This document shows, one piece after another, positions 1 through 37,769 of a stretch of 37,769 nucleotides of DNA (position 1 is the stretch's first letter; every line of letters starts with the position of its first letter). A program made the position numbers and the translations under genes. The notes under the pieces are model-generated. The model did no database searches. It was given only the letters and a program-made list of their open reading frames with translations, and had not been told where the DNA came from. Source of the DNA: a bacterium (GTDB lineage: Bacteria > Patescibacteriota > Minisyncoccia > Minisyncoccales > JAGGXC01); assembly GCA_021163265.1 (NCBI GenBank), contig JAGGXC010000001.1:1-37769 (forward strand), in the 5' to 3' direction.

Positions 1-314
1 GGTATTGCCAGTATTTCATCTCTCTGCAGTCTCTCTACATCCATTGAACGAAAAGCATACAGATTCCTTCTAAACTCAAAATAGAGTAAATCCCAATAAT
101 TTCCCTTCCTTATCCATAAAACAGGATTTGAAGATAAATTTCCTTTCATCTTAGCATACTCTTTTCCAAGTTTATCATGTTTTGTCCTCATAATAACTTT
201 GCATTCAGAACATCTCCATTCAACTGTTCTTGTTGTTTTTGTTTCAGAGACAATCTTACCTATAAAATATGTTTGACGATGACAAATAGGGCAATATATG
301 TTCTTAATCTTCAT
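1..314 (-). CDS. Zinc-ribbon protein, C-terminus runs off the left window edge (not in ORF track)
   Basis: Open minus-strand frame from ATG at 314 to the edge: MKIKNIYCPICHRQTYFIGKIVSETKTTRTVEWRCSECKVIMRTKHDKLGKEYAKMKGN...; CxxC...CxxC pairs; start overlaps the stop of the upstream ORF (304-306). Confidence 0.7.
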   Translation of the reverse strand, partial: MKIKNIYCPICHRQTYFIGKIVSETKTTRTVEWRCSECKVIMRTKHDKLGKEYAKMKGNLSSNPVLWIRKGNYWDLLYFEFRRNLYAFRSMDVERLQRDEILAI

Positions 315-546
315 ATTCTTGTTGATTTTCTATTAAAGTATAAAGTCTATACTTTATCTTCTTCAAAGCATCAATTAAAGAAACAACCTTTCTCTTAGTA
401 TTATTGTTTAAACCAAGTAATGCTAAAGCAGAACCTTTTATCATCTGATACTCTTCAAGCAAGGCTTTATACTCCTTTATCTTCTCATCACATATATCAA
501 CAATAGTATTCAACTCTTCTTCAAATGATTCAACTTCTTTCTCCAT
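304..546 (-). CDS. Small coiled-coil hypothetical protein
   Basis: ORF MEKEVESFEEELNTIVDICDEKIKEYKALLEEYQMIKG...; heptad-like Leu/Glu/Lys pattern; co-directional with neighbours. Confidence 0.5.
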   Translation of the reverse strand: MEKEVESFEEELNTIVDICDEKIKEYKALLEEYQMIKGSALALLGLNNNTKRKVVSLIDALKKIKYRLYTLIENQQEYED

Positions 547-661
547 ATTCAAAAAAAGATTAAAAAATCAAAACTCATAGAAGAAAATAAAGTAGCCAAA
601 GAAGCTTAATCTAGAAAAACTCCTTTGGCTACATATATTTAAAGAACACTCTTTGGAGGTT

Positions 662-889
662 TCACTGCTCATCTTCTATATATCTTGCTCTAAGTTCTCC
701 ATCCACCTTCTCGATAGTCTCCAGAATCTTTTCTACATCAACATTGGAATACTGTATCTCCCAACCATAACCACCTCTCTGACCACGACTCAAACAAACC
801 TTAAGTTCAGATGGCTGCTGCAAAGATACATGCTCATGACGAATAACCTGCTCAACATCTTTACTCATATCTTTCACCTTCTCTGCCAT
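662..889 (-). CDS. Hypothetical protein of mobile-element type
   Basis: ORF MAEKVKDMSKDVEQVIRHEHVSLQQPSELKVCLSRGQRGGYGWEIQYSNVDVEKIL...; overlaps the upstream ORF end, suggesting coupling. Confidence 0.6.
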   Translation of the reverse strand: MAEKVKDMSKDVEQVIRHEHVSLQQPSELKVCLSRGQRGGYGWEIQYSNVDVEKILETIEKVDGELRARYIEDEQ

Positions 890-1275
890 TTCTCATTCAA
901 CACCTCTATCTCCCGCAGCAAAAGATCTTTATTTCCATGTCTTGAAAGATCAATAAGCTCCTCAAGAATATCTGATGCCTCCTCCAAACTCAAATCATCA
1001 GGAATATTTTTCACCCCAAACCTATGCAATGTCTCCCTTTGCTTCCTAGTAGCCAATACACCATCAATCTTACAATTCCTCTCATCTCTATTTACCTGAT
1101 AATCCCTTCTTCTCATCTCAACGATCATCTCACTACGTAAATCCTTAGAAATCTCTTCAAACACTCTACCAGCAATATCTATACCATGCTCCGGCCACTT
1201 CCCAGATACCTTATACAAAATCCTTCCATACATCTCCAAATAAGAATCTATTCTTTCTTCTATCTCTTCATCCAT
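874..1275 (-). CDS. Hypothetical protein with C-terminal 'ATRKQRETLHRFGVKNIPDDLSLEEASDILEELI' motif
   Basis: Internal ATG at 1275 preceded by GGAGG (minus strand) preferred over the ORF-track start at 1338; this helical motif is often seen in element/phage recombination or ssDNA-related proteins. Confidence 0.6.
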   Translation of the reverse strand: MDEEIEERIDSYLEMYGRILYKVSGKWPEHGIDIAGRVFEEISKDLRSEMIVEMRRRDYQVNRDERNCKIDGVLATRKQRETLHRFGVKNIPDDLSLEEASDILEELIDLSRHGNKDLLLREIEVLNEKWQRR

Positions 1276-1375
1276 TCTACACAAACCTCCTCTTCGGTAG
1301 AGACAACCTAAAGGTTGCTCCACCAGCACAGCCCCCAAACTTTTCTTTGGAAGCTAGGCTCATAGAACAACCTTT

Positions 1376-1657
1376 TTACCCATCAAAAACCAGCCTCCAA
1401 CCATTATCATAAACCCAGAGTTGTTTTTTAACACATGAAGGAACCTTTAATCTCTTCAACCTCCTGATCTCTCTCTTGAACCTCCCTTTACCTGTTTTCA
1501 CCTGCACAAGCAAAACCTTCGACCTAGAAACAGCAACAATATCAAAAGGAGAACGAGAACCAGCTGAACGCAAAACCGTATGAAAAACCCTGTTTCTCCT
1601 TAACCTTCTAACTACCTCCAATTCCCTTAGATAACCTTTTTGATAAGAAGTAATCAT
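1376..1657 (-). CDS. PD-(D/E)XK nuclease, archaeal Holliday-junction-resolvase (Hjc)-like
   Basis: GYLRELEVVRRLRR...RSAGSRSPFDIVAVSRSKVLLVQVKTGKG: E...S..PFDIVA...QVK arrangement typical of Hjc-like nucleases; 4-nt overlap with the upstream ORF. Confidence 0.7.
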   Translation of the reverse strand: MITSYQKGYLRELEVVRRLRRNRVFHTVLRSAGSRSPFDIVAVSRSKVLLVQVKTGKGRFKREIRRLKRLKVPSCVKKQLWVYDNGWRLVFDG

Positions 1658-2331
1658 AACCTAAAAGTAGGATACAGTTTATCCAAGTAGAACTCCTGGA
1701 AAACATGCTCTCTCTTCCAGAGATTAATAATATTAGTTGACAAACAAACCGCTAGGGAATCACCAAGCCTCTGAGAATACTCTGAAGAAAGATACCAATC
1801 AATCAACTCCTTGATCTCCTCCACACCGTATTTCTTTAGCCTCTGCTTAACTAGTTTCCCATCCTTCGACCAGTTAACCTCAGGAACATAACCCTTTATC
1901 CTTCTAACCCTTGATATAAAATAAGAAACAATATCCCTAACAGAAGATGACTTTTTGTCATCCACTACAGTGTATATATTACTACTCTCTATTACTATAG
2001 GATCAGACACCCTTGTCTCCTCAAGAGAACCCCTATTTGTCTTCTCAGAAGTGGACAGATCTAAGGAAACCTTCCAGTCTGGTAGAAGATAACGATTATT
2101 TCTCCTAAGACCCACTCTTTTTATCCTCAAACCCGCTTTTTCTTTTAACTCCTTAATTGCTCTATCCACTGTTTTCACTGAAACACCTAAAACCTCAGCT
2201 ATATACTTCCTTGAAGGATAAGAAATAGATTCAGAATCCTTCATAGACCACAAAACCCCAGCAACAAGTTTCGCTCTAAAACCCAGGTCTCTTCTTTTAG
2301 CAATTAATTTAGGAATAGCCCAGAAACCCAT
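1654..2331 (-). CDS. Helix-turn-helix replication-initiator-like protein
   Basis: SYPSRKYIAEVLGVSVKTVDRAIKELKEKAGLRIKRVGLRRNNRYLLPD: wHTH of phage/plasmid replication-protein type; location in early operon. Confidence 0.6.
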   Translation of the reverse strand: MGFWAIPKLIAKRRDLGFRAKLVAGVLWSMKDSESISYPSRKYIAEVLGVSVKTVDRAIKELKEKAGLRIKRVGLRRNNRYLLPDWKVSLDLSTSEKTNRGSLEETRVSDPIVIESSNIYTVVDDKKSSSVRDIVSYFISRVRRIKGYVPEVNWSKDGKLVKQRLKKYGVEEIKELIDWYLSSEYSQRLGDSLAVCLSTNIINLWKREHVFQEFYLDKLYPTFRL

Positions 2332-2336
2332 AAAGA

Positions 2337-2672
2337 CTAATTAGATGTTTGAAATTGATTAATCCTTTGTCTCCTATCAACCCATTCCTTAAGATTCTTG
2401 TTTATACCAAACATTTGTCTATCAGGATTCCACTTAATTACTCCTCTCACCACCAAACCCTTCAGGATATCATCGACATGATAAGGCAAAATCCCTGCTA
2501 AGAAGAAATCTTTTTTATCAAAAACAGCAAAATCCCTGTTTAACCCAAAGGAAAACCTCATAATCAAAAGCAAAACCTTAAGCTCTCTCTTGGTAAAATT
2601 CGAGGTGATAATCTTATCTAATATTCTATTCTCAATATTAGTTGAAACCATAGTTTTTTTAGTAGATTTCAT
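2337..2672 (-). CDS. Winged-helix protein resembling phage replication protein O N-terminal domain
   Basis: SNFTKRELKVLLLIMRFSFGLNRDFAVFDKKDFFLAGILPYHVDDILKGLVVRGVIKWN. Confidence 0.55.
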   Translation of the reverse strand: MKSTKKTMVSTNIENRILDKIITSNFTKRELKVLLLIMRFSFGLNRDFAVFDKKDFFLAGILPYHVDDILKGLVVRGVIKWNPDRQMFGINKNLKEWVDRRQRINQFQTSN

Positions 2673-2823
2673 TAACCTTCCTTTTCAAAACATACTCAAC
2701 CAAAGCAAAAGCAAGAAGTCTAACATTTTTCCGTATCCTATCAATCTCTTCATCAGAAAGAGAAGGTTTCCTAAGAATCTCCCTATATTTATCATAGATT
2801 GAATTCCCTTTCTCCTTAGACAT
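2659..2823 (-). CDS. 54-aa hypothetical protein (below ORF-track cutoff)
   Basis: Frame read from ATG at 2823: MSKEKGNSIYDKYREILRKPSLSDEEIDRIRKNVRLLAFALVEYVLKRKVNEIY*; stop overlaps ATG of the 2337-2672 ORF; hydrophilic/helical, more plausible than the track ORF 2685-2867 in another frame. Confidence 0.6.
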   Translation of the reverse strand: MSKEKGNSIYDKYREILRKPSLSDEEIDRIRKNVRLLAFALVEYVLKRKVNEIY

Positions 2824-2844
2824 AAGACAAAATAGGGTAGTAGT

Positions 2845-3054
2845 CTATAGTAGAAAGACTTCTTCAACTCTTTCTCCCAAAACCTTAGCTATCTTTAAAG
2901 CTAGATAAACGTTTGGTATACGATTACCTGTTTCAATCTCAGATATCTCTGACTGGAAAACACCTACTTTCTCTGCTAAAACAGATTGCTTCATCCTCTT
3001 CTTATCCCTTAGTTCTTTTATTCTATTAGTTAGTCTCCACCATATTTCAATCAT
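2845..3054 (-). CDS. XRE-family (Cro/CI-like) HTH repressor
   Basis: NRIKELRDKKRMKQSVLAEKVGVFQSEISEIETGNRIPNVYLALKIAKVLGERVEEVFLL. Confidence 0.9.
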   Translation of the reverse strand: MIEIWWRLTNRIKELRDKKRMKQSVLAEKVGVFQSEISEIETGNRIPNVYLALKIAKVLGERVEEVFLL

Positions 3055-3059
3055 AAAAA

Positions 3060-3102
3060 TACGATATTACCTTAGATTATATCGTATAAACACGATTGTC
3101 AA
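3060..3102 (-). promoter_or_regulatory. Predicted sigma70-type promoter and operator of the XRE gene
   Basis: Minus strand TTGACA (3097-3102), 15-nt spacer, TATAAT (3076-3081); inverted repeat TACGATAT (3060-3067) / ATATCGTA (3079-3086) overlaps the -10. Confidence 0.65.
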
Positions 3103-3231
3103 GTGGAAAATTAGAGATTTATGATAAATTCTAGTTATAATTTCCAGAGAATATATTCTCTTGGTCTTTTAGAAAAATTTATTTATGAGAATTTTTATGT
3201 CGCCTCTTGAATCCACGAGGGAGAAAGGTAT

Positions 3232-3795
3232 ATGAAGATATCTAATCCAAAGGATATGATAGGTAAGTTGGTTACTGATTTTAACGGTGTAACCATTGGT
3301 GTTGTAGATAAGATTTGGAAGAGCTGGAACGAGGAGTACCCTGGGTGGTTTTTTGGCGTAAGACTAAACGAGGAAGTAAGAAACGCATGGTTTAGAGGTA
3401 CAACAAAACTTATACCAATATATAACGACTATATCCAGGATATTGCTGAACATATTATGCTTAATAAAACAGCTGAGCAACTCAGTCGTTATTTGAATAA
3501 AACAGTTTCTTGCAGCGATGCTGCTCATCCAATTGATCACCTCATGGACATGCCTGTTTATGATAGAAACAATTCCCGTGTTGGAACATTCTATGGTTGG
3601 GTCGAGAGTGACGGAATATACAAACACTATGGTTGCTTCGTAGATCCCTATCTATGTGATATCTGGGATATACCACATAATATCGTTATGCCACTCCAAC
3701 CTTCTATGATTCATCAAGTTTTTGATACGATTACTCTCAATAGAACCCTAAAGGAGCTCAGAGAGTATTGGCAACAATATTCTGAGAAACACTAA
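3232..3795 (+). CDS. Tandem PRC-barrel-like protein
   Basis: Two repeats (MIGKLVTDFNGVTIGVVDKIWKSW... and HLMDMPVYDRNNSRVGTFYGWVES...) resembling PRC-barrel domains. Confidence 0.55.
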   Translation: MKISNPKDMIGKLVTDFNGVTIGVVDKIWKSWNEEYPGWFFGVRLNEEVRNAWFRGTTKLIPIYNDYIQDIAEHIMLNKTAEQLSRYLNKTVSCSDAAHPIDHLMDMPVYDRNNSRVGTFYGWVESDGIYKHYGCFVDPYLCDIWDIPHNIVMPLQPSMIHQVFDTITLNRTLKELREYWQQYSEKH

Positions 3796-3796
3796 G

Positions 3797-3833
3797 GAGG
3801 AGTTTAAGGGAATAGCCGCATTCCCTACTCCTC
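3797..3833 (+). terminator. Strong bulged hairpin after PRC-like ORF, followed by C/T-rich tract
   Basis: GAGGAGT-TTA-AGGGAAT-agccgc-ATTCCCT-ACTCCTC: 14 bp with a 3-nt bulge, then tccctccctccatctccccccta. Confidence 0.5.
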
Positions 3834-4048
3834 TCCCTCCCTCCATCTCCCCCCTATTTTTGAGGGAGTAGATGATTTTGTGCAATAAAAGAATTTATGA
3901 ATCAGATGTTGATAATTTGATTAGAAGAAGAGCTAAAATATTTTAGGTAGTTACCATAAAACAGTGGGATTTATATCAGCAGAAGGTTTAGTAGAAATTA
4001 CACAAGTTATTGCAAAATTTCGATGATTTTATATAGGACCTAATTCTT

Positions 4049-5584
4049 ATGATAAAAGACCAATTGAAAGATAGGGATGGGATGAAGCTGAGATTGAATA
4101 ACGATGAGGATGTTGATTTGAGTTTAATCTTGGATTCGAAGTCTTTCCCTTCTTTTGTTACCTATATCTGTAGAGGTGATGGTAAATGGTCTCCTATCTA
4201 TGTAAGTAAGAATATTCTAGACTTTGGTTTCACTAGAGAGGAATTCTTGGAGAAAACCGATTTCTGGATTAATCATATACATCCAGATGATCAACAAAAG
4301 TTTCTAAATGAGCTATCTGATGTTTTTGAAAAAGGTTTTCATACCAGAGAATATAGAGTTTTAGATAAAAATGGTTGCTATAGATGGGTGAAAGATGAAC
4401 GTAGATTGATTTATGATGAAGATCGTAAAACCGATAGATATATTGGCTTCATATATGATATAACCAGGGAGAAAAAACTGGAGGAATCCCTACTTGAAGT
4501 TGAAAAACGATTTGAGGATATACTGTCGGTTTCTGCGGATTGGTTCTGGGAAGTTGATAAAAATGGAGTATATACTTTTGTAGCTGGTAAAGTCGAAGAA
4601 ATCCTTGGATATAAACCAGAGGAACTCATAGGTAAAACACCTTTTGATCTTATGCCGGAGGATGAAGCAAGACGAATAGAAGAGATATTCAAAAAAATTG
4701 CTGGCGAGAAAAAAAGGATTATGAACTTAGAAAATTGGAATATAACTAAACAAGGTAGAAGAATCTGCTTACTAACAAATGGAGTACCTCTATTGGATAG
4801 AGAAGGGAATCTAATAGGCTATAGAGGTGTAGATAAAGATGTTACTGATATTAAACTAGCGGAGATAGAGAGAAAAAATCAAGTCGAAAGGATCAAAAGA
4901 TATCAATCAGCTATTGTGAAGATATCAACTGATGAATCAATGATTGAAGGAAAATTTGATATCTTCTGTAAACATGTCACTGAAGTAATTGCCCATGCCA
5001 TGGATGTAGAACGAGTTAGTATATGGTTGTTAAATGATAAGCAAACTGAGTTGATATGTATCGACTTATATGAGAGAAGTAAGGATAAACATTCAAAAGA
5101 TATTACGCTTTCTGTAAATAATTATCCTAATTATTTCAATACTCTTCGAAACACTACAGCTATTGATGCAGAAGATGCGCTTAATGATGATAGAACCAAA
5201 GAATTTAAAGAAGATTATTTGATTCCACTAGGTATTGTTTCTATGCTTGATGCAACTATTAGAGTTCATGGCAAAACAAGAGGAGTTGTATGTCATGAAC
5301 ATATAGGAGAAAAAAGAAAGTGGTTACCCGATGAAATTATTTTTGCAGGTGAAGTCTCAGATCAAATTGCAAATGCTTTACTTACTTCTGAACGGATTTA
5401 TACTATAAAAGAGTTAGAGCAGAGAATGAAAGAACTTGAACTCTTTCAATCTTTTACTGAGGAAAGGGAACTTAAAATGATTGAATTAAAAAGAGAGATA
5501 AATGAGCTCTGCAAGAAATATGGAGAAAAACCTAGATATGAGATAACAGATGAGTTAAAGGAGGAGAAGGTGTTAAATCCTTGA
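4049..5584 (+). CDS. PAS-PAS-GAF sensor protein with C-terminal coiled coil, no kinase domain
   Basis: PAS/PAC signatures (FLEKTDFWINHIHPDDQQKF...YRVLDKNGCYRWVKDERRLIYDEDRKTDRYIGFIYDIT; SADWFWEVDKNGVYTFVAGKVEEILGYKPEELIGKTPFDLM), then GAF-like region (ATIRVHGKTRGVVCHEHIGEKRKWLPDEIIFAGEVSDQIANAL). Confidence 0.85.
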   Translation: MIKDQLKDRDGMKLRLNNDEDVDLSLILDSKSFPSFVTYICRGDGKWSPIYVSKNILDFGFTREEFLEKTDFWINHIHPDDQQKFLNELSDVFEKGFHTREYRVLDKNGCYRWVKDERRLIYDEDRKTDRYIGFIYDITREKKLEESLLEVEKRFEDILSVSADWFWEVDKNGVYTFVAGKVEEILGYKPEELIGKTPFDLMPEDEARRIEEIFKKIAGEKKRIMNLENWNITKQGRRICLLTNGVPLLDREGNLIGYRGVDKDVTDIKLAEIERKNQVERIKRYQSAIVKISTDESMIEGKFDIFCKHVTEVIAHAMDVERVSIWLLNDKQTELICIDLYERSKDKHSKDITLSVNNYPNYFNTLRNTTAIDAEDALNDDRTKEFKEDYLIPLGIVSMLDATIRVHGKTRGVVCHEHIGEKRKWLPDEIIFAGEVSDQIANALLTSERIYTIKELEQRMKELELFQSFTEERELKMIELKREINELCKKYGEKPRYEITDELKEEKVLNP

Positions 5585-5600
5585 TTTGGGGAGGGAAAAA

Positions 5601-6947
5601 ATGTTTATGGGAAAGTTAAAGATTGTTGTGCTGTTGGTTGTTATCGCAGCTGGTATATTATCTGGATGTACAACTCGAGAGGAATTGAATATACAGGAGG
5701 GGGATAATGGTGTACAACAAATGGGTCCGGTGTTTGTTGGATATGGCTGGAGTATAAAATCTGATCCTGTAGAAGCGGTAGCTGAGGCTGTTTCATCAGT
5801 AAAAACTCAGCTTAAGGATAAAACTCCTGATTATATCGTTCTTTTTTCAACTGTTGATTATAATTCAACGGTTATCCTTAGAGAGGTTTCTAAATATTTT
5901 CCAGAAGCACAGATATATGGTGGTACTTCATGTACCGGTGTGTTAACTAAAGATGGGTATCATACTAGTGGAAATGGTTCTCTAGCTTTATTAGCTGTTT
6001 CTTCTGAGAATATTAGTTTTGGTGTTGGTGGAGCAGAGATAGGAGATTCTGCTAGAACAGCCGGAGCAGAAGCTATCTCAGAGGCTATTGTAAATGCTGA
6101 GAGAAACAATGAAACACCTGATCTTGTTTTGATAACCGCTGCTCCTGGGAAAGAAGAAGAAATACTACTTGGAATAGAAGATGTAATTGGTAAAGACACA
6201 CCAATATTTGGTGGGAGTTCAGCGGATAATACCATAGAGGGATATTGGAAGCAATTTGCAAATAATAAAGTATACTCCAATGGTGTTAGTGTAACCGCTA
6301 TTTTCACTAATTTAAAAATTGGTTACTCATTTGAAGCAGGGTATCTAATAAGTGAACAAGAGGGAACTATCACCGAGGCAGAAGGTAGAACCATCTATAA
6401 AATCGATGATAAACCTGCTGCAGAGGTTTATAATGACTGGACTTCCGGGGAGGTTATTGGTGAAAATCATTCATCTACTGGAGAATTAATCATTCTCTCT
6501 CAATCTACTTTTTATCCATTATCTAAGAAACTAGTTGGTTCAAATGGAGAGATCCACTATCTTTCTATACATCCACTCTCGGTTAATTTCTCTGATAAAT
6601 CCCTTACAGTTTTCACTAACGTAGAAAGCGGAGAAACTATACAACTAATGCATGGAACCTGGGAGTTATTACTTAACCGAGGACACAGTACACCATCGAA
6701 AGCATTAGAATTCGGTGAAATCGATAAAGGTAAGGGTGCATTTGGTATCTATACTTTTTGCGCTGGAACACTCCTAGGTATACCTGAAAATGAGAGGTTT
6801 AAACTTCCTTTATTGGTTTATCAAACTATTGGTATACCTTTCATTGGAACTTTTACTTTTGGTGAGCAAGGTTATATCAGCGGCGTTGGAAATAGACATG
6901 GGAATCTTGTTAATTCTATGGTAATAATCGGTGAAGAAGAAAAATGA
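5601..6947 (+). CDS. FIST-domain (N and C) lipoprotein
   Basis: ATG 5601 with upstream GGGAGGG; signal peptide and lipobox IVVLLVVIAAGILSGC; FIST-like PEAQIYGGTSCTGVLTKDG...GKDTPIFGGSSADN...GIPFIGTFTFGEQGYIS. Confidence 0.8.
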   Translation: MFMGKLKIVVLLVVIAAGILSGCTTREELNIQEGDNGVQQMGPVFVGYGWSIKSDPVEAVAEAVSSVKTQLKDKTPDYIVLFSTVDYNSTVILREVSKYFPEAQIYGGTSCTGVLTKDGYHTSGNGSLALLAVSSENISFGVGGAEIGDSARTAGAEAISEAIVNAERNNETPDLVLITAAPGKEEEILLGIEDVIGKDTPIFGGSSADNTIEGYWKQFANNKVYSNGVSVTAIFTNLKIGYSFEAGYLISEQEGTITEAEGRTIYKIDDKPAAEVYNDWTSGEVIGENHSSTGELIILSQSTFYPLSKKLVGSNGEIHYLSIHPLSVNFSDKSLTVFTNVESGETIQLMHGTWELLLNRGHSTPSKALEFGEIDKGKGAFGIYTFCAGTLLGIPENERFKLPLLVYQTIGIPFIGTFTFGEQGYISGVGNRHGNLVNSMVIIGEEEK

Positions 6948-7089
6948 ACCACCTTTCTCATCTCCTCCAACGGGATTACGGGTTTAATATCGTAATGTTA
7001 AACCTCCTTAATTCTCTTATGTCTTTAAACCAAGAGGATTTCCATGAAACAAAGGCTGCTGAGATAACTTTAAGTTTGGTGAATAAGAG

Positions 7090-8817
7090 ATGAAATTGAA
7101 AAGCATGTTTCATAAAGTATTCCTCTACATGGTTCTTATATCCCTCATCGGCGGAGGAACCACCTTAGGTATATTAATTACCGGGCAAACTCTCACCATG
7201 GAAGAAAATATTATCCGAGAACATCTAGTAATCGCTGATATAGTCTCACAAACCATTGAAACAGGTTATTTCGCTGGTAGATGGCCTTTTGAAACACTTG
7301 AAGAAATAAAGAAAGGGGAAGACATTGTATTTTGGTGGGTGACAAAACCCGATGGTGAGATTGTATTAGCCGATAATCCCGATATGTGGGGAAAACAAGT
7401 GACTAATAATTTCTTATATTCAAATGAAACCATTGTTAGAGATACTGTATTCAGTGAAACTGGAGAGAATATCAAATTAATCGTTCGCCCCCTTAATATC
7501 AAAGAAGAAGGAAAAAACTGGATGTTTTGTATGGGAGTATCTCTTAAACCAATTTCTATGGCAAGAAATTCATTAATTCAAAATGGTATAGCCGTTCTTA
7601 TAGGAGTAGTCTTCTTAACAGTTGTATTCTCTCTCATCCTCAGTAGAAGTATCATCAAACCAATTCAACAGTTATCTAAAGCAACAATAACCATAGCAAA
7701 AGGAAACCTCGATCAACATGTAGAAGTAGAAAGTAACGGTGAAATCGGTTTACTAGCAAATAACTTCAACAAGATGATTCAAGAGTTAAAAAAATCCAAA
7801 ACTAAATTAGAAGAATACAACAAACTCCTTGAGAAAAAAGTAGAAGAACGTACAAAGGAACTTAGAATAGCTAAAGAAAAATTAGAAGAACATGTTGAAA
7901 AACTTGAGAGAAACAAAAAGATGCTACTCAACCTCATGCAGGATCTTAAAAATACAGTAGATAAACTAAAAACTACACAAGAAGAATTAAAACATAGAAA
8001 TAAAGAATTAGAAATAGCTCATAATAAACTAAAAGAGATGAACAGAGAACTTGATAGAAAAGTTAAAGAAAGAACTAGGGAGGTAGAAAAACTATTGGAA
8101 CAAAAAAACGAGTTTATCCATCAACTAGGTCATGACCTCAAAACCCCTTTGACACCTATGTTAACTCTTCTACCTATTATTCGTAGCCGTGTCGATGACC
8201 CTAAGACTCAAGAGTTGTTGGATATATTGGTTGAGAGTTCTTCTCATATGAAGGAGTTGGTTACTAAGACTCTGCAGCTTGCTCGTCTTAATTCCCCGAA
8301 TATGCAATTCCAGATTGAGGAGGTGAATCTGCGGGAGGAGATAAATAGTGCTTTGAAGAGGAATAAAACTATTCTCCAAGATTGTAATATGGAGGTTGAG
8401 AATCTTGTTAGAGAAGATATTTTAGTAATGGCAGATAAACTTCGTCTCGGTGAGTTATTGGATAATCTAATTAGTAATGCAGTAAAGTATACTCCTAATG
8501 GTGGTAGAATAACTATCACTGCGGATTACGAGGAAGATGAAGTTAAAATCGCTATTCAAGATACAGGTATAGGTATGACTAGAGAACAAATAGAACATAT
8601 CTTCGATGAATTCTATAAAGCAGATGAATCTAGACATGATCTGGATTCTAGTGGACTTGGATTAGCAATCTGCAAACGTATAGTAGAGAAACACGGTGGT
8701 AGAATATGGGCTGAAAGCCCTGGTAGAGGTAAAGGTTCAACTTTCTATTTTACTTTACCTTGTAGTAGTAATTTGGAAGGTAGAACCTGTGAGCCAGTTG
8801 CTTTTGCCAAGAAATGA
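7090..8817 (+). CDS. Sensor histidine kinase (TM, Cache-like extracytoplasmic domain, HAMP, coiled coil, HisKA, HATPase_c)
   Basis: QLGHDLKTPLTPML H-box; LGELLDNLISNAVKYTPNGG N-box; DTGIGM, SSGLGLAICKRIVEKHGGRIWAES G-boxes; two TM segments flank a ~130-aa domain. Confidence 0.95.
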   Translation: MKLKSMFHKVFLYMVLISLIGGGTTLGILITGQTLTMEENIIREHLVIADIVSQTIETGYFAGRWPFETLEEIKKGEDIVFWWVTKPDGEIVLADNPDMWGKQVTNNFLYSNETIVRDTVFSETGENIKLIVRPLNIKEEGKNWMFCMGVSLKPISMARNSLIQNGIAVLIGVVFLTVVFSLILSRSIIKPIQQLSKATITIAKGNLDQHVEVESNGEIGLLANNFNKMIQELKKSKTKLEEYNKLLEKKVEERTKELRIAKEKLEEHVEKLERNKKMLLNLMQDLKNTVDKLKTTQEELKHRNKELEIAHNKLKEMNRELDRKVKERTREVEKLLEQKNEFIHQLGHDLKTPLTPMLTLLPIIRSRVDDPKTQELLDILVESSSHMKELVTKTLQLARLNSPNMQFQIEEVNLREEINSALKRNKTILQDCNMEVENLVREDILVMADKLRLGELLDNLISNAVKYTPNGGRITITADYEEDEVKIAIQDTGIGMTREQIEHIFDEFYKADESRHDLDSSGLGLAICKRIVEKHGGRIWAESPGRGKGSTFYFTLPCSSNLEGRTCEPVAFAKK

Positions 8818-8858
8818 AATAGCTTTTGCTATTCCACTATATAATTGAGGGGATAGTG

Positions 8859-9254
8859 ATGGTAAAAATCATGGTTGTAGATGATAGCCGAGAGGTGTTG
8901 TTTTCTGTTGCAAGTAGCCTTAGGAAGCTAGATGAAAGTTATGAGGTTATAACAGCTGAGAATGGAAAGAAATGTTTAGAACTCCTGGAAGAAGAGACAC
9001 CAGATGCCATACTATTAGATATAATGATGCCCGGTATGAGCGGATGGGTAGTCTATGATAAAATACGTAGTAATCCAAAATGGGAGAGGATACCTATACT
9101 ATTCTTAACCGCTCGTACCGATAAACTTGCAGAGGAGGCTGGAAAATTCTTAGGTGAAGATTACATCGAGAAACCATTTGATCCAATTGACCTAAAAAAG
9201 AGAATTGAAAAAGCTATAGAAAAAAAGAGGAAAACAGGGGTGAGACAATATTAA
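8859..9254 (+). CDS. Single-domain response regulator (REC)
   Basis: MVKIMVVDDSREVL...PDAILLDIMMPGMSGW...PILFLTARTD...EDYIEKPFD; ATG 8859 with upstream GAGGGGATAG preferred over 8826. Confidence 0.93.
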   Translation: MVKIMVVDDSREVLFSVASSLRKLDESYEVITAENGKKCLELLEEETPDAILLDIMMPGMSGWVVYDKIRSNPKWERIPILFLTARTDKLAEEAGKFLGEDYIEKPFDPIDLKKRIEKAIEKKRKTGVRQY

Positions 9255-9642
9255 AAAGATTTTAATTGTTGATGACGAACCAATAATTATCGCTTCGATT
9301 AAGATAGCTTTAGAGGAAATAGGAGAAGATTATGAGATAATAGGTGCTAATAGTGGAGAGGAATGTTTCAAGCTGCTAGAGAAAGGAGAGAAACCAGATC
9401 TTATTTTATTGGACATCATGATGCCCGGTATGGATGGTTGGAAGGTACATGATAAACTTAAAGCTAAAGAATCACCTTATAATGATATACCCATTATTTT
9501 CTTAACAGCAGCGAATAACGAGGATTATCGAGAAGTAGGTACTTGGTTTGGAGAAGATTATATAGAGAAACCATTTGATATAATGGACCTCAAAAAGAGT
9601 ATAGATAGAGTGCTTGAGAGAAAGAATGAGAAGAAAAAATAG
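9250..9642 (+). CDS. Single-domain response regulator (REC), apparently ATT-initiated
   Basis: Complete REC domain only if read from ATT at 9250: IKKILIVDDEPIIIASIKIALEEIGEDYEIIGANSGEECFKLLEKGEKPDLILLDIMMPGMDGWKV...; in-frame TGA at 9241; SD-like AGGGGTGA at 9235-9242; ORF track truncates it to 9409. Confidence 0.85.
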   Translation: MKKILIVDDEPIIIASIKIALEEIGEDYEIIGANSGEECFKLLEKGEKPDLILLDIMMPGMDGWKVHDKLKAKESPYNDIPIIFLTAANNEDYREVGTWFGEDYIEKPFDIMDLKKSIDRVLERKNEKKK

Positions 9643-9800
9643 AAAATAAAATAGTTTAATAAAAGGGGATTTTCCTCAAACCATTTAAACTCTTTGGATT
9701 TCGATATATTAAATTTTAAAGGAAAGATATTATAAAGTTGGGAATTGATTAAGCTTAAATACTATTTATCCGAGATGAAAAAGGATTTCTAAGTTTAAGG

Positions 9801-11018
9801 ATGTGTGATTATCAGATGATAAAAGAAAAACATCCATTAAGAGGGGCTAAAGGTGGATGTACAGGTTTTATGGCTTCTAAGAATGATAAGGTTTTAGTTG
9901 CCAGCAATATCGATGCTTCTGTTGTTGACCCTAAACTTGAGGTTTATAAACCAGATGAATCAAAAGGAACCTATGGAAGAATACTTTTTCGATACTGGTA
10001 TGATTGCGTAGATTGTAGGTCAACAGGTGTAAATGAAAAAGGATTATGGTTTGATCGATATGATCATCAATTTTGGCCTCAGCTAAAAACTATTTTTAAG
10101 AAACCATATAAAAAACCAATGCAGTTAGAAGCATACTGCCTGAGCATATGTTCCACAGTTGAAGAAGTAAAAGAGGAGATGGAGAAATATAATCTTTTTC
10201 AGATGTCAAGGTATAATGCTTTCTTTGTTGATAAAACAGGGGATTGGGTGATCATAGAAGGTGATAACCTCTATCAAAAAGATGAATATAACAAGTATGG
10301 AATCAAGTATGCAGTAAGTACAAATTTTATACCATCTAAACCCAATCTTCCTTTTTCTAGATTAACCGGATGGGAACAAGGTAAATGGCGATATAGACTA
10401 GCAAGATATATGCTTCAAAATATGGATGAATCTCAATTCAATAGAGAATATTTTAGAAGCATATGTGAGGCAACCCATACTGATGTCACCAATTATTCCA
10501 ATGTTTGCGATCTCAAAAATGGAATAATCTATCTTTATCATTTCAAAGACTATGAAAAAGAAAGAGAAATAAAAATAAGAGAATATATCAAGAAAATCCC
10601 AGAGATTCAAGACCCAGAAAGCCCAATGATAATTAAGATACCATCACTATTTGAACCCAAAAATAATAAACCACCTGAGAAACCGGTTTTATATGGACCC
10701 ACTAAAGGAAAAATTGGACAGAGTTATGAATATTTCGCAGTTTCCAAAGATCCAGAGAAACATCAGATCTATTTTCTTTTTGATTGGGGTGATGGAACAA
10801 CAAGTAAAATCTGTAAAAAATGGATTGAACCTCTAAACAATATCACCTGTCAATTAAAACATAGATGGATAAAAAGCGGTGACTATAAAGTAAAAGTAAA
10901 AACACGAGATATCTATGGAAAAGAAAGCCCATGGTCAGATCCACTATATGTTGATATTCAAAAGAAGAAACATCCTCGTATCCTACCTCCAGAGTTAATA
11001 AAAAAAGGATTAAGATAA
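9801..11018 (+). CDS. Ntn-hydrolase (C45 / choloylglycine-hydrolase-like) fused to PKD-like domain
   Basis: GGCTGFMASKNDKVLVASNIDA (candidate nucleophile Cys); WVIIEGDNLYQ; C-terminal KPVLYGPTKGKIGQSYEYFAVSKDPEKHQIYFLFDWGDGTTS...KSGDYKVKVKTRDIYGKESPWSDPL. Confidence 0.7.
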   Translation: MCDYQMIKEKHPLRGAKGGCTGFMASKNDKVLVASNIDASVVDPKLEVYKPDESKGTYGRILFRYWYDCVDCRSTGVNEKGLWFDRYDHQFWPQLKTIFKKPYKKPMQLEAYCLSICSTVEEVKEEMEKYNLFQMSRYNAFFVDKTGDWVIIEGDNLYQKDEYNKYGIKYAVSTNFIPSKPNLPFSRLTGWEQGKWRYRLARYMLQNMDESQFNREYFRSICEATHTDVTNYSNVCDLKNGIIYLYHFKDYEKEREIKIREYIKKIPEIQDPESPMIIKIPSLFEPKNNKPPEKPVLYGPTKGKIGQSYEYFAVSKDPEKHQIYFLFDWGDGTTSKICKKWIEPLNNITCQLKHRWIKSGDYKVKVKTRDIYGKESPWSDPLYVDIQKKKHPRILPPELIKKGLR

Positions 11019-11026
11019 AAATAGGG

Positions 11027-12394
11027 TTATTTCTTCTTAGACCTATGATTGTATAGATAATCATAGATTAAAAACACAGTTAATCCTGTGACCCCTGCTG
11101 TTATCAGAATCTGGATATATATCAGAAACTCCTTAAAACCCTCAAGTATAGTTTTATTTATCTTGAGAAGTATATCCGGTAGCATACTAGATATATTTGT
11201 TGAGAAATTGATGGAGATATTTTCATAACCTACATTACCTGGTATGTAGATGGAAACAACACTTTTTTCTTTATTGGCGATATGGCGATAGATACAATCA
11301 TCTAATAATGTATTGTCTATTTTTAGGGTCATATTAAATCTTTTTTCTTTCCACCAATCTCCGAATAGTCTATGTTTTTCCTCATAAGGCTCGAGAAATA
11401 TTTTGATGATGCTTAAATTATCAAGATCTATTTGTAGTTCCTGTGGGAAATATTTTTTATAGAAAAAATTAAGCCTCGTGCTTTTATTTAAACTGAGATT
11501 ACAATTAAAAACAGTGATATCGCTACTAACCTCGCTGTTATATAACTTGTCAAGTAGATAGATTGCCCAAATAATACACCTATGATCAAAGAAAGGATTT
11601 TCAATACGGGATTCTAAGAATATTTCTCTAGCATGTTTTATTACGTTAAGAGTTATCTTAGTGTTAAATATGTTTTTCTCCAAAAATCTTTCATTCAAAT
11701 CTGCTGACTCAAGAGCATCATTTAGTCTATCTATGATATCTAATGATATATCTTCTCTCCATATACCTGGATATAATATCTTTATAGTTGTATTTAAAAT
11801 CTCAAATGTAAATGAGATGTTAACTAAAATCTCTCCTTCTTTGTTCTTCAATTGATCACGCCAGATGAAAGGTATTTCACAGTTATATAATCGAAAATAT
11901 ATACGTGGAGTAATCGAAGTACCAGGTTTTAACTCAAATACTCTCTCTACTTTTCTTTCAGGTTCACCAGATATGGATTCTGAAAAAACCTTATCTTTTT
12001 CTTCCCATGGAGGAATAAAAGAGACATCACCTATTCGTCGTTTACCATCTGATTTACTTTTGTAATAAATTTCTCCATCTACAAATCTATCCGTAGGGAT
12101 GATTAATCTTGTTGTGTTGTTTAGAAAACCAATGAACTGTTTCCTTGGATAGCTAATATTAATTTTTGCACTAATAACCGTATATGCCTCATCAGAGTTT
12201 TCATAATCTACATTCCAGTCAGAGATTTCACCAATAACAGGTTCAGGTAGTATCTGCCTGAGATTTTCTACTAAAATAAATGAAATCAAAAGAACTATAA
12301 TTAAAATTATTACCGCCGTTCTCCCCCTTATCTTCACAAAAGATAAATTGATACTATTTATATAAATTTGTTGTATTATATTCTGTGTATTCAA
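11027..12394 (-). CDS. Two-TM membrane protein with large extracytoplasmic domain, unknown function
   Basis: N-terminal TM RTAVIILIIVLLISFILV and C-terminal TM IYIQILITAGVTGLTVFLIYDYLY flank ~380 polar residues. Confidence 0.6.
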   Translation of the reverse strand: MNTQNIIQQIYINSINLSFVKIRGRTAVIILIIVLLISFILVENLRQILPEPVIGEISDWNVDYENSDEAYTVISAKINISYPRKQFIGFLNNTTRLIIPTDRFVDGEIYYKSKSDGKRRIGDVSFIPPWEEKDKVFSESISGEPERKVERVFELKPGTSITPRIYFRLYNCEIPFIWRDQLKNKEGEILVNISFTFEILNTTIKILYPGIWREDISLDIIDRLNDALESADLNERFLEKNIFNTKITLNVIKHAREIFLESRIENPFFDHRCIIWAIYLLDKLYNSEVSSDITVFNCNLSLNKSTRLNFFYKKYFPQELQIDLDNLSIIKIFLEPYEEKHRLFGDWWKEKRFNMTLKIDNTLLDDCIYRHIANKEKSVVSIYIPGNVGYENISINFSTNISSMLPDILLKINKTILEGFKEFLIYIQILITAGVTGLTVFLIYDYLYNHRSKKK

Positions 12395-12467
12395 ATTTGA
12401 ATTACTCCAAGGTCGAATGAATCTAAGGGGGATAAAAAGTAATGAGGAATAATTCTTATAGATTGGG

Positions 12468-12496
12468 TTGACAAAGATTTCTATCTTAGTTAATAT
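12468..12496 (+). promoter_or_regulatory. Predicted sigma70-type promoter for the XRE/ImmA-like pair
   Basis: TTGACA (12468-12473), 17-nt spacer, TAATAT (12491-12496); ATG at 12511 implies a very short leader. Confidence 0.6.
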
Positions 12497-12510
12497 CAGT
12501 TATAGATGAT

Positions 12511-12858
12511 ATGAAATTTGGAGAGAAACTAAGAAAAATTAGAGAAGAGAAAGGCATTACACAGCAAGAGTTAGCTGAAAAACTTGGATATGTAACCAAT
12601 AGCTATATTGCCGAGGTAGAGAAAGGAAAGTTTATCCCCTCAGAGAAGAAACTAAGGATGATAGCCAAAGCCCTAGGTGTTCCCTTTAGAGAACTTGATA
12701 GCCTTTTATTAGAAACAAAGATCGAAGAACTTGGAGTAAAGGAAACTGAGCTCATTAGCTTATTCAAGGATATCCCAAAACTACCCAAGGAGGATAAACA
12801 AGCTATCATCAAAGCCTATCTCTCCATCAAAAAAAGAAAGAAAAAACAGAAAACATGA
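12511..12858 (+). CDS. XRE-family HTH regulator (ImmR-like)
   Basis: MKFGEKLRKIREEKGITQQELAEKLGYVTNSYIAEVEKGKFIPSEKKLRMIAKALGVPF; overlaps next ORF. Confidence 0.9.
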   Translation: MKFGEKLRKIREEKGITQQELAEKLGYVTNSYIAEVEKGKFIPSEKKLRMIAKALGVPFRELDSLLLETKIEELGVKETELISLFKDIPKLPKEDKQAIIKAYLSIKKRKKKQKT

Positions 12859-13334
12859 GATGGATAATTGAAAAAGCCAATGAAATACGCAAAAAATATG
12901 GTTTAGATGACCTATATTTTGTTGCTGAGAAACTAGGAGCAAGAGTTGTCGAGCATCCCCTGGGTAGAATAATCAAGGAAGCCTATTTCAAAGACCTAAG
13001 AGTTATTGTCATTGACCCAAGTCTGCATCCATATAAAAAACGTCACCTCATCGCTCATGGTCTGGCTCATCATCTGTTCCACAGAAACAGGAAGGTAAAT
13101 TATTTTCTTGACCAAGGTAGGTGTTTCCTTAAAAACCTAGATGTTATACAACAAGAAAGAGAAGCAGAGGTTTTCGCAGCATACCTTCTCATACCAGAGG
13201 ACAAACTAAATATTCTTCTAAAAGAGGAATGGATAAAAGAATCCCTAGATCCAATACCTGAGCTGGCTGAAGAATTCCAAGTATCAGAACATTTCATGAA
13301 AAAGAGACTAGGATTTGAAAAAATGTTGAGATAA
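12855..13334 (+). CDS. ImmA/IrrE-like protein with altered active-site motif
   Basis: RVIVIDPSLHPYKKRHLIAHGLAHHLFHRN...REAEVFAAYLLIPEDKL: ImmA/IrrE arrangement with HGLAH in place of HExxH. Confidence 0.8.
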   Translation: MRWIIEKANEIRKKYGLDDLYFVAEKLGARVVEHPLGRIIKEAYFKDLRVIVIDPSLHPYKKRHLIAHGLAHHLFHRNRKVNYFLDQGRCFLKNLDVIQQEREAEVFAAYLLIPEDKLNILLKEEWIKESLDPIPELAEEFQVSEHFMKKRLGFEKMLR

Positions 13335-13387
13335 AGGATTTAAACCATGAATTCATAATTATCATACCTTTATTGGAGAGAAGATAC

Positions 13388-13993
13388 ATGAACAAAAACC
13401 TTAGGGAGTTTGTAGATAAGGAACACAGAGTGATGAGTGATTTTTATGACATATGTGAGAGATACAATGAGAGAAACAAGGCTTTAATAAAAAGAGAGCT
13501 GAGACAGTTGATTGAAGAGGATCCTGATTTTTTGGATCCCTATCTTTTTCTTTATCAGATACTGGAAGATGAAGGTAATCTCAAGGAGGCAGAAAAGATT
13601 TTAAACGAAGCATATAGGAGAGCAATAGCTTTGATAACAGACAAAGATGGAAGTTGGCCTGATATTTTGAAATGGGGTTGGCTGGAAAACAGGCATATTA
13701 TTAGAACTATTCTAAACAAAGCCTTGTCTCTCTGGAGAAATAATAAGATAGAAGAATCATTAGACTTATTTAGAAAACTTCTAAAAACAAACCCCAATGA
13801 TAATATTGGAGCAAGATTCTATATCCTGGCAATCAGGATGGGTATGAGCTTAGATGATTTTGAGGATCGTTTCAACAAAGGTGGCTACTATGATTCAGAG
13901 ATGATTGATTGGTTTGATAGAAACTACAAAGATTTCCTAGATGAGTTTAGCTGGTGGGAGAAAGCCATCGAGGAGGAAGAGTATATCTCATAA
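13388..13993 (+). CDS. TPR-like hypothetical protein
   Basis: LEDEGNLKEAEKILNEAYRRAI...LWRNNKIEESLDLFRKLLKTNPNDNIGARFY; ATG 13388 or 13373. Confidence 0.6.
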   Translation: MNKNLREFVDKEHRVMSDFYDICERYNERNKALIKRELRQLIEEDPDFLDPYLFLYQILEDEGNLKEAEKILNEAYRRAIALITDKDGSWPDILKWGWLENRHIIRTILNKALSLWRNNKIEESLDLFRKLLKTNPNDNIGARFYILAIRMGMSLDDFEDRFNKGGYYDSEMIDWFDRNYKDFLDEFSWWEKAIEEEEYIS

Positions 13994-14082
13994 GAGACAC
14001 CTCCTTGTTTTTTCTCCAACCAAGTTATATAATACCAAGATCACCAGCTAAAATCACTGACCAAATAATTTTTTAGAATTCC

Positions 14083-15603
14083 ATGAAAAACGCACTAGCT
14101 TATGCTAGAGTATCAACCAAAGAGCAGGCAGAGAAAGGACTCTCTATTCCTGCTCAACTAAAAGCAATAAGAGAGTATGCAAAATCTCATGATTTTTGTA
14201 TTCTTCAAGAATACACCGATCTTGGAGAATCAGCCAAAACCGCTAATAGACCCGGATTCAAAAAGATGATCAAAAGGTGTCAGAAAGATAAAACAATTGA
14301 TGCTGTTATCGTTCACAAAATAGACCGATTTTCTAGAAACAACATTGATTTCTTTGCCTACAAAGCTATCTTAAAAAAAGAAGGTATCAGACTCATATCG
14401 GCTTCAGAAAACATCGAAGAAACACCTTCTGGTGAGTTCATAGAAAATGTTTTAGTAGCAATGGCACAGTTTTACTCCTCCAACCTTGCTGAGGAAGTAC
14501 TTAAAGGTATGAAAGAAAAGTTTAGAAAAGGAGAATGGCCATATAAAGCACCTATTGGATATAAAAATATAAGAGATGAGAAGGGACATGCCTATATAGT
14601 TGAGGACAAAAAGACCTCCTATCTGATAAGGCAGATGTTTAAACTCTACGCCACCGGGCAATATTCCTTTGCTTCCTTGTCCGAAGAGATGGCAGAAAGA
14701 GGACTAAAAACAAAGTATGGTAAACACCTTTCACCTGAGAGAATAAAAAGCACCCTTACCAACCCCTTCTACATAGGTATACTAAGACTCTGGAACGAGA
14801 AAAGAAAAGGGAAACATAAACCATTAGTTGATGAAACACTTTTTAGACAAGTTCAAAATGTGATGAAAGAAAGAAAAATTACCCAAGATAGATGGCAAAA
14901 AAGAGATTTCCTTCTTAGAGGATTGCTTTACTGCCAAAATTGCAAAAGAAGATTAACCGCAGAGGTACATGAGAGAGGAAGCTACTACAGATGTCCATAC
15001 AATGTCAACAACCCAATATGTAAAGAACCATATATCCCCACAAAACACCTTGAATCTCAAATTGAAAAACTATATAATCTAATGGAACCCACACCAAGGC
15101 TTCTTAAAATCCTTAAAGCAGAGATTGAGGAGGTTCAAAACAATTTCAAGGCGAAATCTTCAAACGAGATACAGAATCTCAAAAGAAGAATCAGGGAAAA
15201 TGAAGCAAAGATGGACACCCTTGTTGATAACCTTGCTACCAAGACAATTACCCCAGAGATTTACAAGAAATACAGCCAAAGATATGAAAAAGAAATCAAA
15301 GAAGCAAGAGATAGACTAGCAGTATTAGAGAAAGATTATAGCAGAAACTTTGATTTCATCGATAAATGCATGATACTAGCATCAACCCTATCTAAGCTAC
15401 ACAAAATATTCAGCTTCCAGCAGAAAAAGAAACTTGCTAAAGCTCTCTTTAGAAGAATCTGGGTGAAAAACAAAGAAATCAAAAGGATAGAGCTTAACCC
15501 ACCATTTGATTTCCTACTTAGAAATCAGACCAGAAAAATTCATAAAGTTTTTCCGAATCTTGTATTCGAACATTATCCCATTAAGTCCACCCAGCCGCGG
15601 TAG
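14083..15603 (+). CDS. Large serine recombinase/integrase (Resolvase + Recombinase + zinc-ribbon + coiled coil)
   Basis: ALAYARVSTKEQAEKGLSIPAQLKAIREYA...DAVIVHKIDRFSRN...PIGYKN...LLRGLLYCQNCKRRLTAEVHERGSYYRCPYN. Confidence 0.95.
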   Translation: MKNALAYARVSTKEQAEKGLSIPAQLKAIREYAKSHDFCILQEYTDLGESAKTANRPGFKKMIKRCQKDKTIDAVIVHKIDRFSRNNIDFFAYKAILKKEGIRLISASENIEETPSGEFIENVLVAMAQFYSSNLAEEVLKGMKEKFRKGEWPYKAPIGYKNIRDEKGHAYIVEDKKTSYLIRQMFKLYATGQYSFASLSEEMAERGLKTKYGKHLSPERIKSTLTNPFYIGILRLWNEKRKGKHKPLVDETLFRQVQNVMKERKITQDRWQKRDFLLRGLLYCQNCKRRLTAEVHERGSYYRCPYNVNNPICKEPYIPTKHLESQIEKLYNLMEPTPRLLKILKAEIEEVQNNFKAKSSNEIQNLKRRIRENEAKMDTLVDNLATKTITPEIYKKYSQRYEKEIKEARDRLAVLEKDYSRNFDFIDKCMILASTLSKLHKIFSFQQKKKLAKALFRRIWVKNKEIKRIELNPPFDFLLRNQTRKIHKVFPNLVFEHYPIKSTQPR

Positions 15604-15666
15604 CTCAGGCAGTAGAGCGCAGCTCTGAAAAAGCTGAGGTCACCAGTGCAAGTCTGGTCCGCGGCA
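15594..15666 (+). tRNA. tRNA-Phe(GAA)
   Basis: GCCGCGG-TA-GCTC-AGGCAGTA-GAGC-G-CAGCT-CTGAAAA-AGCTG-AGGTC-ACCAG-TGCAAGT-CTGGT-CCGCGGC-A; full cloverleaf with unusual D/T loops. Confidence 0.85.
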
Positions 15667-15673
15667 CAAATAA

Positions 15674-15748
15674 GCGGGAGTAGTTCAGTGGTAGAACGTC
15701 TCGTTGCCAACGAGAAGATCGCGGGTTCGAATCCCGTCTCCCGCTCCA
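15674..15748 (+). tRNA. tRNA-Gly(GCC)
   Basis: GCGGGAG...TCTCG-TTGCCAA-CGAGA...GCGGG-TTCGAAT-CCCGT-CTCCCGC-T-CCA. Confidence 0.95.
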
Positions 15749-15768
15749 CAAAAATTTTTGAGAAAATC

Positions 15769-15802
15769 GCTCAAAAAATCTATTTATTTGAGCATTTTTT
15801 TT
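15769..15802 (+). terminator. Intrinsic terminator after tRNA-Phe/Gly
   Basis: GCTCAAA...TTTGAGC followed by ATTTTTTTT; an alternative hairpin TTTTTGAG(15755)/CTCAAAAA(15770) shares its 5' arm. Confidence 0.55.
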
Positions 15803-15818
15803 ATCTCCTAAAAAGATC

Positions 15819-15847
15819 TTGACAAGCATATTAGGATAGGTTAATTT
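15819..15847 (+). promoter_or_regulatory. Predicted sigma70-type promoter of the 3D-domain gene
   Basis: TTGACA (15819-15824), 17-nt spacer, TAATTT (15842-15847); ATG at 15854 lies about where the TSS is expected. Confidence 0.5.
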
Positions 15848-15853
15848 AGTGGA

Positions 15854-16354
15854 ATGTTTAGATTATCAAGAAAATCAATATGTGTTTTTTTGATTGGCGC
15901 TATTGCTTTGGCTTCGGTTTATTTTTTTCTTGATATTAAGAAAACAGAAGCAGATTTTGAGGATGAAACTGTTCAGGAATTTCCTCCAAGACAAGTAGGA
16001 GATAGTCTTGTTTTTCTTCAGGGTAATACTTTGGTGTCAATCAAAAATAAAGTCATAGCCAAAAGAATGTTTGTGGTAGTTACAGCTTATTCTTCTTCTC
16101 CCGACGAAACAGATGGTACTCCTTTCGTTACTGCAAGCGGAAAATATGTAAGAGATGGAGTAGTGGCTAATAATCTCTTACCTTTTGGAACTGAAATAAA
16201 AATACCTGAGCTTTTTGGTGATAAAATTTTTGTAGTTGAAGATAGAATGCATTACAAAAAAGGGTATTATCATATAGATATCTGGTTTCCTTCAAAACAA
16301 GAAGCTCAGAAATTTGGAGCAAAAAGAACTTACATAGAGATTTTAGAAGGATAG
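15854..16354 (+). CDS. Membrane-anchored 3D-domain (double-psi beta-barrel) protein
   Basis: N-terminal TM; VVTAYSSSPDETDGTPFVTASGKYVRDGVVANNLLPFGTEIKIPELFGDKIFVVEDRMH. Confidence 0.8.
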   Translation: MFRLSRKSICVFLIGAIALASVYFFLDIKKTEADFEDETVQEFPPRQVGDSLVFLQGNTLVSIKNKVIAKRMFVVVTAYSSSPDETDGTPFVTASGKYVRDGVVANNLLPFGTEIKIPELFGDKIFVVEDRMHYKKGYYHIDIWFPSKQEAQKFGAKRTYIEILEG

Positions 16355-16375
16355 ATTTTTACCATTCACCTACAC

Positions 16376-16406
16376 ACAAAAAATCCGCAGTCTGCGGATT
16401 TTTTGT
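16376..16406. terminator. Bidirectional intrinsic terminator
   Basis: ACAAAAAATCCGCA-GTC-TGCGGATTTTTTGT, perfect 14-bp stem. Confidence 0.85.
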
Positions 16407-16416
16407 GATTTTTGTG

Positions 16417-16502
16417 TGCCGGGGGTGGGACTCGAACCCACACGGGGATAAATCCCCAGCAGATTTTAAGTCTGCGCTGTCTACCAATTCCAGCACCCCG
16501 GC
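16417..16502 (-). tRNA. tRNA-Leu(TAA)
   Basis: Reverse complement GCCGGGGTGCTGGAATTGGTAGACAGCGCAGACTTAAAATCTGC...GTGGGTTCGAGTCCCACCCCCGGCA. Confidence 0.93.
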
Positions 16503-16515
16503 TTTTTATTTTTTG

Positions 16516-16587
16516 AGGCCAGGGTGGGAATCGAACCCACGCATAAGGGTTTTGCAGACCCTTGCCTTACCTCTTGGCTACCTGGCC
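16516..16587 (-). tRNA. tRNA-Cys(GCA)
   Basis: Reverse complement GGCCAGGTAGCCAAGAGGTAAGGCAAGGGTCTGCAAAACCCTTATGCGTGGGTTCGATTCCCACCCTGGCCT. Confidence 0.93.
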
Positions 16588-16622
16588 ACTTTATTTTAGT
16601 TTTAGCACTTTTTCTATATTTT

Positions 16623-16964
16623 TCAATTCTTTTTGATTTCCTCCAGAAGTTTTTCTATTTCTTGAGCTTTTTTTGTTTCTTTTTCTTCTATGAATATTAT
16701 TTTTGGGACAGGTCTCATTCTTAGACGACTGTTTAATTCTTGTTGAATATCAAAAATTTTTTTGTTTAGAATAGAAAGAACTTCTTTGCTTTTTTCCTGA
16801 GGAAGAATACTTATATATACTTTTGCTTGAATTAAGTTACTAGAAGTATTAATACGTGTTATCGTTGCTAATGCTTCTTTTGGTAAACTAATATCTCGAA
16901 AAATAATTTTCCCTAATTCCCTCTTGATTAGTTCATTTACTTGAAGAATGCGTCTCTGTGACAT
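16623..16964 (-). CDS. rbfA: Ribosome-binding factor A
   Basis: [53 protein letters not shown]...FDIQQELNSRLRMRPVPKIIFIEE; directly downstream of infB. Confidence 0.9.
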   Translation of the reverse strand: MSQRRILQVNELIKRELGKIIFRDISLPKEALATITRINTSSNLIQAKVYISILPQEKSKEVLSILNKKIFDIQQELNSRLRMRPVPKIIFIEEKETKKAQEIEKLLEEIKKN

Positions 16965-18429
16965 ATGCCTTGATTATTAATATATCTCCCTCTTTTATTT
17001 TTGTGTTTCCTTCGTATAAAATACCGCATTCTTTTCCTGTTTCTACCTTTTCTACTTCTTTTTTGTTTTGTTGGAGACTGATTAATCTTCCCTCTCCCTT
17101 TTTTTCTTCGTTCTCAAAAACTTCAATCTTTGAACCTTTCTTAATTTCTCCCTCGATTACCTTACCTCCTACAATCTGGCGGTTTTTTTCTGTTCGGAAA
17201 ATAGCCAATACCTCGAGTTTTCCTATTTCCTTTAGTTCTTCTCTTGGCCTAAAAGCTTTTTCCATTAAATTTCTTACTGCCTCCGCTAAGTCATAGATTA
17301 CATCAAAGGTTAATATTTTTATCTTTTGAAATTGAGCCAATCGTAAGGCTTGAGAATTTATCTTTGTTCTGAAACCTATAATTCTTGCTTTGCAAGATGT
17401 AGCCAACTTTATATCTCCTTCGCTTATTTCTCCTACTTCTGCTTTGATTATACGAAGCTTTCCTCTTTCTTGTGGTAGACTTTTTAAGACTTCTTCAATT
17501 GCTTCGAGAGATCCTAAAACATCAGCTTTTATGATTAGATTGAGAGTCTTGTCGGTAGAAGGTGAAGGAGTAAATTCTATTTTCTTCCCTCTTGCCGGTT
17601 TTATATATTGCTGAGCTGATTCACTGTCCGGAAATTTCTTAAATTTCTCACCGATTATTGGCACCTTTTCGAATCCTACAACAATAGCAGGCATAGAAGG
17701 GAAGACTTTCTCTATTGGATTGCTTTGAAAGTCTTCCAGAATTCTAATTTTTCCGAAAGTAGAATCTGTTCCTATAATATCACCTTTTTTTAAAATACCT
17801 TCTTTTAAAAGGAGAGTAGCAGTAGGGCCTCTTTTAGAATCAAGATATGATTCTATTATTACTCCAGAAGGTGGTTTGGAGAGATCTGCTTTTAAATCTT
17901 CCATTTCTGCTACCAGAAGTATTAAATCCAGAAGATCATCGATGCCTTGCTTTGTTTTTGCTGATACTTCCACACAAGGAATCTTACCTCCTTCTGATTC
18001 TACTAAAATACCATTTTGAGCTAATTCTCTTTTTACTCTTGGAGGATCTGCTTCAGGTTTATCTATTTTGTTTATAGCCACGATAACCGGGATTGAGTAG
18101 GTCTTTATATGAGAGATTACTTCTTTTGTTTGGGGCTTTACTCCTTCTTCTGCTGCTACAACCAAAATAGCAATGTCGGCTACTTTTGCTCCGCGGGAGC
18201 GCATAGCTGAAAAGGCTTCATGACCAGGGGTATCAATGAATGTAATCTTTTTTCCTTCATGTTCAATTTCATAGGCTCCTATATGTTGAGTAATACCCCC
18301 AGACTCTTTCTCAGTGATTTTGAAATCTTTAATAGCACACAAAAGGCTAGATTTTCCATGGTCAACATGGCCAAGTACTACTACCACCGGTGGTCTTGAT
18401 ACTATGTTATTTTCTGTATTGGGTTCCAT
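16933..18429 (-). CDS. infB: Translation initiation factor IF-2, lacking long N-terminal region
   Basis: [22 protein letters not shown]...[10 protein letters not shown]...[38 protein letters not shown]...VAINKIDKP. Confidence 0.97.
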
Positions 18430-18474
18430 AAAAATAAAAAACACTTTTTAAATTCCTTTTTATCTTACTTGTTT

Positions 18475-18840
18475 TTATCTTTGAGTTTGAGCTTTTTCTA
18501 TTGCCTCTTTCTCTTCTTTTGAGAGTAGATAACTTGACTTTCCATTTTTAATCGGTTTTCCGTATATATGATTACTTTCTCTATTATATAGACATGTGAT
18601 TACTACTCCATCATTCTTATTGTTAAGGAGAGCAATGGAAAAACTTTGATTTCCTCCTACATTTTTGAAGGGATTGAATCGTACTACACCTACTTTCTGA
18701 ATAGCTAATCTACTGCGTTGCTTTAATTCTTCTAATTCTTTTGATAGCTTACCAAAGTTTTTTTTAAGCTCACGGAATTCCTTGAGAATATCTTCTATAT
18801 TTTCTGGATTGTTTTCTTTTTTCTTTTTGAAGTTAAACAT
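18475..18840 (-). CDS. DUF4446-like protein
   Basis: RSRLAIQKVGVVRFNPFKNVGGNQSFSIALLNNKNDGVVITCLYNRESNHIYGKPIKNGKSSYLLSKEEKEAIEKA; ATG at 18840 used, since the longer track ORF reads through tRNA genes. Confidence 0.8.
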   Translation of the reverse strand: MFNFKKKKENNPENIEDILKEFRELKKNFGKLSKELEELKQRSRLAIQKVGVVRFNPFKNVGGNQSFSIALLNNKNDGVVITCLYNRESNHIYGKPIKNGKSSYLLSKEEKEAIEKAQTQR

Positions 18841-18852
18841 AAGCGGAGATAG

Positions 18853-18938
18853 CGGAGAGGGTGGGACTCGAACCCACAATCCCGGTAAACGGGAGCCGCT
18901 TTTCGAGAGCGGTACCTTACCATTCGGTGCACCTCTCC
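18853..18938 (-). tRNA. tRNA-Ser(CGA)
   Basis: Reverse complement GGAGAGGTGCACCGAATGGTAAGGTACCGCTCTCGAAAAGCGG...GTGGGTTCGAGTCCCACCCTCTCCG. Confidence 0.93.
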
Positions 18939-18958
18939 TTTCTGAATTTTTAATTTTG

Positions 18959-19031
18959 TGGGCGGTGCAGGATTTGAACCTACGACCTCTTCGGTGTAAA
19001 CGAAGCGCTCTGCCAACTGAGCTAACCGCCC
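18959..19031 (-). tRNA. tRNA-Val(TAC)
   Basis: Reverse complement GGGCGGTTAGCTCAGTTGGCAGAGCGCTTCGTTTACACCGAAGAGGTCGTAGGTTCAAATCCTGCACCGCCCA. Confidence 0.95.
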
Positions 19032-19047
19032 TTATTGAAAGATAATG

Positions 19048-19131
19048 TGCCCAGGGCGGGACTTGAACCCGCACGCTCCAAAGGAGCCATGGCCCTCAAC
19101 CATGTGTGTATGCCAATTCCACCACCTGGGC
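19048..19131 (-). tRNA. tRNA-Leu(GAG)
   Basis: Reverse complement GCCCAGGTGGTGGAATTGGCATACACACATGGTTGAGGGCCATG...GCGGGTTCAAGTCCCGCCCTGGGCA. Confidence 0.93.
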
Positions 19132-19140
19132 TTTTTAAAT

Positions 19141-19599
19141 TTACTTTTGTTCTTTTTTCTTTTCTTCAGTTATTTCCGACTCTTCTCTTTTCTCTTGTGA
19201 GTTTTCTTCTGTTTCTTTCGTGATACCCTTGTTGTCAAGGTCTGATTTGTCTTTGATATCTATTTTTTTAAGCCTTGCTCTTTTCCCTTTTGCTTCTCTT
19301 AAATAATATAGTTTTGCTCTTCTTGTTTTTCCTCTTCTTATTATTTCTATTTTTTCAATTACAGGAGAATGAAGAGGGAAAATTTTTTCTACTGCAATAC
19401 CTGAGACCATTTTTCTTACAGTAATAGTAGCAGAAATTCCTTTCCCATGTTTTCTAGCAAGAACAGTACCTTCAAATACCTGAATTTTTTCCTGTTTTCC
19501 TTCTTTAATCTTCTGGTAGACTTTTACTGTATCGCCAGGGCGTATATCTGGGATGTTTTTTAGAAAAGGCTTTATGATATTTTCAGTTTTTGCAGTCAT
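19141..19599 (-). CDS. rplS: Ribosomal protein L19 with charged C-terminal tail
   Basis: [85 protein letters not shown]. Confidence 0.96.
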
Positions 19600-20296
19600 T
19601 TTCTTTTAGGGTTTTAATTATATTTTTCAAATCAGAAGGAAGATCTGATTTAAATTCTTTTTCTTTTTTATTGGGTAAAGTTACCTTTAAATAGCTGGCA
19701 TGAAGGAAGTGTCTATTGAGAGAAAGAGACGAACTATTCTTAAACCCATACAATTTATCTCCCACAATTGGGTGATGAATCCAGGCAAGATGACATCTTA
19801 TTTGGTGTTTTCTACCTGTCTTTGGTTCTATTTCAAGAAGAGTGTGACTGCTAAATCTTTCGATTACCTTATAGAAGGTTTCTGCTTCTCTTTTTCCTTT
19901 AGATTTTGGCTCACCATACAAATAGACCCTTTGTTTTTTTCTATTGCCAGGAGATCGTCCAATTAAAGTTTTAATTTTACCTTCCTTTTCTTTAATAATT
20001 CCTTCTACTAAAGCAATATATTTTTTTTTAACTTTTCTTTCTTTGAACTGATTTTGCAGAAGTAATAAGGAGTTGTTATTTTTTGCTATCAGTAGGATTC
20101 CTGAAGTGTCTTTGTCTAAACGGTGCACTATTCCATATCGTGGCGGTTTTCCTATTTTTTTTAATTCAGGATATTTTTCAATTAAGTGTTCTATTAAAGT
20201 CTTGGAGGTCTCTTTTTTTTCTGGATATACTATCCATCCAGCAGGTTTGTTAACAACTAATACATCTTTATCTTCATAAATTACTTTTAGATCCAT
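19583..20296 (-). CDS. RluA/RluD-family pseudouridine synthase
   Basis: [20 protein letters not shown]...[19 protein letters not shown]...[28 protein letters not shown]. Confidence 0.93.
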
Positions 20297-20297
20297 A

Positions 20298-20371
20298 TGG
20301 GCGCGACAGGACTTGAACCTGTGACCTTCTCGATGTCACCGAGACGCTCTAGCCAGCTGAGCTACGCGCCC
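20298..20371 (-). tRNA. tRNA-Val(GAC)
   Basis: Reverse complement GGGCGCGTAGCTCAGCTGGCTAGAGCGTCTCGGTGACATCGAGAAGGTCACAGGTTCAAGTCCTGTCGCGCCCA. Confidence 0.92.
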
Positions 20372-20380
20372 TCTTCTGGA

Positions 20381-20454
20381 TGGGCGCACCTGGGCTCGAA
20401 CCAGGGACCTCGACTTTATAAGAGTCGCGCTCTAACCAACTGAGCTATGCGCCC
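20381..20454 (-). tRNA. tRNA-Ile(TAT)
   Basis: Reverse complement GGGCGCATAGCTCAGTTGGTTAGAGCGCGACTCTTATAAAGTCGAGGTCCCTGGTTCGAGCCCAGGTGCGCCCA; anticodon loop CTTATAA. Confidence 0.92.
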
Positions 20455-20512
20455 TTTTTAGAAGAAGATTGAACACTTTATAGTTTATCTGATTTTGTTT
20501 ATCTAGTCAATC

Positions 20513-20540
20513 TTGACATTGTGTTTTGGGAGTATAAAAT
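20513..20540 (+). promoter_or_regulatory. Predicted sigma70-type promoter of purC
   Basis: TTGACA (20513-20518), 16-nt spacer, TAAAAT (20535-20540). Confidence 0.6.
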
Positions 20541-20600
20541 AACAGCAAAGCTCTTTAAATAAAAGCTCTTAAAATAGAGGAAATATAAGGGGAGGTAAAA

Positions 20601-21407
20601 ATGGAAGAAGAAAAATGTAAGGAAAAAGAGAAAATTGTTGAAGGAAAAACAAAGATCATTTGGAGAGTTAATGCTTCAACTGTTGAGATTGAAAGCAAGC
20701 CTGATATTACCGCAAGAAACGGAAAGAAAAGAGACAAGATTCCAGGGAAGGAGATTCTTGCTAACAATATTGCCTGCAATGTATTTGAATTTCTAAACTC
20801 AAAAAGGGTTAAGACACATTTTATTAAGAGATATTCTGAGAAATCTTTTTTGGCAAAGTTGTGTGAAATGGTTCCTGTTGAGGTTGTTGTGCGTCGGTAT
20901 GCTTTAGGAAGTTATCTGAAAAGACACCCTGAAATTCCTAAATTTTTCAGATTCAAGAAACCAATAGTTGAATTATTCTATAAATCAGATAAACTTCGGG
21001 ATCCATATATTATTACTCAAGGAAACCAGAAAAGAATTGACTGGATTCTTTATGAAGCTAAAGAGCCACTCTCAACCAACTCTTTTCTTGGAAGAATAAG
21101 TGCTTCTTGGTCGTTAAAAGAAGAAAAATTAGCAATTAAAAAAGCAAAGAAAACTTTTATTTTACTGGAAAGAGTGTTTCGGGATTTAGGATATATCTTG
21201 GCAGATCTAAAAGTAGAGTTTGGCCGAACTACGGAAGGAGAGATTGTGATAGCCGATGTTATTGATAATGATAGTTGGCGCCTTCTTACAGAAGAAGGAG
21301 AGCATTTAGATAAACAGCTTTATCGCGAAGGCAAAGACTTGGATACAGTCCGAACGAAATATGAGATTGTTTCTCAGATTACCAATTCTCTTAAAAATTA
21401 TATTTAA
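20601..21407 (+). CDS. purC: Phosphoribosylaminoimidazole-succinocarboxamide (SAICAR) synthase
   Basis: IVEGKTKIIWRVN...ITARNGKKRDKIPGKE...VEVVVRRYALGSYLKRHPEI...GEIVIADVIDNDSWRL. Confidence 0.92.
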   Translation: MEEEKCKEKEKIVEGKTKIIWRVNASTVEIESKPDITARNGKKRDKIPGKEILANNIACNVFEFLNSKRVKTHFIKRYSEKSFLAKLCEMVPVEVVVRRYALGSYLKRHPEIPKFFRFKKPIVELFYKSDKLRDPYIITQGNQKRIDWILYEAKEPLSTNSFLGRISASWSLKEEKLAIKKAKKTFILLERVFRDLGYILADLKVEFGRTTEGEIVIADVIDNDSWRLLTEEGEHLDKQLYREGKDLDTVRTKYEIVSQITNSLKNYI

Positions 21408-21413
21408 ATTTTA

Positions 21414-21445
21414 AAAAACCGCCTTGCTCGGCGGCTTTTTTTTTA
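21414..21445. terminator. Intrinsic terminator between convergent purC and ftsH
   Basis: AAAAAACCGCC-TTGCTC-GGCGGCTTTTTTTTT. Confidence 0.85.
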
Positions 21446-23290
21446 TTTCCTTCCTTTCTTATTTTTGCTTTTTCTTTTCCCGCTAGCTACAATTTTTTCA
21501 AATTCTTCTTTTTCGATTGTTTCTTTTTTTATCAATGTCGTTGCTAACTTATCTAAAAGTCTTCTGTGTTTTGTAAGTATAAGACGAGCTCTCTTTTCTG
21601 CCCCTTTTATAATCTTGGCTACTTCTTGATCAATTTTTAGAGCGACCTGCTCAGAGTAGTTTCTTTGCTCAGATATTTCTTTTCCTAAGAAAATTAATTC
21701 CTCTTTTTTACCAAAAGAAATAGGTCCTAGAGAAGACATTCCATATTCCTTTACTAGCTTTCGGGCAATTTCTGATGCTCTTTCTAGATCACTGGAAGCG
21801 CCGGTAGTTATTTCTTTGAACTTTATATCTTCTGCCACATATCCTCCCAGAAGCACTGCCATTTCTGATAGAAATTCCGATTTCGTCTTTAATTTTCTTT
21901 CTTCTTTCGGCATCTTAAGGGTATACCCTGCTGCCATTCCTCTTGCAATAATGGATATTTTTCTTACAGGCTCAGTATTGGGAAGCATTGTTGAAACGAG
22001 AGCGTGACCAGCTTCGTGATAAGCAGCGATTTCTTTTTCTTTTTTTGAAAGGATATGACTCCTTCTTTCAGGTCCCAAAAGAACTTTCTCTATTGATTCT
22101 AAAAATTCTGTTTGATAAATTTTGTCCTTATTTCTTCTTGCAGCGAGAATTGCAGCTTCGTTCACTACATTTGCCAAGTCAGCTCCTGAAAAGCCTGGTG
22201 TTCTTTCTGCCACTTCCCTCAGATTAACATCTGAAGCAAGAGGTTTGTTTTTGCAATGAATTTTAAGAATTTTTTCTCTTCCTTCGATATCCGGAAGATC
22301 TAAGATGACTCTTCGATCAAACCTTCCTGGGCGAAGAAGAGCTGGATCTAAAATATCTGGTCGATTTGTAGCAGCCATCACTATACAAGTAGCGTCTTTC
22401 TCGAATCCATCAAGTTCTACAAGGATTTGGTTTAAAGTCTGTTCTCTTTCATCATGTCCTCCTCCAATACCTGCTCCTCTAATTCTTCCGATAGCATCTA
22501 ATTCGTCAATAAAAACGATACTTGGCTGATGTTTTTTTGCTGTATTAAACAGGCTTCTTACCCGTCCCGCTCCGACTCCTACGAATAGTTCTATAAATTC
22601 GGATCCCGAAATTGAGAAAAAAGGCACTTTTGCTTCATTTGCTACTGCTCGAGCTAATAAAGTTTTTCCTGTTCCTGGAGGACCTACTAATAGAATTCCT
22701 CTCGGTATCTTTGCTCCCATTTTTAGAAACTTTTTCGGAGTCTTTAAGAATTCTACCACTTCTTTCAGTTCTTCTTTTGCTTCTTTTAGGTTTCCTACAT
22801 CATCGAATGTAACCTTTTCTTTTTTAGTATCCACTCCAAATAGGCGAGGACGAGCTTTTGTGAAATTTAAAGCTTCCATTGCTCCTGTCTTTGCCCTTCT
22901 GAAGATCATCCAGAAAAAGAGAATAAAGAAAATAAAAGGAATAACTATAAGAAGCTGGAGAATCCAAGAGCCAAACTCAGGTTCCTTTTTCTCTCTGATA
23001 TCTACTTGAAGGATCTTTTCTTTAGGAACCCCGTAGTTAAGTAACGATTGGGTTAGAGCAAGATCTTTTTCTTTTCTTGAGATTGCTTTGGAATTATCTT
23101 TGTAAAGAATAGAAAGATTATCTCCTACTACAATAACTTCTTTAATAGATCCCTGATTTATTTCTTTAGCAAGCTGAGTAAGAGAGATTTCTTTTGTTTC
23201 TTCCAAGGGACCAGAGAGGAGAGTAAAAACCGCTGAGATTGTTAAGAAAATTGCAATAATAATTAAAAAGTTCTTGATAAGGTTTTTCAT
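21443..23290 (-). CDS. ftsH: ATP-dependent zinc metalloprotease FtsH
   Basis: [44 protein letters not shown]...[14 protein letters not shown]-terminal TM pair. Confidence 0.98.
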
Positions 23291-23312
23291 TTTGGGATTA
23301 AAAGTTTTTAGA

Positions 23313-24371
23313 TTATTTTTCTAACTTAAGAACAATTTTTCTCTCAGAAGGATTAACTAAAGAGATCTTGAAATTATAGGTTTCTCCTATTTTGAGAGTT
23401 TTTTCCATTTCTTGATGAGAATTAAATTCCGAAATATGGATAAGTCCTTGAATATCTTTCTCTATCTGAACCAGAGCTCCAAATGGTCTAAATCTTGTTA
23501 CCTTTCCTTTTATTATATCGCCTTTCTTGTATTTCTTCTCGATGTCTTTCCAAGGATCATCTTTTAATGCTTTGAGAGAAAGAAATACTCTATCGTTGTC
23601 AATGTTTATAATCTTTGCTTTTACTTTTTGTCCCACCTTGACGATTTCAGCGGGATTTTCTACTAATTTCCAATCCAGTTCTGAAATATGGATTAATCCT
23701 TCGAGAGGGCTCTCTTTGCCAAATCTTATAAAAGCACCAAAATTTGATATTCCTGTGATTTCTCCTTCAATTATATCTCCTATTTTATATTTTTCTAAAG
23801 CGCTCTTTACTTCTTGAGCAGTTTTTGCTTTTTCTGAAAGTATAAGTTTATTTTCCTTGGGAGAAAAGTCTAGTATTTTTACCTCCATTTCTTGGCCTAT
23901 AAACTTCTGTAATTCTTGAAGAATCTGTGCAGGATTACCTCCTTCAACCCGAGGATAATTTTGAGCTGAGAGCTGTGATACAGGCAAAAAAGCAGGAATT
24001 CCGAAAAGCTCAGTAAGAAGTCCTCCTTTATTTGCGTTGGTAATTTTTACTTTTACCGGTTCATCCTTTTCTTTCTTTTCTTTGATATTCTCCCATGCCA
24101 TTTGTTGATAGGCTTCTCTGATCGACAATTCAACAAAACCCTCTTCTGTTTCTTGATCTATAATCTTTGCAGAGATTTTATCTCCGATGTTGAGTTTCTT
24201 TAATGTATCTTTTGCCTCTTTGAATTCCTTGCCATAAATAATTCCTGTGCCAAAAGGATCTAAATCAATATAAACAGCAGACCTTCCTATACCAATTACT
24301 TTTCCTTCCACTACTTCTCCTACCTTGAGAGGACGGATAATTTCTTTTTTGGAATATTTTTTGTTTTCCAT
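23313..24371 (-). CDS. rpsA: Ribosomal protein S1-like, multiple S1 domains
   Basis: Repeated S1 motifs: [70 protein letters not shown]. Confidence 0.88.
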
Positions 24372-24524
24372 AATATTCACTATAATATATTAAAAAAATA
24401 ATTTAATCAAGTCTTTAAAGAAGCAAGCTTTTGTTTGAAAGGAAACAAGAATTATGATAAATTAAATTATGGTGACCTTTTCTTTTTATGAGATAAGAAT
24501 TAAAAGAAATAAAAGAAAAAAAAC

Positions 24525-25178
24525 ATGAAAATTAATTGGTATGGTCAATCAATGTTTGAAGTTATTGCGAAACAGCGTCAGAACCATGAAGTAAAGATTG
24601 TGATAGATCCCTTTGATAAGAGTATCGGTCTCCGTGTTCCTCAACCAGAAGCCGATATTTTACTTGTATCTCATTTTCATCACGATCACTCCAATATAAA
24701 AGCAGTGAAAGGAAATCCATTTGTAATTGATGGACCAGGCGAGTATGAAATAAAGGATATTTATATCAAAGGAATCCCTGCTTTTCATGATAAATCACAA
24801 GGGAAAGAAAGAGGAAAAGTAACGATGTTTACTATCGAAGCGGAAGAAATAAAGCTATGCCATCTTTCAGATATCGGACAGGATGAGTTAACAGAGAAAC
24901 AATTGGAAGAAATAGGAGAAGTTAATATTTTGATGATTCCCATCGGTGGGGTCTACACGATTAACGCCAAAGAAGCTTCCCATATTATTAATCAAATTGA
25001 ACCTCAAATTGTTATCCCGATGCATTATCAGATTCCAAAGCTAAAATTGAAACTAGAAGGAATAGACAAGTTTCTAAAAATAATGGGAGTAAAAGAAGCA
25101 GAGCGTGTAAACAAACTTTCAATTAAGAGAAAAGACTTAGGTGAAGGCAAAACAAGGATTGTTATTCTAACTCCTTAA
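24525..25178 (+). CDS. Metallo-beta-lactamase-fold hydrolase (UPF0173-like)
   Basis: MKINWYGQSMFEV...ADILLVSHFHHDHSN...FVIDGPGEYEI...MIPIGGVYTINAKEA...VIPMHY. Confidence 0.88.
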   Translation: MKINWYGQSMFEVIAKQRQNHEVKIVIDPFDKSIGLRVPQPEADILLVSHFHHDHSNIKAVKGNPFVIDGPGEYEIKDIYIKGIPAFHDKSQGKERGKVTMFTIEAEEIKLCHLSDIGQDELTEKQLEEIGEVNILMIPIGGVYTINAKEASHIINQIEPQIVIPMHYQIPKLKLKLEGIDKFLKIMGVKEAERVNKLSIKRKDLGEGKTRIVILTP

Positions 25179-25184
25179 AAGACA

Positions 25185-25520
25185 ATGAAGTTTTCTGATA
25201 AAATATCAAAACTTCCTCTCAAGACAAGAAAGATTATTTTATGGATCATAGTAATAACTGTAGGAATAGTGTTGGTTTACTTCTGGACAAAATACAGCAT
25301 AAGAAGTTTGAAAGAGACATGGCAGCCCGGAGAATTAGAACAGCAATTTAAGATTTCTGAATTAAAAGAAAAATTGAGAGAAGGTTTTCCAGAACTGAAA
25401 AGAATGCAGAGCTTACTGAAATCATGGTCTAATCCTCAAAACTTCTCTCCCAATATTTTAGGGAGCACTTCTTCGGATGTAAACTTTCCTAACGAAAATT
25501 TTCCTAATTTTCAAAAATAA
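25185..25520 (+). CDS. Single-TM hypothetical protein
   Basis: ORF with one N-terminal TM (IILWIIVITVGIVLVYFWT); sits between MBL and gyrA. Confidence 0.6.
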   Translation: MKFSDKISKLPLKTRKIILWIIVITVGIVLVYFWTKYSIRSLKETWQPGELEQQFKISELKEKLREGFPELKRMQSLLKSWSNPQNFSPNILGSTSSDVNFPNENFPNFQK

Positions 25521-25523
25521 AAA

Positions 25524-27983
25524 ATGTCAGAAAAAAAGAAAACTTCAAATTTGAATAGTGAAATTGGTTATGTAAAGCCTCGCGAAATTACCGAGGAGAT
25601 GAAAGAATCTTATATAGACTATGCGATGTCAGTGATTATTTCCCGAGCTCTTCCTGATGTAAGAGATGGATTGAAACCAGTGCACCGTCGCATTCTTTAT
25701 GCAATGTTAGAAGAAGGTTTGCGCTCAGGTGCGAAATTTAGAAAATCAGCTACAGTAGTAGGAAGCGTCTTAGGACGCTATCATCCTCATGGAGATCAAG
25801 CAGTTTATGATGCTTTAGTAAGAATGGCTCAAGATTTTTCTTTGAGGTATCCGCTGGTTACTGGACAAGGAAATTTTGGATCAATTGATGGAGATCCACC
25901 TTCAGCAATGAGATATAGCGAAGTAAAACTTTCTCGAATTGGAGAAGAAATGCTAAAGGATATTGAGAAAGATACGGTTGATTTTGTTGATAATTACGAT
26001 GGCACAAGGAAAGAACCAAAAGTTCTTCCTTCTCCGTTACCACAGCTTCTATTAAATGGATCCTTGGGGATTGCAGTAGGAGTGGCCACAAATATTCCTC
26101 CGCATAATCTTTCTGAGATAGTAGATGCAGCTGTTTATCTAATTGACAATCCTAAAGCAGCTACTGAGGATCTTTTTCAGTTTATTAAAGGGCCCGATTT
26201 TCCTACAGGAGGAGAGATTTATAATCAGAAAGAAATTATCACTGCTTATTCTCAGGGTAAAGGTCCTATTTTAATAAGAGGAAAAGCAGAGATAGTTGGC
26301 AAAGGAGAAAGATCTCAAATTATAATTACTGAGATTCCTTATCAGGTTCAAAAAGCAAGTCTAGTTGAGCAGATAGCAAATTTAGTACAGCAAAAAAAGA
26401 TTGAGAAAATAAGAGATATCCGTGATGAGTCAGATAAAGAAGGATTAAGAGTGGTAATTGATCTTCAACGAGGTGCTTTCCCTCAGAAAGTTCTTAACCG
26501 TCTTTATAAATTCACTGATTTACAGAAAGTTTTTTATCTTAATATGGTTGCCTTAGTAGAGGGAATTCAGCCTCGGGTTTTATCTCTGGTAGAAGTACTT
26601 TCTTATTTCTTGCAACATAGGCAAGAGGTAGTTAGGAGAAGAACAAAATTTGATTTAGAAAAAGCAAAGGCACGATGTCATATCTTGGAAGGATTAAATA
26701 AGTGTTTATCTAGAATTGATGAAGTAATCAAGACAATTAAATCTTCAAAAACTCGCGAAATTGCTCAGAAGAATCTTATAAAGAAATTCAAGCTGACTGA
26801 GATTCAAGCCAATGCTATTTTAGAGACAAAACTTTCGGCGCTTGCTAAATTAGAAAGAGAAAAAATTGCTCAAGAACTTGCTCAGAAAAAGAAAGAAATA
26901 AAAGAACTTTCAGCAATACTTAAGAGTCCTAAAAAAATAAAAGAGGTGATGAAAAAGGAATTAAAGGAACTTAAGGAAAAATATGGTGATCAAAGAAGAA
27001 CAAAAGTTTTTGTTCAGAAAGTCGGAGAAATTCCGGAAAAAGATCTTATTCCTCAGCAGCCTACTATCATAACTTTAACAAAAGGAGGTTATATTAAAAG
27101 AACCAGTCCTCAGGTCTACAAAATTCAGAAGAGAGGAGGTAAGGGAATTTTGGGAATGAAAACATTGGGAGACGATGTGGTAGATAAGTTTCTTTTGTGT
27201 AATACTCACGATTATTTGCTTTTCTTTACTGACTCCGGAAAAGTTTTTCAAACACCTGTTTACGAAATACCAAAAGAGGGTAGAGTGGCAAAAGGAAGGG
27301 GGCTTGCCAATTTCTTGGAAATTTCTGCTGATGAGAAAGTTCTTTCTATAATAGCTAGACGCCAAGATCAAGATTCCAAGACTAAATATTTAGTAATGGT
27401 GACAAAAAATGGTATAATCAAAAAAACTCCTCTTTCTGATTTTAAGAATGTCAGAAGATCTGGATTAATTGCTATCAGATTGAGGAAAGGTGACCTCTTA
27501 AGAAAGGTAGTAGAGGCAAAAGATGGAGATGAAATTATTTTAGTAACAAAATATGGTCAATCTATACGATTTAAGGAAAAAGATATAAGACCAATGGGAA
27601 GGCAAGCGTCGGGAATAAAAGGAATGAGACTTAAGAAAGATGATGAAATTGTTGGAATAGAAGTAATAGATCCTAACCAGAAAGATAATTATTTGCTTAT
27701 TATTACAGAAAACGGATACGGCAAGAGAACAAAACTGAAAGAGTATAGGCTTCAGAAAAGAGGGGGTAGCGGTATTAAAACAGCCAACATTACCTCAAAA
27801 AGCGGATTTGTGGTTGGTTCAAAGCTGCTTGTGGATCAAAAAGACTTAATTGTTGTTTCTCGTAAGGGACAAGTAATAAGAACAAATATTTCTTCGATTT
27901 CTGTTCTAAGCAGAGCAACGCAGGGAGTTAGGATTATGCGCTTAGATAAAGAAGATAAGGTAGCTTCTTTTGATTGTATTTAA
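25524..27983 (+). CDS. gyrA: DNA gyrase subunit A
   Basis: [32 protein letters not shown]...[49 protein letters not shown]; GyrA-type C-terminal repeats. Confidence 0.97.
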
Positions 27984-28003
27984 ATAAATATTTTATTTTT
28001 TAT

Positions 28004-28537
28004 ATGACTCAACCTTTGAAGTTTCTAAATCCAGAAGAGATTTTAAAAAAGATGAGGATTGAAAAGCATATGCTGGCAGCTGATTTTGGCTGTGGGGCAG
28101 GTGGTTGGGCAATTCCGTTGGCTAAGAAGCTTACTCGGGGAAGAGTATATGCATTTGATGTGCAAGAAGAAATGCTTTCAGCGCTGAAGAGTCGAGCCAG
28201 GCTTCTAAAGGCTTTCAATATTGAGCCTATTCTTTGCGACTTAGAAGATTCCAGAGGAGTAAATCTTGCAGACAAAACTATGGATTTGGTTTTGATAACA
28301 AATCTTTTATTTCAGGTAAAAGAGAAAAAGAGAATATTAAAGGAGGCCAAGAGGATTTTAAAAAAAGGAGGTCAACTTCTTGTAGTGGATTGGTATGAGA
28401 ACAGTTCTTTCGGTCCTAAAGAAAAAAGAGTTTCTCCAGAAGAGGTTAAAAAACTTGCTAAAAGTCTTGGTTTTGAATTGGAGCAAGAATTAGAAGCAGG
28501 GGATTATCATTATGCCTTGATATTTACTAAACCATAG
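28004..28537 (+). CDS. Class I SAM-dependent methyltransferase
   Basis: MLAADFGCGAGGWAIPLAKKLTRGRVYAFDVQEEML...DLVLITNLLFQVKEKKRILKEAKRILKKGGQLLVVDW; ATG 28004. Confidence 0.88.
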   Translation: MTQPLKFLNPEEILKKMRIEKHMLAADFGCGAGGWAIPLAKKLTRGRVYAFDVQEEMLSALKSRARLLKAFNIEPILCDLEDSRGVNLADKTMDLVLITNLLFQVKEKKRILKEAKRILKKGGQLLVVDWYENSSFGPKEKRVSPEEVKKLAKSLGFELEQELEAGDYHYALIFTKP

Positions 28538-28669
28538 GTTTGTTTTATACTTAAAAAGAAGGTGTGGAAAAAAAGATTTAAAAACTTTTTTAGATGTGTT
28601 AATCTTTAGAGTAAGATAAAAAAAATTAAAAAAACAAAAAGGTCGAAAAAAATTATCTAAATATCTCAT

Positions 28670-29137
28670 ATGAAAAAGACAATAATAGCTTCAGTCATAA
28701 TAGGTCTTTTGATCGGATTTGTTGTTCCTTTACTGGTTGCAGGGCAAGCGACAGCTCCTGATAGTTGTGTAATTCGAAAAGATCTATCAAGAATCGGTTT
28801 AGACGATTGTCCTGCGCCTGGTAATGTTGCTAATTTCGAGCTGTTTTATGGAGCAGGGGTAGGACAGCCTACTCCGGATGCTACTCACAAAGTAGGAGGC
28901 GGTATGTGTTGTTTGTTTAATACCGTACTGTATGCAACTGACTGGATTTTCATTATTATTCTTGCTATTGTGATTATCTTTGTATTGATGGGTGCGTTTA
29001 CTTTGCTTACTTCTGCTGGTTCTGATGAGAAGGTGAATACAGGAAGAAATTATATTATCTTTGCGTTGATAGGATTGGGTGCTGCTTTGTTAGCAAGAGC
29101 TTTTCCTTATATCTTGAGGACGATAATGGGTGTGTAA
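28670..29137 (+). CDS. Small multi-TM secreted/membrane protein, TrbC/VirB2-like topology
   Basis: Signal-like N-terminus and two C-terminal TM helices (WIFIIILAIVIIFVLMGAFTLL; NYIIFALIGLGAALLARAFPYIL). Confidence 0.5.
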   Translation: MKKTIIASVIIGLLIGFVVPLLVAGQATAPDSCVIRKDLSRIGLDDCPAPGNVANFELFYGAGVGQPTPDATHKVGGGMCCLFNTVLYATDWIFIIILAIVIIFVLMGAFTLLTSAGSDEKVNTGRNYIIFALIGLGAALLARAFPYILRTIMGV

Positions 29138-29217
29138 GGTTTGTATTGCGAGAGAGAAGATTGAAATTTATATAATTTGACTTTATTTCCAAGAATGTGT
29201 TAGGCTGAAAAAGCCTT

Positions 29218-29301
29218 GCCCTCGTGGCGGAATTGGTATACGCGCAACGCTTAGGACGTTGTTCCTGTAAAGGATTGGAGGTTCGAATCCTCCCGAGGGC
29301 A
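29218..29301 (+). tRNA. tRNA-Leu(TAG)
   Basis: GCCCTCGTGGCGGAATTGGTATACGCGCAACGCTTAGGACGTTG...GGAGGTTCGAATCCTCCCGAGGGCA. Confidence 0.94.
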
Positions 29302-29332
29302 TCAAAAATCCCGACGATGTCGGGATTTTTGA
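29302..29332. terminator. Bidirectional intrinsic terminator after tRNA-Leu
   Basis: TCAAAAATCCCGAC-GAT-GTCGGGATTTTTGA, perfect 14-bp stem. Confidence 0.88.
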
Positions 29333-29357
29333 TTTTAGGAGGACTTTTTCTTGTTTT

Positions 29358-29807
29358 CTATATTATCTTTATCTTCTTTTTCTTTGCTTTCTCTTTTTTT
29401 GTCTTTGGTATTCTGATTACAAGAATTCCTTCTTGAATCGAAGCGTGAACTTTTCTGCTATCTATCTTTTCTGGCAAAATAATTTTTCGAGAAAATGGTC
29501 CCCACCAACATTCTTGCAAGAGATATTCTTTGTTTTTATTTTGTTCGTCGGGTTCTGGACGCACGCCTCTTATTTCCAGCATGTCTTCTTCTACGGAGAT
29601 ATCTAAGTCCTTTTGTTTTACTCCTGCTATAGGACTTTGCACGATAATCTCGGAATCTGTTTGATATACATCAACAACTAATTCTCCTTCTATATCAAAC
29701 CACTTATCTTTGACTTCTTCTTTTGCCTTTTCTTTTTTTCTTCCTCTTTTTCTTTTTTTTGAGGAGGGATTTTTTGAGTTTATTTCTATTTTTCTGAAAA
29801 AAAACAT
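29358..29807 (-). CDS. Hsp20/alpha-crystallin small heat-shock protein
   Basis: EGELVVDVYQTDSEIIVQSPIAGVKQKDLDISVEEDMLEIRGVR...CWWGPFSRKIILPEKIDSRKVHASIQEGILVIRIPK. Confidence 0.92.
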   Translation of the reverse strand: MFFFRKIEINSKNPSSKKRKRGRKKEKAKEEVKDKWFDIEGELVVDVYQTDSEIIVQSPIAGVKQKDLDISVEEDMLEIRGVRPEPDEQNKNKEYLLQECWWGPFSRKIILPEKIDSRKVHASIQEGILVIRIPKTKKEKAKKKKIKII

Positions 29808-29814
29808 ACCTTGT

Positions 29815-30525
29815 TTATTTAAGTTTGCAAATACTAGCAATTGTTTTCAGTTTTTGGAAGCCCCAGAATACAAACATTCCCATTCCTAAGAGGAGAAAGG
29901 AGGGAAAACTGATTTGTGTTGCACCTCTGAGTTTTATTATAGAGATATCAAAAACGCCATGCAAGGAAACGGCAAGAGCAATTCCAGCAATAATGAGCAA
30001 TGTTTTATTTTTATTCTCAAAAAAAGAAAAAGCAAGGAAAAATCCTATAATACCTCCGCAAAGAGCATGGAGAAATGTTGCTCCGACAAATCTTAAAGTA
30101 GTTAAAATCAGGGTATTAATAACAGGTTGAGCCTCCCCGATAAGATAGAAGATATTTTCAATAGCGGCAAAACCAAGACCTGCTATTACCATATAGAGCA
30201 TAGCATCTAGCGGTTCATCAAACTCAGGGTCCGAGATAGCTATTTTTCTAACTACTATATACTTTGATAATTCTTCGATAAAAGCTACAGCTAAAAAATA
30301 TTTCAAAGCTATGCTTATCCAGGAAGAATTATTAAAAAAAGAATGAAGAGGGCTTAATCTAATAGCTGCTCCAGCGATTATAGCAACAGAAGCTGCTATG
30401 AGTCCATAGAGAAAAACTTTAAGAATCATTTGATTTGATTCTGGATGGACGTCTTCTTTTAAAAAAAATGAAAGCCAAATAATGCTAGGTAAAATTCCTA
30501 AAATTATATAAAAAAACATTAACAT
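29815..30525 (-). CDS. PrsW-family intramembrane metalloprotease-like protein
   Basis: VAFIEELSKYIVVR...DEPLDAMLYMVIAGLGFAAIENIFYL...GATFLHALCGGIIGFFLA...SLHGVFD. Confidence 0.88.
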   Translation of the reverse strand: MLMFFYIILGILPSIIWLSFFLKEDVHPESNQMILKVFLYGLIAASVAIIAGAAIRLSPLHSFFNNSSWISIALKYFLAVAFIEELSKYIVVRKIAISDPEFDEPLDAMLYMVIAGLGFAAIENIFYLIGEAQPVINTLILTTLRFVGATFLHALCGGIIGFFLAFSFFENKNKTLLIIAGIALAVSLHGVFDISIIKLRGATQISFPSFLLLGMGMFVFWGFQKLKTIASICKLK

Positions 30526-30552
30526 ATCTTAATTATAATTCTTTTGATTCTG

Positions 30553-31704
30553 TTAGTCTAATTTTAAATTGGCAATTGCTTTAATTTTTTGCCATGATTT
30601 TTTCTCTTTCCTGTGAAAATAAGCAGCAATTGCTGTCATTACCGCATTATCTGTGCAATAACGAACAGGAGGAATATAAAGAGCACAATCCTGCAGTTGT
30701 TCTCTAACTTTTTTTGAAAGCTGATTTTGTAATTCTTTGTTAGCGGAAACTCCGCCTCCCAAGATAATTGATTTTACTCTAAAATCCTTTGCTGCTTTTA
30801 TTGTTTTTTTAATCAATACATCTATTATTGCTTGCTGTGCTTCAAAACACATTTCCCTAATGTAGTTTTTGTTTTTTTGAAAAGAAGAGCTTCTCTTTTT
30901 GAAATCATACAACACAGCAGTTTTTAGACCCGAGAAACTGAAATCGTAATCTTTGCTGTATATCATTGGTCGGGGGAGAGAAATACCTATTGTTTTCTTT
31001 TTTAATTTCTCTGCCTTTTTGGCAATAATTGGACCTCCGGGGTATCCAAGACCTAATATTCTTGCAATTTTATCCAGACATTCACCTGCTGCATCATCTC
31101 TTGTTTCTCCTATAATTTTGTAGTCTTTTTGTTTTTTGATATAAATAAGTTGAGTGTGCCCTCCAGAGACTATTAAAGCAATAGCTGGAAATCTAAATTT
31201 CTTGTTATTTAAAAGGTTGACATAAATGTGAGCTTCAATATGGTTTACAGGAATGAGAGGCACGTTCCATAAAAAAGATAATGCACGAGCGAAATTTATT
31301 CCTACCCAGAGGCATGGTTCCAATCCTGGTCCGATAGTAATAGCTATAGCATCAACTTTTGGTTTTTTGGATTTTTCTACAAACTCTAAGATATTGTTTA
31401 GTAGTTCAGGTTCCTTTATTAATATTTTTTTTAGTACTTGTTTTTGTGTCTTTTTGATTTTTTTAAGAGAGACTTTTTTTATTCCTTTTGCTTTTCTGAT
31501 AACTGTCTGGAGAACAGGTATTAGATTTTTTTGATGGGCTCTTTTTGCAAGTGTAGGCCAGATACCACCCCATTTTTTATGAATTTCTATTTGAGAGGAG
31601 ACAATTTCAGACAAAATATTAAAATCTAACTCCTTGTTTTTTTGAGCTTCTATTATAGCAATACAGGTATCATCGCAAGAAGTTTCAATAGCTAATATTT
31701 TCAT
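30553..31704 (-). CDS. tsaD: tRNA N6-adenosine threonylcarbamoyltransferase TsaD
   Basis: MKILAIETSCDDTCIAII...PVNHIEAHIYVNLL...ALIVSGGHTQLI...DDAAGECLDKIARILGLGYPGGP. Confidence 0.96.
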   Translation of the reverse strand: MKILAIETSCDDTCIAIIEAQKNKELDFNILSEIVSSQIEIHKKWGGIWPTLAKRAHQKNLIPVLQTVIRKAKGIKKVSLKKIKKTQKQVLKKILIKEPELLNNILEFVEKSKKPKVDAIAITIGPGLEPCLWVGINFARALSFLWNVPLIPVNHIEAHIYVNLLNNKKFRFPAIALIVSGGHTQLIYIKKQKDYKIIGETRDDAAGECLDKIARILGLGYPGGPIIAKKAEKLKKKTIGISLPRPMIYSKDYDFSFSGLKTAVLYDFKKRSSSFQKNKNYIREMCFEAQQAIIDVLIKKTIKAAKDFRVKSIILGGGVSANKELQNQLSKKVREQLQDCALYIPPVRYCTDNAVMTAIAAYFHRKEKKSWQKIKAIANLKLD

Positions 31705-31857
31705 ATTAGTTTAATTTAGCAATTATAAAAAAATAAGCAATCTTTAATATTCAATACTTAATTAGGTAAAACTGGTCTATTATTTTGAATGCTACGAAAA
31801 TATTAATTGTTTATCCTTGATATTTTTTTAATTTTAGACTAAAATTTTATCAATTGA

Positions 31858-31929
31858 GGCCCCATCGTCTAATGGCCAGGACAGCAGGCTTTCAATCTGC
31901 TAATAGGGGTTCGATTCCCCTTGGGGCCG
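31858..31929 (+). tRNA. tRNA-Glu(TTC)
   Basis: GGCCCCATCGTCTAATGGCCAGGACAGCAGGCTTTCAATCTGCTAATAGGGGTTCGATTCCCCTTGGGGCCG. Confidence 0.93.
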
Positions 31930-31981
31930 CTTATTTTAAAAGTGAGTTTTAATCTCGTCTTTTTTTTGTTAACATAATTTA

Positions 31982-33520
31982 ATGTCAGAAGAGTATTATC
32001 TTAAGATTGGAAGAGCGTCAGATATAGAAAATCCGAGAGAAAGAATCATTTATAGATTACTAGAAATATTTCCTGGAGCTCTATCATGGGGAAGCCTGAT
32101 AGCTCTTTTTTTGTTGGCTTGGAAAAGACCTCTTTGGGTAGCGGTATTTGCTATAGCATTTGCTTTCTTTTGGTTGCTTAGAATGATTTATCGGAGCTTA
32201 TTGCTTCGTGTTGGTTTTAAGAAAATGAAAGAGCACGAAAAGATTAACTGGATTAAAAGGTTAGAAGACCTTAAAGAAAAAGATTGGCGGAGATATTACC
32301 ATTTAGTAGTTTTTCCGGTTTATAAAGAGCCTTTAGAAGTTTTGAGAGCAAGCTTGCTTGCGATAGAGAAAAGTGATTATCCAAAAGATAGGATAATTTT
32401 AGTTATCGGAGCAGAAGAAAGAGCTAAAGAAAAAATGAAACTAGTGATAGCCGCTTTAGAAAAAGAGTTTTCAAGTAAGTTTTTTAAATTTTTAGTAGTT
32501 TGGCATCCTGAAGGTATTCCAGGAGAAATAGCAGGTAAAAGCTCTAATGAAACTTGGGCCGTGAAGAAAGCGAAGAAAGTAATTATAGATCGGCTTGGTA
32601 TTCCCTACGAAAATATTATTTTTTCATCGTTTGACGCTGACACAGTAGTGTTTCCTAAATATTTCAGTTGTCTTACTTTTCATTATCTTACATCTAAAAA
32701 TCCTAACCGTAGAAGCTTTCAGCCGATTCCCCTGTTTATTAATAACATATGGCAAGCTCCGTTTTTCTCTCGTCTTTTCTCGTTTTCTTCTACTTTTTGG
32801 AACACAATGAATCAAGCAAGTCCAGATAATCTAGTTACTTTTTCTTCACATTCTATGAGCTTCAAAACTTTGGTAGAGGTTGGTTTTAAGCAAACAAATG
32901 TAGTCAGCGATGACTCTCGGATTTTTTGGCAGTGTTTTTTAAAATATAATGGAGATTATCGTGTTCAACCTCTTTATTATCCTGTTTCAATGGATGCGGT
33001 AGTTGCGAAAGGATATTTTCAAACTATGAAGAATGTTTATAAACAACAAAGAAGATGGGCGTATGGAGCGGGAGAAGTTCCTTATCTTTTATTTGGCTTT
33101 TTAAAAAATAAAAAAATTCCTCTTCTAAAAAAGATTCGTTATGGTTTTGTGACTATCGAAGGGTATTGGTCTTGGGCAACATCAAGTTTTATTTTATTTT
33201 TTATTGGATGGCTTCCTTTAGTTTTAGGGGGTCATGAATTTACTCAGACTTTGTTTTCTTACAATCTTCCTTGGGTTCTTAGAAATATGATGACTTTGGC
33301 AATGGTTGGGTTAGTTGTATCGGCTTATTTTAGTATAGTGCTTCTTCCTCCGAAACCTCCTGAGTATGGAAGATTAAAATATCTTGCTCTTGCACTTGAA
33401 TGGTTGGTTGTGCCAGTGGTAATGCTTATCTTTACTCCTCTTCCAGCACTTGAAGCTCAGACTCGTTGGATGTTGGGAAAATATATGGGTTTTTGGTATA
33501 CCGAGAAGGTAAGGAAATAG
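31982..33520 (+). CDS. Membrane-embedded family 2 glycosyltransferase
   Basis: YHLVVFPVYKEPLEVLRASLLAIEKSDYPKDRIILVIGAEE...FSSFDADTVV...QQRRWAYG (QxxRW); C-terminal TM helices. Confidence 0.88.
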   Translation: MSEEYYLKIGRASDIENPRERIIYRLLEIFPGALSWGSLIALFLLAWKRPLWVAVFAIAFAFFWLLRMIYRSLLLRVGFKKMKEHEKINWIKRLEDLKEKDWRRYYHLVVFPVYKEPLEVLRASLLAIEKSDYPKDRIILVIGAEERAKEKMKLVIAALEKEFSSKFFKFLVVWHPEGIPGEIAGKSSNETWAVKKAKKVIIDRLGIPYENIIFSSFDADTVVFPKYFSCLTFHYLTSKNPNRRSFQPIPLFINNIWQAPFFSRLFSFSSTFWNTMNQASPDNLVTFSSHSMSFKTLVEVGFKQTNVVSDDSRIFWQCFLKYNGDYRVQPLYYPVSMDAVVAKGYFQTMKNVYKQQRRWAYGAGEVPYLLFGFLKNKKIPLLKKIRYGFVTIEGYWSWATSSFILFFIGWLPLVLGGHEFTQTLFSYNLPWVLRNMMTLAMVGLVVSAYFSIVLLPPKPPEYGRLKYLALALEWLVVPVVMLIFTPLPALEAQTRWMLGKYMGFWYTEKVRK

Positions 33521-35686
33521 TTATTCTAAGTGTATTCTTTTTCTAAAATCTTCTAGTTTTTTTCTCAAAATAGGATGTTTCTCTAGGTTTGGATCTCTCT
33601 CTAGAATTTCTTTTGCTATTTTTTTTGTTTTTTCCACTAAAAATATATCTGTGAGAGCGGACATGGCAAGATCTGGAATACCCCATTGCCGTGTTCCGGA
33701 AAGGTTTCCAGGACCTCTTATTTTTAAATCTTTCTCTGATAAAGCAAAACCATCTTCCGATTCTACTAAAGCCTTGAGTCGTTGTCGTGTTTTTTTAGCA
33801 GGAGAATCTGTAAAGAGAAAACAGAATGATTGATATTTTGATCTTCCTACTCTTCCTCTAAATTGATGTAGTTGTGCTAATCCAAATCGTTCAGCTCCTT
33901 CGATGATCATTACCGTGGCATCAGGGACATCTACTCCTACTTCAACTACTGAGGTAGAAACAAGAATATCTATCTTCTTGTTTTTGAAATCATTCATTAT
34001 TCTTTCTTTCTCTTTTGATGGCATCTTTCCGTGCAACATTCCTACTTTAAGATCGGGGAATATTTCTTTTGAGAGTTTTTCGTATTCTTCTTTAACTGCT
34101 TTTACTTCTGCCCAGCTCAAAATCGCTCTTTTCTTTTTAGTCAAACGGGAAGAAGTAATTTTTTCTAAATCTTGGTTTTGAGATTCTATTCGTGGGCAAA
34201 TTACAAAAGCCTGCCCCCCCTTTTTTATTTGTTTTCTTACAAAATCATAAGCTTTTTGACGGTTGGCAGGACTTACTACTTTTGTAATGATTTTTTTTCT
34301 TCCTTTTGGCATTTCGTCAAGAAGAGATAGATCTAGATCTCCGTAAATACTTAAAGCCAATGTTCGGGGGATGGGAGTAGCTGTCATGGAAAGAAGGTGA
34401 GGAATTGCTTGGATTTCTGTTTGTTTTGTTGGATTGAGAAGTTTTGCTCTTTGTTCTACTCCAAAACGATGTTGTTCATCCAGAATTACCAACGCTAGAT
34501 TTTTGAATTTCACTTTATCTTGAATTAAGGCATGGGTTCCAATAAGGATATCTATTTCTCCATTTGCTGTTTTCTCAAGGATTTTTTTTCTGGAGATTTC
34601 AATAATTTCTTTCAGTTTTTTGGATACGAATTTATCTGTTTTGCCTGTAAGAAGGCCAATGTTGAGTTTGAAGTCTGCTAGTAGTTTAGTAATTTCTTGG
34701 AAATGTTGTTTTGCGAGAATTTCAGTAGGTGCCATAAAAGCTACCTGATAACCTGCTTTTGTAACATTAAGCGCTGCAATTGTTGCTACCACTGTTTTGC
34801 CTGATCCAACATCTCCTTCTAGTAGTCTGTTCATAGGATGGGGTTTTTCCATATTCTTTAAAATTTGCCAAACACATTTTTTTTGGGCACCTGTAAGAGT
34901 AAAAGGCAAAGAATTTATAAATTCTTTGATTAATTCAATGTTGATAGGAATTGCTATTGCTTTCTGCTGCGCTATTTTCTGTCTTTCTTTTAGAACTGAT
35001 AACTGGATTAGGAAAAGTTCTTCAAAAGCAAATCTCTCTTGAGCTTTTTTCGCTAGAGCTTTTGAGCTAGGAAAATGAATTTGCCAAAGAGCTTTGGTTA
35101 ACTCCATTAGTTTGTATTTTTGTCTTATATCTGGCGGAATTGGGTCTTGAATTTTGTCTTTCAACTTTATCAAAAGTGGTTTGATAATATATCTTAACCA
35201 CCGTGAAGAAAGTCCTTCTGTTTCAGGATACACCGGAACTAATCTTCCGGTATGAGTGAATCCTGAAAGCTCTTTTTTGTCGGTTATTTTTTCACGGGCA
35301 GGATTGCTTAAATAAAGACCGTCTTCTCCTCTTACTACTTTTCCTGCCAAACAAAGAGTGTCTTTTTCTTTAATCGTGTTTGTGAGATATGGCTGGTTGA
35401 ACCATACTACTTTGATTGCTCCAGTTTTGTCTTCGACTATAGCTTGGGTTAAAAACATTCTTTTTTTCCATGTTCTTGATGTCTCTATTTTCAGTACTTT
35501 TCCTAGAATGCAGCAAACCTCTCCTACTTTAACTTCTGCAATGGGAACTATTTTCGAGAAATCATCATAACGATGAGGAAAATGAAATAAAAGATCGCGG
35601 AGCGTTTTTATTCCTAATTTCTTTAATTTCTTTTGGTAAGTCGGTCCAATCCGAGGAATATTTTCAATTGATGTAGACAAATCCAT
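33521..35686 (-). CDS. recG: ATP-dependent DNA helicase RecG
   Basis: NRLLEGDVGSGKTVVATIAAL...VILDEQHRFGVEQRAKL...MTATPIPRTLALSIYGDLDLS...QFRGRVGRSKYQSFC. Confidence 0.97.
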   Translation of the reverse strand: MDLSTSIENIPRIGPTYQKKLKKLGIKTLRDLLFHFPHRYDDFSKIVPIAEVKVGEVCCILGKVLKIETSRTWKKRMFLTQAIVEDKTGAIKVVWFNQPYLTNTIKEKDTLCLAGKVVRGEDGLYLSNPAREKITDKKELSGFTHTGRLVPVYPETEGLSSRWLRYIIKPLLIKLKDKIQDPIPPDIRQKYKLMELTKALWQIHFPSSKALAKKAQERFAFEELFLIQLSVLKERQKIAQQKAIAIPINIELIKEFINSLPFTLTGAQKKCVWQILKNMEKPHPMNRLLEGDVGSGKTVVATIAALNVTKAGYQVAFMAPTEILAKQHFQEITKLLADFKLNIGLLTGKTDKFVSKKLKEIIEISRKKILEKTANGEIDILIGTHALIQDKVKFKNLALVILDEQHRFGVEQRAKLLNPTKQTEIQAIPHLLSMTATPIPRTLALSIYGDLDLSLLDEMPKGRKKIITKVVSPANRQKAYDFVRKQIKKGGQAFVICPRIESQNQDLEKITSSRLTKKKRAILSWAEVKAVKEEYEKLSKEIFPDLKVGMLHGKMPSKEKERIMNDFKNKKIDILVSTSVVEVGVDVPDATVMIIEGAERFGLAQLHQFRGRVGRSKYQSFCFLFTDSPAKKTRQRLKALVESEDGFALSEKDLKIRGPGNLSGTRQWGIPDLAMSALTDIFLVEKTKKIAKEILERDPNLEKHPILRKKLEDFRKRIHLE

Positions 35687-35720
35687 TATTCTTATAATAG
35701 TTTATTGGAATTAATAATCA

Positions 35721-35754
35721 ACAAAAAACACTGTTTATTTCCAGTGTTTTTTGT
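35721..35754. terminator. Intrinsic terminator
   Basis: ACAAAAAACACTG-TTTATTTC-CAGTGTTTTTTGT. Confidence 0.8.
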
Positions 35755-35758
35755 GTTG

Positions 35759-35830
35759 CGTCCTCGAGAGGAGTCGAACCTCTATCTGAGGCTCCGCAAG
35801 CCTCTGTTCTATCCATTGAACTACGAGGAC
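35759..35830 (-). tRNA. tRNA-Arg(GCG)
   Basis: Reverse complement GTCCTCGTAGTTCAATGGATAGAACAGAGGCTTGCGGAGCCTCAGATAGAGGTTCGACTCCTCTCGAGGACG; anticodon loop TTGCGGA. Confidence 0.92.
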
Positions 35831-35835
35831 AGAAG

Positions 35836-35921
35836 CGGTGGGGGTGGGACTCGAACCCACAAGCCCCTCGCGGGGCGCTGGTTTTCAAGACCAGTTCCTT
35901 ACCAATTCGGAGCACCCCACC
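35836..35921 (-). tRNA. tRNA-Ser(TGA)
   Basis: Reverse complement GGTGGGGTGCTCCGAATTGGTAAGGAACTGGTCTTGAAAACCAG...GTGGGTTCGAGTCCCACCCCCACCG. Confidence 0.93.
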
Positions 35922-35989
35922 TTTATTTCTTGAATGTGATTCTTCTGTAGAGTATCATATTTTATTTAGATTCGCAACCTCTAAATTTA

Positions 35990-36017
35990 TTGACATAGCA
36001 ATTGATTGAGCTAAAAT
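35990..36017 (+). promoter_or_regulatory. Predicted sigma70-type promoter of the 36045 ORF
   Basis: TTGACA (35990-35995), 16-nt spacer, TAAAAT (36012-36017); -10 sits in palindrome CTAAAATATTTTAG. Confidence 0.6.
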
Positions 36018-36044
36018 ATTTTAGTTCTTTGAGAAGGTGAAAAA

Positions 36045-36560
36045 GTGGAAATATGTAAGAGAATGAAAATATACATATGCAACGAGTATAGAGGTTATAA
36101 TACTTTTGACGAGAAAATACCTCCGGTTCTAGAAGAATTACGCAGTGGTATTCTGGGGAAAAGATTATTTAGTTCAAGTAAGTCTCTTCAAATTTATGGT
36201 GGATGGAGAAGTAGCAATATTCCTTATTCGTATGAAGTTTTTGAGAAAAATGGTTCTCTTATTCTTTTAGAAATCTGTTATGACGCTTGGAATCGTAGTA
36301 GACCTCATGATATTCATCTGGAGATTATCAATCCAAAACCCGAACTGGTTGAAGCGATTAGAGAGGTAATGTATAAATATCCTGTTTATTCTGAAGGAGA
36401 ATCGGAATGGGATCATTATGTCAAATATAAATGTTGTCCTATCTGTGGATGCTCTCCAGAGAAAGACAGGTTAGGTTTTTATATGGGAGAATGGAAAGAT
36501 GGTCAGTGTCCTAACTGCGGTTGGAGATTTAAATCTGCGCGAACAATACCTCTTGAGTAA
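36045..36560 (+). CDS. Hypothetical protein with C-terminal zinc ribbon
   Basis: CCPICGCSPEKDRLGFYMGEWKDGQCPNCGWRF; GTG start 36045 with AAGGTGA upstream (alternative ATG 36063). Confidence 0.65.
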   Translation: MEICKRMKIYICNEYRGYNTFDEKIPPVLEELRSGILGKRLFSSSKSLQIYGGWRSSNIPYSYEVFEKNGSLILLEICYDAWNRSRPHDIHLEIINPKPELVEAIREVMYKYPVYSEGESEWDHYVKYKCCPICGCSPEKDRLGFYMGEWKDGQCPNCGWRFKSARTIPLE

Positions 36561-36571
36561 AGTTAAAAAAT

Positions 36572-36600
36572 AGCTGAAGTAAAGACTTCAGCTTTTTATT
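36572..36600 (+). terminator. Intrinsic terminator
   Basis: AGCTGAAGT-AAAG-ACTTCAGCT followed by TTTTATT. Confidence 0.8.
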
Positions 36601-36613
36601 TTTTTGGGAGTTA

Positions 36614-36757
36614 CTAATGAGCTAATTTCTCAAAGCAGGCTATATTAATTCTGTATTTTTCTAATCTCTCTGTGGTAAGTAATGCTCCACACTTACATTG
36701 AAGAGATGGAGGATTTTTTCCATATCTTCTACCACAATTCTTACAATACCATTCCAT
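36614..36757 (-). CDS. 47-aa zinc-ribbon microprotein (below ORF-track cutoff)
   Basis: MEWYCKNCGRRYGKNPPSLQCKCGALLTTERLEKYRINIACFEKLAH*; CxxC...CxC knuckles; GGAG upstream of ATG at 36757. Confidence 0.65.
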   Translation of the reverse strand: MEWYCKNCGRRYGKNPPSLQCKCGALLTTERLEKYRINIACFEKLAH

Positions 36758-36815
36758 ATATTATTTCTCCTCTAATCTCTTTTTAGTTTCTTTTTTAAAA
36801 TGTGTCAAATTTCGG

Positions 36816-36903
36816 CGGAGGAGGTGGGACTCGAACCCACAAGCCGCTTTTTACACGGCTACGGTTTAGCAAACCGCTGGCTTACCATTCGCCGCACTCC
36901 TCC
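36816..36903 (-). tRNA. tRNA-Ser(GCT)
   Basis: Reverse complement GGAGGAGTGCGGCGAATGGTAAGCCAGCGGTTTGCTAAACCGT...GTGGGTTCGAGTCCCACCTCCTCCG. Confidence 0.92.
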
Positions 36904-36942
36904 AGCAATCTAAATACAGAGTATCAGTTTTTGCTAAATCAG

Positions 36943-37677
36943 TCAATTAGATAATGGTTCCCTGGCTACTACTACTCCCCATACTTCTTTTGCTCCTGCT
37001 TTTTTCAGAATTTTTGCTGCTTCTTCCATGGTAGCACCGGTGGTATATATATCGTCTACTAGAAGAATTTTCTTGTTTTTTATTAAATGCTCATTTTTTA
37101 TCCAAAAAACGCCTTTAATATTCTCTTCTCTTTCTTTCTTTGAAAGTTCTGCTTGAGGAGAAGTTGTTTTTGCTTTTTTGAGACAGTTGAGCAATAGGGG
37201 AATTTCTAACCTATTTGCAAGTTCTTTCGCTATTTCTTCTGCTTGGTTGAAACCTCTTTTTCTTAATTTCTTCTTATGAAGAGGGATAGGAATTAAAATT
37301 TTGTCTTTCCATACCTCTTTATCTATTAGTTGAAAGTGTGTTATAATTAATTCAGCCAATGGTTTGGCTAATTCTTTCACAAAAGGATCATACTTGAATT
37401 GTCGGATCAATTCTTTGACGAGGTTGTTTTGATAAGACAAAGGAAAGAAAAGTCCATTTAATTTTTTTGAAAGGCATTGTGTACATTTTGCAGAGTTCAT
37501 ATTGCGAGAGAAGACAAGTCGTTTTGGTACAGAGCAAAGACAAAAGATGTCTTCGGTTATATCTAAACAAGATTGACAATCTTGACAAAGATAGCTTCCT
37601 TCTTTACCGCAACCAAAGCAAAATCGAGGGAAGAGGATATCAAGAAGAATTTCTTTTGTTTTCTTTAAAAGAGACAT
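36943..37677 (-). CDS. comFC: ComF-family phosphoribosyltransferase-like protein
   Basis: CFGCGKEGSYLCQDCQ zinc finger; LIPIPLHKKKLRKRGFNQAEEIAKEL; KKILLVDDIYTTGATMEEAAKILKKAGAKEV PRT motif. Confidence 0.92.
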   Translation of the reverse strand: MSLLKKTKEILLDILFPRFCFGCGKEGSYLCQDCQSCLDITEDIFCLCSVPKRLVFSRNMNSAKCTQCLSKKLNGLFFPLSYQNNLVKELIRQFKYDPFVKELAKPLAELIITHFQLIDKEVWKDKILIPIPLHKKKLRKRGFNQAEEIAKELANRLEIPLLLNCLKKAKTTSPQAELSKKEREENIKGVFWIKNEHLIKNKKILLVDDIYTTGATMEEAAKILKKAGAKEVWGVVVAREPLSN

Positions 37678-37769
37678 TTTGATATTTTTGTTTTTCTTTG
37701 GTAACAAAATCAGATATAATGGATTATATAAATAAAATAAATTAATTAAAATTAATCAATGTTTTTTGA

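Follow-up and report, generated by a model that had tools for sequence, protein, structure and literature searches.

The window, by which we mean the whole stretch of 37,769 nucleotides analyzed, is contig C14 of a 674-kb genome of the Patescibacteria (CPR), the host being a very small symbiont-type bacterium. Positions 1..15593 are assigned here as the right part of an integrated element on the basis of an empty site in a congener, a junction on contig C7 of the same genome, and the 4-mer signature. As a first-pass annotation had noted, the window contains no housekeeping genes left of tRNA-Phe, and to the right of this gene lie core genes encoding IF-2, an RbfA-like protein, and tRNAs.

The leftmost genes are all read on the minus strand. 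They begin with a zinc-ribbon gene frameshifted into two ORFs (3..552), a 92% copy of which spans the junction of contigs C15 and C24 among host core contigs, and continue with two small genes without close homologues (662..1338). The protein that follows (1376..1657), previously called Hjc-like, falls below the Pfam cut-off and can be called no more than a nuclease of the PD-(D/E)XK type. Next come a replication-initiator-like wHTH protein (1654..2331; HTH_36, 3.5e-9; PHROG replication initiation, 1.8e-13), a protein resembling the N terminus of phage replication protein O (2337..2672; Pfam Phage_rep_O, 1.1e-14), and an XRE repressor (2845..3054). No close homologue of this replication module was found in 384 CPR or 80 Thermoplasmatota genomes, with the reach of such negatives limited by the concatenated queries and by the two candidate stretches per genome that were scored in the searches of hundreds of genomes. 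The replication protein has no match among phage records; IMG/VR scans with it, with the PRC-barrel-type protein, and with the tyrosine integrase described below returned no relatives, and a scan with the coupling ATPase returned one distant contig.

Window positions 3107-7943 share 97% DNA identity with a 5-kb contig (L042) that was binned with a Thermoplasmata archaeon from Guaymas, and the two copies are separated by a dS of ~0.06 with a dN/dS of ~0.2. The end of L042 is also formed by 107 bp of the rep_O gene, and the segment 2605-3106, in which the XRE repressor lies, is absent from it. On the plus strand, a PRC-barrel-type protein (3232..3795; 96% amino acid identity to L042) is followed by three proteins assigned by Pfam, namely a PAS-PAS-GAF sensor (4049..5584; 97%), a FIST sensor lipoprotein (5586..6947), and a HAMP histidine kinase (7090..8817; 98.6% across the 284 residues that L042 shares). 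Next on the plus strand is a pair of response-regulator receivers (8826..9642), of which the second has a truncated N terminus; their amino acid identity to archaeal G060:C90 is 49-58%. The PRC-barrel call made earlier is sub-threshold for the window protein itself, but homologues with 61-64% identity in the same archaeal MAG as L042 pass the cut-off. In the FIST tree, the window protein nests inside Thermoplasmatota, well separated from the FIST family native to CPR, as would be expected had the cargo come from archaea. The PRC-PAS/GAF-FIST-HK-REC genes are probably an archaeal sensory operon that was carried along.

Downstream, a CBAH/C45 hydrolase-like protein with a PKD-like C terminus (9801..11018, plus strand) presents a similar case: its PKD domain, also proposed earlier, does not reach the threshold, yet a homologue in the archaeon G464, located beside an int(C) remnant, matches it over its full length at 36%. 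A membrane-anchored protein (11027..12394, minus strand) has a weak archaeal homologue (25%, 4.8e-7), and a TPR protein (13373..13993, plus strand) matches Thermoplasmatota G061 at 67% of amino acids and 73% of DNA. The right end carries, on the plus strand, an XRE regulator paired with an ImmA-like M78 protease (12511..13334; 70% and 77% amino acid identity to the CPR bin G048), which probably controls excision, and a large serine recombinase of 506 amino acids (14083..15603) with its stop codon inside tRNA-Phe. The recombinase is full length, with Resolvase, Recombinase, and zinc-ribbon Pfam domains above cut-off and a PHROG integrase match of 1.8e-101. The closest relatives of this protein are two fragments, one from a CPR bin and one from an archaeal bin (G504); the latter, sited between archaeal genes, is 79% alike over the N terminus, and an assignment of the recombinase as plainly CPR was dropped for this reason. 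The first-pass calls of an XRE repressor, replication-type proteins, FIST, a histidine kinase, two receivers, the XRE and M78/ImmA pair, and a large serine recombinase were thus all recovered. Its promoter argument for an element working in a bacterial host fails, as the count of sigma-70-like promoters, 46, does not exceed the chance level of 55 +/- 8 obtained from shuffles.

The insertion site can be reconstructed from three sequences. In a congener of the same genus (G001, n = 1 genome), tRNA-Ala adjoins tRNA-Phe directly, which gives the empty attB. In the window, the serine recombinase is followed at 15.59 kb by tRNA-Phe, which with tRNA-Gly(gcc) forms the host flank (15594..15748, plus strand). 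Reciprocally, the host part of contig C7 ends with tRNA-Ala and gives way to 6.3 kb of foreign DNA, so that an occupied site with attL and attR stands beside an empty one in a relative. The attR-like half site TCCCATTAAGTCCACC (15576..15591, plus strand) is identical to the tRNA-Ala 3' end at 13/16 positions; the half sites share the core GTCCACC, and a match of 13/16 over 16 bp is expected 0.04 times by chance. The 4-mer signature shifts at both junctions and is foreign and archaeal-like within the island. Judging by its position beside attR, the serine recombinase would be the catalyst of attP x attB recombination at the tRNA-Ala/tRNA-Phe junction.

The left part of the element comprises C7:2574-8930 and contig C10 of the same genome, which overlap by exactly 127 bp with one ORF running across the overlap. 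As the left end lies on C7, and C7 overlaps C10, the element would measure at least 6.35 + 4.5 + 15.6 kb, a sum of C7, C10, and the window in which sequence overlap joins C7 with C10 only. An intact 343-aa ORF on C7 encodes a tyrosine integrase with 66% amino acid identity to Thermoplasmatota G452. The gene holds a 44-bp attP, of which 43/44 bases match the 3' half of an archaeal tRNA-Gly(GCC), and homologous int genes in the archaea G452 and G466 are split at the attP point and flank integrated DNA. The XseA of the element has a 76% match to Thermoplasmatota, and an archaeal histone (L008:4101-4310) scores 90.7 bits with NCBIfam archaea_histone against a curated cut-off of 50. The foreign part had initially been equated with the sensory cargo; this cargo is archaeal, but because archaeal ancestry extends to the tyrosine integrase, attP, histone, and XseA, an archaeal-derived mosaic element appears the better description than a bacterial element with archaeal pick-ups. 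Among the ICE markers relaxase, VirB4, and coupling protein, a coupling-protein-like ATPase alone was found in the parts of the element that were read, the C10-C14 gap lying outside them. This VirD4-like ATPase is encoded on C7 together with archaeal genes. It belongs to a family present in 122/122 CPR genomes and 5/79 archaeal genomes, and it is this family, universal in CPR genomes, that makes the element a mosaic. From sequence comparison, by which most genes have archaeal ancestry, we consider it highly probable that the region forms the right part of an integrated mosaic element that spans at least ~26 kb, derives largely from Thermoplasmatota, and is inserted between the CPR tRNA-Ala and tRNA-Phe genes.

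An assembler that joined Thermoplasmata contigs to CPR contigs, or a misbinning, could produce the same 97% identity to an archaeal-binned contig and the same archaeal-like 4-mer signature with no archaeal DNA in the bacterium. Two independent hybrid contigs, however, break on either side of a single link that the congener retains unbroken, and as these complementary junctions fall at one site, a chimeric contig is very unlikely. The att-like core at the junctions, the CPR-type coupling ATPase sharing C7 with archaeal genes, and the zinc-ribbon gene copy among host core contigs likewise speak against it. The boundary at 15.6 kb, where the first-pass annotation had seen a risk of misassembly, is on this reading of the sequences a real integration junction. 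With the left end now located on C7 and the empty site present in the congener, the junctions and the FIST tree bear out its proposal of a serine-recombinase-bounded element with archaeal cargo in a CPR-like chromosome.

It is also improbable that a native CPR serine-recombinase element gathered archaeal genes piecemeal, with a bacterial backbone and only the cargo archaeal. The universal coupling ATPase family would fit such an origin, as would the frequency of large serine recombinases in CPR relatives and the nearest relative of the XRE-ImmA-X-recombinase arrangement, which has another gene X and comes from a CPR bin. Yet the backbone includes the archaeal tyrosine integrase, intact and complete with an attP that is archaeal as well, the histone, and XseA; L042 also has rep_O linked to the cargo; and an archaeal bin has a recombinase N terminus that is 79% alike. 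That the genes are vertically inherited CPR genes that merely look archaeal is scarcely credible, even though FIST and HK/REC genes occur in some CPR genomes, as it is refuted by the FIST tree and by the congener, which has no island, and opposed by the near identity to L042 and the tyrosine integrase and XseA matches.

The mosaic element of largely archaeal origin may be compared with known systems. Archaeal SSV-type integrative elements carry attP inside the integrase gene, which is split upon integration into a tRNA gene. The element resembles these in its archaeal-type integrase with an internal tRNA-Gly-like attP, at which the Thermoplasmatota homologues are split. It differs in its unsplit int, its bacterial host, and its insertion at a serine-recombinase junction, and as int, which G452 and G466 have in split form, is intact here, this genome's copy does not represent an SSV-type integration. 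Insertion by the tyrosine integrase into the host tRNA-Gly(gcc), which lies 80 bp away, was considered and rejected: attP aligns to that gene with gaps and at best 31/41 matches, int has not been split, and it is between tRNA-Ala and tRNA-Phe that the junction falls. Bacterial large-serine-recombinase islands, prophages, and IMEs share with it a recombinase at one end, a short shared core, nearby regulators, and a tRNA-cluster site, but differ from it in that it has a second, archaeal-type integrase, an archaeal histone, and archaeal sensory cargo.

As int with its archaeal attP is intact here and split in archaea, it can be proposed that the element had been an archaeal one, and that it probably came into the bacterium in circular form, through the serine recombinase. 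In archaea, the element would integrate into tRNA-Gly through its tyrosine integrase, thereby splitting int. A circular copy could then reach a CPR cell from an archaeal partner by DNA uptake or by conjugation-like transfer, the latter perhaps with the element's VirD4-like ATPase, of a kind present in CPR genomes, after which the serine recombinase would join attP to the tRNA-Ala/tRNA-Phe junction. More speculatively, and with rather less confidence, the element could be a two-domain shuttle that uses the tyrosine integrase for archaeal tRNA-Gly and the serine integrase for the bacterial site in repeated moves between Thermoplasmatota and the Patescibacteria living alongside them, the CPR and Guaymas copies being one recently exchanged population.

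Patescibacteria are known to associate with archaea through physical contact, with methanogens as hosts, and the gene exchange on record concerns single genes (PMC9600506, PMC9763046, PMC10936435, PMC12455944). Such contact would provide a route of transfer here too, but the partner suggested by the DNA would belong to the Thermoplasmatota, and more than single genes would have moved. The element suggests that a Patescibacterium and an archaeon of the Thermoplasmatota were in contact, and we know of no earlier demonstration of such a host relationship. The usual evidence for transfer between domains is the tree of a single gene. In this case, the vehicle is still readable in its archaeal integrase and attP, in a bacterial site with both junctions, and in a near-identical archaeal-binned relative, so that a mobile element appears to have crossed recently between archaea and bacteria, and to have left unusually clear traces of it. 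It makes testable the use of different integrases by one mobile element in two domains, and it brings into a reduced bacterial genome both a histone gene of archaeal type and a sensory operon from archaea.

In a relative of the same genus (G001, one congener), tRNA-Ala(ggc), tRNA-Phe, and tRNA-Gly lie side by side. In the present genome, tRNA-Phe and tRNA-Gly start at window position 15594, directly behind a serine recombinase, and tRNA-Ala is located on another contig, C7 (2498-2574), with the same upstream neighbors as in G001 (HtrA, tRNA-Arg, and tRNA-His) and 6.3 kb behind it that is without counterpart there. One bond in G001 therefore corresponds to two junctions here. The boundary between foreign and host DNA proposed in the first-pass annotation is thus very probably real, and the left end that it sought outside the window was found on C7, behind tRNA-Ala. 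The right junction is TCCCATTAAGTCCACC and the left is TCCCACTGGGTCCACC, with the common core GTCCACC; a junction match of such quality is expected 0.04 times by chance in the window. In the reconstructed attP, TTCGAACATT is present in both arms, and by our own reading the palindromic TTCGAA lies at about equal distance from the core on either side. At both junctions the tetranucleotide signature turns from that of the host into an archaeal-like one, which is taken as supporting evidence only because some host stretches dip too.

C7 continues into contig C10 through an exact 127-bp overlap spanned by a single ATPase ORF. Together with the window part, these contigs therefore give an element of at least about 26 kb, a lower bound, with no sequence join between C10 and window position 1. 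The window itself is a complete contig (C14) from a genome of 674 kb that is assembled in 30 contigs and estimated to be 94% complete and 0.1% contaminated. Its relatives have genomes of 0.4 to 1.2 Mb and come from dozens of families within a single order, as expected for CPR/Patescibacteria; the CPR assignment is based on genome size, kinship, and gene content.

Read from tRNA-Ala onward, the element begins with genes for a beta-propeller lipoprotein and for an archaeal histone that scores 90.7 bits against a cut-off of 50. Next come the large subunit of exonuclease VII in truncated form, a tyrosine integrase, a gene of unknown function, a coupling ATPase resembling VirD4, a membrane protein, and an NTPase of the STAND type. 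Within the window follow a frameshifted zinc-ribbon gene (1-648), a replication module, and a sensory operon; behind these lie genes for a CBAH/C45-PKD protein and a membrane protein, then the XRE-ImmA pair, TPR, and finally the serine recombinase. Gene content left of tRNA-Phe is as first annotated, with some calls changed in strength. Clear calls are the HTH_36 replication initiator (1654-2331), Phage_rep_O (2337-2672), XRE (2845-3054), PAS/GAF, FIST, HK, REC, a second, truncated REC, XRE with M78 protease, TPR, and the large serine recombinase (506 aa). The PRC call is made safe through archaeal homologues; the Hjc-like nuclease and the PKD-type domain are seen at sub-threshold scores. The suggested sigma-70-like promoters did not hold up, as 46 sites against 55 ± 8 in shuffled sequence represent no excess. 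GC skew reaches about -0.4 to -0.5 across the replication module (662-2672) and is far weaker in the rest of the window. A second copy of the zinc-ribbon gene (91-92%; C15:17271-17563 and C24:2-468) sits at the 113-bp overlap of the host core contigs C15 and C24. An unplaced 3.2-kb contig of the same genome, C11 (L012), carries ParB-like and ABC-ATPase genes, has an archaeal-like 4-mer score, and may be part of the element.

The element is in large part of archaeal origin. Window positions 3107-7943 share 97% identity with QMTB01000122 (L042), a contig of a Thermoplasmata MAG (B44_G15) that, from the scaffold name, we take to be of Guaymas origin. This contig also includes a 107-bp piece of rep_O but is without the repressor segment (window 2605-3106). 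With dS of about 0.06 and dN/dS of 0.13 to 0.27, the two copies appear to have split recently and to be under purifying selection. The same MAG holds further PRC, HK, and TPR relatives (68-86% DNA identity), and the TPR protein has a 67% amino acid match in a second Thermoplasmatota genome. Archaeal matches extend to XseA (76%), the histone (58%), and the tyrosine integrase (53-66%, in many Thermoplasmatota genomes); a CBAH-PKD homologue in archaeon G464 lies immediately upstream of an int(C) remnant. The proposal of archaeal cargo is borne out by the FIST tree, in which the window protein falls among Thermoplasmatota, L042 included (100/99, 96/92, and 95/90), and the CPR FIST family is split off at 100/100. 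On other archaeal contigs, FIST-HK adjoins core genes, by our own ORF reading aIF2-alpha-like and Rad50/Mre11.

Not all parts are clearly archaeal, and the element is a mosaic. Members of the coupling ATPase family occur in every one of the 122 CPR genomes searched (up to 45%), compared with 5 of 79 from archaea (up to 41%), in agreement with the near-universal presence of VirD4 homologues in Patescibacteria (PMC12102498). The nearest relative of the XRE-ImmA-X-recombinase unit is in a CPR bin (G048, L096 624-1640), where gene X, TPR in the window, is a different gene encoding a 338-aa protein of unknown function. For the recombinase N terminus there is also a match of 79% in an archaeal bin (G504, L183 2139-2471), flanked by archaeal isoprenoid genes and extending into a run of N; the recombinase may be of either CPR or archaeal ancestry.

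A 44-bp stretch inside the tyrosine integrase (C7:6708-6751) agrees at 43 of 44 positions with the tRNA-Gly(GCC) gene of archaeon G452, in its 3' half. In G452, this 44-bp sequence borders an integrated element of 5.9 kb, the two ends of which carry int(C) and int(N), respectively. No other ungapped match of at least 31/44 to the stretch was found in the CPR contigs examined, which comprised all but one of 2.5 kb. The integrase gene of the CPR genome is whole, and the archaeal integrase therefore did not integrate the element here. The simplest reading is that the element would have arrived in the bacterium as a circle with the attP of its tyrosine integrase still unused and been inserted at the tRNA-Ala/tRNA-Phe junction by the serine recombinase, a role suggested by where the recombinase lies, by its type of domains, and by the shortness of the core.

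Exchange of single genes between Patescibacteria and archaea is on record (PMC12455944), as are methanogens as hosts on which Patescibacteria live (PMC9600506, PMC9763046, and PMC10936435). In contrast to such single genes, the DNA described here would be an integrated, archaeal-derived element, and no description of one in a CPR chromosome was found in the open-access literature. All of the parts are of known types, and what is new is their combination.

Further candidate exchanges were observed. In G001, an archaeal-type TFIIB gene (PF00382, 157.7 bits; L088 3375-4325, minus strand) lies immediately behind the tRNA-Phe/tRNA-Gly pair, with none at the matching spot in the window; it is possible that this is a second archaeal acquisition at the same tRNA cluster. 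Another CPR genome, G099, carries archaeal-type REC-FIST-HK genes (L145/L185; FIST 48% amino acid identity), which probably reflect a separate exchange with archaea, and its FIST branches next to the archaeal FIST clade (99/97).

Follow-up and report, generated by a model that had tools for sequence, protein, structure and literature searches.

An archaeal mobile element within the chromosome of a CPR-type bacterium encodes a putative signalling relay with a predicted extracytoplasmic FIST sensor

Stand-alone FIST proteins encoded beside a histidine kinase are known from NosP-NosK/NahK, in which the FIST protein is described as regulating the adjacently encoded kinase (in the account given in PMC12570481), and from VpsV-VpsS, for which the corresponding passages of PMC4398556 give control of VpsS by VpsV as a proposal only. 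In LuxP-LuxQ, an extracytoplasmic sensor protein is found beside a kinase with a Cache-like ectodomain. LuxP has a sugar-binding-protein fold. Archaeal two-component systems use REC-only outputs and PAS/GAF sensors (as outlined in PMC5847659), and sensing in archaea is presented in PMC6944256 as mostly intracellular, by PAS and GAF domains.

We analysed a window of 37,769 nucleotides (the whole stretch of DNA under study) from a CPR-type bacterial genome, in which five adjacent genes had been proposed as a candidate signalling module. The locus is similar to NosP-NosK/NahK and VpsV-VpsS in that a kinase gene adjoins the gene for a stand-alone FIST protein, but NosK and VpsS have no transmembrane (TM) region, whereas here the FIST protein is predicted to be exported and anchored and the kinase to have an sCache ectodomain. 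It shares with LuxP-LuxQ the pairing of an extracytoplasmic protein with a Cache-like ectodomain kinase, and differs in that the LuxP fold is not FIST and that we infer the FIST-ectodomain contact. It shares REC-only outputs and PAS/GAF sensors with archaeal two-component systems, from which it differs in a kinase modelled to sense outside the cell. Because FIST beside a kinase was already known from NosP/NosK, the new part of the proposed arrangement is the outside location of the FIST protein and the kinase's own ectodomain. We favor the reading, at a probability of about 0.6, that the locus is an archaeal envelope-sensing two-component system with a FIST-to-kinase relay, borne by an archaeal integrative element in a CPR-type chromosome.

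All five genes lie on the forward strand and are borne out by their ORFs and Pfam matches: a PAS-PAS-GAF sensor without a kinase (4049–5584; PAS_3/PAS_9/GAF), the FIST lipoprotein (5586–6947), an sCache-HAMP histidine kinase (7090–8817), and two intact REC-only response regulators (8826–9254 and 9250–9642). The FIST protein matches FIST_N (E = 7.3e-29, 101.4 bits) and FIST_C (E = 9.4e-13, 48.9 bits) above the Pfam cut-offs of 23.2 and 28.5, and its gene probably starts at ATG 5601, where the gene of a 97.8%-identical homologue starts. A lipobox LSGC, with its cysteine codon at 5667–5669 (+), follows a hydrophobic segment at residues 11–29, the sequence pattern of an extracytoplasmic lipoprotein, and is kept in 6/6 readable archaeal homologues, the window not counted. 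The FIST fold is supported by an AlphaFold model (pLDDT 90.2) whose best Foldseek match is FBXO22, itself a FIST protein; a sequence search of the PDB found no relative. The protein falls within an archaeal clade with support of 100/100. A literature search of openly licensed PMC papers found no report of an exported FIST protein.

Lgt (PF01790) was not detected in the host genome (G000), as compared to detection in 9 of 14 control genomes, and bacterial-route lipidation of the lipobox is therefore impossible in this host. Archaea, too, are described as lacking Lgt homologues in PMC2945643, where a different enzyme is thought to act. NosP is the characterised FIST partner of a kinase, and the NCBIfam NosP model (NF041558) matches the protein at E = 3e-15, but the score of 56.2 bits stands against an equivalog cut-off of 450 and places the protein outside NosP, making a NosP-type nitric oxide sensor relocated to the outside very improbable.

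The kinase consists of TM1, the sCache ectodomain, TM2, HAMP, a coiled coil, HisKA (histidine codon at 8131–8133) and HATPase, as identified by Pfam, AlphaFold, Foldseek and TM prediction, and inspection of the sequence found its H, N, G1, F and G2 boxes intact. Its single Cache domain flanked by two TM helices, together with HAMP, HisKA and HATPase, makes it an sCache-HAMP histidine kinase. The Cache domain has no Pfam match at E 0.01; a Cache fold is supported by the AlphaFold model (pLDDT 84), whose PDB fold matches include the WalK, KinD, CitA, DctB and LuxQ sensor domains. The FIST and kinase genes likely belong to one operon. The intergenic gap is 142 bp, a distance that allows for separate transcription.

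The phospho-sites of both REC proteins are intact by inspection. The first, assigned by Pfam and conserved residues, has a probable start at ATG 8859. The second, a stop-to-stop ORF open from 9244 and assigned by NCBIfam receiver matches and conserved residues, lacks an in-frame ATG, GTG or TTG; its probable start is ATT 9250, which makes it overlap the stop of the first. REC-only regulators are ordinary in archaea, where they are put at ∼40% of response regulators (in the survey in PMC5847659). The PAS-PAS-GAF protein ends in a conserved C-terminal coil, RELKMIELK, common to 31 distinct proteins and located 9–30 aa from the C-terminus in every one.

A FIST gene with a two-TM Cache-HAMP receptor directly downstream was found at 17/17 readable loci in archaea and CPR genomes, with gaps of −14 to 174 bp at the 16 loci for which a gap was computed, and the recurrence of this pair is well beyond chance. 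The neighbourhood recurs, with the recurring unit being the FIST and receptor pair and not all five genes. Of the three observations that would have told against the proposed module, an isolated neighbourhood, an unconserved lipobox and an unsupported FIST fold, none was made. Two anchor types keep the FIST protein exported, a lipobox in archaea and a TM helix in CPR bacteria. The kinase is absent from 9/9 CPR receptors beside FIST. In 9 of 12 comparisons the receptor ectodomains resemble each other more closely than the HAMP domains do, a pattern seen also where the CPR receptor has lost its kinase. The controls were not clean: 4 of 8 proteins encoded downstream of a cytosolic FIST also have hydrophobic segments.

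Direct ligand binding is common among Cache domains. In a rather unlikely alternative, FIST lipoprotein and kinase would be unconnected neighbours, with Cache binding its own ligand and FIST acting as a surface scavenger or a heme/metabolite carrier. Ligand-bound CitA and DctB among the fold matches and the 142-bp gap in the window agree with such separate functions, but the pairing holds at all 17 readable loci despite two domains, two anchors and loss of the kinase. In the FIST-to-kinase relay that we favor, the exported FIST protein would be anchored on the external face of the membrane and, with a small ligand bound, would contact the sCache ectodomain of the adjacently encoded kinase, so passing on the ligand signal. 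TM2 and HAMP would relay the change in the ectodomain to the kinase. The kinase would then phosphorylate the two stand-alone REC proteins, and these may act through protein-protein contact. The PAS-PAS-GAF protein may add a cytosolic signal to the same relay, perhaps via its C-terminal coil. The genes may be expressed in the bacterium as well.

The cassette shows archaeal kinship, with 96.9% DNA identity over 4.87 kb to contig L016 of a Guaymas Thermoplasmata MAG (G060); both this and the host genome are MAG-like assemblies. Window positions 2498–2604 are 98% identical to the start of L016. A conserved 187-aa protein of unassigned function (3232–3795, +) lies next to two-component genes in the archaeon as well and is 95.7% identical in L016; at another locus (L099), a homologue with 61% identity adjoins genes for REC and kinase proteins. 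The archaeal MAG contains native paralogues of the cargo, and the element carries an archaeal histone gene. By this kinship the cassette is archaeal, and not native to the reduced genome to which it had been ascribed; transfer would have been from archaeon to bacterium. There is no near-identical match in G060 to window positions 9300–12500. Positions 12000–20500 match there only in a TPR stretch at 70% and in fragments resembling tRNA, and the element part on host contig C7 only in a 44-bp att; the serine recombinase was not found in this MAG. In codon usage the element genes fall between those of the host and those of the archaeon, w874, RepO, XseA and TPR being the more CPR-like, and this was not used as proof. 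Archaeal TATA boxes looked suggestive on visual inspection but were dropped as proof of archaeal expression, the scan yielding 4/21 element, 12/48 CPR and 9/24 archaeal genes and so failing to set element genes apart from host genes.

The insertion of the element into the CPR-like chromosome is genuine, with tRNA-Ala on one side and tRNA-Phe on the other. Comparison of the junctions identified attR in the window (15585–15591, +) and attL on contig C7 (2567–2573, L107), which share the 7-bp core GTCCACC. The first chromosomal gene to the right of the element is tRNA-Phe (15594–15667, +; ARAGORN), in synteny with the sister genome G001. The rejoined flanks match the empty site in G001 (L096) with 88% identity over 232 nt, gap-free at the junction; of two near relatives G001 has the empty site and G002 is rearranged there. 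Paired att sites with a common core and a related empty site define an integrative element, and the mobile carriage in a reduced genome that had been noted is borne out by the two junctions. We rejected a metagenomic chimera, in which archaeal DNA was misjoined to a CPR contig, as extremely unlikely. The 97% identity of an archaeal MAG contig, the MAG-like nature of both genomes and the missing middle of the element between two contigs would fit a chimera, but the reciprocal junctions lie on two separate contigs at one site with a common core, so that two independent misjoins would be needed; moreover, the rejoined flanks restore the empty site and the junction holds a recombinase gene.

This large serine recombinase (14083–15603, +; Pfam Resolvase/Recombinase/Zn_ribbon, PHROG integrase 1.8e-101), whose last codons cross attR into tRNA-Phe, is most likely the enzyme by which the element would have entered the 3′ end of the bacterial tRNA-Ala. 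A serine recombinase fragment in Thermoplasmata G288 is 79% identical over 47 aa (L138), on a contig with an N gap and in which no tRNA was found. To the left of the cassette, on the reverse strand, are genes for a Hjc-like nuclease (1376–1657), a helix-turn-helix replication-initiation-like protein (1654–2331) and a phage RepO-like protein (2337–2672), all by Pfam and PHROGs. To the right, on the forward strand, are a cargo gene for a C45/choloylglycine-hydrolase-like amidase with a PKD-like end (9801–11018; Pfam CBAH, NCBIfam NF040521 below cut-off), an HTH regulator (12511–12858) and an M78 metallopeptidase (12855–13334), both by Pfam, and an archaeal-type TPR protein (13373–13993) that is 55% identical in G060 (contig C184). 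The contig end truncates a VirD4/TraG-like ATPase of the element. The middle of the element, from C7 8930 to window position 1, is missing. Two of the element's genes, RepO and XseA, are of bacterial type.

No relatives of the FIST, PAS or HTH proteins, the tyrosine integrase or the serine recombinase, and no tRNA-Gly pattern, were found in IMG/VR, where the TraG-like ATPase has one 39% match (L110). Window positions 1–15600 have no near match in plasmid and phage collections, and the tyrosine integrase has no match in the phage collection. A plasmid tblastn search with the FIST protein gave matches in 81 records, all below 60% identity, and a plasmid search with the kinase gave solely generic kinases.

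The element also encodes a tyrosine integrase (Phage_integrase, E = 2.4e-14) whose gene holds a 44-bp exact copy of the 3′ half of tRNA-Gly from the same MAG G060. Of the 292 Thermoplasmatota genomes scanned, 2 contain the 41-bp att core without mismatch, as compared to 0 for a reversed-pattern control. An attP inside the integrase's own gene that matches the 3′ half of a tRNA gene is the layout of the SSV-type (suicidal) integrases of certain plasmids and viruses, which are called exclusively archaeal in the treatment in PMC8371274. The element differs from these in that its integrase gene is uncut in a bacterial chromosome and a serine recombinase is present at the bacterial junction too; no cut form of this gene was among our finds, and a same-family integrase is split around the same tRNA-Gly in Thermoplasmata G241. 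The element retains an uncut archaeal integrase of the suicidal type aimed at Thermoplasmata tRNA-Gly. In openly licensed PMC papers we found no report of a CPR chromosome that carries an archaeal element with a suicidal integrase.

In CPR genome G048, a gene pair 74% nt identical to the HTH and M78 genes adjoins a serine recombinase related to that of the element. This shared module and the bacterial-type RepO and XseA would suit a bacterial CPR element that acquired archaeal cargo and never resided in an archaeon, with L016 a misbinned bacterial copy. We consider such an origin unlikely, given that the attP of the uncut integrase exactly equals the tRNA-Gly of the same archaeal MAG, that the element has an archaeal histone gene and that the archaeon has native paralogues of the cargo. 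Beyond the archaeal element that we favor, we tentatively suggest, at somewhat less than even odds, that the element shuttles between archaeon and CPR bacterium with surface FIST cargo, using the suicidal integrase for Thermoplasmata tRNA-Gly and the serine recombinase for CPR tRNA-Ala. In such a shuttle the CPR bacterium is perhaps a parasite of the archaeon.

NosP-type proteins carry out FIST sensing in the cytosol; the locus suggests that such sensing has been shifted outside the cell. The kinase-bearing pairs of archaea and the kinase-less pairs of CPR bacteria are natural constructs for the question of how a sensor is coupled to a membrane receptor. With one integration site per domain, the element offers a concrete example, open to checking by PCR, of the passage of mobile DNA between Archaea and a bacterium with a reduced genome. 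Minisyncoccus, a CPR bacterium, is described in PMC12281837 as parasitising an archaeon in co-culture, and DNA exchange between such partners is therefore directly testable.

The five co-directional signalling genes of the original prediction are present at 4049–9642 as described, by ORF and Pfam analysis: a PAS-PAS-GAF protein (4049–5584), a FIST lipoprotein (5586–6947), a HAMP kinase (7090–8817) and two REC-only proteins (8826–9254 and 9250–9642). The second REC lacks an ordinary start codon and probably starts at the ATT at 9250. By residue check, the catalytic motifs are intact in the kinase and both RECs, and REC-only proteins are reported to make up ∼40% of archaeal response regulators and to be ordinary there (PMC5847659). 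The FIST sequence carries a hydrophobic leader and an LSGC lipobox, and its structural model (mean pLDDT 90.2) has FBXO22 structures as top PDB matches. The Cache label originally given to the kinase ectodomain found no Pfam support, but is backed by a model (pLDDT 84) whose structural matches include the sensor domains of WalK, KinD, CitA, DctB and LuxQ. The PAS-PAS-GAF protein bears a C-terminal coil motif, RELKMIELK, found in 31 distinct proteins in the loci examined and every time 9–30 residues from the C-terminus. In archaea and candidate phyla radiation (CPR) genomes it stands at the end of sensors that lack a kinase and lie near FIST genes, and it also occurs in kinase-less CPR receptors; our guess is that this tail docks on a separate kinase. 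The host has two further cytosolic-looking FIST genes, on contigs C16 (L002) and C21 (L003), each followed by a protein with a RELKMIELK-type C-terminal tail. Just 3′ of the sensor cassette (9801–11018) lies a C45/choloylglycine-hydrolase-like amidase with Cys2 and a PKD-like end, a candidate for producing or degrading a small signal.

In 17/17 loci where the next gene is readable (the window, the archaeal contig L016, six other archaeal loci, one of them, L026, with FIST itself cut at the N-terminus, and nine CPR loci), a receptor with two TM helices flanking an ectodomain, then HAMP, lies directly 3′ of the FIST gene. Locus L056 was left out because the contig end falls inside FIST. The archaeal receptors are full kinases, the copies in L016 and L018 being cut by contig ends; the CPR receptors (9/9 loci) end after a coiled coil and carry no kinase, with soluble kinases and RECs nearby in some loci (L055, L081, L084). 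With the window as reference, the ectodomain is more alike than HAMP in 9 of 12 comparisons, which leave out three CPR loci (L084–L086) whose ectodomain has diverged, the match to the window kinase starting only in the last part of that domain or beyond. A lipobox (LSGC, LCGC or MAGC) is present in all six readable archaeal FIST N-termini, not counting the window; two LCGC lipoboxes missed by the search pattern were read by eye. An N-terminal TM helix (nine by hydropathy, L056 by eye) is found in the ten CPR FISTs, with no lipobox at the helix end; one of them (L006) has VAAC farther along. FIST export is therefore kept despite a different anchor. Among controls, 0/8 cytosolic FISTs have a TM segment, but hydrophobic segments occur in 4/8 of the proteins downstream of them, so the contrast with the exported FIST loci is not absolute.

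The best reading of this pairing is that FIST would be an auxiliary sensor outside the cell, acting on the ectodomain of the neighbouring receptor. NosP is a FIST protein reported to control the autophosphorylation of a neighbouring kinase that lacks TM regions (PMC12570481), and the FIST protein VpsV has been proposed as a controller of VpsS (PMC4398556). Unlike NosP, the window FIST is exported and its neighbour kinase has two TM helices and an ectodomain; as it scores 56 bits against the NosP model, where 450 are required, we do not file it as NosP. A profile search of the host genome did not find Lgt, and the FIST leader there would therefore be at best an uncleaved anchor, like that of its CPR cousins.

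FIST protein matches occur in 13/292 Thermoplasmatota genomes (strong in 5, E 3e-78 or better) and in 35/247 genomes of the host's order (strong in 11, host included, E 4e-51 or better). Named relatives include two Thermoplasmata MAGs, one Thermoplasmatota MAG, a Heimdallarchaeota bin and an ANME-1 genome. The window copy falls inside the archaeal lipobox clade (100/100) of a 22-protein FIST tree, separate from the CPR copies; with two long branches and 7/19 forks open, the deeper order is unsettled. The contig QMTB01000122.1 (L016), from Thermoplasmata archaeon B44_G15 (Guaymas), shares 96.9% identity with window 3107–7943 over 4.87 kb and also bears window 2498–2604. Only this ∼5-kb piece of the element was seen in the archaeal MAG (G060), which has diverged cargo paralogues (3232 gene 61%, REC1 58%, kinase 50%, TPR 55%). 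These sequence matches point to an archaeal origin of the cassette; neither codon usage nor TATA scans clearly favoured archaeal origin or expression. The archaeal copy is ∼500 bp shorter than the window between RepO and the 3232 gene (L016:1–107 versus window 2498–3104).

The assemblies compared are fragmented and in part metagenome-derived. The host genome, G000 (674 kb, 94% complete), which holds the window as contig C14, looks CPR-like by size and gene set, and the element is inserted in its chromosome. In a sister genome of the same genus (G001), 3 bp separate tRNA-Ala and tRNA-Phe. In the host, tRNA-Ala is on contig C7 (L107 2498–2574) with foreign DNA immediately after, and the window has tRNA-Phe at 15594 with a serine recombinase before it; both junctions share the core GTCCACC (C7 2567–2573, window 15585–15591). 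Flanks rejoined in script match the sister genome at 88% over 232 nt through the junction, with no gap there; another near relative (G002) is rearranged at this site and uninformative. The element spans 21.9 kb or more; no overlap joining the C7 and window ends was found, and its middle is missing from the assembly. On C7 it encodes a beta-propeller lipoprotein, an archaeal histone, an XseA-like protein, a tyrosine integrase (L107 5866–6897) and a VirD4/TraG-like ATPase. The histone gene (L107:4101–4310, CBFD_NFYB_HMF 2.6e-16) thus now resides in a bacterial chromosome. The sister genome has, beside tRNA-Gly, a TFIIB-like (archaeal TFB) gene (L096:3375–4325; TFIIB 7.8e-47, zinc ribbon 4.5e-19) with no counterpart at that place in the window.

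The tyrosine integrase gene holds a 44-bp exact copy of the tRNA-Gly(GCC) 3′ half from G060, the MAG with the 97% contig. The 41-bp att core is exact in 2/292 Thermoplasmatota genomes and present with at most one mismatch in 20 more; a reversed control pattern was found in 0/292. A homologue of the integrase (67%) occurs in G241 in two pieces: int(N) lies at tRNA-Gly, and int(C) at a second att copy 6 kb off; G259 is a more distant case. A tRNA-matching att inside the integrase gene is the layout of suicidal integrases, termed exclusively archaeal in a review (PMC8371274), but here the gene is uncut. The bacterial insertion was therefore made by a different enzyme; the serine recombinase, whose gene crosses attR, is the likeliest. 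Of the two closest relatives of that recombinase, one, an 84% fragment in the CPR genome G048, adjoins an HTH-M78 pair similar to that at 12511–13334; the other, a 47-aa fragment (79%, L138:2139–2268) followed by an N gap, is in Thermoplasmata G288. CPR parasites of archaea have been described (PMC12281837); their existence makes it plausible that this CPR-type organism has been in contact with an archaeon.
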